Part shown: piece by piece, positions 1 through 64,000 of the stretch
Numbering within the stretch: position 1 is the first letter of the stretch
Layout of the letters: each line of letters starts with the position of its first letter
Origin: an uncultured Bacteroidales bacterium
GTDB lineage: Bacteria; Bacteroidota; Bacteroidia; Bacteroidales; Muribaculaceae
Length of the DNA stretch: 64,000 bases
Direction: 5' to 3'
Assembly: GCA_902793405.1 (NCBI GenBank)
Contig: CADBDH010000021.1
Span: 1-64,000, forward strand
The notes under the pieces: model-generated
Databases searched by the model: none
Seen by the model: only the letters and a program-made list of their open reading frames with translations
Told to the model about the DNA's origin: nothing
Made by a program: the position numbers and the translations under genes

Positions 1-1584
1 CTGCACCTTGCCGACGGGAGCCGACACCACAAACGTGGGGAACCAGTCGCCATAGTCACGGCACACCTCATCTTCACGCTCATTGAAGTTGTAGTAGTCG
101 TTCTTCAGATGCTCATAGCGCAAGCCCACCTGGGCGAATACCAGGCCGAAACGGCGGCCAAACTCCACAAAGGCTGCCGTTGACGACTCGTTGATCTCAG
201 TGTCGGTGGCCTTGACGGGAACACTTGCCGTTGACGAGAACGAGTAGGCATCGGTGCGGTGGTTGTAGGAGTATTCACCGCCCGCCGACAGGTTGCCCTG
301 CCAAACGGGGTAACTCAGGATGAGCTTCGAGGCCCAGAAGTTGTTGCGGCTGCTGGTGTTGCTCTCGATGGTGCGGTTGACGGTGACGCCGTCCAGGACG
401 GTTGCCTCGCTGGTGCTACCCGGCGTCTCGGTGCGGTCAAACAGGCCGTCCACGTTGAGGTCAATGCCCAGGGAACCCACCTTGCCGTTGTAATAGGCAT
501 TGAAAATGTGCTTCCTGAAACGGTCGTGCTGCTCGACGTCGCTCACCGAGCGCTCGGTGAAGACGCCATTCACATAACTATCGGTGATGAACTGGTCTTG
601 GAAATCGGCGCCGGGATGGCGGTCATACTTGTAAAAAGCACCCATGCTGTGGTTGTCGTTGAACATATAGTTGATCTGCAGTTGGGGCGACAATCCCTTC
701 CAGATGTTCTTGCCCTCCTGCGTGACAAGGCCTTCGACCCGGTCAGGACCCACAAAATAAGACAACTGGTTTTCCTGCAGCATCTTGGCGTGTCCGTAGC
801 GGCCTGCCCAGAACGAGGCGGTGATATCCAATCCGCCTGTGCGGTAATTCACATCAAGGTTATTAGTGATGGTATGGCCATACTGGTACATACCCGTCAG
901 GTTGTCTTGGAAACTGAAGCCTTCACCCTGCGCCTTCTTGAGCGTGATGCGCACGACGGCCTTGGTCGATGCGGCATAGCGGGCGCCTGGGTTCTGAATG
1001 ACATCCACGTGCTGGATCTGATCGCTGCGCAGACGGGACAATTCGCTCACATCCTGCACCTTGCGGCCGTTGATATATACCTCGGCCTCGCCGCGTCCCA
1101 GCACCGTCACGGCGCCATCGCGCTTGGCCTCCAGCGACGGCACGCGGGCCAGCGCATCGGCCACGGTACCTGCCTTCTCCAGGATGGTGCCTTCGACAGT
1201 CGTGCGCATGGCCTCACCCTTGACGCGCGTCTTGGGCAACTGGCTCTTGACGATTACCTCGCCCAGCATCAGTGTGGCCTCGTTCATCTTGACAATCAGC
1301 CCATCGACGGGATTCAGGAATTGCGTCTCGTAGCCTATGCTCGACACCTTCAACAGGCCATCGTTCTTGAGTGTCCTAATCTGGAAGTGGCCCTGGTCAT
1401 CGGTCATGGCTCCCTGCACAAACGATGAGTCGGGCATCGAGAGCAGTACTACGTTGACAAAGGGCATTGGCTCGCCGTTCTCGTCAAGCACTGTGCCGGT
1501 CACATCCGGCGTTTTGGCGACGGCCGTCACGGCCATCAATACAGCAGTTATCAAAACCACAAATCTAAAAATCTTCTTGTTCAT
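1..1584 (-). CDS. TonB-dependent outer-membrane beta-barrel receptor (3' end outside window)
   Basis: Only the first 528 codons are inside the window; the frame is open to base 1, so the C-terminal barrel is missing here. The protein starts MNKKIFRFVVLITAVLMAVT, a signal peptide. A carboxypeptidase-regulatory-like beta-sandwich follows (residues about 28-105, VTGTVLDENGEPMPFVNVVL). Next comes a plug-like domain with LEKAGTVADALARVPSL and GEAEVYINGRKV, then barrel strands. This order is that of the CarboxypepD_reg/plug/outer-membrane beta-barrel family (PF14905 type), which differs from SusC proteins in the plug region. No SusD partner is visible. The gene lies 34 bp downstream of the LiaF-like gene on the same strand and probably shares its promoter. 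The ligand is unknown. Confident about the family, not the function. Confidence 0.8.
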   Translation of the reverse strand, partial: MNKKIFRFVVLITAVLMAVTAVAKTPDVTGTVLDENGEPMPFVNVVLLSMPDSSFVQGAMTDDQGHFQIRTLKNDGLLKVSSIGYETQFLNPVDGLIVKMNEATLMLGEVIVKSQLPKTRVKGEAMRTTVEGTILEKAGTVADALARVPSLEAKRDGAVTVLGRGEAEVYINGRKVQDVSELSRLRSDQIQHVDVIQNPGARYAASTKAVVRITLKKAQGEGFSFQDNLTGMYQYGHTITNNLDVNYRTGGLDITASFWAGRYGHAKMLQENQLSYFVGPDRVEGLVTQEGKNIWKGLSPQLQINYMFNDNHSMGAFYKYDRHPGADFQDQFITDSYVNGVFTERSVSDVEQHDRFRKHIFNAYYNGKVGSLGIDLNVDGLFDRTETPGSTSEATVLDGVTVNRTIESNTSSRNNFWASKLILSYPVWQGNLSAGGEYSYNHRTDAYSFSSTASVPVKATDTEINESSTAAFVEFGRRFGLVFAQVGLRYEHLKNDYYNFNEREDEVCRDYGDWFPTFVVSAPVGKVQ

Positions 1585-1618
1585 GATATAATACTTTTTA
1601 TGATTGTTCTTATGTTCT

Positions 1619-2164
1619 TTATTCTTCGATACTCACGCCGCCCAAAAAGTTGCTGGCGACGATATGGAGACACGGAGCACCGGGGATGGAGCGTCCTGCC
1701 GTCTCGTTGCCCACACCGCCAATGAAACTGTGGCTCTTCACGAGCACGTTGACATGCTTGGGGACAAACAGTTCGACACCGCCCAAGAAGGTGTGGACAT
1801 CGATCTCCTCGTCCTCGGTGATGACGGCTTCGCGCAGGTCCAACCGCAGCCCGCCGCAAAAGGCGTCCAGCCGGGCGCCATGAAAGGCTTCGCCCCGATA
1901 GCGGTATTCGTCGGCACCAAAGCGCACGGCGCAACTGATGCGCTTGCCGTCCTCGCCCTGGGGCACAGGACGCTGGAGCCACTGGGACGGATTCTTGTTA
2001 AAACTGTAAATTATGAGTTCGGCTCCAATATACAGCAGAAGAACGGGACCAAAATATTCCGTCCAGGAATGCTCCCAGTTCAACTGGATGATGCCCCACA
2101 TGTCGGCCAGCCTCAGCAAGGCAGCCACGATAAAAATGATACCGATAATTGTTCTGCGTGTCAT
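1619..2164 (-). CDS. LiaF/DUF1707-like membrane protein
   Basis: 181 residues. Two N-terminal membrane segments (about 5-22 and 38-55) precede a soluble C-terminal domain. The C-terminal half has repeated FxGGxxL/F turns (DAFCGGLRLDL, HTFLGGVELFV, HSFIGGVGNE, SNFLGGVSI), typical of the right-handed beta-helix C-terminal domain of LiaF and 'cell wall-active antibiotic response' proteins. In Firmicutes LiaF represses an envelope-stress two-component system. In Bacteroidetes the family commonly sits near LytTR regulators, and a membrane LytTR protein is encoded divergently here. A role in envelope-stress signalling is inference. The gene has a promoter with a 20-bp spacer and is followed after 34 bp by the beta-barrel receptor. 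Confidence 0.72.
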   Translation of the reverse strand: MTRRTIIGIIFIVAALLRLADMWGIIQLNWEHSWTEYFGPVLLLYIGAELIIYSFNKNPSQWLQRPVPQGEDGKRISCAVRFGADEYRYRGEAFHGARLDAFCGGLRLDLREAVITEDEEIDVHTFLGGVELFVPKHVNVLVKSHSFIGGVGNETAGRSIPGAPCLHIVASNFLGGVSIEE

Positions 2165-2220
2165 AATCGTATTGTTTAATATTGTTTTGTTTCGGCTAAC
2201 TTTTTTTGCTTAAAGCATTG

Positions 2221-2251
2221 CAAAGTTCCAGCCAAACAGCCATTTCCACAA
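2221..2251 (-). promoter_or_regulatory. Promoter of the LiaF-like gene
   Basis: On the minus strand, TTG (2251-2249), a 20-bp spacer and GAACTTTG (2228-2221) match the Bacteroidetes TTG-N20-TAnnTTTG pattern with one mismatch in the -7 box. It leaves an untranslated leader of about 55 bases. Confidence 0.55.
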
Positions 2252-2329
2252 GTTTCTGGGATATTCTGCATGATATTGTGACGAACGGCACTCCCAATGG
2301 GATAATTGGTATAAGTGTGACGAATGGAA

Positions 2330-2360
2330 TTGACTAATATGCATTTTTTTAGTACCTTTG
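2330..2360 (+). promoter_or_regulatory. Promoter of the LytTR gene, which fixes its start
   Basis: TTG at 2330-2332, a 20-bp spacer and TACCTTTG at 2353-2360 are a perfect match to the Bacteroidetes promoter. It lies inside the longest possible reading frame, so the upstream ATG at 2324 cannot be used from this promoter. The next in-frame ATG is at 2369, about where transcription should start, so the mRNA is probably leaderless or nearly so. Confidence 0.7.
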
Positions 2361-2368
2361 CCGACCGT

Positions 2369-3304
2369 ATGAGCCAAGGACAAAAAGATACCATCACAAC
2401 CCGCATCATCAGCACCGTGTTCACCGTGCTGGCGCTTGCCGTCTTCAAGCCGTTCGGCCTCGAAGCATGGCAATGGATGGCCTATGTACACCTGCTGGCC
2501 TTTGGCGTTTTGGGACTGACTGCATGTGCGGTAACCGAGGCCATTTTGAAATTTATCGTCAGGAAGCCCAGGTCCTACGAGCAGGGTGTCGATTACATCA
2601 TCAAGCGCAACCTGTGGTTCCAGCTCATCAACACACCCCTTGTGGCAATATTGATTTGCCTTTACCGCCATTTCGCTATGAGCAATACGGTGCAAGGCAA
2701 TGTGCTTTCATGGAGTAACTTTTTCGAGACACTGATTATCATCGCCTTTTGCAGTTTTGCCATCGGCCTGTACTGGCGATTCAAGTTCCGCAGCCGCTAT
2801 CTGGCTGCCGAACTCGAGGAAACACGCCTGCTCAACGAGCAACTGCAGCGCCTCCAGCAGGAATCAGAGCAACGAGCCCAGGCAGCAGCCCAAGCCGTCA
2901 ATGAATCATCCGAAAAGCCACAACCGGCAGTCCCTGCCCCACAACCGCCCGCTACCGTCACCCTCACCGGGTCGACCAGCGAGACAGTCACCTTTCCCAT
3001 CGCTCACCTCCTCTACATTGAGGCCGTCGGCAACTACGTGAAAATCTATCACTTACACGACGGCGAGGTGCGCAACGACATGCTGCGCGCCACCTGCAAG
3101 CAGATAGAAGAAGACCTGAAAGACTATCCCATGATTGTGCGCTGCCACCGCGCCTTCCTCGTCAACCTCGGGCAGGTAGAGCAGATCTCATCCCAAGCCG
3201 GCGCCATGCAACTGCTCATCAAGCACTCCCACGACTCCATCCCCGTCTCCCGCAGCAACCGCCCCCAAGTCAAAGCCGCCATCAGCCACCTGGAACCAAG
3301 GTAA
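2369..3304 (+). CDS. Membrane-anchored LytTR-family transcription regulator
   Basis: 311 residues from the chosen ATG. The longer frame from 2324 would start upstream of a canonical promoter and is rejected. There are four hydrophobic segments in the first 140 residues (TVFTVLALAVF, VHLLAFGVLGLTACAV, LINTPLVAILICLY, TLIIIAFCSFAIGLYW). Next come a Glu/Gln-rich coiled coil (LAAELEETRLLNEQLQRLQQ) and an Ala/Pro linker. The C-terminal LytTR DNA-binding domain has YIEAVGNYVKIY and IVRCHRAFLVNL, its two most characteristic stretches. There is no receiver domain, so the membrane part probably senses the signal directly. The divergent LiaF-like gene, and perhaps the receptor after it, are plausible targets (inference from context). 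Confidence 0.85.
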   Translation: MSQGQKDTITTRIISTVFTVLALAVFKPFGLEAWQWMAYVHLLAFGVLGLTACAVTEAILKFIVRKPRSYEQGVDYIIKRNLWFQLINTPLVAILICLYRHFAMSNTVQGNVLSWSNFFETLIIIAFCSFAIGLYWRFKFRSRYLAAELEETRLLNEQLQRLQQESEQRAQAAAQAVNESSEKPQPAVPAPQPPATVTLTGSTSETVTFPIAHLLYIEAVGNYVKIYHLHDGEVRNDMLRATCKQIEEDLKDYPMIVRCHRAFLVNLGQVEQISSQAGAMQLLIKHSHDSIPVSRSNRPQVKAAISHLEPR

Positions 3305-3306
3305 TA

Positions 3307-4956
3307 TCACATGCCGATGGCCTTGACCTGGGCCTCGAAGGTGTCGCGGTCGCCGATGGCGCCGTTCTTTACTTTGGCGCGGTAGTTATAGATGGTGTTG
3401 ACTGAGTAGTGGAGGAATTCGGCGATGCGACTGCTGTCTTCAATGCCCAGGCGGATGAGGGCGAAGATGCGCATGTCGGTGTTCAAGGTGCCTGGCTCGG
3501 GTAAGGTGATGCGGCACTCGGGCTTCAAAAGGGCATTGAAATCGGTAACGAAATTGGGGAACAGATGCAGGAAGGTGCTGTCGAACATCTCATACAGCTC
3601 AGTCAGGTTTTTGTCGCGCAGTTCGTTACCCTCGGTAATCTTGTAGAGTGCATCCAAGTCCTTGCTCTTGACCATCTTGTTGACGCGTTTGCGCATCTCG
3701 TCCAGTCGGTCGATGTAGAATGAGCACAGGTGGATGAATCGGCCCACGTACTCGTCCTTGACGCGGTTGGACTCGTTGAGTTTGAGGTTGGTCTGCCGCA
3801 TCTGGCTGTTCAGGTCTGAGAGCTGGCTATTGAGTTGTGCCAGCTGGGTGTTGCTGGCACTCAACTCGTTACGGGCCCGGGCGAGTTTCTTACGCTGGCT
3901 GTTACTATAGAACAGTATGCCCAGGAACAAGGCTGCCAGCAGGCTGGCCACGACAGCCAGGTAAAGGAGCTGACGGTTGGCGCGCTTGAGCGAGGCCTCG
4001 TAGTTGTCGCTGATGGCCGTCAAGACGGGCGAAATCTGGCTGTTACGCTTCACGGTATTGAACTTGCTGGCGCATTGCCAAGCAAAGTGGATGTACCGGT
4101 AGGCGCGGTCCATGTCACCATCGGCCATGAGCAGGTTGGCCAACTCCCACATGGCGCCCTGGTCCATCACGGCGTTCCTGACATCGCTCAGCGCCGACTG
4201 GGTAACCCAGTAGCGGGCCTGCACCGAGTCGCCCAGCAACTGGTAGTCCAGATAGCGATAAAATGCCACGATAGCAAATTCGTGGGAACCCTCCTTGACA
4301 TGCTCGAGGCGCTGGTCGCTGTAGCGCAACGCGCCTTGCCCGTCGCCAGAGGCAAAACATGCTGTTTCCCTGATTTGCAACGCCTCGTCGCGCGAGCAGA
4401 CCGTCGTGTCGATCAGTTCTCGGTAATGGTTACCCCTGGTATAGTATGACTGCTGGAGCCGCGGCACCTTGCAATAGTAGCCCAACTCGCTGTACAGGTG
4501 GGCAAGGGTGCTGTTGTACTGCTTGAGGTTTTGCGGGTCACTGATCTGTGCTGCGTCAATGCCGTGCAGGATATCCATCGCCTCATGATACATTCCAGAC
4601 TCGGTGCACTGCCAGGCCAACTGTATCTGGCACCCTTCTACTTCGATGCGGTTGCCTAGTCCTTCGGCCAGGGCAATGCATCGGTCGATGTAGTAGATGG
4701 CAGAATCGTTCATATAGGGTCTGTACTCGTCATAGAGTTTGCGGCAGATGTCGTAACGTTGCCTGTCATCTCGGGCTGCGAGCAGGGCTTTTTTAGCCGT
4801 GCTGATGCGTTCTTCGCGCTCTTGCACATATCGGTCGGTCTGCTCAATGGCCTCGTCGAGCTGACGGTAAACCTGATGCAGGTCTATCTCACCGGCCCAC
4901 GCGACAGGCGACACGAACAACAGCAATAATGTATATATCAAGAATCGATTTTTCAT
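3307..4956 (-). CDS. DUF6377-type TPR sensor/regulator of the beta-glucan locus
   Basis: 549 residues. A signal peptide ends near AWAGEID. TPR-like helical repeats fill about residues 25-330. A single membrane segment (LLYLAVVASLLAALFLGILFY, about 332-352) is followed by a coiled coil (NELSASNTQLAQLNSQLSDL). The C-terminal domain ends in a LuxR-like helix-turn-helix, DSSRIAEFLHYSVNTIYNYR. The order (periplasmic TPRs, one membrane pass, cytoplasmic DUF6377 and HTH) is that of Bacteroidetes regulators often encoded beside SusC/SusD loci. It is divergent from susC with a 366-bp gap, so control of the neighbouring beta-glucan genes is likely but inferred. It has no kinase or receiver motifs, so it is not a hybrid two-component system. 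Confidence 0.8.
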   Translation of the reverse strand: MKNRFLIYTLLLLFVSPVAWAGEIDLHQVYRQLDEAIEQTDRYVQEREERISTAKKALLAARDDRQRYDICRKLYDEYRPYMNDSAIYYIDRCIALAEGLGNRIEVEGCQIQLAWQCTESGMYHEAMDILHGIDAAQISDPQNLKQYNSTLAHLYSELGYYCKVPRLQQSYYTRGNHYRELIDTTVCSRDEALQIRETACFASGDGQGALRYSDQRLEHVKEGSHEFAIVAFYRYLDYQLLGDSVQARYWVTQSALSDVRNAVMDQGAMWELANLLMADGDMDRAYRYIHFAWQCASKFNTVKRNSQISPVLTAISDNYEASLKRANRQLLYLAVVASLLAALFLGILFYSNSQRKKLARARNELSASNTQLAQLNSQLSDLNSQMRQTNLKLNESNRVKDEYVGRFIHLCSFYIDRLDEMRKRVNKMVKSKDLDALYKITEGNELRDKNLTELYEMFDSTFLHLFPNFVTDFNALLKPECRITLPEPGTLNTDMRIFALIRLGIEDSSRIAEFLHYSVNTIYNYRAKVKNGAIGDRDTFEAQVKAIGM

Positions 4957-4986
4957 CTCAAGAGGTTATCGTTTTTAATCCACTGG

Positions 4987-5017
4987 CAAATTTAAGTGTA
5001 ATCCCACTCCCAGCCAA
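4987..5017 (-). promoter_or_regulatory. Promoter of the DUF6377 regulator
   Basis: On the minus strand, TTG (5017-5015), a 20-bp spacer and TAAATTTG (4994-4987) are a perfect Bacteroidetes promoter, about 30 bases upstream of the ATG at 4956. Confidence 0.7.
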
Positions 5018-5322
5018 CAAAAATGGCAAAATCTTCGATGAAATGGCGTTTTTTATGCTTTTCGGCAGTATCACATTTTAACCACTTTTTAACGATTGCC
5101 GGTTTTGCACAACCAGTTGATTATCATTTATTTATCAGAAATTAGAGCCTCAAAACATCCACTTTTTGACTTTTGGGCTGAACGTCACATTATTTATTCA
5201 TATAAATTTGCGATGTGGAAACCGCATGAAACATGCACCCAAAACCAAGACGTTACATATTGATAGCTTTTTGAAACAAGCAACACAATATTTTTTATAT
5301 ATAAACCAATAAACAATGTGAC
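5018..5322 (+). promoter_or_regulatory. Upstream region of the beta-glucan susC, with a -7 box
   Basis: This AT-rich region between the regulator and susC holds a perfect -7 box TAAATTTG at 5203-5210. There is no good TTG at the usual distance, as expected for a promoter that needs an activator. The predicted leader is about 105 bases. No clear inverted operator was seen by eye. Confidence 0.5.
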
Positions 5323-8300
5323 ATGAAAGAGAAAAGATTACTTTCACTGCTGTTGACAGTCATGCTGTCTATAGCGGCATTTGCACAGAATCAGACTTTC
5401 ACGGGCACTGTCGTTGATCCCAACGGCGAGCCGGTGATTGGTGCTACAATTGTGCAAAAGGGAACGTCGAACACTACCGTAACGGACTTCGACGGCAATT
5501 TCTCCATCAACGCACCTGCTGGTGCCGAGTTGGAAATCACTTATGTGGGTTATGGTAAGCAGACCGTGCTTGCCGGTGAGAACATGCACATCGTCATCAC
5601 CGAGGACGCTGAGTTGCTCAACGAGGTAGTCGTTATCGGTTATGGTGTGCAGAAGAAGAGCGTTGTGACGGCCTCCATCGCCAAGGTTTCGGCCGAAGAC
5701 CTGGCAGGCAAGACCCGTCTGCGTGCCGAGGATGCCCTGAAGGGTATGGCCGCCGGTGTCAACGTCATCTCCTCTTCGGGTCAGCCCGGTTCGCAGTCGA
5801 TGATCCGCATCCGCGGTATCGGCACCATCAACGACTCCAATCCCCTCTACATCATTGACGGCATGCCCACCGACCAGTATGGTATGGAGAGCGTCAACCC
5901 CTATGATATCGAGAGTATTGAGGTTCTGAAGGATGCCGCATCGGGCGCCATCTACGGTGCACGTGCAGCCAACGGTGTTATCCTCGTGACGACCAAGAAG
6001 GGCCGCGTGGGTAAAGCCAACATCCGCTACGACTTCTCCTATGGCTGGCAGAGCGCCTGGAGAAAGCGCAGTGTGACCGGTGCTACCGACTATGCTATCC
6101 TGCAGAACGAGCGCCGCTTGCAGAACGGTCTGTCTCCGCTCTATCAGGATCCCTACAACCTGGTTGACGCCAACGGCGACAAGATCGTCGGCTTCGGTAC
6201 CGACTGGCAGAAACTGCTCTTCAACGACAATGCACCCATCATGCAGCACGATGTATCGATCAGCGGTGCTTCTGAGAAAGTGAACTACTACCTGTCGCTG
6301 GGTTACTTTACCCAGGACGGTATTGTGGGCGGTAACTATGGCCAGTCAAACTATGACCGTCTGACCATCCGCGCCAACAACATGTTCAACCTCATCGATG
6401 CCACCAAGGAGCGCAACTTCCTGAACAAATTGGATCTGGGCGCTAACCTTTCTTATATGCGCGTGCACAGCACCGGCATCGAGTCCAACTCAACTTGGGG
6501 CTCTCCCCTGGGTTCGGCCCTCTATCTCGCTCCCACCCTGCCCGTCACCCTGAAAGGCGCTATCGCCCAGGAGATGATGAAACGCTACAGCGCATTTGAC
6601 CTGTATAAGGATGAGAACGGCAATCCTTACACGATTCCCGGTTTCATCGGCAGCTATCAGGAGCAGAACAACCCCATCGCCATGATGCATGGCAATCCCA
6701 ACAAGAACTGGAGCCACAAGTTCATGCCCAAGTTCTCGATTGACCTGCAACTGTGGGATGCGTTGAAGTACCACTTCACCTACAGCGCCGAGCTCTCGTT
6801 CTGGGGCTATGATGGCGCTACCCTGCAGAAGTACTACTTCTCGGGCAACAACAATGCCGACCACACCTCGGCAGTAGCCTTCAAGGGCAACAACAACACC
6901 TGGCAGATAGAGAACACCGTGACCTATGACAAGACCTTCGGCAAGCACACCATCGGCGTCGTGCTCGGCCAGAGTGCCTTGAAGTTCAAGGGTGACGAGC
7001 TGGGCGGTTCACACTGGTATCTTGTGAATCCCAATAAGCCCAGCATCAACTACACCACCGGCGGCGATATCGAAATCTCGACCGACGCCGACGGCAAGAT
7101 GACCGGTGCCACTAGCCTCGTGGGCGCGTGGGGCGGTCCCTACACCGAGCACCGTCTGTCTTCACTGTTCGCCCGCTTGAGCTACAACTATGACGAGCGC
7201 TACATGATCCAGGCTACCGTGCGCCGCGACGGTTCGAGCCGCTTCGGTTCAAACCACCGCTACGGTATCTTCCCCTCGTTCTCACTGGGTTGGAACATCA
7301 TGAACGAGAAGTTCATGGAGGACCAACGCGACTGGCTGAACAACCTGAAGCTGCGCTTCAGCTGGGGTAAGAACGGTAACGACAACATCGGTGACTTTGC
7401 TTACACCACCATGACCACCCTGGGTAACACCAGTAACTACTACTTCGGTCAGACCGGAGCTATGGTTTACGGCTCTAAGGCCAACCGCCTGGCTAACGAG
7501 GACCTGAAGTGGGAGGAGAGCGAACAGACCAACGTCGGTATCGACTTCGGCTTCTGGAACAACAAGCTGACCTTCAGCGTTGACTACTATATCAAGAAGA
7601 CCAACGGCATGATTATCGAGATGCCCATCCCAAGCTACGTGGGTGAGGCTCGCCCGCTGGCCAACGTGGGTGACATGGAGAACAGCGGTGTCGAGTTTGA
7701 GCTCGGTTATCGTTGGAACATCTCTGACGTACACTTCAACCTCAAGGGTAACGCATCTTACCTGAAGAACAAGCTGAAAAACCTGGGTAACGACACCGGC
7801 TTCCTGAACTACGGCATCAGCCAGTTCAGCGACGGTGGCACTCGTGCCGAGAACGGCCAGCCCTTCCCCTTCTTCTACGGCTATAAGACCAACGGCATCC
7901 TGCAGAACAAGGCCGAGGCCGACGCTTATAACTCGAAATACGGCACCTCGTCCAATCCTGGTGACTTCCGCTTTGTGGACACCAACGGCGACAGCAAGAT
8001 CAACAGCGACGACCGCACCAACATCGGTAACGGTGTGCCCGACTGGACCTTCGGTCTGAACTTCGACGTTGAGTGGAGAGGCTTTGACTTTGGCGTATTC
8101 TTCCAGGGCGTTCATGGTGCCGACGTATTCGACGCCACCTACCGCCAGGACATCGCATCGGGTAACTATCCCACTTGGGTACTCCAGCGCTGGACCGGTG
8201 AGGGCACCAGCAACACCGTGCCCACCCTGGGTGACTCCAAGAACTGGGTATGCAGTGACATGTACATTCAGGACGGCAGCTACCTGCGCCTGAAGAACAT

Positions 8301-8511
8301 CACCCTGGGTTATACCCTGAATCCCCGCCTGACCAACAAGATCGGTGTCAGCCGTCTGCGCATCTTCGGCCGCGCCGAGAATCTCTTCACCTGGACCAAG
8401 TATTGGGGCTTCGATCCCGAAATCGGTTCCGGTTCCACCAGCCTTGGTGTAGACTACGGTATCTATCCGCAGCCCCGCACCTTCACTGTCGGATGTAACC
8501 TCTCATTCTAA
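5323..8511 (+). CDS. SusC/RagA-type TonB-linked transporter of the beta-glucan locus
   Basis: 1062 residues, normal for SusC. The signal peptide is MKEKRLLSLLLTVMLSIAAFAQ. A carboxypeptidase-regulatory-like domain follows (about 23-100, FTGTVVDPNGEPVIGATIVQ). The TonB-dependent plug contains EVVVIGYGVQKKS, IRIRGIGTINDSNPLYIIDG and SIEVLKDAASGAIYGARAANG. The barrel ends in the aromatic terminal strand FTVGCNLSF. It imports oligosaccharides across the outer membrane with energy from TonB. It is the first gene of an apparent operon: susD follows after 23 bp, then a binding lipoprotein, GH16 and GH5-GH3. From these enzymes the substrate is probably a beta-1,3 or mixed-linkage glucan (inference). 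Unlike the three other SusC proteins in the window it has no C-terminal OmpA domain. Confidence 0.93.
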   Translation: MKEKRLLSLLLTVMLSIAAFAQNQTFTGTVVDPNGEPVIGATIVQKGTSNTTVTDFDGNFSINAPAGAELEITYVGYGKQTVLAGENMHIVITEDAELLNEVVVIGYGVQKKSVVTASIAKVSAEDLAGKTRLRAEDALKGMAAGVNVISSSGQPGSQSMIRIRGIGTINDSNPLYIIDGMPTDQYGMESVNPYDIESIEVLKDAASGAIYGARAANGVILVTTKKGRVGKANIRYDFSYGWQSAWRKRSVTGATDYAILQNERRLQNGLSPLYQDPYNLVDANGDKIVGFGTDWQKLLFNDNAPIMQHDVSISGASEKVNYYLSLGYFTQDGIVGGNYGQSNYDRLTIRANNMFNLIDATKERNFLNKLDLGANLSYMRVHSTGIESNSTWGSPLGSALYLAPTLPVTLKGAIAQEMMKRYSAFDLYKDENGNPYTIPGFIGSYQEQNNPIAMMHGNPNKNWSHKFMPKFSIDLQLWDALKYHFTYSAELSFWGYDGATLQKYYFSGNNNADHTSAVAFKGNNNTWQIENTVTYDKTFGKHTIGVVLGQSALKFKGDELGGSHWYLVNPNKPSINYTTGGDIEISTDADGKMTGATSLVGAWGGPYTEHRLSSLFARLSYNYDERYMIQATVRRDGSSRFGSNHRYGIFPSFSLGWNIMNEKFMEDQRDWLNNLKLRFSWGKNGNDNIGDFAYTTMTTLGNTSNYYFGQTGAMVYGSKANRLANEDLKWEESEQTNVGIDFGFWNNKLTFSVDYYIKKTNGMIIEMPIPSYVGEARPLANVGDMENSGVEFELGYRWNISDVHFNLKGNASYLKNKLKNLGNDTGFLNYGISQFSDGGTRAENGQPFPFFYGYKTNGILQNKAEADAYNSKYGTSSNPGDFRFVDTNGDSKINSDDRTNIGNGVPDWTFGLNFDVEWRGFDFGVFFQGVHGADVFDATYRQDIASGNYPTWVLQRWTGEGTSNTVPTLGDSKNWVCSDMYIQDGSYLRLKNITLGYTLNPRLTNKIGVSRLRIFGRAENLFTWTKYWGFDPEIGSGSTSLGVDYGIYPQPRTFTVGCNLSF

Positions 8512-8534
8512 TAATCCAATAAAGAATTATCAAT

Positions 8535-10136
8535 ATGAAAAAGCATATTTCAATAAATTTGGCTGCACCTCAGCTATTGAAAAAAGTTTTCATAGCATTC
8601 GGTTTGCACAAATTTTCTATCATAGCAGGCCTGTGTGCTGCATTTCTCGCACTGACTGCATGTAGCGACGATTTTCTTGAGGTGAAGAACCCGACGGGTG
8701 AGCCTCTTGAGGAATATTACTCCACCGAGGAGGCCCTGAACGAGGCGCTCACCGCTGCCTACGCTCCTCTGCACTGGCCCGACTGGGACGGCACTGCCTA
8801 TAACGACCTTACCATTGACGGCGAGATCATGGGCGACGACTTCTGGGTAGGCGGTAGTGACAATACCGACAACCAGCACTGGCACCGTCTGTTCAACTTC
8901 GAAGCCGACGGCAACAACACCCTCGCCACCCTGTGGGGCGACTTCTACAGCGGCATCAAGCGCTGCAACGATGCTATCAAGTATGCCTCGTGGGAAGGCA
9001 AAGCCAGCGCCGATTTCCGTCGCTCGATGGAGATGCAGGCCCGTCTGCTGCGCGTGTACTATTATAACATCCTGTGGCACTACTACGGCAATGTGCCTTT
9101 CTATCTGGAGAACCTCTCCCAGCCTTACACTGCTCCGCAGTTAACGGCCGACGAGATTTACAACAAGCTCCTTCCCGAGCTCGAAGCCATCATCGCCTCT
9201 AACGTGCTGCCCATGCGTTGGCCCAATGCCGAGGCTGGCCGCGTGAGCCAGGCTTTTGCCTACATGCTCTATGCCGAGATGGTCATGTACCAGAACGATC
9301 AGGCCCGTTATCCTCAGGCTCTCGCCTACATGAAGCAGATCATTGGCGACAGCAGCTACCAGCTCAACCCCAGTTTCTATGACCTGTGGCAGGAGAGCGG
9401 TGAGTGGTGCGCCGAGAGCATCTTCGAGATCAACTACAACGATGACCAGGCACAGCGCGACTGGGGCACCTCGATGGCTGCCGGTGGCACTGTATTCCCC
9501 ACCCTGTGCTCGCCCAACGGCTGGGGCGGCGGTGAAGGCTGGGACAGCGGTAACGACGGCTGGGGCTTCCTGCCCATGCGCACCTCGACCTACAGCATGT
9601 ATGAAGAGGGTGACCTGCGTCGCGATGTCACCTGCTGGGACCTGCGTGGTTACAACTACACCCAGCGTTATCAGGACACCCACATCTGGCACGGCAAGTA
9701 TCGCCCCCAGAGCGACAACAACAAGGACTGCCCGACCTCCAAGAACCTGAACTATAACAACAACAAGCGCATCTACCGCTATGCCGAGACCCTGCTCAAC
9801 GCTGCCGAGCTGTTGCTCCTGACCGGAGGCAGTGCAGCCGAGGCTACCGGCTATGTGAACGAGGTTCGCAACCGTGCCGGACTTGGCAATCTGACCAACG
9901 TCACCATCGATGACGTCTTCAATGAGCGTCATCTCGAGTTCTGCGGCGAGGGCAAGCGCTACTTCGACCTCGTGCGTGCCGAGGGTATCCCCGGTATCAC
10001 CCAGAAGGCTTCAAACGTATTGGTTCCCGACAGCTTCGGCTACCGCACCAACAGCTGGACCCCCAGCAAGAAGCACATCCCCCTGGCTCAGAGTGAGCTC
10101 GATGCTGATCCCACACTGGTTCAGAATAACTATTGA
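8535..10136 (+). CDS. SusD/RagB-type surface lipoprotein of the beta-glucan locus
   Basis: 533 residues. An unusually long N-terminal stretch precedes the lipobox LTACSDDF; lipidation would be at the Cys in LALTAC, near residue 43. An ATG closer to the hydrophobic core is not obvious. SusD hallmarks are RMEMQARLL-type helices, YYYNILWHYYGNVPFY, a TPR-like core and a C-terminal RHLEFCGEGKRYFDLVRAEG. SusD proteins form the lid of the SusC barrel and bind the glycan. The gene is 23 bp after susC and 39 bp before the binding lipoprotein, consistent with one transcript. Confidence 0.92.
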   Translation: MKKHISINLAAPQLLKKVFIAFGLHKFSIIAGLCAAFLALTACSDDFLEVKNPTGEPLEEYYSTEEALNEALTAAYAPLHWPDWDGTAYNDLTIDGEIMGDDFWVGGSDNTDNQHWHRLFNFEADGNNTLATLWGDFYSGIKRCNDAIKYASWEGKASADFRRSMEMQARLLRVYYYNILWHYYGNVPFYLENLSQPYTAPQLTADEIYNKLLPELEAIIASNVLPMRWPNAEAGRVSQAFAYMLYAEMVMYQNDQARYPQALAYMKQIIGDSSYQLNPSFYDLWQESGEWCAESIFEINYNDDQAQRDWGTSMAAGGTVFPTLCSPNGWGGGEGWDSGNDGWGFLPMRTSTYSMYEEGDLRRDVTCWDLRGYNYTQRYQDTHIWHGKYRPQSDNNKDCPTSKNLNYNNNKRIYRYAETLLNAAELLLLTGGSAAEATGYVNEVRNRAGLGNLTNVTIDDVFNERHLEFCGEGKRYFDLVRAEGIPGITQKASNVLVPDSFGYRTNSWTPSKKHIPLAQSELDADPTLVQNNY

Positions 10137-10175
10137 TTTGAAGAATTAGAAATCAGTAATTAGATATTAAATATT

Positions 10176-12116
10176 ATGATTACCAAGATAAACAAAATAA
10201 GCTGCGCAATAGCAATCCTGTTATTGGCTATGGCTTTCACGGCCTGCTCTCCCGACGATTTTAAAGGAGCAGATCCCAACGGTATCCCCACGGTAAGCGG
10301 CATTGATTTCAACATCACCGTTGACCAGGAGACCAATCAGATGATTGCCACCTACACTCCCCAGCCCGGCACCTATCCCATCTGGATTCTTGACGGCGCC
10401 ACCTACTCTACCCTGCAAGAGGTAGGTTACAAGAACAACGAGGCTGGCACTCACACTATCGAGCTGCGCCTGGGCAACCGTAACGGCATCAGCCAGACCG
10501 GTATCAAGAAGGAGTACACCTTCAACGAGTCCAAGATTGACTACAGCAACGAATTCCGCCGCATCGCCAGGGAATGGCGCATCGATCACAAGGAAGTTGC
10601 CCACATGGCATGCGGTCCTGCCGGTACTGCCGGTACAGGGTGGTGGTCGGCTAAGCCTGATGAGAAGAAGGACTTCGGTGTATATGACGACCGTATCTCT
10701 TTCACTGCCCTAACCGCCAAGGGTGGCTCCTTCACCTATAACTCTGGTGAAGATGGATTCACCTATGTGAACAAGGGCACCACCAAGTGGGGCGCTCCAG
10801 CGCCTGAAGACTGGGATGCTGTCGTCGTTGAGGGCGAGCAGATTTCCAGCTGGAGTTTCGAAGTGTATGACTGGGAAGATGCCGACGGCAACGTGTCCAA
10901 GCAGACTTATATCCAGTTTGCTCCCAACACGGCGTTCCCCTACATCAGCTCTGATGAACAGTACGAGAATCCGCGCTTCCGCATCGAGTCTCTGACTGCT
11001 CAAAAGATGGTGCTCATTTATGAGCCTAAAGATCGCAGCATCGCATGGCGCTTCATCTTCACCAGCGCCCCCGAAGAGAAGGGATTCTTCGGTTTCGACG
11101 CCAACAGCGACTTCAACATGTGGAAGAACGTGGATTACAGCATGTTCTTCTATTACGCTCCCGGCTGGTCACAGATCGCTGACCCGAGCTTCGAGGCTGG
11201 CGATAATGACTATACCGTATTCCTGCCCGAGGCAACTACCGACCAGTGGCAGGCTCAGATGGCCTTCAAGACGACCAACATCTCGACTTCGGCCGACCAC
11301 AACTATGACTTCTCCTGCATCCTCAACAGCGACAAGGACCTGAACGGTGTTACCGTGAAGCTCGTGATGGACGGCGACGACAATGTCTTCTACTTTGCCG
11401 ACCGTATTGACCTGAAGGCAGGCGAGAATTATATCTTCTGGAAGAGCGACATGCCCGGTATCGACATGGAACGCGTAAACCTGTTCTTCGACTTCGGTGG
11501 CTGCCAGGCCGGTACGACCGTCAACATCTTTAACATTGTGCTCAAGGACCATGCTAATAATGACGGCACCATCCTGCCCGTGATTCCCGATACCCCAACA
11601 GTAGAATGGGTTGATGTGAATTCACCCGACAACCTGGGTGCAGGCTTCAACACGGCTGGCGCAATGACTTTCTGGTGGGCTGATGCCGGTTGGTCACAGA
11701 TTGCTGACCCGGGCTTCTCCTATGCCAACGGTGTTTATACCATCACCGCCAACAATGCTACCGTCCAAGAGTGGCAAGCCCAGTGCGCTATCAATGGCGT
11801 GCCCCTGCACATCGAGAAGGGCCAGGCCTATGATGTTCGCGTCACCATTAACACCAATATGGACCTGCCTCGTGCCACCGTTAAGGTCAATAAGGATCCT
11901 GACGTGACCAACGATCCCAACACCTTATGCTACAAGGGCGACTTCGCACTCGAGGATGGCGAGAACGTACTCCAGCTCGTTAACGTTGTTGCCATGAATG
12001 GTGGTGATCAGATTGAGTTTGACCAGGGTAAGTTCATCCTCGACTTTGGCGGATGTCCTGCCGGATTCGAGGCTAAGGTCAGCAACATCATTATCCAGAA
12101 ACATAAAGCAGAATAA
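10176..12116 (+). CDS. Surface glycan-binding lipoprotein (SusE/F position)
   Basis: 646 residues. The lipoprotein signal peptide ends at FTACSPDDF. The N-terminal part (about 30-125) looks like an Ig/PKD-type sandwich (IDFNITVDQETNQMIATYTP). The C-terminal half contains two related copies of a beta-rich module, each opening with AGWSQIADPxF and containing EWQAQ or QWQAQ and later FDFGGC (about 330-455 and 500-645). These resemble CBM4/9-type carbohydrate-binding domains with surface aromatic residues. The position after susD and before the secreted GH16 fits a surface glycan-binding protein holding polymer for the enzymes. The domain class is inferred from pattern, not from a search. Confidence 0.75.
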   Translation: MITKINKISCAIAILLLAMAFTACSPDDFKGADPNGIPTVSGIDFNITVDQETNQMIATYTPQPGTYPIWILDGATYSTLQEVGYKNNEAGTHTIELRLGNRNGISQTGIKKEYTFNESKIDYSNEFRRIAREWRIDHKEVAHMACGPAGTAGTGWWSAKPDEKKDFGVYDDRISFTALTAKGGSFTYNSGEDGFTYVNKGTTKWGAPAPEDWDAVVVEGEQISSWSFEVYDWEDADGNVSKQTYIQFAPNTAFPYISSDEQYENPRFRIESLTAQKMVLIYEPKDRSIAWRFIFTSAPEEKGFFGFDANSDFNMWKNVDYSMFFYYAPGWSQIADPSFEAGDNDYTVFLPEATTDQWQAQMAFKTTNISTSADHNYDFSCILNSDKDLNGVTVKLVMDGDDNVFYFADRIDLKAGENYIFWKSDMPGIDMERVNLFFDFGGCQAGTTVNIFNIVLKDHANNDGTILPVIPDTPTVEWVDVNSPDNLGAGFNTAGAMTFWWADAGWSQIADPGFSYANGVYTITANNATVQEWQAQCAINGVPLHIEKGQAYDVRVTINTNMDLPRATVKVNKDPDVTNDPNTLCYKGDFALEDGENVLQLVNVVAMNGGDQIEFDQGKFILDFGGCPAGFEAKVSNIIIQKHKAE

Positions 12117-12127
12117 AAACGGTACTG

Positions 12128-12164
12128 GCCTCAGCCATGAAACCGTGTTTTCAATGGCTGAGGC
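12128..12164 (+). promoter_or_regulatory. Intercistronic hairpin between the binding lipoprotein and GH16
   Basis: GCCTCAGCCAT (12128-12138) and ATGGCTGAGGC (12154-12164) form an 11-bp perfect stem with a 15-base loop. No T-run follows, so it more likely acts as an mRNA-stability or processing element inside the operon than as a full terminator. Confidence 0.5.
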
Positions 12165-12191
12165 GTTACCAGATTGATTAAATCTTTCAAA

Positions 12192-13295
12192 ATGAAAAGA
12201 TTCATGCTTTACACGTTATTGCTTTCTCTCACCGTGGCCCTGTGGGGCTGCGGTGGGGATGGCAAGGATGAGCCGACGCCCGCGATAACTATCACTGTAT
12301 CGCAGGAGAGCATATCGGTTCCTGTCAATGGTGGTGTATACACCGTCAATGTCACCACCACCGGCAAGGAGTGGGGTGCCTATGACAACAAGGACTATAT
12401 CGCCATCGACACCAAGAACACCACGTCACAGTCAGGTTCGGTAACCATCACCGTTGATGCCAATCCCCTGACCGAGACCCGTGCCGGCGAGGTGACCATC
12501 CAGTCGGGTGCGGCACGCAAGACCATCACCATCACGCAGGAGGCTGCCGAGGAATCACCCTATTATGCCCCCGAGGGTTACACCCTCGTTTGGCACGATG
12601 AGTTCGATAAGGGCTCCGAGCTGAATGGCGATGACTGGAGACATGAAGTGCAGAACAGCGGTTGGGTGAATCACGAGTTGCAGAACTACGTGAACCACAA
12701 GACCCCCGGTGGCGCCCTTGTCACCGAGATTCGTGACGGCAAACTTCGCATCACCGCACTCAAGGAGAACGGCAAGATCTACTCCGGACGTGTGTACGCC
12801 AAGGATAGACAGGGCTGGAAGTATGGCTACATCGAGGCCAGCATCAAGCTGCCTAAGGGCAAGGGTACCTGGCCCGCCTTCTGGATGATGCCCGTCAACT
12901 TCAGATCTTGGCCCGCCGACGGCGAGATCGACATCATGGAAGAGGTGGGTTACCACCCCGACTATGTATCGTCGAGCCTGCATGCCAACGCGCATGTTCA
13001 CTCAAATGGCACTCAAGTGACCCACGAGATGTATTGCAAGGGTGCCGAGGGCGAGTTCCACACCTATGCCATCGAATGGACGGCTCAGAACATCACCACC
13101 TATGTTGACGGCAAGGTGCAGCTGAGCTACAACAACCGTGGACTGGGTCGCGACGACTGGCCCTATGATGACCCCTTCTACGTCATCTTCAACCTCGCTT
13201 GGGGTGGAGACTGGGGTGGCGCCCAAGGCGTTGACGAGAGCGCGCTGCCTGTCACCATGGAGGTGGACTACGTGCGCGTATTCCAAAAGAAGTAA
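12192..13295 (+). CDS. GH16 endo-beta-glucanase (laminarinase-like) lipoprotein with BACON domain
   Basis: 367 residues from the ATG at 12192; a TTG 18 bases earlier is in frame but gives a poorer signal peptide. The lipobox is ALWGC (Cys20). A BACON-type beta-sandwich follows (about 32-118, ITVSQESISVPVNGGVYTVN), which in these enzymes holds the catalytic domain away from the membrane. The GH16 domain covers the rest. The catalytic signature EIDIME is intact (Glu245 nucleophile, Asp247, Glu250 acid/base), preceded by the aromatic WPAFWMMP. GH16 enzymes cleave internal beta-1,3 or beta-1,3-1,4 bonds. As a lipoprotein in this locus it probably starts degradation at the cell surface. The exact linkage preference cannot be read from sequence. 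Confidence 0.92.
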   Translation: MKRFMLYTLLLSLTVALWGCGGDGKDEPTPAITITVSQESISVPVNGGVYTVNVTTTGKEWGAYDNKDYIAIDTKNTTSQSGSVTITVDANPLTETRAGEVTIQSGAARKTITITQEAAEESPYYAPEGYTLVWHDEFDKGSELNGDDWRHEVQNSGWVNHELQNYVNHKTPGGALVTEIRDGKLRITALKENGKIYSGRVYAKDRQGWKYGYIEASIKLPKGKGTWPAFWMMPVNFRSWPADGEIDIMEEVGYHPDYVSSSLHANAHVHSNGTQVTHEMYCKGAEGEFHTYAIEWTAQNITTYVDGKVQLSYNNRGLGRDDWPYDDPFYVIFNLAWGGDWGGAQGVDESALPVTMEVDYVRVFQKK

Positions 13296-13316
13296 CCGTT
13301 TAACCCAAATCACTCT

Positions 13317-16300
13317 ATGAGAGAATCTATATTAATCATACTTTCTCTTATTCTTGCCTTGGGGTTTCAAGCAAAGCCCCAAGACAAGTTTGTTCGCGTT
13401 CAGGGAACCGATCTGGTGCAGCCTAATGGCGAGAAACTCTATATTCAGGGTACGAATCTGGGCAACTGGCTCAATCCCGAGGGCTACATGTTCGGTTTCA
13501 GCAAGACCAATTCGCCGTGGATGATCGACCTGATGATCAAGGAGGCCGTGGGTCCTGACTTTGCCGCCGACTTCTGGCGCCAGTTCAAGGACAACTACAT
13601 CACCCGCGCCGACATCAGCTTCATAGCCCGCCAGGGAGCGAATACCATTCGCCTGCCGTTCAACTACAGACTTTTTACCGACGAGGACTATATGGGACGC
13701 TCACGGGAACAGGACGGCTTTGCACGCATCGACTCGGTTGTGAACTGGTGCCGTGCCGCAGGCCTCTACCTGATTCTCGACATGCACGACTGCCCAGGCG
13801 GACAGACCGGTGACAACATCGACGACGGACACGGTTATCCGTGGCTCTTCGAGAGCGAGCCCAGCCAGCAGCTGTTCTGCGACATCTGGCAACGTATCGC
13901 TGCCCGCTACCAGGACGAGCCCGTGATTCTGGGCTACGAACTGATGAACGAGCCTATTGCCCACTACTTCGAGAACAAGGAGGACCTGAACAAGAAGCTC
14001 GAACCGCTCTACCAGCGCGCCGTGAAAGCCATCCGTCAGGTGGACAAGAACCACGTCATCCTGCTGGGCGGTGCCCGCTGGAACTCCGACTTCTACATGT
14101 TCAACGACTGGAAATTTGATGACAACATCATGTACACCTGCCACCGCTATGGCGGTGACGCCACGGCCGAGGCCATCAAGGACTACATCGACTTCCGCGA
14201 CAAGACGGGTCTGCCGATGTACATGGGTGAGACCGGACACAACAGCAACGAGTGGCAGGCCCAGTTGGTCGACGTGATGAAGAAGGCCAATATCGGCTAC
14301 ACGTTCTGGCCCTACAAGAAGATTGACAACTCATGTATGATGGGCATCACCAGGCCCGAAATGTGGGACAGCATCGTCGTGAAGTATTCCGAGGCACCTC
14401 GTGCCACCTATAAGGAATTGCGCGAGGCTCGCCCCGACCAGGATACCTTCCGCAAGCTGCTGATGCAGTATGTGCAGAACAGCCGCTACGAGAACTGCAC
14501 GCCGCAACTGGACTACATCCAGTCATTGGGTATGACGGCAAAAATGCCGCTCTACCTTGACGCATCAATGCCTATCGAGCAGCGCGTCGAGGATGCCCTG
14601 TTACGCATGACGCTCGACGAGAAGATCGCCGTCATCCATGCACAGAGCAAATTCTCGTCGCCTGGCGTGAAGCGTCTGGGTATGCCCGACTTCTGGACCG
14701 ATGACGGACCTCACGGCGTGCGCCCCGACGTCCTTTGGGACGAGTGGGTACAGGCCGGACAGACCAACGACTCGTGCGTGGCTTTCCCCGCCCTGACCTG
14801 TCTTGCCGCCTCGTGGAATCCCGTCCTGGCCGAGCTCTACGGCCGCAGCCTGGGTGAGGAGGCACGCTATCGTGGCAAGGACATGATTCTGGGTCCCGGC
14901 GTGAACATCAACCGCACCCCGTTGAACGGCCGCAACTTTGAGTACATGGGCGAGGATCCGCTGCTGGCTTCACGCATGGTAGTGCCCTATGTCCAGGGAC
15001 TTCAAAGCACGGGAACCTCGGCATGTGTCAAGCACTTCTGCCTGAACAACGATGAGGAATACCGCCATCAGGTCAACGTCATCGTGAGCGACCGCGCCCT
15101 GCACGAGATTTACCTGCCCGCATTCGAGGCCGCCGTCAAGGAGGGCCACACTTGGGGCATCATGGGTTCCTACAACCTCTACAAGGGCCAGCACTGCTGC
15201 CAAAACCAGTACACACTCAATGACATTCTCAAGGGTGACTGGCAATATGACGGCGTGGTAGTCAGCGACTGGGGCGGTGCCCACGATACCGAGATGGCTG
15301 TCAAGAACGGCCTGGACATGGAGTTCGGCAGCTGGACCGACGGTCTGGCATGGGGCGCAAGCAACGCCTACGACGCCTACTTCATGGCCATGCCTTACAA
15401 GAAGATGATTCAGGAAGGCAAATTCACTACCCGTGAACTCGACGACAAGGTGCGCCGTGTGCTGCGACTGTTCTTCCGCACCACGATGAACAATAATCGC
15501 GCTCAGGGCTTCCTGTGCAGCGAGGCGCACTACGACGCAGCCTTGAAGATTGCCCAGGACGGCATCGTGCTGTTGCAGAACAAGCGCAATGTCCTGCCTA
15601 TCGACCTGAATACCGCCAAGCGCGTGCTGGTTGTCGGCGAGAACGCCATCAAGATGATGACCGTTGGCGGCGGCAGCAGCTCGCTCAAGGTACAGCACGA
15701 AATCCTGCCGCTGGAAGGTCTGCAGGCCCGTCTGGCAGGCACCGGCATCGAGGTGGACTATGCCCGCGGCTATGTGGGCGACACCACTGGCGAATACAAT
15801 GGCGTGGTGGCCAAGCAATCGCTGGCCGAAAACCGTCCTGCCAGCGAACTGATTGCCGAAGCTGTTGCCAAGGCCAAGACAGCCGACTATGTCATCATCT
15901 TTGGCGGTTTGAACAAAAGCGACTACCAGGATGCCGAGGGTCACGACCGCAAGCACATGGACATGCCCTATGGTCAAGACGCACTGGTCGAGGCACTGGC
16001 ACGTGTCAACAAAAATGTGGTGTTTGTCAACATCTCGGGCGATGCTGTGGCCATGCCCTGGCGCGACAAGGTCGCTGCCATCGTGCAAGGCTGGTTCATC
16101 GGCAGCGAGACGGGCAAGGCATTCGCCAGCATTCTCGTGGGCGATGCCAATCCCTCGGGCAAACTCCCGTTCACCTGGCCTGTAAGCCTCAACGACCTGG
16201 GTGCCCATGCTCTGGATTCCTATCCCGGTACCTGGCGCGAGGGTCACCAGATCATCGACGAGGAATACAAGGAAGGCATCTACGTGGGCTACCGCTGGAC

Positions 16301-16712
16301 CGACAAGCAGAAGACGAAACCCGCCTTCGCCTTCGGCCACGGACTGAGCTACACCACCTTTGCCGTGAGCAACCTGCGCCTCGACAAGCGCGAAGTAGCC
16401 GCCGACGGCACCGTGAGCGCTACCGTGACCGTCAAGAACACCGGTAACCGCACCGGCGCCGAGGTCATCCAGCTCTACGTGAGCGACCACAACAGCACGG
16501 TAGACATGCCCGTCAAGGAGCTGCGCGGATTCCAGAAAGTCACCTTGAAACCCGGCGAAAGCCGCGACGTCACCATCACCATCGGAGGCCGCGCCTTCCA
16601 GTACTGGGACGAAGCCAAGGGCGACTGGACCACCTCGCTAGGCAACCGCACCATGCTCGTCGGCACTGCCAGCGACAACCTCCCCCTCAAGGCCACCTTC
16701 ACCGTCCGTTAA
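13317..16712 (+). CDS. GH5-GH3 fusion: glucanase plus beta-glucosidase in one chain
   Basis: 1131 residues with signal peptide MRESILIILSLILALGFQA. Residues about 25-375 are a GH5 domain: NLGNWLNPEGYMFGF near the start resembles exo-beta-1,3-glucanase-like GH5 members, acid/base Glu212 lies in YELMNEP, and nucleophile Glu305 in MYMGETG. Residues about 415-1131 are a GH3 enzyme: FWTDDGPHGVRPD, GPGVNINRTPLNGRNFEYMGEDP, VKHF, nucleophile Asp651 in VVSDWGGAHD, the second alpha/beta domain, and a C-terminal fibronectin-like domain (IQLYVSDHNSTVDMPVKELR). Both active sites look intact. GH3 enzymes release terminal glucose, so the fusion would trim and then hydrolyse oligosaccharides made by GH16, probably in the periplasm as no lipobox is seen. 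It starts 21 bp after GH16 and is the last gene of the locus. Confidence 0.9.
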   Translation: MRESILIILSLILALGFQAKPQDKFVRVQGTDLVQPNGEKLYIQGTNLGNWLNPEGYMFGFSKTNSPWMIDLMIKEAVGPDFAADFWRQFKDNYITRADISFIARQGANTIRLPFNYRLFTDEDYMGRSREQDGFARIDSVVNWCRAAGLYLILDMHDCPGGQTGDNIDDGHGYPWLFESEPSQQLFCDIWQRIAARYQDEPVILGYELMNEPIAHYFENKEDLNKKLEPLYQRAVKAIRQVDKNHVILLGGARWNSDFYMFNDWKFDDNIMYTCHRYGGDATAEAIKDYIDFRDKTGLPMYMGETGHNSNEWQAQLVDVMKKANIGYTFWPYKKIDNSCMMGITRPEMWDSIVVKYSEAPRATYKELREARPDQDTFRKLLMQYVQNSRYENCTPQLDYIQSLGMTAKMPLYLDASMPIEQRVEDALLRMTLDEKIAVIHAQSKFSSPGVKRLGMPDFWTDDGPHGVRPDVLWDEWVQAGQTNDSCVAFPALTCLAASWNPVLAELYGRSLGEEARYRGKDMILGPGVNINRTPLNGRNFEYMGEDPLLASRMVVPYVQGLQSTGTSACVKHFCLNNDEEYRHQVNVIVSDRALHEIYLPAFEAAVKEGHTWGIMGSYNLYKGQHCCQNQYTLNDILKGDWQYDGVVVSDWGGAHDTEMAVKNGLDMEFGSWTDGLAWGASNAYDAYFMAMPYKKMIQEGKFTTRELDDKVRRVLRLFFRTTMNNNRAQGFLCSEAHYDAALKIAQDGIVLLQNKRNVLPIDLNTAKRVLVVGENAIKMMTVGGGSSSLKVQHEILPLEGLQARLAGTGIEVDYARGYVGDTTGEYNGVVAKQSLAENRPASELIAEAVAKAKTADYVIIFGGLNKSDYQDAEGHDRKHMDMPYGQDALVEALARVNKNVVFVNISGDAVAMPWRDKVAAIVQGWFIGSETGKAFASILVGDANPSGKLPFTWPVSLNDLGAHALDSYPGTWREGHQIIDEEYKEGIYVGYRWTDKQKTKPAFAFGHGLSYTTFAVSNLRLDKREVAADGTVSATVTVKNTGNRTGAEVIQLYVSDHNSTVDMPVKELRGFQKVTLKPGESRDVTITIGGRAFQYWDEAKGDWTTSLGNRTMLVGTASDNLPLKATFTVR

Positions 16713-16759
16713 AGGGCACGGGGCTCCTTTAGGCTAGAACCTATTTCAAAAATTTGCAC

Positions 16760-16767
16760 TATCTTTG
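16760..16767 (+). promoter_or_regulatory. -7 box of the MscS-type gene
   Basis: TATCTTTG is a perfect -7 box about 20 bases upstream of the start. No TTG is present at the usual -33 distance. Confidence 0.5.
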
Positions 16768-16787
16768 CGACCATTATCGCAAGACTG

Positions 16788-19268
16788 ATGACGCAAATGA
16801 AAAGATTATTGATGACAATGCTCCTGCTTGCGGCTATGCTGCAGGCGGGGGCTGTTCTTAAGGAGAGTACGATGCAGCAGACGCTGGGGGTGTTGTGTGA
16901 GGAGTTGAGTGAGACTCATCAGGAGCACAAGGACAGGGCCAAACGGTTTGAGAAACGCAATAATGAGTTCAAGAAGAGCATTGGGCGCGACCTGGAACTG
17001 TGCAACAACATCGAGTTGATGCTCTATAGCCAGAAAGAGCAGAACATCTTTGACCTGGCATATGCCTGCGGCCAAGCGACGTCGCTCTACAAGCGGGTGT
17101 CGCGCACGCGGTCGTTCAAGCAGTTTGAACAGCAGCAGGACGAGCAGATCGCGCAATACGAGAATCTGATACGCGCGCTCAACAATATCCCTAACTATCA
17201 GCTCCAAAACCCGGCGATGCGCCTTAACCGCGACAGTTGCATCTATCTGGCCAAGGCCATCGAGGGCGACATCCGCAAGGCCCGCGAGACGATGAAGGAG
17301 AACCACGAGCGCCGGCAGTGGGTAGCCGAAAAGGCCAAGAAGCTCAACGACTATGCCATGAGCATGTATGAGCGCATCCGCGAGAGTGTGTTTGTCAATG
17401 GTGGCCAAAACTATTTCCAGATGTTGAAACGCTTCAACTACAACTGGAAAAACAGCAAGGATGACCTTGCCGAGAAATACACCCATGCCCGCAAGACGCG
17501 CAGCGAGTGGCGCGGACCGTTGGTCGGCTTCCTGTTCATTTTCCTGGCTATCTATGTCGTGGGTGCATTGCTGCTCAGCTGGTTCATTCTCAAGTTTCTG
17601 GTGCCCAAGCGGTGGCTGTCGCGCGGTTCCTACAAGACGTTCCTCAAGAAGCGTTCGAGCATCATCATCTGTGTAGCGGCTGTAGTGTTCGGCATCGCCA
17701 CGTTCATCATTTCGAGCGTCACCGACAAGAATTTCCTGATTATGGCCACGCGGCTGCTGAGCGAGTATGCCTGGCTCATCGCTGCCATCACGCTGTCCAT
17801 CATCATCAGGTTGAACGGGGACTCGGTCAAGAGCGCCATCAAGCTCTATGTTCCTGTGCTGCTGGTCGGTTTTGTGGTATTCTTCTTCCGCATCGTGTTT
17901 CTGCCCAGCACAGTGGTCAACCTGGTCTTCCCCATCCTGCTGCTGGTATTCACCATCTGGCAACTCATCATCAACAGGCGGCACAATGCCAACGTGCCTC
18001 GCAGCGACGTGTTCTACTCCTGGATATCGTTCATCGTCATGGCCGTTTCCTGCGTCATGGCATGGATGGGCTACACGCTGATGAGTGTACAGGTCCTCAT
18101 CTGGTGGATCATGCAGCTGACGCTCATCCAGACCATCACCGTCATCTATGACCTGATGCACACCTACGAGAACAAATACATCCCCAAGAACGCCGATGTG
18201 AGGCAGACGTGGTTCTATGACGCTGTTTATAAGATGATTGTACCCATCGCAGCAACGTTGAGCGTCGGTCTGTCCATCTATTGGGCAGCACGGGTATTTG
18301 ACCTCACACAATGGTGCGAGCACATCTTCCGCTACAAGTTTGTTGACCAGCCAGGGCTCATCGTCCTGTCGCTGGACAGGATATTGGCCTGTGTGGCATT
18401 TGCATTTGTCTTCAATTACGTCATCTACCTGTTCATCCAAGGTTATCAGCTGTTTAAGCAAAATCGTGCCGAGGCCAAGGCCATCTCAATGTATGAGCGG
18501 AATAATGATATTGACAGTGATGAAAACATCGACATCGAGACCGTTATCCAAGACGATCCCAATGCCAAGGCCAAGGTGAAGGCCGAATCCAAGGCGGTCA
18601 CCCTATCGATGAACATCATCAAATACATCGGTTGGGGCATCTACGTCTATATCGTGCTGGTGACACTGCACGTCAACCGTACGGGCATCACCTTCATCCT
18701 CACGGGTCTCTCGACCGGTATCGGTTTCGCCATGAAGGATACCCTCGAGAACCTGTTCTACGGCCTCTCGCTCATGAACGGCCGCGTCAAGATCGGCGAC
18801 GTCATCGAGTGTGACGGCGTGCGTGGCAAGGTCAGCAACATCAACTACCAGAGCACGCTGGTCGAGACCATCGACGGCTCGGTCATCGCGTTCCTCAACA
18901 GTCAGCTGTTTACCAAGAACTTCAAGAACATGACGCGCAACCATGGCTACGAAATGGCCAAGATCACCGTCGGCGTGGCCTATGGCAGCAAGATTGACCA
19001 GGTGCGCGAGATGATTATCGACCGCATCAGCCACCTCGACTGCTACGACCCCAAGAAAGGCGTGCAGGTGCTGTTCCAAAACTTCGGCGAGAGCAGCGTT
19101 GACCTGCTGGTCATCGTGTGGGTGCGCGTGGCCTCACAGGCGGCCGACATCGCCCGCATCAAGGAGAACATCTACGACGTCCTCAACAACAACGGCATCG
19201 AGATTCCCTTCCCGCAGGCCGATGTCCACATCCGCACCGCCATCGCCCAACAAAGTCTTAAGGGATAA
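16788..19268 (+). CDS. Large MscS-family mechanosensitive channel
   Basis: 826 residues; an alternative ATG lies three codons in. A signal peptide-like start is followed by a long charged, helical periplasmic region (about 25-245, with EHKDRAKRFEKRNNEFKKS). About eight to ten membrane segments lie between 250 and 640. The MscS core has GITFILTGLSTGIGFAMKDT (pore helix), NLFYGLSLMNGRVKIGDVIE, VSNINYQSTLVETIDGSVIA and the C-terminal FPQADVHI. Such long MscS-like proteins resemble MscK/MscM-type channels, which open on membrane tension and release solutes during osmotic downshock. It follows the beta-glucan locus but has its own -7 box, so it is probably a separate unit. Confidence 0.88.
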   Translation: MTQMKRLLMTMLLLAAMLQAGAVLKESTMQQTLGVLCEELSETHQEHKDRAKRFEKRNNEFKKSIGRDLELCNNIELMLYSQKEQNIFDLAYACGQATSLYKRVSRTRSFKQFEQQQDEQIAQYENLIRALNNIPNYQLQNPAMRLNRDSCIYLAKAIEGDIRKARETMKENHERRQWVAEKAKKLNDYAMSMYERIRESVFVNGGQNYFQMLKRFNYNWKNSKDDLAEKYTHARKTRSEWRGPLVGFLFIFLAIYVVGALLLSWFILKFLVPKRWLSRGSYKTFLKKRSSIIICVAAVVFGIATFIISSVTDKNFLIMATRLLSEYAWLIAAITLSIIIRLNGDSVKSAIKLYVPVLLVGFVVFFFRIVFLPSTVVNLVFPILLLVFTIWQLIINRRHNANVPRSDVFYSWISFIVMAVSCVMAWMGYTLMSVQVLIWWIMQLTLIQTITVIYDLMHTYENKYIPKNADVRQTWFYDAVYKMIVPIAATLSVGLSIYWAARVFDLTQWCEHIFRYKFVDQPGLIVLSLDRILACVAFAFVFNYVIYLFIQGYQLFKQNRAEAKAISMYERNNDIDSDENIDIETVIQDDPNAKAKVKAESKAVTLSMNIIKYIGWGIYVYIVLVTLHVNRTGITFILTGLSTGIGFAMKDTLENLFYGLSLMNGRVKIGDVIECDGVRGKVSNINYQSTLVETIDGSVIAFLNSQLFTKNFKNMTRNHGYEMAKITVGVAYGSKIDQVREMIIDRISHLDCYDPKKGVQVLFQNFGESSVDLLVIVWVRVASQAADIARIKENIYDVLNNNGIEIPFPQADVHIRTAIAQQSLKG

Positions 19269-19705
19269 AAAGGAAAACAATAAGTACAATAAATACAAAA
19301 TCACTGGTTGACAGATGATTAAATTGTATTTATTGTACTTATTGCTGTTTTCTGTTCCGGGGCCGCAGGCCGATTAAAACCTACCGCAAGAATTATGACA
19401 CCGTCTCCAATCGGTATGCATTACTAAAATATTGGAAGCTAAAGACTAAAATACGACCCGTCGATGTGTCATAAATCAAACTTGCATTTATGTCCGTGCT
19501 ACGCACGGAGAAATTAAAACAAAATTTGTAAATAAATCGAACAAAATAAATATTTATTTTGATTTTATTAATAATTTTGTTTAATTTTTCGGCCGATAGG
19601 CCGATTGAAAATCCTGAGGCGAATTATGACACAGCCTCCTAACCTTGTTGTAATCCAGAGTGTAATTGTATCAAACTCACGTTAAAAAGACGTGAAGGCT
19701 GCGGT
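19269..19705. repeat. 437-bp gene-free region with inverted and degenerate direct repeats
   Basis: No credible gene. A 21-bp perfect inverted repeat (19278-19298 and 19324-19344, loop 25) built from TAAGTACAAT/ATTGTACTTA follows the MscS gene directly and may end its transcript. A short hairpin TCCGTGC-TAC-GCACGGA lies at 19493-19509. Two degenerate direct copies of an approximately 50-bp unit, each containing GGCCGATT and AATTATGACAC, lie near 19357-19408 and 19590-19640. The rest is AT-rich. Confidence 0.55.
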
Positions 19706-21400
19706 CTAGAGTCCCCTAAACAATTGGACGTAGTCGTCAAACTTCTGGCCATCACCCAACTTCACTTCAATCCTGTGTTTCTTGTTATACACCGAATGGA
19801 CCTCCTTGTAGCCCATACATGCCATAATGACCGATGTGGAAAAGCTGCAGCAGTATAGCGCCAAGAAATTCAGGTCGGTGTCGCTCAATGACGGATAGGT
19901 TTGCAAGCTGTGCGTGATAATGTCGTTATACTTGTCGTTGGCATAGGAGCGGAAGGTAATCCAGAATGAGTCGTTGGGGCGGTTCTTGCTGTAGGAACGC
20001 TCGAAGGCCTCACTGAACTTCTTGGGCGAATAGGCAAATTTGGTGACATGTTTCTCCACCAGTTGGTTGAACATGTCGACCTGGTAGCGGATGGCCTGCT
20101 TGAGCTCATTGCTCATGGCCTGGTGCGCATTCAGCTGTTCGTTCAGGCGTGCGGTATCGTCACGCAGGCGCTCGATGGTGTCCTCGCTCTCGCGCAACAG
20201 GCGCTTACGTCGCGCCAGTTTGCGCCGCAAGGCCACAATCACCGCCAGCAAGATGCCGCCACACAGCGCCGCCGCCACCAATGAAATAATCCAGTTGTAA
20301 CGGTAGCGCAGCGACTTGTTTTTCAGCACTTCGTTGTCATACTTCGACTCCACATCCCGCAACTTGCGCTGCATGTCGTTAGTAAGCAGTGAATCAGCGA
20401 TATCATCAGCTCGCCTGAAAAAATGCTCAAACTGACCGAAGTCACCCTGACAACGTCCCAACTGGGCAAAGCAATCATTATAAAACACCCTCAAACCGTC
20501 AGACAACTTGTCTTTGTCCACCTGTTTCAGGTAGAATTGCGCTGAGTCAGGCTTGTTGAGCTTAGCCAGAGTATAAACGGCAATCAACAGCAGGTGGTCG
20601 CGTTCACCAGTGTCCTTGTCCGCCAGCGACACGGCAATATTCTTGGCCTCCACGATATCCTTCACATCGCGGCTGAACATCTTCAGGTCGGCAAGGTAAC
20701 GCTGGTTGACTATGCCCATTGATGTCAGGTGCAGCGTCTTGATCAACCTATCGGCCTTTTCCAGATAAACAAGGGCACTGTCATTCTTATTGACTGCGGC
20801 ATAGGATCCCCCTATTGTTGACAAGCATGTCGCTATATAAAAGCTGTCGGGCACCTGCTGGAAGTGATACAGCGCTCGTTTCAAATAGATGATATCAGCA
20901 CTGTCCATCACCAGATTATCGCGGTATAGGGAACCCATTCTCATATTGGCATAACCCAAATTAAAGTGGTCGCCCGGCGCAGCAACACTTGCCGCCTGCT
21001 TGTAATAAGTGATGGCACCCTCGGGGTCGCCAAGCAAGTTAATGACCGCACCTTTATAGATATAAGATCGCGTCAGCTTCTCCTGCTCGCCTTCGTGATG
21101 CATATAATAGTCGAGGGCTACATTGATAATGCTGTCGCTCGTGATGTCCACATAGCAGCGGTACTGCGCCTGCGTCAGCAGCAGTGCATGATAGGCACGG
21201 TCGCCCGCACTTGCCAGCTTGTCGCCATCAATGGCATTAAGCAAGCGCAGGGCACTGTCGGGGTCATTACTGCGCAAAACACTGTCGGCAGTGATGAGCC
21301 GAGGGTCATAACGATTGGATTGACCATGGCAACCCCAAAAGACAAAGACCAACGCAAATAAAATTGGAATGATAACATGTGTTTTAGACTTCTTATCCAT
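19706..21400 (-). CDS. TPR sensor lipoprotein with cytoplasmic C-terminal domain
   Basis: 564 residues. The N-terminus has a lipobox-like FVFWGCHG. TPR-like repeats (ADSVLRSNDPDSALRLLNAI, then LGDPEGAITYYKQAASVA) run to about residue 360. A membrane segment (NWIISLVAAALCGGILLAVIVAL) is followed by a coiled coil (SEDTIERLRDDTARLNEQLN) and a C-terminal domain with LSDTDLNFLALYCCSFSTSVIMACMGYK, a helix-turn-helix-like stretch. The organisation parallels the DUF6377 regulator at 3.3-5 kb, but the C-terminal sequence differs. This is a common Bacteroidetes class of one-component membrane regulators; its targets are unknown. A lipid-anchored start combined with a transmembrane segment is odd, and the first hydrophobic stretch may instead be a simple signal peptide. 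Confidence 0.7.
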   Translation of the reverse strand: MDKKSKTHVIIPILFALVFVFWGCHGQSNRYDPRLITADSVLRSNDPDSALRLLNAIDGDKLASAGDRAYHALLLTQAQYRCYVDITSDSIINVALDYYMHHEGEQEKLTRSYIYKGAVINLLGDPEGAITYYKQAASVAAPGDHFNLGYANMRMGSLYRDNLVMDSADIIYLKRALYHFQQVPDSFYIATCLSTIGGSYAAVNKNDSALVYLEKADRLIKTLHLTSMGIVNQRYLADLKMFSRDVKDIVEAKNIAVSLADKDTGERDHLLLIAVYTLAKLNKPDSAQFYLKQVDKDKLSDGLRVFYNDCFAQLGRCQGDFGQFEHFFRRADDIADSLLTNDMQRKLRDVESKYDNEVLKNKSLRYRYNWIISLVAAALCGGILLAVIVALRRKLARRKRLLRESEDTIERLRDDTARLNEQLNAHQAMSNELKQAIRYQVDMFNQLVEKHVTKFAYSPKKFSEAFERSYSKNRPNDSFWITFRSYANDKYNDIITHSLQTYPSLSDTDLNFLALYCCSFSTSVIMACMGYKEVHSVYNKKHRIEVKLGDGQKFDDYVQLFRGL

Positions 21401-21405
21401 GACGG

Positions 21406-21413
21406 CAAAATTA
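21406..21413 (-). promoter_or_regulatory. -7 box immediately before the TPR sensor start
   Basis: TAATTTTG on the minus strand ends five bases before the ATG at 21400, so the transcript is probably leaderless. No clear -33 TTG was seen. Confidence 0.5.
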
Positions 21414-21538
21414 GTAAAAAAACAAGAAAATACTGACGAAAAAACGGCTCGAAAGCCAAATATTACTTCACGTTACAAATTATTTTTTAATTAGCTGATA
21501 ATCAGTACCCATTTTTCGAAGATGTTACATTATGTTAC

Positions 21539-21569
21539 TTGCAAAGACCAACCGTTTTTCCTAACTTTG
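21539..21569 (+). promoter_or_regulatory. Promoter of the DUF3244-like gene
   Basis: TTG at 21539-21541, a 20-bp spacer and TAACTTTG at 21562-21569 match the consensus perfectly, about 37 bases before the ATG. Confidence 0.7.
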
Positions 21570-21605
21570 TAAAGCAAAACAGCATTTTTAACCATAAAAT
21601 TCAAT

Positions 21606-21980
21606 ATGATGAAACGTTTCACATTATTGTCTTTTTTACTGTTCATGGCAATGCCTCTCTTTGCCGAAAACCATCAACATCCCATTATTCTTGAACATAA
21701 GGGCGGCCCGCGTGATGGAGTTCAGATGTACGACGATATGCCTGCGGCATATTATTGCTATGATATTAAGACACAGGAAATTACCATCGATGGTGGCGGA
21801 GTGGTGAGTTATTATGACGTGGAGATTTCCTCGCCAGTGACTAATACGGTCGAGGTCAGTACGCAGGTCGATGGCACCTACGACACCTTCAGCATCTCGT
21901 CCCTGCCAACAGGCACCCACGTCATCACCATCACTTCTCCCTCGGGCAATGTCTTTGAAGGAACCTTCACAATTTATTAG
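21606..21980 (+). CDS. Small secreted DUF3244-like protein
   Basis: 124 residues (a second ATG directly follows the first). A signal peptide ends near LFAENH. The mature part is a single Ig-like beta-sandwich: YCYDIKTQEITIDGGGVVSYYDVEI, then SISSLPTGTHVITITSPSGNVFEGTFTI, which resembles the DUF3244 family of short Bacteroidetes secreted proteins and C-terminal sorting-like domains. The function is unknown. It is followed by a 63-residue ORF and a dockerin/FGE-like protein, both also secreted. Confidence 0.65.
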   Translation: MMKRFTLLSFLLFMAMPLFAENHQHPIILEHKGGPRDGVQMYDDMPAAYYCYDIKTQEITIDGGGVVSYYDVEISSPVTNTVEVSTQVDGTYDTFSISSLPTGTHVITITSPSGNVFEGTFTIY

Positions 21981-22080
21981 TATAACATATTTATGCAATA
22001 GGAGACTGAGATTTTCCCGATGAAATCAAAATCTGGAATTGTATTTATTAATCACTAGTTAATAATCTTAAATTTTTATT

Positions 22081-22272
22081 ATGAAGAAAAACTTATTTTT
22101 GGCAGTATTCTGCCTGCTGGCAAGCGCCAGCCCAGTGAGTGCCGCAAACTACTTCAGCCTGCGCACCGGGACTACCACACCTATCAACGACACGCTCCGC
22201 ATTTCGCCAAATTTCGTGGGGACGGATTGCCCGATGTATGTATATGCACAACGAGTTGCCGATAAACCTTAA
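22081..22272 (+). CDS. Short secreted ORF, probably a truncated gene
   Basis: 63 codons. A clear signal peptide (MKKNLFLAVFCLLASASPVSA) is followed by only about 42 residues, ANYFSLRTGTTTPINDTLRI, then CPMYVYAQRVADKP. The mature part reads like the start of a larger secreted beta-rich protein that stops early, and no continuation was found in the next 60 bases before the following gene. I regard it as a remnant of a longer protein, or less likely a genuine small secreted peptide. A well placed ATG and signal peptide support that it is or was translated. Confidence 0.45.
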   Translation: MKKNLFLAVFCLLASASPVSAANYFSLRTGTTTPINDTLRISPNFVGTDCPMYVYAQRVADKP

Positions 22273-22338
22273 TCCCGCCAGCATCTGAGAAAACGAATTT
22301 TTTACTGACATTTATCAACCACTTAATTCACATGAATC

Positions 22339-23373
22339 ATGAAACGTATAAACTACTTTTTTAGTGTTGTGCTCATGTTGACGGCCTTTTCGCTGATGCC
22401 CGACAGAGCCGACGCCATACCCCAGTACGGGGATGTTGACATGAATATGGATGTCGAGATCGCCGACGTGGTTCGTTTGATAGACGACATCATCAGTGGA
22501 GAGCCCACTATCATGGACGACATTGATGGTGACCTGAATGTGAACATCACTGATGTCATCATCCTGATTGATTATCTGATGACCGGTCAGTGGACCTTTA
22601 ACCTTTACTATCCCCCTGTCCCCGACAGTGCGATGGTCGTTACCGTCAACGGCGTGTCCTTCGCCATGATGCCCGTCAAGGGAGGAGTGTTTTACCCGTA
22701 TAAACATGGATTTGGCGACCATTCAGAAACTAATACTCAAGTGACCCTGAGCGACTTCTACATAGGCATGACCGAGGTGACCGTCGACTTGTGGGAGGCT
22801 GTGATGGGCAGCCGTGCGTCATGCTCCTTGAGGTACTGGGCCAAGCCTAACGAACCTGTGGTTTTCGTCTCATGGTGGCAATGCAAGGAATTTATTGACA
22901 AACTTAACGAGCTCACAGGAATGGAGTTCCACTTGCCCACGACAGACCAGTGGGGATATGCCGCCACAGGGGGACTATGGTCACACGATTACCGCTATGC
23001 AGGCAGCAACGAACTCGACGAGGTGGCCTGGCATAGCAGCAACACACCCCTACTGCATCAACGGTACGATGAAAAATGGCCCGGGCATGGCTATACCATG
23101 CCAGTGGGCTTGAAAAAGCCCAACGAACTGGGTCTCTATGACATGAGCGGCAACATGATGGAGTTTTTGGCAATGTCTAATCGTGGCTGGGGAGACACGT
23201 ATACGGAGGACGTGCCATCCGATTATCGTTTTGCCGAGGCGGCTGGTGGAGGTCTCTTTTCAGACACGATGTTTTGTGAAGTCTACGAGAGAAAAACTTT
23301 CAAAAACGTGAATTTGACCCATACAGATTGCGGCCTTCGACTGGCGCTCCAGGCGTCTTCTCTGAACCGCTAG
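22339..23373 (+). CDS. Secreted protein with dockerin-like repeats and an FGE/sulfatase-modifying-factor-like domain
   Basis: 344 residues with a signal peptide ending near ADAIPQ. Residues about 30-85 hold two dockerin-type EF-hand repeats: GDVDMNMDVEIADVVRLIDD and DIDGDLNVNITDVIILIDYL. Residues about 98-340 resemble the formylglycine-generating-enzyme/SUMF1 fold: MMPVKGGVFYPY, FYIGMTEVTVDLWEAVMG, EPVVFVSWWQCKEFI, FHLPTTDQWGYAATGG, NELGLYDMSGNMMEF and CGLRLAL. The two active-site cysteines of true FGEs are not in an obvious equivalent context, so it is probably a non-catalytic or differently acting lectin-like member. It has no lipobox. The substrate or partner is unknown. Confidence 0.72.
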   Translation: MKRINYFFSVVLMLTAFSLMPDRADAIPQYGDVDMNMDVEIADVVRLIDDIISGEPTIMDDIDGDLNVNITDVIILIDYLMTGQWTFNLYYPPVPDSAMVVTVNGVSFAMMPVKGGVFYPYKHGFGDHSETNTQVTLSDFYIGMTEVTVDLWEAVMGSRASCSLRYWAKPNEPVVFVSWWQCKEFIDKLNELTGMEFHLPTTDQWGYAATGGLWSHDYRYAGSNELDEVAWHSSNTPLLHQRYDEKWPGHGYTMPVGLKKPNELGLYDMSGNMMEFLAMSNRGWGDTYTEDVPSDYRFAEAAGGGLFSDTMFCEVYERKTFKNVNLTHTDCGLRLALQASSLNR

Positions 23374-23931
23374 TCGGGACATTGCCCCCCTTGGCAGCAT
23401 TCAACGCACGCCCGTGCTCGCAGTCTAGTGATACTCGCTGCTTAGGACTTTATGATTAGAGAAAAGCAGGCGCACGCGCCTGCTTTTTGTCATGGACAAT
23501 AGCTCCCGTATCACCTATCTTTGCCAGCAAAAAACGAACGAGACAAAGCCATGAACACACAAAAACATATCAGAAACACAACGCACTGAAAACCAGTGAA
23601 TTGTAAAAATATTTAACATTTATTATAAATCCCCCCGCACCTTTTTCAGTCAACTGGCACAACTTGGCGACCTGGCGTGAGACCCAAGGAAGCGGATGCC
23701 TTCGTATCATTCGTAAAAATTCGCAGACAGTTAAAGGTTTGTCGATTAAAAAACTTCGCGGCTTAGCGTCTTAGCATAGTGCCAAGAGCGCGGATACCCA
23801 AAAAAAAGGTTGTTACCGTTGTTTAACCAGTCAATTTGTTATAGTTGTTTGAAAAACGTAGCGCGAGGCCCAAGTGCGGATTAATAAAAAGTTGTTTGGA
23901 GTTGTCCAAGTTGTCTTCAATAATGCTAGCG
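23374..23931. other. Gene-free region of 558 bp with terminator and an orphan promoter box
   Basis: Apart from the terminator at 23462-23487, the region has a perfect -7 box TATCTTTG at 23516-23523. It is followed by a 12-codon ORF at 23551-23589 (MNTQKHIRNTTH). This may be the leftover 5' end of a deleted gene or a leader peptide. No longer coding sequence, RNA gene or repeat was recognised in the rest. Confidence 0.4.
23462..23487 (+). terminator. Rho-independent terminator after the FGE-like gene
   Basis: AAAAGCAGGCGC and GCGCCTGCTTTT pair almost without a loop and end in a T-run. It lies 89 bp after the FGE-like gene. Confidence 0.75.
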
Positions 23932-24687
23932 TCACTTGTAGAAGGTGATCCAGTTGGTGCAGTAGCGGGATTTCTCGGCAACGGGGTGGATTTCATGGAC
24001 CTGGCCGTCGGTGTCGCGCCACCAGGAGTGGTTCCAGCCGGCGCCCATGTCCATGTACAGGGCATATTGAGGGCCGAACTGCTCCAGCAGGTCAACAAAC
24101 TGTTCGTAGCTCACCTCGTCGCGGCTATCGACGACGCACAGGCGGCCGTCTTTCTCGCACAGGGCGCGGTACTTGTTCACGCCCTCGCGCCACAGAGGAC
24201 GGATGCTCTCGCCATTATATATAATGATGGCCTGGCCAAAACCCATGCCACCGGCCTGGGCCACACTGTCGAGCAGTTCGCCATAGTCGCCATTGACAAA
24301 CTCCCAAGTCGTGTCGCCAAACCAGGCGAAAGCGCCGCTGTTGTCCAGGCACTTGGCACCCTTGTAACGCTTGCCGCCACTCACGTGGTCGCCATCGATG
24401 TTGCTGTGGGCAAACTCATCAAGCAACTCGTGGGTGAAGGCTGCCTCGGCACAAAAGACGACGCTGTCATCGTCCTGGGAGGGCATCTGTCCGCACACGA
24501 GGTCGATGCGGCCGAATTGCGGATAGTAAGCGATGAGTCCAGCCACTGTTGAGTCATCGATGATGACATTCTCTTGCGCGGAAATAGTGTCGTTATTGGC
24601 CATAGTCTGTTTAGAAGATTTACCGCCACAGCAGCAGCACAACAGCACTGCCAGCACGGGTAAAAGAAAGCGGAGAGTCTTGCTCAT
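23932..24687 (-). CDS. Lipoprotein resembling phosphodiester glycosidase (NAGPA-like) proteins
   Basis: 251 residues. A lipoprotein signal with a cysteine cluster (VLLCCCCGG) starts the protein. The C-terminal half has features of the NAGPA/DUF2233 family: GMGFGQAIIIYNGESIRPLW, EKDGRLCVVDSRDEVSYEQF and QYALYMDMGAGWNHSWWRD, where an 'Ala-Leu-x-Met-Asp' strand and Gly-rich turn resemble the family's core. Family members remove GlcNAc from phosphodiester-linked glycans, but the assignment here is by pattern only. It lies 29 bp downstream of lgt on the same strand, so the two are probably co-transcribed. Lgt lipidates proteins like this one, but a specific link is not implied. Confidence 0.55.
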   Translation of the reverse strand: MSKTLRFLLPVLAVLLCCCCGGKSSKQTMANNDTISAQENVIIDDSTVAGLIAYYPQFGRIDLVCGQMPSQDDDSVVFCAEAAFTHELLDEFAHSNIDGDHVSGGKRYKGAKCLDNSGAFAWFGDTTWEFVNGDYGELLDSVAQAGGMGFGQAIIIYNGESIRPLWREGVNKYRALCEKDGRLCVVDSRDEVSYEQFVDLLEQFGPQYALYMDMGAGWNHSWWRDTDGQVHEIHPVAEKSRYCTNWITFYK

Positions 24688-24716
24688 TATGCAATGGTGT
24701 TTATGAATTATACTTG

Positions 24717-25601
24717 TTATTTTCCCTTGGTCTTCTCATCGGCAAAGCGGTCGGGGTACTCCAACGGCACGCGCGGACGGCGTAAGGCCCTAACCACCAG
24801 CCAAATGCCGAGCAGGATGAACGGGATGCTCAATAGCTGGCCCTGGTCGAGACCCCAGTTGGCACGCATGGCGATTTCCCACGGTTCCTGCACATTCTTG
24901 ATGTACTCGATGAAGAAACGCGGCACAAAGATGCCCAGCATGAACACGCCAAAGATGAGTCCCTCGCGCTCCTGGCAACGCCAGCGCCAGTACATCAACA
25001 TGCAAACGGCAAAGGTCAACAGGTAGAAAGCGGCCTCATAGATCTGCGTCGGGTGGCTCGGAGCCGAGAACACCGGCTCGGCGCCCTGCATCCACTGGCC
25101 CAGATTCTCCACAAAGCGGAAACCCCACGGCATCGAGGTCTCGCCACCGTAAATCTCATGGTTCATCAGGTTGCCGATGCGGATGAGCGCCGCCACAAAG
25201 CCCACAGGCACCACCAGACGGTCAAACGTCCACAGCATGGGCTTGCGGGTCACATAGCGGCTATAGAGCCAAATGGCGATCATAATGCCCAACGTGCCGC
25301 CGTGACTGGCCAGACCGCCCTCCCAAATCTTGGGAATCTCGCCCAGATGCTGCGAGTAGTATCCCCAATCGTAGAAAAAGACATGGCCTAGCCTGGCGCC
25401 TAAAATCGTTGCCACCACCACATAGATGAACAGGCTGCCCACCCAACTCTCTTTAGCTCCCTCGTGACGGAAGATGCGGTAAACGATCTCATAACCCACC
25501 AGAAAACCGATGGCAAACATCAGTCCATACCACCTGACGGTGACAGAACCGAATTGAAACAGGACTGGACTAGCGGTCCAATTGATAGTATCTAGTATCA
25601 T
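24717..25601 (-). CDS. lgt: Prolipoprotein diacylglyceryl transferase
   Basis: 294 residues with about seven membrane segments. Lgt adds diacylglycerol from phosphatidylglycerol to the lipobox cysteine of prolipoproteins, the first step of lipoprotein maturation in the inner membrane. Recognisable motifs are GLMFAIGFLVGYEI, GARLGHVFFYDW, GGLASHGGTLG, the signature RIGNLMNHEIYGGETSMPWG and HPTQIYEA. The length is normal. It diverges from obg with overlapping promoter regions and is followed by a lipoprotein gene. Confidence 0.95.
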   Translation of the reverse strand: MILDTINWTASPVLFQFGSVTVRWYGLMFAIGFLVGYEIVYRIFRHEGAKESWVGSLFIYVVVATILGARLGHVFFYDWGYYSQHLGEIPKIWEGGLASHGGTLGIMIAIWLYSRYVTRKPMLWTFDRLVVPVGFVAALIRIGNLMNHEIYGGETSMPWGFRFVENLGQWMQGAEPVFSAPSHPTQIYEAAFYLLTFAVCMLMYWRWRCQEREGLIFGVFMLGIFVPRFFIEYIKNVQEPWEIAMRANWGLDQGQLLSIPFILLGIWLVVRALRRPRVPLEYPDRFADEKTKGK

Positions 25602-25631
25602 ACTGATTGTTTATTGACTTAGTTTAGATGG

Positions 25632-25678
25632 CAAAGGTAGCAAGAATTTTCCAATCAAGTGAAAAAATAGTATCTTTG
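25632..25678. promoter_or_regulatory. Divergent -7 boxes for lgt (minus) and obg (plus)
   Basis: TACCTTTG on the minus strand (25639-25632) serves lgt; TATCTTTG on the plus strand (25671-25678) serves obg. The two promoters are interleaved. The obg box lies inside the longest obg reading frame, so the true obg start is the ATG at 25700. Confidence 0.6.
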
Positions 25679-25699
25679 CAAAAAATAATACAGACAGTT

Positions 25700-26914
25700 A
25701 TGGCAGAAAGCAATTTTATCGACTACGTGAAAATCCTGTGCCGCAGTGGCAAGGGCGGCAGGGGATCGGCCCATCTGCACCGCGCCAAGTATGTGCCCAA
25801 GGGCGGACCTGACGGCGGCGACGGCGGTCGCGGTGGCCACATCTTCCTGAAGGGCAACCGCAACCTGTGGACCCTCATCCACTTGAAGTACCAGCGCCAC
25901 GTGTTCGCCACCGACGGTCAAGCCGGCGGTGAGAACCAGTGCACCGGCAAGGACGGCGAGGACCGCACCATCGAGGTGCCCTGCGGAACGGCTGTCTATG
26001 ATGCCGAAACCGGACAATTCCTGTGTGACGTGACCGAGGACGGCCAGATCGTGCGTCTGCTGCGCGGCGGCCGCGGTGGCCAGGGCAACCAGCACTTCAA
26101 GACGGCGACACGGCAGACGCCGCGTTTTGCCCAACCTGGTGAACCCGGCGTCGAGAAAGCCGTCATCCTGGAGTTGAAACTGCTGGCCGACGTGGGTCTC
26201 GTGGGTTTCCCCAATGCGGGTAAATCGACACTGCTCAGCGTCATCAGCGCTGCCAAGCCCAAAATTGCCAACTACCCCTTCACGACGCTGGAGCCCAACC
26301 TGGGCATCGTGTCCTACCGTGGCCAGCAATCCTTTGTCATGGCCGACATCCCCGGCATTATCGAGGGAGCCAGCGAGGGCCGCGGACTTGGCCTGCGTTT
26401 CCTTCGCCACATCGAGCGCAACGCCGTGTTGCTGTTCATGATACCAGCCGACAGCGATGACATCCGCAAGGAGTACGACATCCTGTGCCACGAGTTGGAG
26501 ACGTTCAACCCCGACCTGGTGGAGAAACCCCGTGTGCTCGCCATCACCAAGTGCGACATGCTGGACGAGGAACTCATCGAGCAGATGCGCCCCGAAGTGC
26601 CTGACGATATTCCCCACGTATTCATTTCGAGTGTTGCCCAAATGGGCCTGACCGAACTCAAGGACCTGTTGTGGCGAACCATCAACGATGAGCGCAACCG
26701 CATCCCCGAAACGCCCACCCATCACGACCTGGACGCCAGACATCGCGAGCAGGCCGAAGACAATTTCATCTTTGGCGCCGAAGACCTCGACGACGAGGCA
26801 CCCGATGCCGGCGGCAAGATGGTGGACTCGGGCGGCAAGCAATGGAGCGAAGAATACTGGGAAAGCGACTACGAGGACGAGAACAAGGACTTCCAAGTCG
26901 TCAGTGATGATTAA
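25700..26914 (+). CDS. obgE: Obg/CgtA GTPase
   Basis: 404 residues from the ATG at 25700; the longer frame from 25628 begins upstream of the -7 box. The Gly-rich Obg domain ([18 protein letters not shown]) covers about 1-160. The G domain has [11 protein letters not shown] (G1), [16 protein letters not shown] (G3) and TKCD (G4). Obg binds the 50S ribosomal subunit and links ribosome assembly to growth and (p)ppGpp. The C-terminus is an acidic tail ([15 protein letters not shown]) rather than a full OCT domain, which I take as usual for this phylum. An inverted heptamer repeat and a bidirectional terminator follow. Confidence 0.96.
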
Positions 26915-26942
26915 TACAAGTGGTGCAAAAGCGCCACTTGTG

Positions 26943-27060
26943 GTCTAGGGTCTAGGGTTTAGAGTTTAGGGAGGCATCCGCATTCTTGATTCTCGCTTCT
27001 CTAAGCTCTAAGCTTTAAGCTCTAAACTGTTCGCGCCAGCGAACATCAAAGACCCTAGAC
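26943..27060. repeat. Heptamer-repeat inverted structure after obg
   Basis: The left side reads as 7-base units TCTAGGG-TCTAGGG-TTTAGAG-TTTAGGG. The right side reads TCTCTAA-GCTCTAA-GCTTTAA-GCTCTAA, largely complementary. The outermost 11 bases (26943-26953 and 27050-27060) pair perfectly. It belongs to the same style of element as those between susC and susD at 34.5, 42.7 and 49.0 kb. Confidence 0.6.
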
Positions 27061-27061
27061 T

Positions 27062-27091
27062 AAAAAACGGACTTTTTCAAGTCCGTTTTTT
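27062..27091. terminator. Bidirectional terminator between obg and the kinase gene
   Basis: AAAAAACGGACTT and AAGTCCGTTTTTT form a 13-bp stem with a four-base loop, with T-runs on both strands. It ends obg on the plus strand and the kinase gene on the minus strand. Confidence 0.85.
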
Positions 27092-27092
27092 A

Positions 27093-28136
27093 TTATTTCC
27101 CTTCGTTGCTGAGCAGGAATCGCCGTTTGGGGGCTATGGCGACGAAATCATCATGGGTTAACGGGGCTATGCGTTCCAGCATGCGGCCTAAGCGCCTTGC
27201 CATGTCATACTCTTCGGGTTCACTCTCAGGAACCTCTTTGAGCAGCTGGAGCACGCGGGGCTTGATGGCCGAGAACTCAAACACCATCGACGTGTTGAAC
27301 CAGGCATCGGCATGGCTGGCAAACGGCAAAATCCACATGTGCTCGCCACGCAACACACCCGGCCACCACTGCAGCGTCTGCAACGCGCTGGCGCCACGGC
27401 TGTTGAAGTCACGGTAGATGCGGCGCAACAGGCGGTTATCGTGTTCGCCAAGCCCTGTTTTCTCGCCATAATAGATGGTTGCCTGGGCTGTGACAAAAAG
27501 CTTGAATTTCAACTCATCGTCAATGTCGGCGATGAGCTGGGGATTGAGGGCATGCAGACCCTCGAGGAACAGGAGGCTGTTGTTCTCGAGCTTGAGTGTG
27601 TTGCCGCGATAGATGCGTTCGCCCTTGACATAGTCATAGGTGGGCATCGACACTTGGTCACCCGACAGCAGACTGGCCACATCGCGACTCAACTGCTTCA
27701 CGTCCAACCCATAGAACGACTCATAATCAATGTTGCCGTTCATGTCCAGCGGACGCTGGTCCAGATTGAGGAAATAGTTGTCGAGCGACACTACACAAGG
27801 CTGGATGCCGTTGTCACGCAACATGTGGTTAAGGAAGCGTGACGTGGTGGTCTTGCCTGAGCAGGACGGGCCGGCCACAAGCACCATGCGCAGTCCTTCC
27901 TGGCGGAAACGGCGTGTGATTTCGGATGTGATGCGCTCCAAACGGCGGCTGTGCTGGAATTCGTCCTCGGCAATCAGGTCGGGCGCATAACCCTGTGAGA
28001 TGACGTCGTTAAAGAGCGAGACGCCGTCTTGCCCTTGCGACTCCATCCTGCGGATTGTTCCACAAAACTCTTCCAGTGTCATGTGCTGCTTGCCACTGGG
28101 CTGTTGTGCTACCGCATTTGCTGCATTCTCAATCAT
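27093..28136 (-). CDS. Uridine-kinase-like nucleoside kinase, short paralogue
   Basis: 347 residues. The P-loop VLVAGPSCSGKTTTSRFL (about residues 101-118) and SLDNYFLNLDQRPLD are typical of the phosphoribulokinase/uridine kinase family. YDYVKGERIYRGNTLKLENN and LLFLEGLHALNPQL complete the core. Compared with the neighbour at 28.2-29.9 kb it lacks the N-terminal TGS/threonyl-tRNA-synthetase-like region. In its place is a short helical segment (LEEFCGTIRRMESQGQDGVS). The two kinase cores align along their whole length, so this is a tandem duplicate that lost or never had the accessory domains. The phosphate acceptor is unknown. Transcription probably comes from upstream of the longer gene. Confidence 0.8.
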   Translation of the reverse strand: MIENAANAVAQQPSGKQHMTLEEFCGTIRRMESQGQDGVSLFNDVISQGYAPDLIAEDEFQHSRRLERITSEITRRFRQEGLRMVLVAGPSCSGKTTTSRFLNHMLRDNGIQPCVVSLDNYFLNLDQRPLDMNGNIDYESFYGLDVKQLSRDVASLLSGDQVSMPTYDYVKGERIYRGNTLKLENNSLLFLEGLHALNPQLIADIDDELKFKLFVTAQATIYYGEKTGLGEHDNRLLRRIYRDFNSRGASALQTLQWWPGVLRGEHMWILPFASHADAWFNTSMVFEFSAIKPRVLQLLKEVPESEPEEYDMARRLGRMLERIAPLTHDDFVAIAPKRRFLLSNEGK

Positions 28137-28193
28137 TTGTCGTGTCTTTATTGTTTTGTTGTTGTTGATTTCAATATCATGCTATATGAACGG

Positions 28194-28228
28194 CGTGGGC
28201 CCTATTGCGCATCACAATAGGGCCCACG
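28194..28228. promoter_or_regulatory. Strong hairpin between the two kinase genes
   Basis: CGTGGGCCCTATTG and CAATAGGGCCCACG form a 14-bp perfect stem with a seven-base loop. Neither strand has a clean T-run after it, so it may be an attenuator or processing site rather than a full terminator. Confidence 0.5.
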
Positions 28229-28236
28229 TGGTCTCG

Positions 28237-29922
28237 CTAGTAGTGGAAGCTGCTGCCTCCCAGGAATTCTCGCAGTAAGCTCGTGCTGGGGATATCTTTC
28301 TCGTCCAGCGGTTCGAAATAATTCAAGAATTTTATCAGACGGGAAGCCACGGCATACTCGGGCGTGCTGGAAGGAACCTGCTCGAGAATGGGCAGCGCAT
28401 GGTTCTTCATCGCCGACAATTCAAACAGCAGCGATGAGTTGAACATGGCATCGGCATTCTCGCTGAAGGGCATGATCCACTTGTTCTCGCCACGGCGCAC
28501 GCTGGGCCATCGCTTGATGGTGTCGAGCGCACTGCTGCCACGATACTTGTGATCACGCACGATGCGACGCAACAGGCGGTTATCGTAGGTACCGATCCAG
28601 TTATGGTCGTCGATGTTGAGCGTGGTCAACGCCGACACAAACAGGCGGAACTTCTGATTCTCGGGAATGTTGCGTGTGAGTTCGGGATTGAGGCCATGGA
28701 TGCCTTCCATGAGCAGGATGTCGCCATCCTCGAGCTTGAGCGTGTTGCCCAAGTACTCTCGTTCTCCCTTCTTGAAGTTGTAGGTGGGCATAGCCACTTC
28801 CTTGCCGGCAAGCAGATCGGTCACGTCCTTGTTGAACTGCTCCAGGTCAAGGGCATAGAGCGACTCGTAGTCGTAGTCGCCCGTCTCGTCGCGCGGCGTG
28901 CGCTCGCGGTTGATGAAGTAGTTGTCCAGCTCAACGACCTTGGGCACAATGAAGTTGGTTATCAGCTGGATAGCCAAGCGCTTAGACGAAGTGGTCTTGC
29001 CGCTGGACGACGGTCCGGCAATGAGCACAACGCGTGCCCCACCCTCGTGGTAGCGGCGAGTGATCTCGTCGGCAATCTGGATGAAGTATTTGTTGTGCAG
29101 GGCTTCCACAACATTGATAAGCAATGGTGCGTGACCGCCCTTGATGGCCCGGTTGAGCTCACCAACGTCACCCAACCGGATGATTTGGTTGAACTTGACG
29201 TGGTCGGTGAAAGCGTTGAACAGCTTGGGCTGGGGTTCCCACTTAGCCACCTGGTCGATGTTGTAACGGTCAGGACCCAACAACAGCAAACCCTTCTCGT
29301 AGGGCAGCAGGTCAAAGACTTTCAACATGCCCGTCGAGGGCACCAGCGGACCGTAGAAGCTGTCGATAATGTCGCCGAGCTTATAATAGACGGTATACAG
29401 CTGATTGATGCCCTCAAGCAACCGCACCTTGTCCTCGAGGCCCTGTTTGCGGAACATTTCGATGACATCGGTCGTGAGACGCTCGCGGCGCAAGAATGGA
29501 ATGTCTTCCTCGACGATTTCGGTCATGCGCTGCTTGAGTTGGACGACGACCTCGGGCGTCAAGAATTCCTCCTCATGCTTGATTTGGCAATAGTGACCGT
29601 TGCTGATGCTGTGCTGGATACACAGGCGCTTGCCGGGGTACAGGTCGTTGAGCGCCTTGTAAAGCACCATGCACAACGAGCGCGTGTACACGCGGTAACC
29701 CCCATTGGACACAACATCGATGAACTCGACATGCTTGGGCGAGAATACGGGATAATGCAGATCTTCAACCTTGTTGTTGACAAGCACGCACACAGCATCA
29801 CCCTTGAGGCCGACGCGCCCCTTGATGGTCTCATACAGATCGATGAGTGCGTCGCCACCGTCAATGCTCAGGTACTCGTTCGTGTTCTTGCAGAACACCT
29901 TGAGTTCATCGTATTTTTTCAT
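28237..29922 (-). CDS. Nucleoside kinase with TGS/ThrRS-like N-terminal region
   Basis: 561 residues. The first about 65 residues resemble a TGS domain. They are followed by a region like the second additional domain of threonyl-tRNA synthetase (PGKRLCIQHSISNGHYCQIK). The kinase domain starts near 290: VVLIAGPSSSGKTTSSKRLA (P-loop), ELDNYFINRERTPRD, DYDYESLYALDLEQFN and ILLMEGIHGLNPEL. This domain set is common in Bacteroidetes, Firmicutes and Thermotogae 'nucleoside kinase' genes, thought to phosphorylate uridine/cytidine-like substrates; the role of the tRNA-synthetase-like part is not established. It is the upstream member of a two-gene unit with its truncated paralogue. Confidence 0.88.
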   Translation of the reverse strand: MKKYDELKVFCKNTNEYLSIDGGDALIDLYETIKGRVGLKGDAVCVLVNNKVEDLHYPVFSPKHVEFIDVVSNGGYRVYTRSLCMVLYKALNDLYPGKRLCIQHSISNGHYCQIKHEEEFLTPEVVVQLKQRMTEIVEEDIPFLRRERLTTDVIEMFRKQGLEDKVRLLEGINQLYTVYYKLGDIIDSFYGPLVPSTGMLKVFDLLPYEKGLLLLGPDRYNIDQVAKWEPQPKLFNAFTDHVKFNQIIRLGDVGELNRAIKGGHAPLLINVVEALHNKYFIQIADEITRRYHEGGARVVLIAGPSSSGKTTSSKRLAIQLITNFIVPKVVELDNYFINRERTPRDETGDYDYESLYALDLEQFNKDVTDLLAGKEVAMPTYNFKKGEREYLGNTLKLEDGDILLMEGIHGLNPELTRNIPENQKFRLFVSALTTLNIDDHNWIGTYDNRLLRRIVRDHKYRGSSALDTIKRWPSVRRGENKWIMPFSENADAMFNSSLLFELSAMKNHALPILEQVPSSTPEYAVASRLIKFLNYFEPLDEKDIPSTSLLREFLGGSSFHY

Positions 29923-29954
29923 ACATGTGCCAGTGCTTACGGGTTTATGAGGTG

Positions 29955-29962
29955 CAAAGTTA
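29955..29962 (-). promoter_or_regulatory. -7 box of the kinase pair
   Basis: TAACTTTG on the minus strand, about 33 bases before the ATG at 29922. No clear -33 TTG was seen. Confidence 0.5.
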
Positions 29963-30058
29963 CTAAAAAATCCCTAAAACCAGTGAGCATTTTACAACAA
30001 AACGCTTGAAAAAGGCATTTTTTTCGTTTTTATGGACATGGATATGAACAGATTGTCT

Positions 30059-30066
30059 TACCTTTG
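30059..30066 (+). promoter_or_regulatory. -7 box of the metallo-beta-lactamase-fold gene
   Basis: TACCTTTG, a perfect -7 box, about 30 bases upstream of the ATG at 30096. Confidence 0.5.
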
Positions 30067-30095
30067 GACAAAAAGTTTAACCATTCTAATTGACA

Positions 30096-30845
30096 ATGAA
30101 AACGAAATTATTGATTATGGCAATGATGATTGTTGGCGCCATGTGCGGTTGCACAGCGCAGGAGAATGAAGCAGGTTGTGACGTGTTCAAGACGCATAAC
30201 GGCACGACGGTGAAGATGTACTGCATCAAGCACGGCAGCGTCAGGATGCAAGTGGGCGACAAGTGGATCTATGTAGATCCTGTCACAACGGCTGTCAAGC
30301 CCGTGACCGACTACTCCACCCTGCCCAAGGCCGATTACATCCTGGTGACGCACGAGCATTTTGACCACCTGGACTCGGTGGCCATCAACCAGTTGAGCAA
30401 AGAGGGCACCATGCTCATCACCAATGCCCGCTGCCACGAGATACTGGGCGGCAAGGGCAAGGTGATGGCCAACGGCGACTTCCTTGAATTACCCAATGGC
30501 TGGACCGTTGACGCCGTGCCTGCCTACAACACCTCGCCCGACAAGCAGCAGTTCCACCCCAAGGGCCGTGACAACGGCTTTGTGCTCACCATCGAGGGCA
30601 TGCGCATCTACATCGCCGGCGACACCGAGGACTACCCCGAGATGAGCACCATCAAGGACATCGACGTGGCCTTCCTGCCCTGCAACCTGCCCTACACGAT
30701 GACGCCCGAGCAGTGCTCACACGCCGCCACGATGATCAAGCCCGCCGTGCTCTTCCCCTACCACTACGGCCAGACCGACATCCAGCAGGTAGTCAAACTG
30801 CTGGAAGGCAGCGGCATCGACGTCCGCATCCGCAATTACCAGTAA
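30096..30845 (+). CDS. Metallo-beta-lactamase-fold hydrolase, lipoprotein
   Basis: 249 residues from the ATG at 30096; a TTG two codons earlier is unlikely. The lipobox is AMCGCTAQ. The metal-binding HxHxDH motif is HEHFDHLD (about 85-92). Asp in IYIAGDTEDYPEM and His in FPYHYGQTD supply further ligands. The pattern is that of the UlaG-like/YycJ-unrelated 'MBL fold metallo-hydrolase' class. Typical substrates include lactones and phosphodiesters, but none can be assigned here. Its location in the envelope is unusual compared with cytoplasmic UlaG. Confidence 0.82.
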   Translation: MKTKLLIMAMMIVGAMCGCTAQENEAGCDVFKTHNGTTVKMYCIKHGSVRMQVGDKWIYVDPVTTAVKPVTDYSTLPKADYILVTHEHFDHLDSVAINQLSKEGTMLITNARCHEILGGKGKVMANGDFLELPNGWTVDAVPAYNTSPDKQQFHPKGRDNGFVLTIEGMRIYIAGDTEDYPEMSTIKDIDVAFLPCNLPYTMTPEQCSHAATMIKPAVLFPYHYGQTDIQQVVKLLEGSGIDVRIRNYQ

Positions 30846-30873
30846 AAAACCAACCAAGAAAGTAAAAAACAGT

Positions 30874-30910
30874 TCGGAAAAGTGTTGTAAGAATTCACTT
30901 TTCCGAGCTA
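30874..30910. terminator. Terminator after the metallo-hydrolase gene
   Basis: TCGGAAAAGTG and CACTTTTCCGA form an 11-bp stem with an 11-base loop. On the plus strand ATTTTGTG follows; it may also serve the convergent ATPase gene. Confidence 0.6.
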
Positions 30911-30932
30911 TTTTGTGTTATCCTCAATACGG

Positions 30933-32366
30933 CTAGTCTTTATCTGGCAGCTCGACAAAGAGGTCATCTAGAGTGATAATGCGTCTTGAAATCTCGGAGT
31001 AACCAGTTGATTTCATACCCTTTGTGGTAATGATGATGGTTTGTGTCCCTTTCTTGCATTTGGTCTCTCGTACAAAGGTTTCAACGCGGTTTAAAATCCG
31101 CTCATATTCATCCTTGGAAAGAGAATACTCTGTTCTGGAATATTTCACTTCACAAATAGTCACAATGCCATCGGCACGATCAATGATAATGTCTATCTGA
31201 GCTGCCGGTGAGCTCTCTTTACTGCGCCAGGAATAAAAATCGGTGTGGATAACATCGAGCCTTAATGCATATATAATCTGCTGGATGTGACTCATGCAGA
31301 CACGCTCGTAAGCAAGACCATACCATGTGTTCTGAGTTGGGGTCCCTATCATATTGCGCCAGTAGTGTATGTCTGTCACATGGCGTCGCACAAATTGGTG
31401 ATAAAACAATGTATAGAAGTCAATGAGCTGATAAATTCCAGCATTTGCTTTCATTCCATTGTTGTACAATCTCACGAAATCGCAGCACAGCAAATCGTCA
31501 AGCATATCGCCCAAGTGCCCATTATTGGGAACCTTTAGCATCTCGGCGATTTGCTTGCGGGTAAGGCCTTTTTTATGTTCTGCTAACAGTTTTACGATAC
31601 CCATATATTTTTCAGGATGACGATATAGGGACCGAAACAGCCTATTGTATTCATCCCTCATTACTGGGTTTTCTCCAAAGAAGAGTTTATCAATATTCTC
31701 AGCGGCACTATATTCCATGTTCACCAACCCTAAATAGTAGGGGACACCACCCATTGCCATATAAATCTGCAATATCGAAAGCCTATCCCAATTGGATCCC
31801 TGCTCAGCAAAGAATTGCTCTGTTTGATATAATGAAAACGGTTTGAGGTGCATTTCATGGGTGACACGATTGTGCAACCCTCCCCTATTGTTGATGACAT
31901 TACGTATCATCCATGATGTAGCAGACCCACACACGATGAGCATCATGTTATCAATCCAGGAAGCCAAACTGTTCCAGAAGTAATCCAAAGCAGGCACAAA
32001 TCCTGAATTCCGAGTCTCAAAACAAGGTAATTCATCAATAAAGACAATGCATCGACGATGTTGGTGCTCACTCTTGTTTTTCAGCAACTCACCTAATGCG
32101 GCAAACGCCTGCATCCATGTAGTGGCATTGGGCCCAGTATATCCATATCGCTTCAACGCTAAATTGAAGGCTTCCAATTCGTTTTTAAATGTCCCATTAA
32201 TGATTCCCGTTACATAAAAGTCAAACTGATCCTGAAAATGTTTCCTGATCAAGAATGTCTTCCCTACCCTGCGCCGACCATAAATCGCGATAAACTCAGG
32301 GCGGTCACTCATCATGTATTTGTTGAGCAACGCTGTTTCCTTTTCTCGTCCCACTAATTTTTCCAT
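30933..32366 (-). CDS. AAA+ ATPase with PD-(D/E)XK-like C-terminal domain
   Basis: 477 residues from the ATG at 32366. The longest frame starts at a GTG that overlaps the -7 box and cannot be the start. The N-terminal ATPase has Walker A (AIYGRRRVGKTFLIRKHF) and Walker B (CIVFIDELPCF). A winged-helix region follows (KKGLTRKQIAEMLKVPNNGH). The C-terminal domain has QIDIIIDRADGIVTICEVKYS, whose Asp and Glu-x-Lys spacing is that of PD-(D/E)XK nuclease folds. This is the ATPase_2/DUF234 architecture, widespread and often multicopy in Bacteroidetes and archaea; its role is unknown, and defence or mobile-element functions have been suggested. It is flanked upstream by a fold-back element (32421-32630). 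Codon choice looks more AT-rich than its neighbours, hinting at acquisition. Confidence 0.82.
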   Translation of the reverse strand: MEKLVGREKETALLNKYMMSDRPEFIAIYGRRRVGKTFLIRKHFQDQFDFYVTGIINGTFKNELEAFNLALKRYGYTGPNATTWMQAFAALGELLKNKSEHQHRRCIVFIDELPCFETRNSGFVPALDYFWNSLASWIDNMMLIVCGSATSWMIRNVINNRGGLHNRVTHEMHLKPFSLYQTEQFFAEQGSNWDRLSILQIYMAMGGVPYYLGLVNMEYSAAENIDKLFFGENPVMRDEYNRLFRSLYRHPEKYMGIVKLLAEHKKGLTRKQIAEMLKVPNNGHLGDMLDDLLCCDFVRLYNNGMKANAGIYQLIDFYTLFYHQFVRRHVTDIHYWRNMIGTPTQNTWYGLAYERVCMSHIQQIIYALRLDVIHTDFYSWRSKESSPAAQIDIIIDRADGIVTICEVKYSRTEYSLSKDEYERILNRVETFVRETKCKKGTQTIIITTKGMKSTGYSEISRRIITLDDLFVELPDKD

Positions 32367-32392
32367 ATTGCCATGATGTTGATTGAACGCCA

Positions 32393-32400
32393 CAAATTTA
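32393..32400 (-). promoter_or_regulatory. -7 box of the AAA+ ATPase gene
   Basis: TAAATTTG on the minus strand. The -33 position would fall at the inner border of the fold-back repeat at 32421, so the repeat may control this promoter. Confidence 0.5.
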
Positions 32401-32420
32401 AAACTTATTTTTTAATAAAG

Positions 32421-32630
32421 CGTTTTCAATTGGGCGAAAAGTGTATTTATTTTGCAACTTTCGCCCGATTGAGTAAGTCATTAAAGGATATTTTGCCCTG
32501 AGAATCCACAAAAACCACATTCAATATGCAGGTTTACATAGCTTTATCACTATTATCCTATTTATTAGCTTTATACATTCAATCGGGCGAAAAATACAAA
32601 AATAACGAACTTTTCGCCCAATTGAAAACG
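32421..32630. repeat. 210-bp fold-back element with 52-bp inverted arms
   Basis: The outermost 22 bases of each arm (32421-32442 and 32609-32630) are perfect inverted copies. The inner 13 bases of each arm (32460-32472 and 32579-32591) are also perfect, and the 17 bases between them are partly conserved. Each arm therefore holds two opposed copies of TCAATYGGGCGAAA, giving four copies in all. The centre is about 106 bases with no ORF. No target-site duplication is apparent. Confidence 0.75.
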
Positions 32631-32646
32631 TTTGGCAGAGAAAGAG

Positions 32647-32691
32647 AACTGCCGCCGTGTCGAGATGAATCGACGCGACGGCAGTTGTTTT
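32647..32691. terminator. Hairpin between the fold-back element and susD A
   Basis: AACTGCCGCCGTGTCGA pairs with TCGACGCGACGGCAGTT (15 of 17 positions), followed on the plus strand by GTTTT. It may be a terminator or part of the repeat-rich spacer. Confidence 0.4.
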
Positions 32692-32753
32692 GATTGCGGT
32701 TATCTCGAGGAGGGCGGTGGAGGCCTTTGACCTCTAAGCCCTACACTCTAAAC

Positions 32754-32790
32754 TTCAAGGGTATCAAACAGTGGGCTTGATACCCTTGAA
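32754..32790 (-). terminator. Hairpin directly after susD A
   Basis: TTCAAGGGTATCAA and TTGATACCCTTGAA form a 14-bp perfect stem with a nine-base loop, seven bases after the susD A stop. No T-run follows, but its position suggests the 3' end of the locus A transcript. Heptamer-like CCTCTAA/ACTCTAA units adjoin it. Confidence 0.55.
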
Positions 32791-32796
32791 TAAGGT

Positions 32797-34509
32797 TTAC
32801 CAACCAGGGTTCTGGCTCGTGCCACCCTTGCTCAGCGTAATCTGGTTGCTGGGGATGGGGCACAGGTAGTACTTCTTGTCGAAGATACGCTGTTTCGATA
32901 CCGGAATCACATAGCCCTGAGCATCCAGGTTGAAGGTCGGGTCGAGATCTACTACACCAGCCAGGAAAGCACCGCGGTTGATGTTGGGATGATCCTGGGT
33001 GTCGAGGAGGTCAAGCTTGTGCCAGCGGACGAGGTCCCAATAACGGTACCAGTTGTCGGCCATGAGCTCACAACGACGGGTGCGGCGGATTTCCCACAAC
33101 AGGTTGCTAACGTCCATGTTGTTGGCGGGGTCGGTAGCAGGATTCATGGTCATACCGGGCAGACCGGCACGGGCCTGCAGCTTGTTGACGCTGATATCCA
33201 GGTCAGACTGGTTGAGGGTGCCCAATTCGGCCTTGGCCTCGGCATAGTTCAGATAGATGACTGCCAGCCAGTAGATGGGAGCATCGGTGTAGTTCTTACC
33301 GGTGTTGATTCGGTAGTCCACTTCCATCTGTACATTATCATACTTGGCAATGTTGTAACCCGTCGATGAGGTCATCAGCATCGAGTTGGAGCGAACCCAA
33401 CCATGGCCCTTGAAGCACAGATACGGATCCAGCAGGACGCTCAAGCGCTTGTCGCGGTTGGCGAGCATGCCACGGATGCTGTAAGCATTGTTGGAGGGAT
33501 CAAGCTGGGGATGATCATCGGTGTTATATGCAGTGGTATACAGGGGCTTGCCGTCCAGGAACAGGAAGGCCTCGACAGCGTCCTTGCTGATACCGCGCTG
33601 CTGTGACGACGAAGCGGTGTAGTCGGCCGTGGAGTGCATGAGCTGATCCTTCACATAGTTGCGGAAGAAGATCACCTCAGAGTTCTTGCTCAGGTCAAGC
33701 GAGTTGTACACCTCGCCATAGTTGGCCGTGAGGCTGTACTTGCCCGAGTTCATGATCTGCTGTGAAGCGTCAACGCACTCGTTAAGGTACTTCTGGGCGC
33801 GGGTAGCGTCGGCTGCCTTGCCGTTCTCGTCTTCAGTGCGGTACTTGCAATAGGTACCCTCAAACAGGCAGATGTCGCTCTTCATGGCAAGTGCCATGTC
33901 CTTGCTCCATGAGTTCTTGCCACCGGCACCCAGGTTCTGGATTGCAAAGTTCAGATCGTCGAGCACAAAGTCCATGACACGGTCACGGTCGGTGCGAGGA
34001 CCATAAACAACATCGCTCTGAGCCACGGGGTCGAGGATAACCTCTTCGAGCAGATTGACATCACCATACATGCGCACGAGCTGGTAGTACTGCCATGCGC
34101 GGTTCAGGCGGCCAACAGCGACATAATAGTTCTTCTCGCTATCGAGCAGAGTAGAATTCTTCAAACCGGTCAACATGTAGTTGCAGCGGCGGATTTCGGT
34201 GTAGGGAGTGCTCCAGTAAGTGGAAGTACCGGGAACAGTGGTGAACATCCAATCGTCGAAGCTAGGATTCACCTGGTCGTCGCTCAGGCTCTTGAAATAG
34301 AACCAGCCCGAGCCGCCACCTTGGCCATATCCAACATAGTTCTCATACAGGACGTTGCTGTAGCTGGCCACCTGATTGGTATTGCTCCAAAATTCGGGTC
34401 CAAGCTCAAACTTGGTGCGCTCGTTCTTGGTGAGCATATCGTCACATGATGACAACGAGATGAGAGCGGCACCCAGTCCACAAAGTATAATTGATTTGAA
34501 AAGTTTCAT
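32797..34509 (-). CDS. SusD/RagB-type lipoprotein, locus A
   Basis: 570 residues. The lipoprotein signal is MKLFKSIILCGLGAALISLS ending in SSCDD. Typical RagB/SusD features are YTEIRRCNYMLTGLKN, GRLNRAWQYYQLVRMYGDVN, a TPR-like core and near the end LLWEIRRTRRCELMADNWYR and YWDLVRW. It belongs to the standard RagB/SusD branch, unlike the SusD proteins of loci B and C, which look like the SusD-like_2 branch. It should form the lid on the locus A SusC-OmpA protein. No glycosidase or protease is encoded nearby, so the ligand is unknown. Confidence 0.9.
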   Translation of the reverse strand: MKLFKSIILCGLGAALISLSSCDDMLTKNERTKFELGPEFWSNTNQVASYSNVLYENYVGYGQGGGSGWFYFKSLSDDQVNPSFDDWMFTTVPGTSTYWSTPYTEIRRCNYMLTGLKNSTLLDSEKNYYVAVGRLNRAWQYYQLVRMYGDVNLLEEVILDPVAQSDVVYGPRTDRDRVMDFVLDDLNFAIQNLGAGGKNSWSKDMALAMKSDICLFEGTYCKYRTEDENGKAADATRAQKYLNECVDASQQIMNSGKYSLTANYGEVYNSLDLSKNSEVIFFRNYVKDQLMHSTADYTASSSQQRGISKDAVEAFLFLDGKPLYTTAYNTDDHPQLDPSNNAYSIRGMLANRDKRLSVLLDPYLCFKGHGWVRSNSMLMTSSTGYNIAKYDNVQMEVDYRINTGKNYTDAPIYWLAVIYLNYAEAKAELGTLNQSDLDISVNKLQARAGLPGMTMNPATDPANNMDVSNLLWEIRRTRRCELMADNWYRYWDLVRWHKLDLLDTQDHPNINRGAFLAGVVDLDPTFNLDAQGYVIPVSKQRIFDKKYYLCPIPSNQITLSKGGTSQNPGW

Positions 34510-34686
34510 ATTATCTTCTTTTTTAGTTGTAAGTTTTAAGTCGTAAGTTTTAAGTATGAATAGTATCGCCTGAGAACTGTATCGTCATGAGGTAATATTA
34601 CTTAAAACCAAAAACTTAAAACTAAAAACTGATTAATCTTACTTCACGATGATTTCGCAGATAGAAACGCGGTTCCAGCTCAGTTC
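34510..34686. repeat. 177-bp inverted repeat, copy at the susC-susD junction of locus A
   Basis: It covers the last codons of susC A and the whole susC-susD gap. In gene orientation it matches 42675-42852 with, by eye, one substitution (CTC versus TTT context in CAGTTYTCAGG) and one single-base indel just after the stop. Inside it, heptamers AGTTTTA/AGTTTTT and, 45 bases on, ACTTAAA/ACTTACG form an imperfect long stem-loop. Confidence 0.85.
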
Positions 34687-37600
34687 ATCAAACATTTCGC
34701 TGATGCCCTGACCCTGGGCGTTGATGCGCTTGGCATCGATGCCATACTTCTTCACGAGCATATCCTTCACGCTGGCGGCACGGCCGTTGGCAAGGGTAAT
34801 GTTGCGCTCGATGGGACCGTCCTTGGAGGCGTAACCGTTGATGGTGCAGGTAGCCTCGGGATGGCTCTTCATGTAAGCGGCGATGCGCTCAACGTTGGGC
34901 TGCTGGTCGGCATATACTGCCATCGAGTTGATGGGGAAGTGAACCAGGATGGTCATGTACTGCAATGACTTGTCGATCATGCCGATCTTGCTCTTCTGGC
35001 AATCGTTCAGGTCCTTCTGGAGCTGACTGTTGCGGTTGTTGGCAGCGTTGAGCTGGTTCTGCAGCTCGGCGATGCGGGCATTGTAAGCGCTCTCGGCATT
35101 AGCGAGCTGTGAGCGCAGGTCATTGATCTGAGCGTTCAGGAGACCATTGTCGCCAGGAGCGGCGGTAACGGCAGCACTGCGGCTGGTGCCGAAGGTCACT
35201 TGCAGACCCACCGACCAAGTGCGGTTGATGGGATAGGTGCGGCCCCAGGTACCGTAACCCAGAGAACCCTGACCGGCGTTCATCTCGGGGTCGATGGGGA
35301 GCTTGCCGCTGCCCTTGTGGAGCAGACACAGGTTGTTCACACTACCGTAAACACGCAGCTTGTCGATAAAGGCCTTGCGGGTCAGGTTCTCGGGCAGGGT
35401 GTAACCCAGCGTGATGTTCTTGAGGCGCAGGTAGCTCATGTCGACGAGGTACTTGGTCTGGGGATAGTAGTTGTGGCAGCCACCCTCACCCGAGAGGCCT
35501 ACCACGTTACCAGCGAACTCGTTGCCGGGGAACAGGCAGGGGAAGTCGTTGTCCTCGCTGATGTTCACGACACCGTTCTCGGGATCATAGATATTGTACT
35601 TGGTCTGGTTGGCAAAGATAGCCAAGTCGGCCGAACGCATCATCGGGAAGACGAAGGCTGACTGGGTCCACATGTCGCGCTTGCCCACACCCTGGAAGAA
35701 GACGTCAAGGTCAAAACCCTTGAAGTTGCCACCAACGTGGAAGCTGTACTCATAGCGAGGCATCATGTTACCGATGACCTTGAGGTCACCATGGTCTTCC
35801 TCGGTGCCCTTGCCGCCGTCAATCACGCCGTCACCGTTCAGGTCCTTGTACTTGATGTCACCAGGGCCGAAGACGAAGGTCTGGGTCTGGATGCCGGTCT
35901 GGTCGGCAACGCCGGGAGCATAGATCCACGAGCCGTCGTCATTCTTGCCGGTGAAGTCACGCTCGGTAAAGTAGCGGTCGGTCTCGAAGCCCCAGATGTC
36001 ACCCCAGGTCATATCCTTGTAGGCATAAGCACTGTTGCAGGGGTAGCCAATCAGGTGCGAATCGTTGTTCCACTTGGTCACCTTGGTCTTGGCATCACCC
36101 ACGCTGGCGCTGAAGTAAGCACCGAAGTCCTTGTTGAACTGCTTGCGCAGGTCCAGAGTAGCTTCCCAACCACGGGTACGGAGCTCACCGTTGTTGGTCA
36201 CAGGAGCGGCAGCACCCACTGCGGGAGGCAGTGCGGTACCAGGACCCAGCATGTCGCTGGTGGTGCGCTGATACCAGTCAAAGCCCAGGGTGAGGATATC
36301 ACCGAACAGACCCAGGTCGATACCGGCGTCCATGGTGGTGATGCGCTCCCAGGTCAGCGAGGAGTTCACCCATTTGGGCAGACCCAGCTCGGTCACCTTG
36401 GCACCATTCTCGTTGAGCCAATAGATGCTGCCCTGAGCAATGGGGCTGATGAGCGACTGGAACTGGTTCTCACCGACGGCCTCGTTACCGATGGTACCGT
36501 AAGAGAAACGCAGCTTACCGTTGTCCACGATGTGGCGCAGGCGGTCCCAGTACTTCTCCTGGGTGAAGCGGTAACCTACCGAGCCCGAGGGGAAGAATGC
36601 CCAGTGGTCATTCACGGGGAAGCTCGACGAACCGTCGTAGCGGCCGTTCAACTCGAGCAGGTAGATGCCCTTGTAGTCATAATTGATACGGCCAAAGTAG
36701 CCGGCGGTAGCCTTGTCAAAGGTGCTGCTGTTGATGTTCCACTTGGTCTGGTCACCATAGGTCAGCGCCATCTCGGGATAGGCCTCGCTATAGAGCTGGG
36801 GCCTGTAGGCATAAAAGTAGTCGCTGGTGTAGTTGTCACCGTTGACACCCACCATGATGTTGAAGTTGTGGGCGTCGTTGAAGCTCTTGTTCCAGTTCAA
36901 GGTGGCGTTTGCAGCCCACTTGTTGCTCTTGCTGTTGTCGCGCCAGGCGTTGGTGTTACCGTCGTTCACGATCCACTGGGGAGTTACACCGCTCCAGTTG
37001 TAGCCATAGACGGTGTGGTCACTCGAACCGCTGTTCATGTTACCGATCTCATAGGTGAAGTCGGCATTCAAGGTCAGGTCCTTGGTGATGTGTACCGTGG
37101 TGAAGGCGGTCATGCTCAGGCGGTCCATCGTCACGTTCTTGCGGGCAGCCTGCTTCTGCATGGCGATTACGCGGAAGTCGAGCTGCTCACCCGTGGTGGG
37201 ATCGGCAATCGTGCCGCTGGGGATAAAGAACGAACCCCAGCGCCAGATGTACTGGTACATGTTGTTCCAGGTATCGGCGCGTGAGAAGTGGCGGCGCGAG
37301 AAGTTGATGCGGGTACCAACGGTCAACCAGTCGGTCAAGTCGGTCGAGATGTTGGCAGCGGCATTGTAGCGCTTACGCATAGCGGGATTCCACTTCATGT
37401 TGTCCTCCTTGTAGTTGTAACCGAAGGACAGGTAGTAGGTGGTGCGGTTGCTGGCACCGCGAACCGACACGTTGTGGCCCTGAGAGGGTGCAGCGTGGTT
37501 GTACCAGATGTTCTGGATGTCATAGTCGGCATAGTACATGGGCTGGCTGCCGACGAAGCGGTAGTCACCCACATCACCGTCGCTTGCCCAGGGGCGCATC

Positions 37601-38559
37601 ACGCCGTAGCCGATCTTCTTGCCACCGTTCTGCTTCTGCCATGCCTCGGCATAGGGCAGCAGCTGGTCGAAGTACATACCGAAGAGCTCGACAGCATCCG
37701 AACCCTCACGCTTCTTGGCCATGATGGCCGACTTCAACTGGGTGGGAACATCGGGAAAATCAGGCAGGTAGGTGGGATCGTCCCAACCGAAGTTGTTGGT
37801 GTAGGTCACCGTGGCGCGCTCACCCTTCTGGCCCTTCTTGGTGGTGATCAACAGCACACCAAAGGCGGCACGGGTACCGTAGATCGATGACGAAGCAGCG
37901 TCCTTCAATACCGATACCGATGCGATGTCGTTGCCGTTGAGCAGCTGCAATCCGTCCATATCGCTCACCACGCCGTCGATGACGATCATGGGCTGCGAGT
38001 TCTGGTCGTTGCTCAGCGTACCCACGCCACGGATGCGCATCGTGGGATTGCCGTCGATGTCACCGCTGGCGTTGATGATGCTCAAGCCGGGAACGGCGCC
38101 CTGCAAGGCGCGCGACACGTCCTGCTCGGGACGCGAGTTGAAGGTCTTATCGACATCCACTGTCGATACGGCACCGGTCAGGTTCACCTTCTTCTGGGTA
38201 CCATAACCCACAACAACGACCTCGTCCAGGAGGGCGTTATCCTCGGCCATAACGACGCGCATGCCCGCAGTAGCGCGGGTTTCTACCGTCTTGTAGCCGA
38301 TGAACGAAATCTGGAGCTTGGCATTGACGCCAGCCCGCAACGAGAAGTTACCGTCCACATCGGTCGATGTGCCACGGGTCGTTCCAACCTCGACAACGCT
38401 CGCGCCGATGACGGGTTCTCCCTTCTCATCGACAACGCGGCCTGTCACAATGCTGGTGGCGGTACTTGCCGTCACCTGGGGCGCAGGGGCTGCCTGGGCC
38501 TGATAACCAGAGCCACACAGCATCAGCAATGCGCCCAAAAGAGCTAAATGTCTTTTCAT
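34639..38559 (-). CDS. SusC-type TonB-linked transporter fused to coiled coil and OmpA-like domain, locus A
   Basis: 1306 residues from the ATG at 38559; a GTG two codons earlier is in frame. Signal peptide MKRHLALLGALLMLCGSGYQ. Carboxypeptidase-regulatory-like domain (VTGRVVDEKGEPVIGASVVE). Plug with DEVVVVGYGTQKKVNLTGAV and VSVLKDAASSSIYGTRAAFG. The barrel ends at TWSVGLQVTFG. About 180 extra residues follow: a heptad-rich coiled coil (LNAQINDLRSQLANAESAYN, IAELQNQLNAANNRNSQLQK), then an OmpA-like domain (YMTILVHFPINSMAVYADQQ, INGYASKDG, ANGRAASVKDMLVKKYG, SWNRVSICEIIVK). Ordinary SusC proteins end at the last barrel strand, so the tail should lie in the periplasm and could bind peptidoglycan. 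The Arg of the OmpA diaminopimelate pocket is kept (GRAASV), but the usual Asp is Ser (GYAS). Confidence 0.9.
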   Translation of the reverse strand: MKRHLALLGALLMLCGSGYQAQAAPAPQVTASTATSIVTGRVVDEKGEPVIGASVVEVGTTRGTSTDVDGNFSLRAGVNAKLQISFIGYKTVETRATAGMRVVMAEDNALLDEVVVVGYGTQKKVNLTGAVSTVDVDKTFNSRPEQDVSRALQGAVPGLSIINASGDIDGNPTMRIRGVGTLSNDQNSQPMIVIDGVVSDMDGLQLLNGNDIASVSVLKDAASSSIYGTRAAFGVLLITTKKGQKGERATVTYTNNFGWDDPTYLPDFPDVPTQLKSAIMAKKREGSDAVELFGMYFDQLLPYAEAWQKQNGGKKIGYGVMRPWASDGDVGDYRFVGSQPMYYADYDIQNIWYNHAAPSQGHNVSVRGASNRTTYYLSFGYNYKEDNMKWNPAMRKRYNAAANISTDLTDWLTVGTRINFSRRHFSRADTWNNMYQYIWRWGSFFIPSGTIADPTTGEQLDFRVIAMQKQAARKNVTMDRLSMTAFTTVHITKDLTLNADFTYEIGNMNSGSSDHTVYGYNWSGVTPQWIVNDGNTNAWRDNSKSNKWAANATLNWNKSFNDAHNFNIMVGVNGDNYTSDYFYAYRPQLYSEAYPEMALTYGDQTKWNINSSTFDKATAGYFGRINYDYKGIYLLELNGRYDGSSSFPVNDHWAFFPSGSVGYRFTQEKYWDRLRHIVDNGKLRFSYGTIGNEAVGENQFQSLISPIAQGSIYWLNENGAKVTELGLPKWVNSSLTWERITTMDAGIDLGLFGDILTLGFDWYQRTTSDMLGPGTALPPAVGAAAPVTNNGELRTRGWEATLDLRKQFNKDFGAYFSASVGDAKTKVTKWNNDSHLIGYPCNSAYAYKDMTWGDIWGFETDRYFTERDFTGKNDDGSWIYAPGVADQTGIQTQTFVFGPGDIKYKDLNGDGVIDGGKGTEEDHGDLKVIGNMMPRYEYSFHVGGNFKGFDLDVFFQGVGKRDMWTQSAFVFPMMRSADLAIFANQTKYNIYDPENGVVNISEDNDFPCLFPGNEFAGNVVGLSGEGGCHNYYPQTKYLVDMSYLRLKNITLGYTLPENLTRKAFIDKLRVYGSVNNLCLLHKGSGKLPIDPEMNAGQGSLGYGTWGRTYPINRTWSVGLQVTFGTSRSAAVTAAPGDNGLLNAQINDLRSQLANAESAYNARIAELQNQLNAANNRNSQLQKDLNDCQKSKIGMIDKSLQYMTILVHFPINSMAVYADQQPNVERIAAYMKSHPEATCTINGYASKDGPIERNITLANGRAASVKDMLVKKYGIDAKRINAQGQGISEMFDELSWNRVSICEIIVK

Positions 38560-38666
38560 AAGCACGTTTTAATTTGTTAATATTAAGTGATTAATTACTA
38601 GTTGAGTCTTTTTGCCGCTAACACACGTTGGGTGCGTTAATAAAGTTATATTTTTTTAACAAAGTG

Positions 38667-38697
38667 CAAAAGTCTTAATAATTTTTGAAACAACCAA
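38667..38697 (-). promoter_or_regulatory. Promoter of susC A
   Basis: On the minus strand, TTG (38697-38695), a 20-bp spacer and GACTTTTG (38674-38667), one mismatch in the -7 box. The leader is about 100 bases. Confidence 0.6.
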
Positions 38698-38821
38698 AAA
38701 AAACAGGCCGTATTTTACAAATACAAATGTAAAAAATCTTAAAAATTCGTCTAAAACTCGTAAATATTGCCGAAAATACTATTACTTTCAATGGGTATTC
38801 CGCATTTTTTTTACCAATTAT

Positions 38822-38852
38822 TTGGTCATGTGAATTTTTGTTTGCAAATTTG
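38822..38852 (+). promoter_or_regulatory. Promoter of susC B
   Basis: TTG (38822-38824), a 20-bp spacer and CAAATTTG (38845-38852), with the same first-base deviation in the -7 box as in loci A and C. The leader is about 130 bases. The rest of the 428-bp divergent gap is AT-rich with no other feature seen. Confidence 0.6.
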
Positions 38853-38987
38853 CCTACTTTTAAAGCCGCTTTAGCCTATGAGCCATTAGCATTTAACCCC
38901 TATTTGGTTTCGGCTAAACGGAGTATTGCGACAAAAGAAAATAAAGTCAGTTAATTTCAATTTTTTATAAACTAAAAGTAAGTGCGT

Positions 38988-41900
38988 ATGAAAAAACAAT
39001 TAGCACTGTTGGCCGCTTTGGCAATCGCCTGCGGAGCTCCCGCTGGGATGACATCACTTCCCAGCACGGGTTTCACAGCCGAGGCCCAGGCCAACAAAGT
39101 CTCTGGCGTCATACGTGACGCCCAAGGTGAGCCCCTCATCGGTGCGACCGTCAAGGTCAAGGGTACCAACCGCGGTACTGCCACCGATGTCGACGGCAAG
39201 TATTCAATCGCCGCCAACCGTGGCGACGTGCTCGTCATTTCCTACGTGGGCAGCAAGCCCATGGAGGTTACCGTGGGCAGCAGCAGCATGGATATTGACA
39301 TGGCTGCCAATGACCAGGTACTGGACGAGGTTGTTGTAACCGCACTCGGTATCCGCAAGGACAAGAAGTCGCTGGGTTATGCAGTCGACGACTTGAAGGC
39401 CGAGGAACTGATGCGCAACAAGAGCGCCAACGCCATCAACTCCCTCTCGGGTAAGATTGCTGGTGTAAACATCACCCAGTCGTCGGGTGCTGCCGGTGCC
39501 GGTGCACAGATCATCCTGCGTGGTGGTACCACGGTTTCCGAGACTCATGACTCTCAGCCGCTGTTCGTTGTCGATGGTGTCATCTACGACAACTCGGCAG
39601 GTATTGTGGGTAACTCGGCATTCGACGGTATGATGAACAGTGCCACCACCTCTTCCAACCGTGTAATGGATATCAACCCCGAGGACATCGAGAGCATGTC
39701 GGTACTGAAAGGCCCGGCTGCTGCGGCACTTTACGGCTCGATGGCTGCCAACGGTGTTGTGCTGATTACCACCAAGAAGGGTAAGGAAGGCCACACCGAG
39801 GTGAGCTTCTCGGGTAAGATGATCGCCTCGATGGTGAAGGATCTGCCCAAGACCCAGAAGGAGTTCGTTCGCGGTTACATGACCGACATGTACAACGACG
39901 CTGGCCAGTGGACCGGTCTTGACATCAAGAACGACAGCTACAACTCATGGGGTCCCAAGCAGAATGTTCCCTTCTATGACAACCTGAAGAACTTCTTCGA
40001 GACGGGTATCATCTGGGACACCAACCTGAGCGTTAGCGGTGGTACCAAGAACAACAACTTCTTCCTGAGCGGTTCATTCTACGATCAGGACGGTATTGTT
40101 CCCACCACGGGTTACACCAAGACGACCTTCCGTTTCAACGGTGAGCAGAAGGTGGGCCGCTTCACCTTCGGTGCCAACGCTGCCTACAGCAATGCCCGCA
40201 CCACCAAGACCCTGACTGGTGCCGCTCTGTACGGTTCCAGTGGTACTGGTGCCCTCTATGCAGCCTACAACTGGTCTCCCAGCGATGACATGCGTCACTA
40301 CCTCAACGAGGATGGCACACGCTATCGCATGTTCGGCGACCTGATTGAACCTGCTGAAGAGCGCGATAACCCCTACTGGATTGTCAACAAGAACAAGATG
40401 ACCGATGAAACCGAGCGTTTCACCGGCAACTTCAATGTGAAGTGGGATATCTTTGACTGGTGGTGGCTGAGCTACCGCATGGGTGTTGACTCCTATACCA
40501 CCCAGAGTAACAATACAATCGCCCCTGGCGGTGCCATCAAGAAGGTTTGGCAGAATGGTATGTGGAGTAACAACATGTACAAGTATCGCTACCTGAGCAA
40601 CAACTTGATGTCGAACTGGAATGGTCAGTTCGGTGACTTTAACATCAACCTGATGTTGGGTGGTTCGACCGACTATACCAAGAGCCGTAGCGACTATATC
40701 ATGGCTTGGAATTTCCCCACCGAACTCTATAGTGCAGAGAACGCCGAGAAAACCGCTCAGAGTTTCAAGCACCGTATCAGCCAGAAGCGTATGGTTTCGG
40801 CCTTCGGTGAATTCCGCGTTGACTGGCGCAATGCCATCTTCCTGACCGTTACCGGCCGTAATGACTGGACTTCGACCCTGCCCAAGAATAACCGTAGCTA
40901 CTTCTATCCCAGCGTGAGTGGCGCTATCGCCTTCACCGAGCTCTTCCGTGAGAGCCTGCCCGACTGGTTCTCGTTCGGTAAGATCCGTGCCAGCTGGGCA
41001 CAAGTAGGTAAGGATACCGACCCCTACGAGACCAACACCTATCTGTGGCCTGTGGGCACCTATCTCGAGGGTATCGTTGGTATGGGTAACATCTGGACCC
41101 GTGGTAATTCCTATATGAAGCCTGAGCGCACCCGCTCGACCGAGGTCGGTCTTGAGTTGCGTTTCATCCAGAACCGCTTGAAATTTGATGCTGCTTACTA
41201 TACCAACAATTCTTATGACATGATCTTGTCGCCGCGCGGACCTCAGTCGACCGGTTACATCTTCTGCTCATTGAACTCTGGTAACATCTATAACAAGGGT
41301 ATTGAGTTGAGCCTGAGCGGTACTCCCATCCAGCATGAGAACTTCACTTGGGAAACCGGTATCAACTTCTTCGGCAACCGTGGCACCGTGGGCGAACTGG
41401 TTAACGGTATCGACGTTATGTACCTGACCGACGTGCAGTATGGTGGCGCCAAGGCTGCCAGCTACAACCATGGTAACTTTATGGGTATTGACGGTACCAA
41501 GTGGAACCGCAATGCCGAGGGCAAGCTCATCCTTGACAAGAACGGCTTCCCCACCACCGACGGCAAGGCCTATGAGGTCGGCGACCGTGAGGCCAAGTGG
41601 CAGGGTGGTTTCAACAACACCTTCACCTTCTTCAAGAACTGGACCTTCAACATGTTGTGGGAGTTCCGCTATGGTGGCGACGTCTTCAACGGTACCAAGT
41701 ATGCTATGTCGATGTCTGGTGTAAGCCAACTCAGCGCTGACTGGCGCAACCAGAGCCTCACGATCGAAGGTGTGGATAGCGAAGGCAATCCCGTTACCAA
41801 CACTTGGGAGGCTGACGAGAACTATACCTTCAACGGCAACGAGACCAGTGGTTACAACATCATCAAGAACTACTACACCGGTGCTTACAACTACGAGGTT

Positions 41901-42722
41901 CGCAACTGGATCACCAGCGTGAAGAGCCTGCGTCTGCGCACCATCTCGCTGACCTATGATGTTCCCCGTAGCGTCCTGGCCCGCATCAAGTACATCAAGC
42001 GTGCTGCTATCACTGCATCGGCCAACAACCTGCTGCTGTTCACCAACTACGACGGTGATCCCGAGGTAGCTGCTTCGGGTGCCGGTATCGGTGGTTCGTC
42101 TTCGGTAGGCTTTGACTACTGCGGTGTTCCCGCTACCCGCTCCTATGCTGTAGGTGTCAACCTGGTATTCGGTACCGACGATGCTGCTCCCGCTCGCGTC
42201 AACAACATCGAACTCGACAACCTGAACGGCCAGATCAATGACCTGCGCAACCAGCTTGCCAACGCTCAGAACGCCAGCAACGCCCGCATTGCACAGCTCG
42301 AGAACGACCTCGCTGCTGCCAACAAGGCCCTGGCCAACTGCCGCAACGACCTGAATGCTGCCAAGAACGCCGCTCCCAAGGTGGTTGACAACAGCAAGCA
42401 GTTCATGAACGTGCTCGTTCACTTCCCCGTGAACAAGACCGCTATCACCGCCGACCAGCGCGCCAATGTTGAGCGTGTTGCCGCTTACCTGAAGAGCCAT
42501 CCCGAGGCTACCTGCACCATCAACGGTTATGCTTCGCCCGAGGGCAACCAGGAGAACAACATCAAGCTCGCTAACGGCCGTGCCGCTAGCGTGAAGGACA
42601 TGCTCGTCAAGAAGTATGGTATCGCTGCCAACCGCATCAATGCCAAGGGTCAGGGTATCAGCAACATGTTTGACGAACTGAGCTGGAACCGCGTTTCTAT
42701 CTGCGAAATCATCGTGAAGTAA
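38988..42722 (+). CDS. SusC-type TonB-linked transporter fused to coiled coil and OmpA-like domain, locus B
   Basis: 1244 residues from the ATG at 38988 (an in-frame GTG lies two codons upstream). The signal peptide region is MKKQLALLAALAIACGAPAG. Carboxypeptidase-regulatory-like domain (SGVIRDAQGEPLIGATVKVK). Plug with DEVVVTALGIRKDKKSLGYA and SMSVLKGPAAAALYGSMAAN. The barrel ends at YAVGVNLVFG. A tail of about 185 residues follows: coiled coil (LDNLNGQINDLRNQLANAQN, IAQLENDLAAANKALANCRN) and an OmpA-like domain (FMNVLVHFPVNKTAITADQR, GYASPEGNQENNIKLANGRA). The tail is nearly the same as in locus C, while plug and barrel differ much more. Divergent from locus A; susD B follows after 130 bp. 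Ligand unknown. Confidence 0.9.
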   Translation: MKKQLALLAALAIACGAPAGMTSLPSTGFTAEAQANKVSGVIRDAQGEPLIGATVKVKGTNRGTATDVDGKYSIAANRGDVLVISYVGSKPMEVTVGSSSMDIDMAANDQVLDEVVVTALGIRKDKKSLGYAVDDLKAEELMRNKSANAINSLSGKIAGVNITQSSGAAGAGAQIILRGGTTVSETHDSQPLFVVDGVIYDNSAGIVGNSAFDGMMNSATTSSNRVMDINPEDIESMSVLKGPAAAALYGSMAANGVVLITTKKGKEGHTEVSFSGKMIASMVKDLPKTQKEFVRGYMTDMYNDAGQWTGLDIKNDSYNSWGPKQNVPFYDNLKNFFETGIIWDTNLSVSGGTKNNNFFLSGSFYDQDGIVPTTGYTKTTFRFNGEQKVGRFTFGANAAYSNARTTKTLTGAALYGSSGTGALYAAYNWSPSDDMRHYLNEDGTRYRMFGDLIEPAEERDNPYWIVNKNKMTDETERFTGNFNVKWDIFDWWWLSYRMGVDSYTTQSNNTIAPGGAIKKVWQNGMWSNNMYKYRYLSNNLMSNWNGQFGDFNINLMLGGSTDYTKSRSDYIMAWNFPTELYSAENAEKTAQSFKHRISQKRMVSAFGEFRVDWRNAIFLTVTGRNDWTSTLPKNNRSYFYPSVSGAIAFTELFRESLPDWFSFGKIRASWAQVGKDTDPYETNTYLWPVGTYLEGIVGMGNIWTRGNSYMKPERTRSTEVGLELRFIQNRLKFDAAYYTNNSYDMILSPRGPQSTGYIFCSLNSGNIYNKGIELSLSGTPIQHENFTWETGINFFGNRGTVGELVNGIDVMYLTDVQYGGAKAASYNHGNFMGIDGTKWNRNAEGKLILDKNGFPTTDGKAYEVGDREAKWQGGFNNTFTFFKNWTFNMLWEFRYGGDVFNGTKYAMSMSGVSQLSADWRNQSLTIEGVDSEGNPVTNTWEADENYTFNGNETSGYNIIKNYYTGAYNYEVRNWITSVKSLRLRTISLTYDVPRSVLARIKYIKRAAITASANNLLLFTNYDGDPEVAASGAGIGGSSSVGFDYCGVPATRSYAVGVNLVFGTDDAAPARVNNIELDNLNGQINDLRNQLANAQNASNARIAQLENDLAAANKALANCRNDLNAAKNAAPKVVDNSKQFMNVLVHFPVNKTAITADQRANVERVAAYLKSHPEATCTINGYASPEGNQENNIKLANGRAASVKDMLVKKYGIAANRINAKGQGISNMFDELSWNRVSICEIIVK

Positions 42723-42852
42723 GGATTAATCAGTTTTTAGTTTTAAGTTTTTGGTTTTAAGTAATATTACCTCATGACGATACAGTTTTCAGGCGATACT
42801 ATTCATACTTAAAACTTACGACTTAAAACTTACAACTAAAAAAGAAGATAAT
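42675..42852. repeat. 177-bp inverted repeat, copy at the susC-susD junction of locus B
   Basis: Inverse partner of 34510-34686, about 8 kb away; the longer by one base (GG after the stop codon). The gap part holds a heptamer stem-loop: AGTTTTT, AGTTTTA, AGTTTTT, GGTTTTA on one arm and ACTTAAA, ACTTACG, ACTTAAA, ACTTACA on the other. Confidence 0.85.
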
Positions 42853-44694
42853 ATGAAATCATTGAAATCAATTATACTGTGCGGTCTGGGTGTTGCGATG
42901 CTGTCGCTCACCTCATGCAACGACTGGCTTGACGTGAATGTTGACCCGAATACCCCTTCGGCCGAGTCAACGACCTACGACCAGCGTCTGGCTCACATTG
43001 AGTTCTATACCAACAGTGGTTTGCAGTTCAGTGCCTGGCGTACCACCATGTCGATGGGTGACTGGACCCGCTACAACGGTGGCGGTAACTACTGGCATGT
43101 ATCCTATTGGTATCCTGTTGACGGTCAGGTAACGACTACCTATCAGTGGTGGTTCGTTGGCGCCTATGCCAATGTGCCTGACATGATCGCTAAGGCTGAG
43201 GCCGATGAGAACTGGCAGTATGCCGGTGCCGGCTATCTGATTAAGGCTTATGGCTTCATGGCCATGACCGACCTCTATGGTGAGATGCCTTATACTCAGG
43301 CAGCCGCCGAGCCCGCTACTCCCGAGTATGACACGGGTAAGACCATCTATCTGGGTTGCTTTGAGACCATCGACAAGGCTATCGAGATGCTTGAGAAGGG
43401 TCGCAGCCAGGATCCCAACCTGCCCACGCTGGCAGCCGGTGACTGGTGGAACAAGGGTGACCTGAACAAGTGGATCAAGCTCGCCTACATGTTGAAGGCC
43501 CGCTGGATCAACAAGCTGAACAAGAAGGGTGCCGGCAGCTACAAGGACGGTAAGTATGATGCTGACGAGATTCTGCGCTGCCTCGACAAGGCCATGCAGA
43601 GCAATGCCGACAACACCATCGTGAACCATACCGACGCCAACGGTCCCACCCACGACAACCTGGGTTGGGATGAGCCCGTTGACTACTCACCCCTGTTCTC
43701 GGTTTGCGGTATGAATGCCGGTTACATGGTGACCAAGATGCTCTATGACAACCTGACCAACTTTGCTGGTAACGGCGTTGAGGATCCCCGTGCCGACCAC
43801 ATCATCCCCTGGGCTTACAGCCCCAGCAAGGATGCCAACAGCCGCACCGACGTGAAGTGGGTGGGCAACTGGCGTCGTTCGCTTGGCGTTGACATGGCCA
43901 GTGAAATCAATAGCCAGGGCGGTCCCCTGCGCGCCATGTTCAACACGGGCACCAACAGCTGGTATATTGACACTAAGAATGATGCCCGTAAGGGTGATAC
44001 CGTCTATGTCGAGTGCACCAGCGACTGCAAGGGTTACTTCGCTAATCCCAGCATCCTGTACTGCCGCGCCGGTAGCGGCATGTTCCAGTCGGCTGAGTCG
44101 GGTACGTTCTACACCCGCGTGAGCTCGCCTACCTACATTGGCACCTATGCCGAGTGCTGCTTCATCAAGGCCGAGACCCTGTTCAAGAAGGGTGACAAGG
44201 CTGGCGCTTACGCTGCCTACAGGGCTGGTGTAAAGGCTAGCTGCGAGCTGATGAATGAGAAGCTGAGGGCATGGATTGCCGAAGATGCAAGCCTCGCCGA
44301 CTGCCCGTCGTTCACCCCGATGACCGATGAGGCCATCAATAACTTCCTGGACAATGGTATCGGCACTCAGGGCGAACTGAGCCTGGGTCACATCCTCATG
44401 CAGAAGCGTATCGCCCTCATGTTCTCCTATGAGATCTGGAACGATATGCGCCGCTATGACTTCGATCCCAACATCTTCTTCGGTTGGTCGATTCCCGCTT
44501 ACCACTACAAGGTGGCTTATCGCCGCTGGCGCCAGTGCTCGCACGAGTACAACTACAACAGCAAGAACCTGCAGGCCATCGGTGCACAGGTTCCCGGCGC
44601 CCGCATGACCGACAGCGAGGGCAACGAAGTGATGTGGAACCGTCAGGATGACGCTTGGACCATCCCCGTATGGTGGGACAGCAACCAAGAGTAA
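42853..44694 (+). CDS. SusD-like surface lipoprotein, locus B
   Basis: 613 residues. The lipoprotein signal MKSLKSIILCGLGVAMLSLT ends in SCND. DVNVDPNTPS and LAHIEFYTNSGLQFSAWRTT, then YQWWFVGAYANVPDMIAKAE and AYGFMAMTDLYGEMPYTQA, place it in the SusD-like_2 branch. This branch is seen with many RagA-like transporters of unknown ligand. The C-terminal region has HILMQKRIALMFSYEIWNDM. The signal peptide is close to those of SusD A and C, while the mature proteins differ, so signal regions seem to have been exchanged or kept by conversion. Confidence 0.9.
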   Translation: MKSLKSIILCGLGVAMLSLTSCNDWLDVNVDPNTPSAESTTYDQRLAHIEFYTNSGLQFSAWRTTMSMGDWTRYNGGGNYWHVSYWYPVDGQVTTTYQWWFVGAYANVPDMIAKAEADENWQYAGAGYLIKAYGFMAMTDLYGEMPYTQAAAEPATPEYDTGKTIYLGCFETIDKAIEMLEKGRSQDPNLPTLAAGDWWNKGDLNKWIKLAYMLKARWINKLNKKGAGSYKDGKYDADEILRCLDKAMQSNADNTIVNHTDANGPTHDNLGWDEPVDYSPLFSVCGMNAGYMVTKMLYDNLTNFAGNGVEDPRADHIIPWAYSPSKDANSRTDVKWVGNWRRSLGVDMASEINSQGGPLRAMFNTGTNSWYIDTKNDARKGDTVYVECTSDCKGYFANPSILYCRAGSGMFQSAESGTFYTRVSSPTYIGTYAECCFIKAETLFKKGDKAGAYAAYRAGVKASCELMNEKLRAWIAEDASLADCPSFTPMTDEAINNFLDNGIGTQGELSLGHILMQKRIALMFSYEIWNDMRRYDFDPNIFFGWSIPAYHYKVAYRRWRQCSHEYNYNSKNLQAIGAQVPGARMTDSEGNEVMWNRQDDAWTIPVWWDSNQE

Positions 44695-44720
44695 TCCCCC
44701 ACTCCATCCAACACTAACAA

Positions 44721-44760
44721 CAACCGCCGAGGCTACTCACAGCCCCGGCGGCTGTTTTTT
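44721..44760 (+). terminator. Terminator of locus B
   Basis: CCGCCGaGGCT and AGCCcCGGCGG form a GC-rich stem followed by GCTGTTTTTT. A nearly identical terminator ends locus C at 51878-51913. Confidence 0.85.
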
Positions 44761-44940
44761 CTACCAAACCACCACACACTTTATTCAAACAACACAAATA
44801 TCAAACAACGCACACATATATCAAACAACTTGAACAACAATAAACAACCAAAACAACCCTTTTTATGTTGATGATATTTATGTTGATGATGTTGTTCATT
44901 GTTGTTTGTGTTGTTTGATTCTGGTAAGGTTGTTTGATTT
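44761..44940. repeat. Low-complexity inverted repeat of TCAAACAAC units
   Basis: Several TCAAACAAC copies occur on the left (44785-44829). The block 44821-44848 pairs with 44891-44918 at about 24 of 28 positions (GTTGTTTGTG, GTTGTTTGA). A further GTTGTTTGA lies at 44929-44937. The strand asymmetry and the fold-back resemble the 21-bp inverted repeat at 19.3 kb. No ORF was seen from here to susC C. Confidence 0.6.
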
Positions 44941-45082
44941 TCATGAGGCTGTATAATGTTAATTTTGTGAAAAATTTGCGGTTAATCTATAATCTGACGG
45001 GGCGAAATTTGTGGCTTTTTCTTTATAAAAGGTGATTTTTGAGCAATTTTGCGCCAAAAATGCCATTTTTTCAGCAAAACGT

Positions 45083-45113
45083 TTGTTCAGTTTAAACTTT
45101 TTTTGCACTTTTG
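45083..45113 (+). promoter_or_regulatory. Promoter of susC C
   Basis: TTG (45083-45085), a 20-bp spacer and CACTTTTG (45106-45113); one mismatch in the -7 box at the same position as in loci A and B. The leader is about 135 bases. Confidence 0.6.
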
Positions 45114-45253
45114 CCCTTTGAAATCCGTTTTATCGGCAAGAAACAAGAATCGCCGTAGGATGGTTTTCACGAGAACTGATGTAAAATAGCTTGACTATCA
45201 ATCGATGAGATATTAACCAATTCATTAACAAATCAATTAAAAGCAAAGTGCGT

Positions 45254-48200
45254 ATGAAAAAACAATTAGCACTGCTCTGCACACTGGCGATAGCCTTTGG
45301 CGTCCCTGCTGGACTGGCCCCGAGTCAGTACAACACGGGATTCACAGCTGTTGCCCAGAGCAACCGAGTTTCGGGCGTCGTGAAGGACGCCAACGGAGAG
45401 CCGATGATTGGCGTTAATGTGAGGGTTAAGGGCACGAATACGGGAACGACCACCGACTTGGATGGCCGTTACTCGATTAAGGCCGACCCCAACCAGACGC
45501 TAGTCTTCTCCTTTGTGGGCTATGACGCCATCGAAGTTCCCGCGTCACAAGCCGCCAACGTACAGTTGACCGAAGGTGCCAACACCCTGCAGGATGTGGT
45601 GGTAACGGCCGAGTTCGGTATGAAACGTGTTGCCCGCACCGTGGGTTCCTCGGTGCAGAACGTGAAGGCCCAGGACATCATCGAGTCGGGCCGCACCGAC
45701 TTTATCTCGGCCCTGCAAGGTCGTGTGTCGGGTATGAGCGTCGTTAGTTCGGGTGGTGCCCCTGGTGCCTCGACGACGGTTGTGCTGCGCAGTGCCACGT
45801 CACTGAGCGGTAACAACCAGCCGTTGTATGTTATCGACGGTATCCCCATGAACAACACCTCGTTCAACCCCACCAGCGGCCTGGCCGTTGAGGATGGCGG
45901 TAGCGCCGGCCTGACGCCCCGTTCGACCGACTACTCGTCACGTGGTAACGACTTCAACCCCGAGGACATCGAGTCGATGACCGTGCTGAAGGGTGCTGCC
46001 GCAGCCGCTCTGTACGGTAGTGATGCATCTAACGGCGCCATCATCATCACCACCAAGAAGGGCCGCTCGGGCCGCGCTCGCGTGACCTACAGCAACCAGT
46101 TCACCTGGTCCAAGGCCTATGGCTGGCCCAAGATCCAGGACAAGTACATCAATGGTGCCTATGGTGCTGCCAACTTCTACTACACGAGCCGCTACGGTTC
46201 GCTATATGATGGCACGATGCCATTCTTTGACAACACGGCTGCCGTGCTGCAGACCGGTTTCATGCACCGTCACAACCTGTCGATGGAGGCCGGTAACGAC
46301 AAGATGTCGGTTCGCGCCAGTGCATCGTTCTTCGACCAGGATGGTGTCATCAAGACCACAGGCCTGACCCGTACCAACCTGTCGCTGGCTGGACGTGCCG
46401 AGTTGACCAAGTGGTTGTCGATGGAAGGAAGCATGCAGTATGTCAACGCCAAAAACGACAAGGCCCTGCGTGGTCTTTACGGTCCTGTGCGTTACAGCTA
46501 CCGCTGGCCCAGCGTGGATGACATGAGCATCTACCTGGCCGAGGATGGTGCCCACATGAAGTATCCCGCATACTATACCGACACCGACCTCTTGAACCCG
46601 CTGTTCGCCCTGAAGAAGAACCTGATGCATGACCAAACCGACCGCATCATCAGCGCCTTCTCGCTGAACTTCACCCCGATTGCCCACACCTACCTGCGCC
46701 TGCAGATGGGTTGGGACGTGAGCACCTCGACCTATGAGACGGGCACCCACCCCTACTATACGAGTGCCAACCAGAGTGTCGATGACAGCAACAACAGTGG
46801 TACTTACAACATCACCAAGTATAACACCAACGACCCGACGCTGAACGTACTGGCCGGCTACAACAACAGCTGGCTGGACAACAAGTTCTCGCTGGGTATC
46901 CAGGCCGGTTACCACCAGCTCGAGAACGGCGTGACCAGCCTGTCGTCCTATGGTTCTAACTTCAAGGTGATCGACTTCTACAGCATCAACAACTGTACCG
47001 AGAGCACCGTTACCAGCAAGAAGCGCTCGACCAAGCGCCGCGTGCAGGCTATCTCGGGTCAGTTGGAGCTGGGCTTCAACAACATGATCTTCTTGACGGG
47101 CCGCTTCCGTAACGACTGGTCGTCGACCCTGCCCAAGGATAACAACAGCTACTTCTATCCCGCCGGCGAGCTTTCAATCGTGCTGAGCGAGATGAAGTTC
47201 ATGAAGAACATCGGCTTCATCAACTACCTGAAACTGCGTGGCGCTATCGCCCAGGTAGGTAAGGATGCTCCCGTGCTCTCGATCGATCCCGAGCTCGAAC
47301 CCACCGGCCTGACCGGCGGCGGTTACAAGTATGGCTACACCGGTCCCAACCGCAGCCTCAAGCCCGAGATGACCACCTCCTACGAGGCTGGTGTTGAGGC
47401 ACGCTTCTGGAACGACCGCATCAACGCCGACTTCACCTGGTTCCGCACCCACTGCGCCGACCAGATCGTTACCGGCTTCCGCATGAGTTACGCTACCGGC
47501 TTCGTGCTCAACAACATGAACGTGGGTACGTTTAACACGTGGGGCTGGGAAGGCCACGCCGACGTTGACGTGGTTCGCGCCAACGATATCCGCTGGAATG
47601 TGGGCTTTAACATCTCCCACACCAACAGTAAGGTCGTTTACCTGCCCGAGAACCTGGTTGAGTTCTACAATGCCTATACCTGGAACTCAGGTAACATCCG
47701 CAATGGTGTGATGAAGGGACATCCCATCAGCACTGTTACCGGCCGTGCCTATGAGCGCAACTCCAAGGGTCAGATCCTGATCGACCCGACCACCGGTCTG
47801 CCCCGCACCAGTGCCGACTGGAGCATCCTGGGTAACCGCGAGCCCAAGCTGCGCTTCGGTCTCACCACCGCGCTGAGCGTGAAGAACTGGCGCCTGAGTG
47901 CCATGTTCCAGGGCCGCTACCATGCCGACGTTGTCAATGCTACCATGCGCGACATGTTGGGCACCGGTCTGAACTGGCTGTCAGTTGACATGCGTGAGAA
48001 GGGCTTCGTAGTATTTGACGGCGTACTCTACGACGGCAAGCAGGAGAGCGACAATCCCACCAAGAACACCATCGCCGTTAACCTGGGCGAGTATGGCTCT
48101 TACACCTACACCGGTGGTGATGAGGACTGGATCCAGCACAAGATCAACTACATCCGTTGCCAGGAATTGCGTCTGGCTTATGTATTCTCACGCAACTGGC

Positions 48201-48952
48201 TCACCAAGGTAACCAAGGGTACCGTACAGAATGCCAGCATCTATGCTTCGGCCAACGACTTGTTCACCATCACCAACTACACGGGTACCGACGTTGCCGG
48301 TAACACCCTGTCGGCAGCTGCCGGCGGTACCGGTGGTGAGGGTTACGACTGCTGGTCGCTGCCCACTCCGCGCAGCTACTCGGTAGGTCTGAGCGTGACC
48401 TTCGGCAGCAACGACGAGGCTCCCAAGCCCGCCTACGTGAACACGACGGCCCTGAACGACCAGATCAACGACCTGCGCGCTCAGCTCGCCAACGCCGAGA
48501 ACAGCTACAACAGCCGTCTGGCTCAGATGCAGAACGACCTCGACGCCGCTAACCGCGCCCTGGCCAACTGCCGCAACGACCTGAATGCTGCCAAGAACGC
48601 CGCTCCCAAGGTGGTTGACAACAGCAAGCAGTACATGAACGTGCTCGTTCACTTCCCCGTGAACAAGACCGGCATCACCGCCGATCAGCGCGCCAACGTT
48701 GAACGCGTCGCCGCTTACCTGAAGAGTCATCCCGAGGCTACCTGCGAAATCAAGGGTTACGCTTCGCCCGAGGGCAACCAGGAGAACAACATCAAGCTCG
48801 CTAACGGCCGTGCCGCCAGCGTGAAGGATATGCTCGTCAACAAGTATGGTATCGCTGCCAACCGCATCAATGCCAAGGGCCAGGGTATCAGCAACATGTT
48901 TGACGAATTGAGTTGGAACCGTGTTTCGATTTGCGAAATCGTCGTGAAGTGA
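45254..48952 (+). CDS. SusC-type TonB-linked transporter fused to coiled coil and OmpA-like domain, locus C
   Basis: 1232 residues from the ATG at 45254. Signal region MKKQLALLCTLAIAFGVPAG; carboxypeptidase-regulatory-like domain (SGVVKDANGEPMIGVNVRVK); plug with DVVVTAEFGMKRVARTVGSS and SMTVLKGAAAAALYGSDASN; the barrel ends at SYSVGLSVTFG. The tail has the coiled coil (LNDQINDLRAQLANAENSYN, LAQMQNDLDAANRALANCRN) and OmpA-like domain (YMNVLVHFPVNKTGITADQR, GYASPEGNQENNIKLANGRA, SWNRVSICEIVVK). Over the tail, long nucleotide stretches equal those of locus B, whereas the barrels are different proteins. That points to gene conversion or domain shuffling. SusD C and a small lipoprotein follow. 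Confidence 0.9.
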   Translation: MKKQLALLCTLAIAFGVPAGLAPSQYNTGFTAVAQSNRVSGVVKDANGEPMIGVNVRVKGTNTGTTTDLDGRYSIKADPNQTLVFSFVGYDAIEVPASQAANVQLTEGANTLQDVVVTAEFGMKRVARTVGSSVQNVKAQDIIESGRTDFISALQGRVSGMSVVSSGGAPGASTTVVLRSATSLSGNNQPLYVIDGIPMNNTSFNPTSGLAVEDGGSAGLTPRSTDYSSRGNDFNPEDIESMTVLKGAAAAALYGSDASNGAIIITTKKGRSGRARVTYSNQFTWSKAYGWPKIQDKYINGAYGAANFYYTSRYGSLYDGTMPFFDNTAAVLQTGFMHRHNLSMEAGNDKMSVRASASFFDQDGVIKTTGLTRTNLSLAGRAELTKWLSMEGSMQYVNAKNDKALRGLYGPVRYSYRWPSVDDMSIYLAEDGAHMKYPAYYTDTDLLNPLFALKKNLMHDQTDRIISAFSLNFTPIAHTYLRLQMGWDVSTSTYETGTHPYYTSANQSVDDSNNSGTYNITKYNTNDPTLNVLAGYNNSWLDNKFSLGIQAGYHQLENGVTSLSSYGSNFKVIDFYSINNCTESTVTSKKRSTKRRVQAISGQLELGFNNMIFLTGRFRNDWSSTLPKDNNSYFYPAGELSIVLSEMKFMKNIGFINYLKLRGAIAQVGKDAPVLSIDPELEPTGLTGGGYKYGYTGPNRSLKPEMTTSYEAGVEARFWNDRINADFTWFRTHCADQIVTGFRMSYATGFVLNNMNVGTFNTWGWEGHADVDVVRANDIRWNVGFNISHTNSKVVYLPENLVEFYNAYTWNSGNIRNGVMKGHPISTVTGRAYERNSKGQILIDPTTGLPRTSADWSILGNREPKLRFGLTTALSVKNWRLSAMFQGRYHADVVNATMRDMLGTGLNWLSVDMREKGFVVFDGVLYDGKQESDNPTKNTIAVNLGEYGSYTYTGGDEDWIQHKINYIRCQELRLAYVFSRNWLTKVTKGTVQNASIYASANDLFTITNYTGTDVAGNTLSAAAGGTGGEGYDCWSLPTPRSYSVGLSVTFGSNDEAPKPAYVNTTALNDQINDLRAQLANAENSYNSRLAQMQNDLDAANRALANCRNDLNAAKNAAPKVVDNSKQYMNVLVHFPVNKTGITADQRANVERVAAYLKSHPEATCEIKGYASPEGNQENNIKLANGRAASVKDMLVNKYGIAANRINAKGQGISNMFDELSWNRVSICEIVVK

Positions 48953-49048
48953 TATTAACAAGTTTAAAGTTTAGAGTTTAGAGTTTAAAGTGACTTAAGT
49001 TACTAAAAACTAAGGACTAAGAACTAAAAACTAAAAACTAAAATAGAT
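48953..49048. repeat. Heptamer-repeat stem-loop at the susC-susD junction of locus C
   Basis: AGTTTAA, AGTTTAG, AGTTTAG, AGTTTAA on the left and CTAAAAA, CTAAGGA, CTAAGAA, CTAAAAA, CTAAAAA on the right give complementary arms with a 7-base period. The sequence is not the same as in loci A and B, but the design is. Confidence 0.65.
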
Positions 49049-50935
49049 ATGAAACTTTTCAAATCAATTATATTGTGTGCGCTGGCTTGCGTGACGTTGG
49101 GACTGACATCCTGCGACGACTACCTGGATGTGAACAAGAACACCGACGCCCCTGACTATGTAGAGGGCTACCTCTACCTGGCAGGTATCCAGCAGGCTTA
49201 TCAGGGCATCTACTGGGACTTGCGTGCCATCGCTCCGCTCACCCAGATGATGGGTACCTCGAGTTACACCAATTTTGCCAACCACTACTACACCAAGGCC
49301 AGCGATGCCGGTGGTGAAGCATGGCGCATGGTTTACTGGAACCAGGGCATGAACCTGGAGAACATGATCAACCAGAGTGTTCAGGCCGAGAATTGGACGC
49401 TTGCCGGTATCGGCATGGCCATGAAGGCTTTCTCATGGGACCTGCTGACCAAGGTCAACGGTGAGGCTCCCATGAAACAGGCCTATGAGGCAGGACGTCT
49501 CGACCATCAGTACGACTACCAGTATGACATCTATCCCCAGGTGCGCGAGTGGGCCTACAAGGCTATCGAGTACCTGCAGAAGGAGGACAACTCGTCCTAT
49601 GGCAACCGCATCAAGAACAACGACTTCATTTATGGCGGTGACAAGGACAAGTGGGTTAAGTTCTGCTATGCAGTGATTGCCCGCAACCTGGCCTCGCTGA
49701 CCAACAAGAAGGACTTCAGGGAGAAATACTACAATGAGTTCCTCGAGGCTGTCAGCAAAGCTTTTGCCAGCAATGACGACAACGCTACCCTGAAGATTGC
49801 CGGTGGTGGCGCCGATGCTGCCGAGAGCGGCTACAACAACTTCTGGGGTCCCTATCGTGGCAACTTGAGCTACAGCTACTTCCAGCACGACTATGCCGTG
49901 CAGCTGTTCACGGGTACCATCCGCAAGTATGATGAGAACGGTAACTATATCCAGACCGAGGATACCATCGAGATCAACCGTCAGCACTATCCCTACCAGC
50001 TGCTCGACAAGCAGATCACCAGCGATACCCTGCCCGATGCCGGTCACTTCGACCCGCGCCGCCTCGTGAAGCTGGCCACGACCGACAGCAGCAAGTATGC
50101 CACCATCGCCGACCGCGAGGTGCTGCGCAGCCTCTACTATGTGGGCTCGGGCTTCACTGGCGCTTCAGGCCCCATCGGCACTGCTCCCTCGTTCTGGGGC
50201 CGCAATGCCGTGTCCAACACCGTCTATGACGGTTCCGGCCACTGGATCTATCGCGACGACTGTCCCTACATCATGACCACCTATGCCGAGCTGCTGTTCG
50301 ACCTGGCCGAGGTTCAGTTCAAGTATGGCAGCAAGAGCGATGCATTTGAGACCTGGAAGAAGGCCATGCAGGCCGATATGGACTTCACTGCCAGCTACAT
50401 CGTAGCCGGTACCTATGATGGTACTTACCGTCAGGGTGACCGTGTGACCAAGGCCACCTTCAACACCCTGGCACAGGAATACCTGAATGGTCCCTACGTG
50501 GGTGGTCTGTCACAGAGTGACTTCTCGCTGTCACACATCATGATGCAGAAGTATCTGGCCCTCTATCCCTGGGGTGCTATCGAAGCTTGGGTTGACCTGC
50601 GCAAGTACTTCTATGACATCCAGTACACAGGCGACTATCCCAAGTATGGCAACGGTTGGGACAGAACAACTCTCGACCAGAAGCTGGATACCGATCCCAA
50701 CAAGGTTTACAAGGGATTCTGGCTGCAGCCTGCACAGGTACAGGGTCGCAAGAGCGCCTTCAATACCGACAACAACGGCTCGCCCTGCTTCCGCCTGCGC
50801 CCGCGCTACAACTCCGAGTACATGTGGAACAAGGGCAACCTTGATGCCCTGTTGCCCATCGGTGGCCAAGAGCTTGATTACCAGTGCTCAATCATGTGGT
50901 TCTGCTATCCCGGTGATATGCCTACGTCAAGATAA
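49049..50935 (+). CDS. SusD-like surface lipoprotein, locus C
   Basis: 628 residues. Lipoprotein signal MKLFKSIILCALACVTLGLT ending in SCDD. DYLDVNKNTDAPDYVEGYLY and the N-terminal helices (GGEAWRMVYWNQGMNLENMI, FSWDLLTKVNGEAPMKQAYE) fit the SusD-like_2 branch, as for locus B. HIMMQKYLALYPWGAIEAWV near the C-terminus is the usual late helix. The next gene follows after 30 bp, so a three-gene transcript susC-susD-lipoprotein is likely. Confidence 0.9.
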   Translation: MKLFKSIILCALACVTLGLTSCDDYLDVNKNTDAPDYVEGYLYLAGIQQAYQGIYWDLRAIAPLTQMMGTSSYTNFANHYYTKASDAGGEAWRMVYWNQGMNLENMINQSVQAENWTLAGIGMAMKAFSWDLLTKVNGEAPMKQAYEAGRLDHQYDYQYDIYPQVREWAYKAIEYLQKEDNSSYGNRIKNNDFIYGGDKDKWVKFCYAVIARNLASLTNKKDFREKYYNEFLEAVSKAFASNDDNATLKIAGGGADAAESGYNNFWGPYRGNLSYSYFQHDYAVQLFTGTIRKYDENGNYIQTEDTIEINRQHYPYQLLDKQITSDTLPDAGHFDPRRLVKLATTDSSKYATIADREVLRSLYYVGSGFTGASGPIGTAPSFWGRNAVSNTVYDGSGHWIYRDDCPYIMTTYAELLFDLAEVQFKYGSKSDAFETWKKAMQADMDFTASYIVAGTYDGTYRQGDRVTKATFNTLAQEYLNGPYVGGLSQSDFSLSHIMMQKYLALYPWGAIEAWVDLRKYFYDIQYTGDYPKYGNGWDRTTLDQKLDTDPNKVYKGFWLQPAQVQGRKSAFNTDNNGSPCFRLRPRYNSEYMWNKGNLDALLPIGGQELDYQCSIMWFCYPGDMPTSR

Positions 50936-50965
50936 TTTATTAATGATATTAAAATCCGATAGATT

Positions 50966-51838
50966 ATGAAATATTTCAAATATATAGCATTATTGCTGCT
51001 GGTGGCTGTGATGATGGGCTCCTGTGACAAGAAAGACGTCGCCTATATGGCCGAGCCCGTTGACGAGTCGTCAAAGGCATATATCCAGGTAGGCTACTAT
51101 GAGCCTGTCACCGCCGGTGCAGCCAATTACATGTACTTTATCGACATCAACGGTGTCGAGTACGGCAACGACGGTGCCACCTTCCTGGCCACCTTCAACA
51201 CGGTTCCTTCGGGCGGTACCAACCGCTACTATGCTGTAGATGCCGGCAATGTCAACCTCAAGCTGCACAAGCGTGTGAGCGATGGAAACGGAGGTTACAC
51301 CTATCCTGTAGTCTATGACCAGAACGTGACCGTACAGGCCGGCAAGCGCTATTGCCTGTATGTGCATGACCTGAACAAGGCTCCCATCCCCATCGAGATG
51401 ACTCCCGCTCCCGAGTTCGGCAAGGCACTTGATACCGACTCGCTGTGCCGCGTTCATTTCGTCAACCTGCTCTATGAGGCCGACGGCACGCCCTACACCG
51501 GCAAGGTGCAGTATGGTGTTCAGAACCTGGACACCAAGGAGTATGAGCCTGTGGGAAAGCCGATTGGATTCGGTGAGAGCACCGATTGGTTCACTGTAAA
51601 GATCCGCAAGACCGTCTACAACAGTAGCGGTTCACAGCGCCGTGAGGTATGCCTCTTTGCCGTGGATAACGACGGCAAGGTAACCGGTATGCTCCCCTAC
51701 ACCAAGTCTAACGGTACGATGGGTGAATTCACCGACTACTGGACCTGGTACATCGGCCGCGCTTATCGTCAGATCGCTGCCGGCAACTGCGGTAGCAAGA
51801 GCATCCGTTGCACCCTCTATCAGTTCGTGATCGAGTAA
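50966..51838 (+). CDS. Small lipoprotein, third component of locus C
   Basis: 290 residues. The lipobox is MMGSCDKK. The rest is beta-rich with two similar halves (SSKAYIQVGYYEPVTAGAAN and CRVHFVNLLYEADGTPYTGK), somewhat like DUF4397-type double Ig-like proteins. It has no enzyme motif. By position (after susC and susD, before a strong terminator) it may be an extra surface binding protein of locus C, comparable in place to SusE. Loci A and B have no such gene. I do not recognise the family firmly. Confidence 0.6.
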   Translation: MKYFKYIALLLLVAVMMGSCDKKDVAYMAEPVDESSKAYIQVGYYEPVTAGAANYMYFIDINGVEYGNDGATFLATFNTVPSGGTNRYYAVDAGNVNLKLHKRVSDGNGGYTYPVVYDQNVTVQAGKRYCLYVHDLNKAPIPIEMTPAPEFGKALDTDSLCRVHFVNLLYEADGTPYTGKVQYGVQNLDTKEYEPVGKPIGFGESTDWFTVKIRKTVYNSSGSQRREVCLFAVDNDGKVTGMLPYTKSNGTMGEFTDYWTWYIGRAYRQIAAGNCGSKSIRCTLYQFVIE

Positions 51839-51872
51839 GGCAGCAGGGGACTCATCCCCTACCCTACAATAA

Positions 51873-51914
51873 AAACGTCCGCCGAGGCCTTCACAGCCCC
51901 GGCGGCGTTTTTTA
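51873..51914 (+). terminator. Terminator of locus C
   Basis: AAACGtCCGCCGaGGC and GCCcCGGCGGCGTTT pair and end in a T-run. The sequence closely matches the locus B terminator. Confidence 0.85.
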
Positions 51915-51937
51915 TCGAATCTGCAACCACAAGACCT

Positions 51938-52010
51938 GTAGAGACGCAAAATCTTGCGTCGCGGTACATCAGTCTATGTAACAACAAGAGGCGCAAAATT
52001 TTGCGCCTCT
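51938..52010. repeat. Pair of GCGCAAAATTTTGCGC-type palindromes
   Basis: A 24-bp perfect palindrome at 51987-52010 (AGAGGCGCAAAA and its complement) is preceded at 51938-51968 by a degenerate relative, GAGACGCAAAATCTTGCGTC. Similar palindromes are dispersed repeats in many genomes. The second probably also terminates the minus-strand glycosyltransferase gene. Confidence 0.6.
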
Positions 52011-52054
52011 ACATATTTAATCTCATGGGACTTAAATCTCTGTTATTCTTCGGG

Positions 52055-53182
52055 TTAAGGAATGTCGATATCCACTACAGGAGCGGTCTCGAGCAGGTTG
52101 CGGTACAGGTCGGTCATCTTCTTGTAGAAGGCGGGATAATCGAGGTTGTCCTCAAAGTCCTTCTGTGCCTGGGTACCCATACGACTGCGGGTGGCAGTGT
52201 CGTTGATGAGCAGGTTGATGGCATCGGTGAGTGCCTGTTCGTCGCCTGGCGGGACGAGAATGCCGTTCACACCGTCATGGACGTACTCTGATTGGGCTCC
52301 GTTGTTGCTGCAGATGTGCGCTTTACCGGCCATCATATACTCCAAGTTGCTGATTCCCAGCGCTTCGGGCTGTATGGACGGCAACACGCCAAAGTCGGCC
52401 TGTCGCAGGTATTCCAGGATGTTGTCCCTGAATCCCAACAGCGACACATTATTCACCATGCCCGCGGCCACGATGAAACCCTTGATTTTTGCCTTGTATT
52501 TGGGCTCTCCTTCGCCGATAATGGCCAGGTGGTACTTGGACCTGTCCACATGGGTTAATGCGCTCAGAAGGGCGTCTAAGCCCTTTTCGGGGGCCAGTTT
52601 GCCGTGATACATGATGAGTGCCTGGTGCGGTTTCAAGTCCAATTCACGTCGCAGGTCGGGCACATCGGTACCTATCTGGCTGTCGCACACGCTGTCACGC
52701 AACACCACGCCACGGTCGGCATACTGCTTCTTGGCCTTGCCCAGGAAGGCCTCACGGGCCATCTCAGAGGAGAAGACAAAGCAATCAATGGATTTGTACA
52801 GCTTGGTGTACATATAGTTCTTCTTGGGCTTGTAAACGCCATGCACGCTCACCACCACGCGCGTGTCGCGGTTCTCGCTGATGCGACGCGCCATCACGGC
52901 CATGAAGGCATCCTTGAAGCTGTGCACATGTATGATGTTCTTGCCCTTGCGCAGCAGGCGCGCAAAACGCACGGGACTGTCGATGTCGGTAACGCCCTTG
53001 AGCGGTAAAATCGAGATGGGAATCTCAAGCCTGCGGTACTGTTTCAACACCACGGGACGCTTGCGGCACACGACCTCGACATAAAAGTCCTTGTCGTTGC
53101 GAAGGCGATCCACCAGGTCATAGGTGTACTGCTCGGCACCTGTCCAGTGCTTATTGGATACGATATGAAATACGTTAATCAT
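52055..53182 (-). CDS. GT4-type glycosyltransferase
   Basis: 375 residues from the ATG at 53182 (a TTG one codon earlier is less likely). The N-terminal GT-B domain starts INVFHIVSNKHWTGAEQYTY, a typical acceptor-side glycine/aromatic loop. The C-terminal domain has KLAPEKGLDALLSALTHV, LLGFRDNILEYLRQADFGVL, the EX7E motif EALGISNLE and NGILVPPGDEQALTDAINLL. GT4 enzymes transfer sugars from nucleotide donors with retention, commonly in lipopolysaccharide or capsule synthesis. It stands alone between the SusC loci and nfeD, so a specific product cannot be named. Confidence 0.88.
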   Translation of the reverse strand: MINVFHIVSNKHWTGAEQYTYDLVDRLRNDKDFYVEVVCRKRPVVLKQYRRLEIPISILPLKGVTDIDSPVRFARLLRKGKNIIHVHSFKDAFMAVMARRISENRDTRVVVSVHGVYKPKKNYMYTKLYKSIDCFVFSSEMAREAFLGKAKKQYADRGVVLRDSVCDSQIGTDVPDLRRELDLKPHQALIMYHGKLAPEKGLDALLSALTHVDRSKYHLAIIGEGEPKYKAKIKGFIVAAGMVNNVSLLGFRDNILEYLRQADFGVLPSIQPEALGISNLEYMMAGKAHICSNNGAQSEYVHDGVNGILVPPGDEQALTDAINLLINDTATRSRMGTQAQKDFEDNLDYPAFYKKMTDLYRNLLETAPVVDIDIP

Positions 53183-53407
53183 CAAGTTGGTTTATATGAT
53201 AAGGCATTAGCCACGCCACGAAGATACACATTTTTTCTTGAAGGACAAAATAATGACAAAAAAACTGACGCCTCTCCCCCACCCCAATCCTCAATAAAAA
53301 GGGCAAAAATTCGCGATGAAATGGGCAATTTTTGGCAGGGAACAGATTTGAAGTGACTTCATCGAGTGTATAATAGACCTGGCCTATCCACTACTGCCGA
53401 AAACAAT

Positions 53408-53436
53408 AAGGCACGGCGCATGATGCGCCGTGCCTT
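53408..53436 (-). terminator. Terminator of the nfeD-SPFH unit
   Basis: AAGGCACGGCGCAT and ATGCGCCGTGCCTT form a near-perfect 13 to 14-bp hairpin. On the minus strand ATTGTTTTC follows. It lies about 35 bases after the SPFH stop codon. Confidence 0.8.
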
Positions 53437-53469
53437 GATATGGTATGTCGACTACTCTACCCTACCCGA

Positions 53470-54435
53470 TTACTCCTTCTTATCGTCATGACCGAAGAGT
53501 TCCTTGATACCGCCGATCGAGCCTAACAGGTTGGTGGCCTCATAAGGCAGGTAAACGGTCTTGGTCTTGTCACCGCTGGCAACGGTGTCGAGCATCTGGA
53601 TGTACTTCTGGGCAAGCAGGTAGTTGGCAGGGTTGGTGCTTTGACCAACGGCCTGGGTAATCTTGTCGATGGCGATAGCCTCGGCCTCGGCCTTGCGGAT
53701 GCGGGCCTGAGCCTCACCCTCGGCACGCAGGATCTCGGTCTGCTTGTCGGCCTCGGCCTGATTGATGCGTGCGGTCTTCTGACCCTCGGACTGGAGGATG
53801 GCAGCCTGTTTCTGACCCTCGCTGGTCAAGATGGTAGCACGCTTGTTACGCTCGGCCTGCATCTGCTTCTCCATGGCCTGGAGAACGGTTTGAGGCGGCT
53901 GGATGTCCTGCAACTCAACGCGGTTCACCTTGATACCCCACTTGTTGGTGGCATCGTCGAGCACGGCACGCAGCTTGGAGTTGATGGTATCACGCGAGGT
54001 AAGCGTCTGGTCCAGCTCGAGTTCACCAATGATGTTACGCAGCGTGGTCTGGGTCAGCTTCTCGATAGCGTTGGGCAAGTTATTGATCTCATACACAGCC
54101 TTGAAGGGATCCATGATCTGGAAATAAAGCAGCGCATTGATTTGGGTCATTACGTTATCCTTGGTAATCACATTCTGCTTGTCGAAGTCGTATACTTGTT
54201 CGCGCAGGTCAATCACATTGGTGGTGCGATAGCGTCCGTGCTCATAGGCCACAATGCTCTTGGCGCGATCGATGAACGGGATAATCACATTGATACCGGG
54301 TTTGAGCGTGGCATAGTATTTACCCAGTCGCTCGATAATCTTGGTCTCGCTCTGCGGAATAATCACGAGGCTGTTTTTGACAAGAATCAGGGCCAGCAGA
54401 ATAACGACGATAAGAAAAATTGATAGCGGTGTCAT
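53470..54435 (-). CDS. SPFH/Band 7 protein (stomatin/slipin-like)
   Basis: 321 residues. One N-terminal membrane segment (SIFLIVVILLALILVKNSLV) leads into the SPFH domain (IIPQSETKIIERLGKYYATL, YDFDKQNVITKDNVMTQINA, RDTINSKLRAVLDDATNKWG). A long Ala/Glu/Lys coiled coil follows (QMQAERNKRATILTSEGQKQ, IRKAEAEAIAIDKITQAVGQ). Such proteins form membrane-bound rings that organise microdomains and work with FtsH-type proteases or NfeD partners. The upstream gene is an NfeD protein 52 bp away, the standard pairing. It is the last gene before a strong terminator. Confidence 0.92.
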   Translation of the reverse strand: MTPLSIFLIVVILLALILVKNSLVIIPQSETKIIERLGKYYATLKPGINVIIPFIDRAKSIVAYEHGRYRTTNVIDLREQVYDFDKQNVITKDNVMTQINALLYFQIMDPFKAVYEINNLPNAIEKLTQTTLRNIIGELELDQTLTSRDTINSKLRAVLDDATNKWGIKVNRVELQDIQPPQTVLQAMEKQMQAERNKRATILTSEGQKQAAILQSEGQKTARINQAEADKQTEILRAEGEAQARIRKAEAEAIAIDKITQAVGQSTNPANYLLAQKYIQMLDTVASGDKTKTVYLPYEATNLLGSIGGIKELFGHDDKKE

Positions 54436-54487
54436 AATAATAAATGTTTAGTTGTTAGTTGATATTCTTTAATCCTTAGCAATCCTT

Positions 54488-54937
54488 TTAAACGGGTTCG
54501 ACGGTGAGGATGATGCTGTCCATCTTGACAACACGCACACGAGCACCCTGAGCAATGGCGGTGCCGTCGGCACTGCAAGCCTTCCAATCGTCGCCATCGA
54601 TAGCGACACGGCCAAATCCGCCGGCAAGGATATCCTCGCTCACTCGTCCCTCCTGCCCTATCATGGCCTCGGCATTGCTCAAGCGTTCACGTTGGGGTTT
54701 GTGCAGTTTCTTGAGCAGAGCCGGTCGCACCAGCAACAGGCTCAATGCCGAAACGATGGCAAAGATGATGATCTGCCACGTGAGTGAGGCACCACATCCG
54801 GCAACGATAGCCGAGACGGCTGCACCGATAGCGAAACACAAAATGAAGAAATCTCCCGAAGATAATTCAAGGATGAGGCACACGATGGAAATAATAACCC
54901 AAATGAGCCAGAGGTTAGATGAAAAATACTGTATCAT
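54488..54937 (-). CDS. NfeD-family membrane protein
   Basis: 149 residues. Membrane segments lie at about 8-30, 33-50 and 52-72 (WLIWVIISIVCLILELSSGD, FFILCFAIGAAVSAIVAGCG). The C-terminal OB-fold-like domain has EAMIGQEGRVSEDILAGGFG and AQGARVRVVKMDSIILTVEP. NfeD proteins accompany SPFH proteins and probably anchor or regulate them. This is the short form without the ClpP-like protease part. Confidence 0.9.
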   Translation of the reverse strand: MIQYFSSNLWLIWVIISIVCLILELSSGDFFILCFAIGAAVSAIVAGCGASLTWQIIIFAIVSALSLLLVRPALLKKLHKPQRERLSNAEAMIGQEGRVSEDILAGGFGRVAIDGDDWKACSADGTAIAQGARVRVVKMDSIILTVEPV

Positions 54938-55330
54938 AATATCTCAATTTTATTATAAGTTCATTAACTGCTTCGTCACAATGTCCTCATGCGGGACTCT
55001 CCATAAGGTTTCCTCAAAGGTACAAGTTTATCTTTAATCCTGCAAATTTTATGCCAAATTCCTCAAAAAAAACACGCATGACCCCAGGCATTCAGCCAAA
55101 TTTTGAATTCTCAAGGGGTTAAAACGGCATTTTGCGCTGTTTTTCACGCAATTAGCGGTTTTTGGCGATTTTTCAGAAAATCGGGCAGGGGAGAGCTGGC
55201 ACACATTTTGCCGCAATTTATACCCTAAGGCTTGTCGGCAAGAGACCAAGGGTTCAAAACTTGCCGATTTATGCTTGTTAATCAAAATAAAGTGTTATCT
55301 TTGTGTCCCGTTTTTCAAGACAAAACCATT
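54938..55330. promoter_or_regulatory. Divergent promoter region of nfeD and ybeY
   Basis: For nfeD (minus): TTG (55045-55043), a 20-bp spacer and TACCTTTG (55022-55015), a perfect match, about 78 bases before the start. For ybeY (plus): TTG (55275-55277), an 18-bp spacer and TATCTTTG (55296-55303). The AT-rich stretch between them holds no credible gene. Confidence 0.6.
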
Positions 55331-55771
55331 ATGACCGAAATCAATTACATGACCCATGGCAACGTCGAGATGCCACGCCTCAACAACGAGGCGGTGCAGA
55401 ACTGGATCGTTGAAGTTGCACGCCGCCACAACCAGCAGGTCGGATGTCTGACCTACGTCTTCTGTGACGACGAGTACATTCTTGCCACCAATCGCGAGTT
55501 TCTGGGACACGATTACTATACGGACATCATCACGTTTGACTACACCAATTCTCGGCACATCGCGGGCGACATGGTCATCTCGCTCGACACCGTGAAAAGT
55601 AATGCCGAGATGCTGGGAGTGCCTTACGATACCGAGCTCATGCGCGTCATCATCCATGGTGTGCTTCACTTGTGCGGCATCAATGACAAGGGACCCGGTG
55701 AACGTGAGATTATGGAACAACACGAAAACGAGGCCCTGGCCTTGTTGCCCCAAGACGCTTTTCAAGCATGA
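55331..55771 (+). CDS. ybeY: Endoribonuclease YbeY (rRNA maturation factor)
   Basis: 146 residues from the ATG at 55331. A longer frame from 55232 begins upstream of the -7 box at 55296 and is rejected. YbeY is a single-strand-specific RNase needed for 16S rRNA 3' processing and ribosome quality control. The zinc-site motif is HGVLHLCGIND; the first two histidines are kept, but the third, in the family's HGxLHLxGxDH, is absent. From memory of related sequences this replacement is usual in Bacteroidetes. DIITFDY and GDMVISLDTVKSNA are also family features. The stop overlaps the mnmG start by four bases. Confidence 0.93.
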   Translation: MTEINYMTHGNVEMPRLNNEAVQNWIVEVARRHNQQVGCLTYVFCDDEYILATNREFLGHDYYTDIITFDYTNSRHIAGDMVISLDTVKSNAEMLGVPYDTELMRVIIHGVLHLCGINDKGPGEREIMEQHENEALALLPQDAFQA

Positions 55772-57645
55772 GAAACGACTATGACGTGATAGTTGTGGGT
55801 GCCGGACATGCCGGTTGCGAGGCTGCCAGTGCAGCAGCCCGGCTGGGGTCGTGCACCTTGCTCATCACGATCGACATGAACAAAATCGCACAGATGAGCT
55901 GCAATCCCGCCGTCGGCGGCATTGCCAAGGGGCAAATCGTGCGCGAAATCGACGCCCTGGGCGGACAGATGGGCATCGTGACCGACCGCAGCAGCATCCA
56001 GTTCAGGATGCTCAACCGCAGCAAGGGTCCCGCCATGTGGAGTCCGCGCTCGCAGAGCGACCGGCAACAGTTCATCCTCGAGTGGAGAAAAGTGCTTGAA
56101 AACACGCCCAATCTGTACATGTGGCAGGATTCAGTCGATGAATTCATCATCGAGGGTGGGGTAGTGAAGGGTGTCAAAACCGTTTTGGGACTCACCTTTA
56201 CTGCCAAGGCCGTCATACTCACTGCAGGCACTTTCCTGAACGGACTGATGCATGTGGGCAAGGTGCAGACCGCCGGTGGACGCGTCGCTGAGCCTCCAGC
56301 AAGGGGCATCACCGAGCAACTGGCACAACTGGGTTTTACCGTGGGAAGGATGAAAACCGGCACGCCGCCGCGCCTCGACGAACGCACCATCGACTTCACA
56401 CAATGCATCAAGCAGGAGGGTGAGCACGATTTTCACCACTTCTCGTTCATGCCAGGTATCACCTCACTGCTGACGCAACGCCCCTGCTGGATTGTCCACA
56501 CCAACGAGCAAGTGCATGAAATTCTGCGCCAGGGACTGCCCATGTCACCGCTTTATAACGGTCAAATCACCAGCATTGGGCCGCGTTATTGTCCCAGCAT
56601 CGAGACCAAGATCGTCACCTTTGCCGACAAGACATCACACCAGCTCTTTATCGAGCCCGAGGGTGCCGACACCCACGAGATGTACCTCAACGGGTTCTCG
56701 TCATCACTGCCCTGGGAGGTCCAAATGGAGGCATTGAGGCAGATTCCCGCCCTGCGCGATGTGCATGCGTTCCGTCCGGGCTACGCCATCGAGTATGACT
56801 TCTTTGACCCCACCCAGCTCACCCACACGCTGGAATCCAAACTGGTGAAAAACCTCTTCCTTGCCGGCCAGGTCAACGGCACGACAGGGTATGAGGAAGC
56901 AGCTGGACAAGGACTCATCGCCGGCATCAACGCCCACCAGAACGTCACGGGAGGCGAACCGTTTACCCTGGCCCGCAACGAGGCTTACATCGGCGTGCTC
57001 ATCGATGATCTGGTCACCTGTGGCGTTGACGAACCCTACCGCATGTTCACCTCACGTGCCGAGCATCGCATCCTGCTGCGCCAAGACGACGCCGACATGC
57101 GCCTCACCGAGAAGAGTTACCGCCTGGGTCTGGCCACACAGGAGAGATATGACCTGATGTGCAGCAAGCGTGAACAGATTGAACAGTTCACCGCCTTTAG
57201 CCAGCAATTCACCGTCAAGGCAGCTGTCATCAACCCCATGCTCGAGGCCCATGGTCTGCAGCCGTTGACTCAAGGGCAGCGACTGCATGACCTGCTGCTC
57301 AGGCCCCAACTTAACATCAAAATGCTTGCCGAAGCCCTGCCCGAACTGCAGACGCAACTCGACAAGATGGAAGAGGCACGGCGCGATGAAATCATCGAGG
57401 CCGCCGAAATTGCCATCAAGTACCAGGGGTACATCGAGCGCGAGACTCTCATTGCCGACAGGGTAGCACGACTCGACAATGTGACCCTAAAGGGCAAATT
57501 CGACTATTCCCAAATACACCAGATATCCACCGAGGCACGCCAGAAACTGCAAGCCATCGACCCCGACACGGTAGGGCAGGCTTCACGCATCCCGGGCGTG
57601 TCACCCAGCGACATCAATATCCTGCTCGCACTGCTGGGCAGATAA
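55768..57645 (+). CDS. mnmG: tRNA uridine 5-carboxymethylaminomethyl modification enzyme MnmG (GidA)
   Basis: 625 residues. With MnmE it makes cmnm5U at the wobble position of certain tRNAs. The FAD-binding Rossmann motif is VVGAGHAGCEAASAAARLG. Family motifs follow: NPAVGGIAKGQIVREIDALG, GRMKTGTPPRLDERTIDF, LFLAGQVNGTTGYEEAAGQG and FTSRAEHRILLRQDDADMRL. The start overlaps the ybeY stop (ATGA), indicating translational coupling. In many bacteria mnmG lies near the origin, which fits the parS site three bases after its stop. Confidence 0.97.
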   Translation: MRNDYDVIVVGAGHAGCEAASAAARLGSCTLLITIDMNKIAQMSCNPAVGGIAKGQIVREIDALGGQMGIVTDRSSIQFRMLNRSKGPAMWSPRSQSDRQQFILEWRKVLENTPNLYMWQDSVDEFIIEGGVVKGVKTVLGLTFTAKAVILTAGTFLNGLMHVGKVQTAGGRVAEPPARGITEQLAQLGFTVGRMKTGTPPRLDERTIDFTQCIKQEGEHDFHHFSFMPGITSLLTQRPCWIVHTNEQVHEILRQGLPMSPLYNGQITSIGPRYCPSIETKIVTFADKTSHQLFIEPEGADTHEMYLNGFSSSLPWEVQMEALRQIPALRDVHAFRPGYAIEYDFFDPTQLTHTLESKLVKNLFLAGQVNGTTGYEEAAGQGLIAGINAHQNVTGGEPFTLARNEAYIGVLIDDLVTCGVDEPYRMFTSRAEHRILLRQDDADMRLTEKSYRLGLATQERYDLMCSKREQIEQFTAFSQQFTVKAAVINPMLEAHGLQPLTQGQRLHDLLLRPQLNIKMLAEALPELQTQLDKMEEARRDEIIEAAEIAIKYQGYIERETLIADRVARLDNVTLKGKFDYSQIHQISTEARQKLQAIDPDTVGQASRIPGVSPSDINILLALLGR

Positions 57646-57647
57646 TT

Positions 57648-57663
57648 TGTTCCACGTGAAACA
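57648..57663. promoter_or_regulatory. parS-like ParB-binding site 1
   Basis: TGTTCCACGTGAAACA equals the known strong parS form of the conserved consensus TGTTnCACGTGAAACA. It lies in the mnmG-apt gap. Known function of the motif: loading of ParB (Spo0J) on origin-proximal DNA for chromosome segregation. Confidence 0.85.
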
Positions 57664-57689
57664 ATTAACCCCTAATATATTGATTTACA

Positions 57690-58223
57690 ATGAATAAGCA
57701 AGAATTAGAAAAAGTAAAAAGCGTGGTCCGCAACATTCCGGACTTTCCTGTTCCAGGCATCCAGTTCAAGGACCTGACCACTGCATTCAAGGACACCGAG
57801 GCGCTCCAAATCATGACACGCGCCATGGCCGATCTGTACCGTGACAAGGGTGTGACGCGCGTGGTAGGCATCGAGGCTCGCGGCTTTATCGGCGGCGCCA
57901 TTCTGGCCACCCAGCTCAACGCCGGTTTCGTGCCCCTGCGCAAACCCGGCAAATTGCCCGCTGAGGTCATCCAGAAGTCATACACCAAGGAATATGGCAC
58001 CGACACCATCGAGATCCACAAGGACGCCATCACGCCCGATGACGTGGTTGTCATCCATGACGACCTGCTTGCCACCGGTGGCACGATGCTCGCAGCCTAT
58101 GAGCTGGTGAAGTCGATGAACCCCAAGAAGATCTACATCAACTTCATTTGTGACCTCGCCGACCTGCACGGTCGTGAAGTGTTCCCGAGCGATGTAGAGG
58201 TAACCTCGCTGTTCACCTTCTGA
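57690..58223 (+). CDS. apt: Adenine phosphoribosyltransferase
   Basis: 177 residues, the usual length. It salvages adenine with PRPP to AMP. Recognisable parts are VRNIPDFPVPGIQFKDLTTA, IEARGFIGGAILATQLNAGF, KPGKLPAEV and the PRPP loop VVVIHDDLLATGGTMLAAYE. It follows mnmG with parS site 1 in the gap and precedes uvrC by 40 bp. Confidence 0.96.
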   Translation: MNKQELEKVKSVVRNIPDFPVPGIQFKDLTTAFKDTEALQIMTRAMADLYRDKGVTRVVGIEARGFIGGAILATQLNAGFVPLRKPGKLPAEVIQKSYTKEYGTDTIEIHKDAITPDDVVVIHDDLLATGGTMLAAYELVKSMNPKKIYINFICDLADLHGREVFPSDVEVTSLFTF

Positions 58224-58263
58224 GAACAACCCGGATAATACCTAGGGCTAGCGCATCCGAGGA

Positions 58264-60108
58264 ATGACCGACGACTTGAAGTTGAAACTATCGCTGCTCC
58301 CCGATGAGCCTGGCGTTTACCGCTACCGCAATCGGGAGGGCACCATCATCTACGTAGGCAAGGCCAAGAACCTGAAGCGACGCGTCAACTCCTACTTCAA
58401 CCGGGAGCACGCATCGCTGCGCACCACCATGCTTGTGCGCAATATCGCCGACCTGGAGTACACCGTCGTCAACACCGAGGAAGAAGCCCTTGACCTGGAA
58501 AACGCCCTCATCAAGGAGTTCCAGCCGCGTTACAACGTCCTGCTCAAGGACGACAAGAGCTATCCCTGGATATGCATCTCGGGAGACCTTTATCCGCGCG
58601 TGTATATCACACGCGAGGCGAGGGCCAAGGGAGACCGCTTCTATGGTCCATACCCCAAGGCCGAGGTTGCTAAAATCCTGATTGACACCATAAGGCAGAT
58701 TTACCCGCTGCGCACATGCAGGCTACATGTTTCACGTGAAACAATCGACTCGGGCAAGCACCGACTGTGCCTGCAGTACCACATCCACCGCTGCGAGGGC
58801 TGCTGTCAGGGACTAGTGAGTGCCGAGCGCTATGGGGAATACATCAGCGAGATACGGCAGATTCTCAACGGCGACACCCACCAGCTGATGGACCTGCTCA
58901 TGGAGCAGATGCAACAGCTGGCAGCAGAGTTGCGGTTTGAGGAAGCCGAAGTCATCAAGCACCGCTACAAACTGCTGGAGCACGTCAGGCGCCGTTCGGT
59001 CATCGTCAGTCCCAGCATCCACAACATCGACGTCTTCGGGCTGCTGCGCGACGATGACGCCGCATGGGTCAACTTCATGCACATGCGGGGTGGGGCAGTG
59101 GTACAGTCGTTGACGCTTGAATACCGACTCTCGACCCGCGACGAGACCGATGCCGAGATCATGTCGATGGCCATTGCCGAGGTGCACCAGCGCTTTGCCG
59201 AAACCTATCGCCGTGACCGTGTCACCGAGGCAGTAGTCAACGTCCTGCCCGATGTGGAATTCAACGGCCTCACGTGCTCGATACCGCAGCGCGGCGACAA
59301 GAAGCACCTGCTCGATATCGCCGTGAAAAATGCGGTACAGAAGCGCACCGACCGCCTGCGGGCCATGGAAAAGCTCAATCCCGAGCAACGCGTGACACGC
59401 ACCCTCACCACCATGCAGCGCGACCTGCGCATGACGGCACTTCCTCGCCATGTGGAATGCTTCGACAACAGCAACATCAGCGGCTCGAGTCCTGTGGCTT
59501 CGTGCGTGGTCTTCCGCAACGCCAAGCCATCCAAAAAGGAATACCGGCATTTCAACATCAAGACCGTCGAGGGTACCGACGATTTCGCCTCGATGCGCGA
59601 AGTCATCACCCGCCGCTACAGCCGTCTGGTACAGGAAGGCCAAGAGTTGCCACAGCTGCTCATTGTCGATGGCGGCAAGGGGCAGGTGACATCGGCCATC
59701 GAAGCGCTCGACAGCATCGGCCTGGGTGGCCAGATGACCGTTGTGGGCATCGCCAAGCGCTTGAACGAGGTGTATTTTCCTGGCGACAGTGTGCCGCTCT
59801 TCATCGACAAGAACAGCGAGACGCTCCACGTCATCCAGCGGCTGCGCGACGAGGCACACCGCTTTGCCATCACCTTCCACCGCAAACAGCGCAGCAAGGG
59901 TCAGGTCCACAGCGCGCTCGACGAGGTGGCAGGCATCGGCCCCAAGACCCGCACGCTGCTGCTCAAACACTTCAAGTCGCTGAAACGCATCCGCGAGGCC
60001 AGCGAGCAGGAACTTTCATCGCTCGTTGGTCCGGCCAAGGCCCGCTCGCTATACGAGTCACTGCATAGCGATGCTGCAGCACAAACAACAATGGACGATA
60101 ACAACTAG
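58264..60108 (+). CDS. uvrC: UvrABC system protein C
   Basis: 614 residues. UvrC makes both incisions in nucleotide excision repair. The GIY-YIG nuclease domain (EPGVYRYRNREGTIIYVGKA) does the 3' cut. A Cys-rich patch (HIHRCEGCC) and a UVR helix hairpin (ELRFEEAEVIKHRYKLLEHV) follow. The RNase H-like domain (VECFDNSNISGSSPVASCVV, LLIVDGGKGQV) does the 5' cut. Tandem HhH motifs end the protein (VAGIGPKTRTLLLKHFKSLK). A perfect parS palindrome lies within the coding sequence, encoding HVSRET just before the Cys-rich patch. It is 40 bp after apt and 12 bp before nadK. Confidence 0.97.
   Translation: MTDDLKLKLSLLPDEPGVYRYRNREGTIIYVGKAKNLKRRVNSYFNREHASLRTTMLVRNIADLEYTVVNTEEEALDLENALIKEFQPRYNVLLKDDKSYPWICISGDLYPRVYITREARAKGDRFYGPYPKAEVAKILIDTIRQIYPLRTCRLHVSRETIDSGKHRLCLQYHIHRCEGCCQGLVSAERYGEYISEIRQILNGDTHQLMDLLMEQMQQLAAELRFEEAEVIKHRYKLLEHVRRRSVIVSPSIHNIDVFGLLRDDDAAWVNFMHMRGGAVVQSLTLEYRLSTRDETDAEIMSMAIAEVHQRFAETYRRDRVTEAVVNVLPDVEFNGLTCSIPQRGDKKHLLDIAVKNAVQKRTDRLRAMEKLNPEQRVTRTLTTMQRDLRMTALPRHVECFDNSNISGSSPVASCVVFRNAKPSKKEYRHFNIKTVEGTDDFASMREVITRRYSRLVQEGQELPQLLIVDGGKGQVTSAIEALDSIGLGGQMTVVGIAKRLNEVYFPGDSVPLFIDKNSETLHVIQRLRDEAHRFAITFHRKQRSKGQVHSALDEVAGIGPKTRTLLLKHFKSLKRIREASEQELSSLVGPAKARSLYESLHSDAAAQTTMDDNN
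58728..58743. promoter_or_regulatory. parS-like ParB-binding site 2, inside uvrC
   Basis: TGTTTCACGTGAAACA is a perfect 16-bp palindrome and a full match to the parS consensus. It sits 1080 bp from site 1 within codons for the UvrC sequence HVSRET. Confidence 0.88.
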
Positions 60109-60119
60109 ATTTTGCCATT

Positions 60120-60986
60120 ATGATAAAACGCCTAGTCATTTTCGGAAACACCTATCAGCAGGAACACACCTCCAGGGTGCTGTCGCTGCTGGAGTACCTG
60201 AGGCAACGCGGCCTGGACATCGCCGTCGAGCAGGATTACCTGCATCTGCTGTCCGCCCACGATATCAGCGGTATCACTTCGTTTGAGGCCAGTCAAGTGC
60301 CCGAGGCCGACATGGCGCTATCGCTGGGCGGTGACGGCACGTTCCTGACCACTGCGATGTGGGTATCGCGCCAGGGAATGCCCATCCTGGGCATCAATCT
60401 GGGCCACCTGGGCTACCTCACCACCGGCCACTTTAACGAGAACAGCAGCGTCATTGACGATGTACTGGCCGGCAAATACCGCATCGAGGAACGCACCATG
60501 CTGCAGGTTGAGTGTGACGGCGTAGATATACCTCACCCGTGGGCACTCAACGAGGTGGCCATCCTGCGTCACGACACCTCGTCGATGCTCGATATGGAAA
60601 CCAGCCTGTGTGACCATGCCCTCACCACCTACCGCGGCGACGGCCTGATTGTGAGCACACCGACGGGTTCTACAGCCTATAACATGAGCGTTGGAGGCCC
60701 CATCCTGGAGCCCACCACATCGTGCCTGGTTCTGTCGCCCATCTCGCCCCACTCGTTGACGATGCGTCCGCTGGTTGTGCGCGACGACAGCACGATTGTC
60801 GTGCGCACCCACACGCGCGCCACCCACTACGAGGTAAGTATCGACGGCGAGGTGACGTTGTGCCCAACGGGCTCATTACTGACCATCAAACGCGCCGAAC
60901 ACTGCGCCCGCGTCGTGCAGTTGACTAGCAACAATTTTGCCAGCACACTGCGCCAAAAACTCCTCTGGGGCACCGATCAGCGGTAA
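60120..60986 (+). CDS. nadK: NAD kinase
   Basis: 288 residues. It phosphorylates NAD to NADP in the cytoplasm. The conserved GGDGT motif is in MALSLGGDGTFL. NLGHLGYLTTGHF, NEVAILRH and GDGLIVSTPTGSTAYNMSVG are the other nucleotide-binding signatures. It starts 12 bp after uvrC, so the run ybeY-mnmG-apt-uvrC-nadK may be partly co-transcribed. Confidence 0.96.
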   Translation: MIKRLVIFGNTYQQEHTSRVLSLLEYLRQRGLDIAVEQDYLHLLSAHDISGITSFEASQVPEADMALSLGGDGTFLTTAMWVSRQGMPILGINLGHLGYLTTGHFNENSSVIDDVLAGKYRIEERTMLQVECDGVDIPHPWALNEVAILRHDTSSMLDMETSLCDHALTTYRGDGLIVSTPTGSTAYNMSVGGPILEPTTSCLVLSPISPHSLTMRPLVVRDDSTIVVRTHTRATHYEVSIDGEVTLCPTGSLLTIKRAEHCARVVQLTSNNFASTLRQKLLWGTDQR

Positions 60987-61013
60987 CCGGCAACATCATC
61001 CAAAACAACACAC

Positions 61014-61056
61014 AAACGCAAAGCGGCAATGGACGTTCCACTGCCGCTTTGTGTTG
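61014..61056. terminator. Terminator between nadK and the glycosyltransferase
   Basis: GCAAAGCGGCAaTGGA and TCCActGCCGCTTTGTG form a long stem. It lies between convergent genes and probably serves both. Confidence 0.7.
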
Positions 61057-61077
61057 TATTTAAAGCCTGTTGCCGGA

Positions 61078-62220
61078 TTACTCGGTATAGAGACGGCGAT
61101 GCGTCAAGATCGAGCGGTAGATGTGAATCATATGATCGGCAAGAATCTTATCGGAAAAGCGCTCGGTGTTATTGCGCGCAGCTTCCATTATCGCTGCCTT
61201 CTTGTTGTCGTCATCAAGCACTTCACTCAGCTTGTCGGCTCCTTCCTCGAAATTATCGTAGTAGATGACGCCGTCGCCACCAAACTCTCTCGCCCTGGCC
61301 GAATCCTTGCAGATAACCAAAGCACCGCTGCGCTGGGCATTGATGATCTTATAGAGGTCACGCGCACGCTCGGTCGAGGGAATGATGACAGCCTTGGCCA
61401 TCTTGCAAACGGCGGTGAGGTCGGCATGGTGCACCTTGTCCACCTGTTTGAAACGGTGGAAGATGTGCATGTCGTGCGCCTCTTCCTTGATAACGTGGTC
61501 AAAGTGGTCGGTGCGGTAGCCCAGCATCACGATAGAAATCTTGCGGTTGCGCAACGCGTGAACCAACTTCATGGCCTCGACGAGGTTATCTTCCTTGTCA
61601 AGACGGCCCTTGTACAGGACAAAACGCTCGGGCAGGTGATACTTCTCACGCAGGATTTCAAACATGTTCTCGGGCACAGAGTCATCACAACCCTCATAGA
61701 AACAGGGATGTACTACCTCCACGTCGTCGGGCTTGACATGATAGTGGTCGATGATCAGCTGGCGGTCAACTTCATCAAGGGCGATGATGCGCTTGGCAAT
61801 CTTGCACGCCTTGCGGGCACGACGCTGCATCAGCATGCGCTCAATCCAGCCGTTAGCACTGCGATAGAGGGGGTCGGTCATGGTAAACACCGTGGGGAAA
61901 CTGCTGCCGGCAAAGCCCGAAGCAATACCGTCATCAATGCCATGGAAAGTGTTCACACCATGGCCCTTGGCCGAGCGCACGATGCCATTGTTGGTATACC
62001 AACGGCTCTTGCTGTGGATGTGGTTGCGCGGGAATTTCACGCGCACACTATCTTCGTTGAACAAGGCCGTGAGACGCTTGTTCGACTTGTTCTCGGGAGA
62101 GTACAGGATGTAATAATTATCAGGATAGTGCTTGGCTAGCGCCTTGATGAGGATGCGGCCATAATAGGACGTATCATTATTCTCCATGATAATCTTGCGA
62201 CCACCGTAACCTACTACCAT
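61078..62220 (-). CDS. GT4-like glycosyltransferase
   Basis: 380 residues. The N-terminal domain begins VVGYGGRKIIMENNDTSYYG. The acceptor-side histidine region is NTFHGIDDGIASG. RFVLYKGRLDKEDNLVEAMK and SIVMLGYRTDHFDHV belong to the C-terminal donor domain. The usual EX7E is replaced by a related pattern around STERARDLYKIINAQRSG (Glu-x7-Ile). The product is unknown, though a sugar on lipopolysaccharide or a related glycan is plausible. It stands alone on the minus strand between nadK and the DUF4923 gene. Confidence 0.78.
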   Translation of the reverse strand: MVVGYGGRKIIMENNDTSYYGRILIKALAKHYPDNYYILYSPENKSNKRLTALFNEDSVRVKFPRNHIHSKSRWYTNNGIVRSAKGHGVNTFHGIDDGIASGFAGSSFPTVFTMTDPLYRSANGWIERMLMQRRARKACKIAKRIIALDEVDRQLIIDHYHVKPDDVEVVHPCFYEGCDDSVPENMFEILREKYHLPERFVLYKGRLDKEDNLVEAMKLVHALRNRKISIVMLGYRTDHFDHVIKEEAHDMHIFHRFKQVDKVHHADLTAVCKMAKAVIIPSTERARDLYKIINAQRSGALVICKDSARAREFGGDGVIYYDNFEEGADKLSEVLDDDNKKAAIMEAARNNTERFSDKILADHMIHIYRSILTHRRLYTE

Positions 62221-62296
62221 AATTCTTTATATTTTGTTTTTAATCAGTTGTTCTAATAATTTGTGTCGACTGTTCATAACAGTTGCTGACAACTTG

Positions 62297-62365
62297 CAAA
62301 GGTACTATTTTTTTTATTTCCATACGGGATTTCCATTCGTTTTTTGGAAAAATGACTTAAATTTG
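62297..62365. promoter_or_regulatory. Divergent -7 boxes for the glycosyltransferase and DUF4923 genes
   Basis: TACCTTTG on the minus strand (62304-62297) for the glycosyltransferase and TAAATTTG on the plus strand (62358-62365) for the DUF4923 gene. Neither has a TTG at the -33 distance. Confidence 0.5.
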
Positions 62366-62383
62366 CGCCAAAATTGATTGCCA

Positions 62384-63004
62384 ATGAAAAGATTATTGAC
62401 CATAATTTGCGTCATGGCAGCCATGATACTGCCCGTGACCACCAGTTGCAAAACGGCACACAAGAATGCCGGAAACGGCCTGCACCCCGACGAAGTGTTT
62501 ACCGTGACCGAGGACGATATCGCCAACGAGACGCTGAAGATTAACCGCAGCCTGCAGGGTCAATGGAAATACAAAGCGCCTAGTGTGGGGGTGAGCGGCA
62601 AGAACCTGATTGCAGGTATCGCCAAACCCATTGCCAAGGGCAAGTTGAAGAAGAAACTCAAGAATGCCTACAAGAAAATCGGCTTGGACAAGGCCAGCCC
62701 GCAGTTCGTGTTCAACGAGGACGGCACTTGCTCGATGAAGATGATGGGTGTGAGCCTGAAAGGTACCTACAACTATAATCCCACCACCCAGAAAATCTCC
62801 TTCAAGTGGCATGGAGTGCCCCTCAGTGCCAACCTCAGGCCCGATGGCAAGCAGAAAATGCACCTCACATTCGACGCCGACAAACTGCTGAAACTCATGT
62901 CGTTGATGGGACGTTTCAGCGACAGTTCCACCATCAAGGCGCTGTCGACACTGCTCGACAACTACGAGGACGTCATGGTGGGTTTCGAGCTCAAGAAGCA
63001 GTAG
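62384..63004 (+). CDS. DUF4923-family lipoprotein
   Basis: 206 residues from the ATG at 62384; a TTG two codons earlier is in frame but improbable. The lipobox is PVTTSCKT. The mature part (LQGQWKYKAPSVGVSGKNLI, AGIAKPIAKGKLKKKLKNAY, GTYNYNPTTQKISFKWHGVP, LLKLMSLMGRFSDSSTIKAL) fits the DUF4923 family, restricted to Bacteroidetes and of unknown role. Beta strands with conserved glycines suggest a lipocalin-like small domain. The gene has its own -7 box 19 bases upstream. Confidence 0.8.
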   Translation: MKRLLTIICVMAAMILPVTTSCKTAHKNAGNGLHPDEVFTVTEDDIANETLKINRSLQGQWKYKAPSVGVSGKNLIAGIAKPIAKGKLKKKLKNAYKKIGLDKASPQFVFNEDGTCSMKMMGVSLKGTYNYNPTTQKISFKWHGVPLSANLRPDGKQKMHLTFDADKLLKLMSLMGRFSDSSTIKALSTLLDNYEDVMVGFELKKQ

Positions 63005-63084
63005 CGTATCCACCCTTTACAAGAACTACAGGAGAGAAACCCCGTCATGGGATTTCTCTCCTGTGTTATATGGCTGCGGCCGAG

Positions 63085-63687
63085 TTAACGGCGGGGCGGC
63101 TTGTTCATCTGCTGCTTGCCCTGGTTGACGGCCTGCTTCTTGGTCATGCCGGGCTGACTCTTGCTGCCGGGCTGGCTCTTAGGCGTGCCCATGCCACCGA
63201 TGCCGGGCTTGGGCTGCGACTTGCTGTCAGGAGCCCCAAAGGTGCGCCCGTTGTAGGCACTGTGGTCGAAGTAGCGGTTAGAGCCCTTGTAAACCTGGTA
63301 GCCCGGAGGAGCTGCACGGTAGTACCTGTTCTTGGGATACCTGTTATAGATGGAGAAGACGAACTTCCTGTTCTCCCACGATACGGGGCGATAGAAGTAC
63401 TCCAGCTGTATGTAGTACTGGTATTGTGCAGGTGAGAGCACAAACCTGAGTTCGTTGTTGCGACGGGTCCAGAAGGTGCCGAAGATGTCATCGTACACGT
63501 CCAGACACATGATGTAGTCCATGTTGATTTCAAATACGGCATTATACTGGTCGTCACTCAGTCCAAGCTCAAAGGCCATCTTGTCGGTCAGGAAGAACGC
63601 CTGATCGCGGGCCGTCTTGTAACTCATCGCGTTGGCGGCTGCCCCGAGGGTCAGTATTGCCACCATTGTTAAGATAAACCTTTTCAT
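63085..63687 (-). CDS. Small secreted basic protein of unknown function
   Basis: 200 residues. A signal peptide ends near AANAMS. A compact helical/aromatic core follows (FFLTDKMAFELGLSDDQYNA, YIQLEYFYRPVSWENRKFVF). The last about 65 residues are low in complexity and rich in Gly, Pro, Ser, Gln and Lys (QPKPGIGGMGTPKSQPGSKS). The phrase LGLSDDQYNAVFEIN resembles the start of Spy/CpxP-type 'LTxxQ' helices, but the match is weak. The protein is probably periplasmic or surface exposed. Confidence 0.6.
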   Translation of the reverse strand: MKRFILTMVAILTLGAAANAMSYKTARDQAFFLTDKMAFELGLSDDQYNAVFEINMDYIMCLDVYDDIFGTFWTRRNNELRFVLSPAQYQYYIQLEYFYRPVSWENRKFVFSIYNRYPKNRYYRAAPPGYQVYKGSNRYFDHSAYNGRTFGAPDSKSQPKPGIGGMGTPKSQPGSKSQPGMTKKQAVNQGKQQMNKPPRR

Positions 63688-63726
63688 AGTGCGTATGTTT
63701 TAACTGTCCATAAATGTTTGTTGCCC

Positions 63727-63757
63727 CAAAATTAGTTTCATTGATGAATTGCTGCAA
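63727..63757 (-). promoter_or_regulatory. Promoter of the small secreted basic protein
   Basis: On the minus strand, TTG (63757-63755), a 20-bp spacer and TAATTTTG (63734-63727), a perfect match, about 40 bases before the ATG at 63687. Confidence 0.7.
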
Positions 63758-63941
63758 ATTTTTTAGACAGATATTCATAAATAATCGACTAATCACCCTC
63801 AAATCTGCATATTTTGTGCCACAACGGCCATGGCTGGCGCGACATCCTGTTTTCAAGCGGCTAACGGCTGATTGACATCGACCAATCGGGTGGATTTCGC
63901 GATTTTTCGGCCCAGATTTCACCAGTTTCGGGGTTTATTAT

Positions 63942-63949
63942 TAATTTTG
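63942..63949 (+). promoter_or_regulatory. -7 box of the gene cut by the window end
   Basis: TAATTTTG, ending six bases before the ATG at 63956, so the transcript is probably leaderless. No clear -33 TTG was seen. Confidence 0.45.
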
Positions 63950-63955
63950 TAGCCT

Positions 63956-64000
63956 ATGATAGACTTCACACCTCTTGTCCGAAACCGTTTCCTGGGGCGC
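63956..64000 (+). CDS. Start of an unidentified gene, cut by the window end
   Basis: Fifteen codons, MIDFTPLVRNRFLGR, are inside the window. A -7 box right before the ATG supports it as a real start. Too little is present to name a family. Confidence 0.5.
   Translation, partial: MIDFTPLVRNRFLGR

Follow-up and report, generated by a model that had tools for sequence, protein, structure and literature searches.

SusC importers play a central part in how gut Bacteroidota take up nutrients, and members of the SusC/RagA type (TIGR04056; e.g., BT2264 and RagA) combine a carboxypeptidase-regulatory-like domain, a plug and a barrel with an adjacent SusD. The C-terminus of the SusC barrel faces the periplasm. 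The ragAB locus of P. gingivalis encodes a SusCD-type importer that occurs as four alleles, and RagA is presented there without a tail (PMC11817032).

The window analysed here, a stretch of 64,000 nucleotides from the genome of an uncultured Bacteroidales bacterium, encodes three importers (A, B, and C) that share all these features with SusC/RagA but add a periplasmic coil and an OmpA domain after the barrel, and no degradative enzyme was found among their scanned neighbours. By sequence, the nearest solved chain is BT2264 for B and C, the dextran-system SusC followed by BT1763 for A, and the dextran-system SusC and RagA for a fourth such importer (D). The situation also differs from that of ragAB in that the barrels of one locus vary while the tail is constant. 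The tails resemble the native OmpA of the lineage in their coil, their GYAS..R motif and the order of their parts, except that a SusC barrel replaces the small OmpA barrel. The reading that we favour, with a probability of roughly 0.6, is that SusC has been extended by the bacterium's own OmpA coil and domain, which likely hold the importer at the layer of OmpA.

Tailed SusC importers and their neighbours

The relevant features of the window are as follows.

32797..34509, minus strand: SusD partner of A (PF07980, PF14322)
34639..38565, minus strand: SusC A, tailed SusC/RagA importer, 1308 aa counted from GTG
34639..35190, minus strand: tail of A (linker, coil, OmpA domain), residues 1126-1308 plus stop; PF00691 at 34696-34938
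38982..42722, plus strand: SusC B, tailed, 1246 aa
42171..42722, plus strand: tail of B, with a linker, a 53-55-residue helix and the OmpA domain at 42423-42668
42853..44694, plus strand: SusD partner of B (PF12771)
45248..48952, plus strand: SusC C, tailed, 1234 aa
48404..48952, plus strand: tail of C; OmpA domain at 48653-48898
49049..50935, plus strand: SusD partner of C (PF12771)
50966..51838, plus strand: 290-aa protein behind SusD C; DUF4397 match under the cut-off (20.9 vs 30.6 bits)

The reading frames of A, B, and C are all intact; for each, an ATG two codons downstream is a likelier start than the GTG picked by the ORF finder. All three score well above the TIGR04056 cut-off of 368.25 bits (A 807, B 647.3, C 626.7), and their plug and barrel domains also exceed their cut-offs. 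The TIGR04056 match ends at residue 1125 of 1308 in A, 1063 of 1246 in B and 1052 of 1234 in C, so that 182-183 residues extend beyond the SusC model as a long helix and then an OmpA domain, the tail joining SusC directly after the terminal Phe of the barrel. PF00691 matches all three tails above the Pfam gathering score of 27.2 bits (A, residues 1210-1290, E 1.1e-11, 45.3 bits; B, residues 1148-1228, E 6.1e-14, 52.6 bits; C, residues 1136-1216, E 1.6e-13, 51.3 bits).

Structure prediction with AlphaFold2, run on full-length B alone, places a 53-residue helix after the last barrel strand, followed by elements in OmpA-like order, although the mean pLDDT is only 64.6 (44-62 in the helix blocks). 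The tail of B modelled alone gives a better pLDDT (84.6), and a comparison of this tail model with the PDB returns the OmpA-like fold (3td3, E 1.7e-10; also 5u1h, 3td5, and 6top). An earlier note on this DNA had described three SusC proteins continuing some 180 residues past the barrel into a coiled coil and an OmpA-like domain, and had set them against the SusC at 5.3 kb, said to end at the barrel. The domain matches and models bear this out, and in the ordinary SusC (5323-8511) the TIGR04056 match indeed reaches the last residue, 1062 of 1062. The count of three holds for the window but not for the genome, which has four: D lies further along the same contig, from contig position 81233 upward, its 5' end truncated by the contig end.

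The same note had assigned a SusD partner to each tailed SusC and had seen no degradative enzyme nearby. SusD-family matches were found beside A, B, and C, and none of the 16 genes examined in the region from 22.3 to 62.2 kb encodes a carbohydrate-degrading enzyme. These genes comprise a sulfatase-modifying-factor-like protein, LGT, Obg, two kinases, an ATPase, two glycosyltransferases, SPFH, YbeY, GidA, a phosphoribosyltransferase, UvrC, NAD kinase and two proteins without a match. Within them, the tailed SusCs thus lack the degrading enzymes that define a polysaccharide utilisation locus together with a SusCD pair, in contrast to the ordinary SusC at 5.3 kb, which has GH16 and GH5/GH3 alongside. 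The position of the 290-aa protein suggests that it belongs to the operon of C.

BamG is a SusC homologue. A link of the tailed proteins to the Bacteroidota BAM complex was considered but gained no support: the passages of PMC12611786 that were read mention no OmpA tail, and the BamP match on C spans residues 63-134 only.

Origin and spread of the tail

Going beyond the earlier note, sequence comparison shows that the tail stems from the lineage's own OmpA, whose coil and periplasmic domain it comprises, and that it is carried by unrelated barrels, each with tail-less orthologues. The native OmpA (416 aa; C27:7412-8662 of the same genome) ends in the same coil and domain, which share 58-63% identity with the tails of A-D. 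Among A-D themselves the barrels are 24-36% identical, the tails 63-85%. Tail-less orthologues exist for all four barrels (A 68%, B 78%, C 70-72%, D 66% identity). In a set of 17 tail-less sequences, one (L219) is in the wrong frame. The similarity also extends beyond the tail, across the spacer and into the SusD leader:

34439..35140, minus strand: shared 3' block at A, made up of tail, spacer, and SusD leader; inverted repeats with 42221-42923 (I1 80%, I3 90%, I4 76%)
42221..42923, plus strand: shared 3' block at B (I1, I3, I4, D1)

Positions 42221-42520 of B and 48451-48750 of C are 87% identical (direct repeat D1).

A fusion of this kind could in principle be an assembly or annotation error joining SusC to a separate OmpA-like gene, and the genome is a draft in 72 contigs; nothing else speaks for such an error. 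However, the tail occurs on long frames in 38 of the 101 genomes of the genus (among the matches listed), and it is for this reason that we regard the fusion as genuine, as the earlier note had supposed. Best matches are at 1.5e-68 or stronger in these 38 genomes and at 1.2e-52 or weaker in the remaining 63; the count of 38 is of tail matches, the barrel behind the tail having been checked on fetched loci. Moreover, 72 non-redundant tailed frames of at least 900 aa with an intact C-terminus (repeats dropped) were obtained from many genomes and on five barrel classes, and the native OmpA sits elsewhere in the same genome. The possibility of an artefact is therefore negligible, although the closed frames of a few tailed copies are short (L037, 851 + 402 aa; L054, 763 aa; L071, 599 aa), and these copies may be broken or misassembled. 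Outside the genus, the tail was found in none of 182 genomes of the family (among the matches listed, which could hide a divergent fusion elsewhere). The order-level search covered 393 genomes, some of them of the family, with at most six candidates per genome scored at E<=1e-25. Titles and abstracts of the open literature describe no SusC-OmpA fusion in a weak search, in which "susc" also matches "susceptibility."

The 72 tails form a single clade beside the OmpAs of the lineage, with an SH-aLRT of 96 in a tree with 14 OmpA sequences and of 93 (not starred) in one with 22, which omits the OmpAs L132, L273, L276, and L278 (L132 is present in the smaller tree). Based on this clade, the tail-less orthologues and the combination of divergent barrels with similar tails, the OmpA module was probably captured once and later copied to unrelated SusC genes within one cluster. 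Separate capture by each barrel is disfavoured by the single tail clade, which later homogenisation of separately captured tails might still have produced. The barrels were also exchanged above the tail, as shown by the discordance with the barrel trees (built under a simpler model and leaving out the first 100 residues). Of seven A' barrels (50-53% identical to A), six bear tails 84-91% identical to that of A and one a C-like tail (89%), and the B barrel L098 bears an A-type tail (80%). Recombination or gene conversion would account for both the copying of tails and the exchange of barrels. The case is one of a structural protein's domain spreading over unrelated importers in one gene cluster, with the tail constant and the barrels above it exchanged.

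Possible roles of the tail

Given the orientation of the barrel, the tail would project into the periplasm as a rod that carries a globular domain, and it probably ties the importers to the cell wall or to one another. In A. baumannii OmpA, D271 and R286 bind diaminopimelate (PMC6572160). The tails share the fold of such peptidoglycan-binding domains (A. baumannii OmpA 3td5, OprF 5u1h, PorE 6top) but have Ser in place of the Asp in 72 of 72 cases, while the Arg is kept in all 72. Because the same Ser stands in the ordinary OmpA of the lineage, as well as in those other Bacteroidales OmpAs for which the motif was read (four further proteins with an OmpA domain in this genome, L001, L002, L008, and L009, did not fit the pattern), the diaminopimelate site of the tails may be altered rather than dead. 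Wall anchoring by the tail is plausible but unproven.

A Cys in the coil is kept in all 72 tails even though 17 of the 18 OmpAs of the lineage lack it, which hints at pairing of the tails; all 26 OmpAs read from other branches, including those of the L132 (as L020), L273, L276, and L278 genomes, have at least one Cys. The tail could be mainly an oligomerisation device, its parallel coils perhaps locked by Cys and clustering SusC subunits, different tailed importers or OmpA, with wall contact secondary or absent. The helix of 53-55 residues in the models and the lack of the wall-binding Asp fit this idea, as do the dimeric SusC complexes (PMC7782687) and the OmpA-like Pgm6/Pgm7 of P. gingivalis, reported as trimeric (PMC6112661, PMC6327258). 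However, a trimeric coil would be mismatched with a dimeric SusC, the lone Cys may be an unused remnant of the ancestral OmpA, and invariant residues occur all across the OmpA domain (58 sequences) and not in the coil alone. We therefore consider oligomerisation as the main role a possible but less likely explanation.

The invariant residues likewise argue against the tail being a nearly neutral passenger, spread by recombination between similar gene ends and devoid of a specific role. Such a passenger would explain why the copied block runs on into the SusD leader, as expected of blind gene conversion, and why in some genomes (G213) an untailed B' persists next to a tailed A. The tails of A and C also change faster than their own barrels (median dN/dS 0.139 vs 0.082 and 0.170 vs 0.091, respectively), whereas those of B and D change more slowly. 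Yet the median dN/dS of the tails in the four classes, 0.14-0.17, is far under 1 and indicates purifying selection, and the retention of the tail across the genus and on five barrel classes also makes a passenger improbable.

In the favoured reading, that of an importer held at the layer of OmpA, SusCD-type TonB-dependent importers are lengthened past the barrel by the OmpA coil and periplasmic domain, and the tail, probably captured once, was copied onto unrelated SusC genes along with the spacer and SusD leader. The hold could come from wall contact of the OmpA domain, from pairing of the coil (its partner being a second SusC, a different tailed SusC or OmpA), or from both, and it could resist the pull of TonB, exclude importers from vesicles or keep several importers together. 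More tentatively, the fixed 3' block might act as a locus-bound anchor above which SusC barrels are swapped, so that importers differing in specificity would have a periplasmic code in common, pair through the cysteines of their coils and assemble into receptor arrays tethered to the wall.

Codon bias gave no support for a special expression of the tailed SusC genes: with 18 clade OmpAs as reference, their codon adaptation is 0.54-0.64, which does not set them apart from the ordinary SusC (0.57). Sister species share these barrels but differ in whether an OmpA tail follows, and so provide a natural test pair; the carriers form a group of gut bacteria that in many cases come from ruminants.

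Fusion of SusC importers with an OmpA tail and its occurrence

The fusion of SusC importers with the C-terminal part of an OmpA is real and conserved, and its history is unusual; none of the literature matches listed describes it. Within the window the following SusC genes are relevant:

34639-38565, minus strand: SusC A, intact SusC/RagA-type gene, tailed
38982-42722, plus strand: SusC B, intact SusC/RagA-type gene, tailed
45248-48952, plus strand: SusC C, intact SusC/RagA-type gene, tailed
5323-8511: ordinary SusC, terminates at the barrel, no tail

The extension of three SusCs past the barrel into an OmpA domain, proposed in the earlier note, was indeed found: the SusC model (TIGR04056) stops 182-183 residues short of their C-termini and the remainder, the tail, contains an OmpA domain (PF00691). 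In the SusC near 5.3 kb, rightly described as untailed, the model reaches the barrel end. The SusD partners that had been claimed adjoin A, B and C, and the supposed lack of degradative enzymes nearby agrees with the scan of a further 16 genes between 22.3 and 62.2 kb, none of which encodes a polysaccharide-degrading enzyme. A fourth tailed SusC, D, is located outside the window on the same contig, the end of which truncates it; the native OmpA of this genome is encoded on a different contig.

The fusion is no assembly artefact, a possibility raised in the earlier note: in 38 of 101 genomes of the genus, the window's genome counted, the best match to the tail is at least as strong as 1.5e-68, for 37 of them with a listed frame of at least 599 aa, while in the 38th (G221) the tailed gene, with a C-type barrel, is truncated by a contig end. 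In the remaining 63 genomes the best match is 1.2e-52 or weaker and, among the matches listed, the frames are OmpA-sized. The family search (198 genomes, 16 of this genus) gave, among the matches listed, long tailed frames in five genomes, every one of them a member of this genus, and the order search (393 genomes) revealed no fusion at E 1e-25 except in the window's own genome. Within the genomes searched, the tailed fusion is confined to one clade. All fetched loci together contain 72 non-redundant tailed frames at least 900 aa long, with barrels of class A (9), A' (7; 50-53% identical to A), B (19), C (17) and D (20). The tail-bearing genomes are classified as Muribaculaceae, Prevotellaceae, Porphyromonadaceae or Bacteroidales. 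Sheep, goat, roe deer and water buffalo are the hosts given in record titles; other titles give none, and many read RUG, which we take to denote rumen.

Origin and probable spread of the tail

The tail is the C-terminal portion of OmpA. The native OmpA (416 aa) has the same coil and domain at its C-terminus, with 58-63% identity to tails A-D over 164 positions. In an AlphaFold2 model of B of modest confidence (N-terminal domain left out, 38 sequences), the last strand (940-954) is followed by a helix (964-1016) and then by strands and helices in OmpA order. The tail modelled by itself (58 sequences; pLDDT 84.6) matches the domains of A. baumannii OmpA, OprF, Pal and PorE, and the best structural match of the whole B model is the SusC of BT2261-2264, followed by RagA.

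Tail-less orthologues exist for A (68% identity; G135, G040, G017, G083), B (78%; G122, G227), C (70-72%; G017, G173, G109, G156) and D (66%; G122, G173). In 16 of the 17 tail-less orthologue rows read, the other one having been obtained in a wrong frame, a stop immediately follows the terminal Phe, the same residue directly past which the tail begins in the tailed genes. In G040, A and B are divergent as in the window and neither is tailed. The barrels of A-D share 24-36% identity and the tails 63-85%, and the 72 tails form a single clade adjoining the OmpAs of the lineage (SH-aLRT 96 in one tree and 93, not starred, in another). Tail type and barrel class are discordant in places: six of the seven A' barrels carry an A-type tail, the seventh has a C-like one, and an A-type tail also occurs on one B barrel. 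In the barrel trees, unfused rows separate fused A from fused A', and the fused B rows cannot be explained by fewer than three gains or losses. The tails, spacers and SusD leaders of A and B in the window constitute one inverted block of ~700 nt, with three arms that are 76-90% alike. We interpret these observations to mean that the tail was probably captured once and then copied onto neighbouring SusC genes, with barrels being exchanged above it. Gain and loss of the tail are distinguishable in some cases only. In G213 (L230) a tailed A is adjacent to an untailed B', and in G262 (L231; genome about 80% complete) A is tailed and B was not found; these arrangements possibly represent early or partly reverted states. 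Signal peptides of similar appearance (window 38980-39046 and 45246-45312; rows L167, L134, L218) occur on differing barrels, namely those of the B- and C-type SusCs and of a tail-less A-type SusC in G017, so the 5' ends of SusC genes may have been homogenised as well.

Constraint on the tail and its potential functions

Median dN/dS values of the tails are 0.139 for A (8 pairs), 0.155 for B (18), 0.170 for C (16) and 0.137 for D (19), and those of the barrels 0.082, 0.212, 0.091 and 0.167, respectively. The tails are constrained, in A and C more weakly than the barrels. This faster evolution in A and C would fit a tail that is copied along as nearly neutral baggage. In a few further tailed copies (L037, 851 and 402 aa; L054, 763 aa; L071, 599 aa) the frame is short and closed at both ends; these may be broken genes or misassembled. 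Both observations count against the reading of the tail favoured here. We regard such a passenger tail as very improbable; the leading readings of its function are a wall tether and the pairing of tails.

The C-termini of SusCs point into the periplasm, and the 53-residue helix of the tail has a calculated length of about 8 nm. The earlier note suggested that the tail could bind the wall directly. In the alignment with A. baumannii OmpA, Ser and Arg, a pair present in all 72 tails, occupy the positions of its D271 and R286, residues reported as critical for diaminopimelate binding (PMC6572160). The tails share the GYAS motif with the OmpA of the lineage and with the other Bacteroidales OmpAs whose motif was read, and an OmpA of F. 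johnsoniae has been described as a cell-wall anchor of the outer membrane (PMC12611786). Contact of the tail with the wall thus remains likely, but through an altered site.

All 72 tails have one Cys in the coil. It is absent from 17 of 18 OmpAs of the lineage, of which 16 come from tailed genomes and two from G226 and G258, where no fusion was detected, while all 26 OmpAs read from other branches possess at least one coil Cys. The coil Cys is thus an ancestral feature that was kept by the tail and lost from the OmpA of the lineage, and its retention in the tails points to a putative pairing of tails through the coil. The OmpA-like Pgm6/7 of P. gingivalis reportedly forms trimers (PMC6112661, PMC6327258), and SusCD complexes have been reported as dimers (PMC7782687). 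In the lineage OmpA (own genome, C27:7412-8662, L011; L259-L277) a GCG-motif Cys occurs in place of the coil Cys.

The closest solved chain for both B and C is BT2264, whose complex with BT2263 is mentioned as having been observed with peptide (PMC7782687). For A, the closest are the SusC of the dextran system and then BT1763, and for D the dextran-system SusC and RagA. As the scanned neighbours encode no degradative enzyme, it is no more than a fair guess that the tailed SusCs import peptides, or oligomers released by others.

The ordinary SusC is part of a glycan locus (5323-16712) that also encodes a SusD, a 646-aa protein without match, a GH16 with BACON and a GH5 joined to a GH3; our guess for its substrate is beta-glucan. 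A pair of 55-nt inverted repeats (32418-32472 and 32579-32633; 84% complementary, 106 nt apart) adjoins an ATPase gene (30933-32393), whose codon adaptation (0.193) is the lowest among the genes tested.
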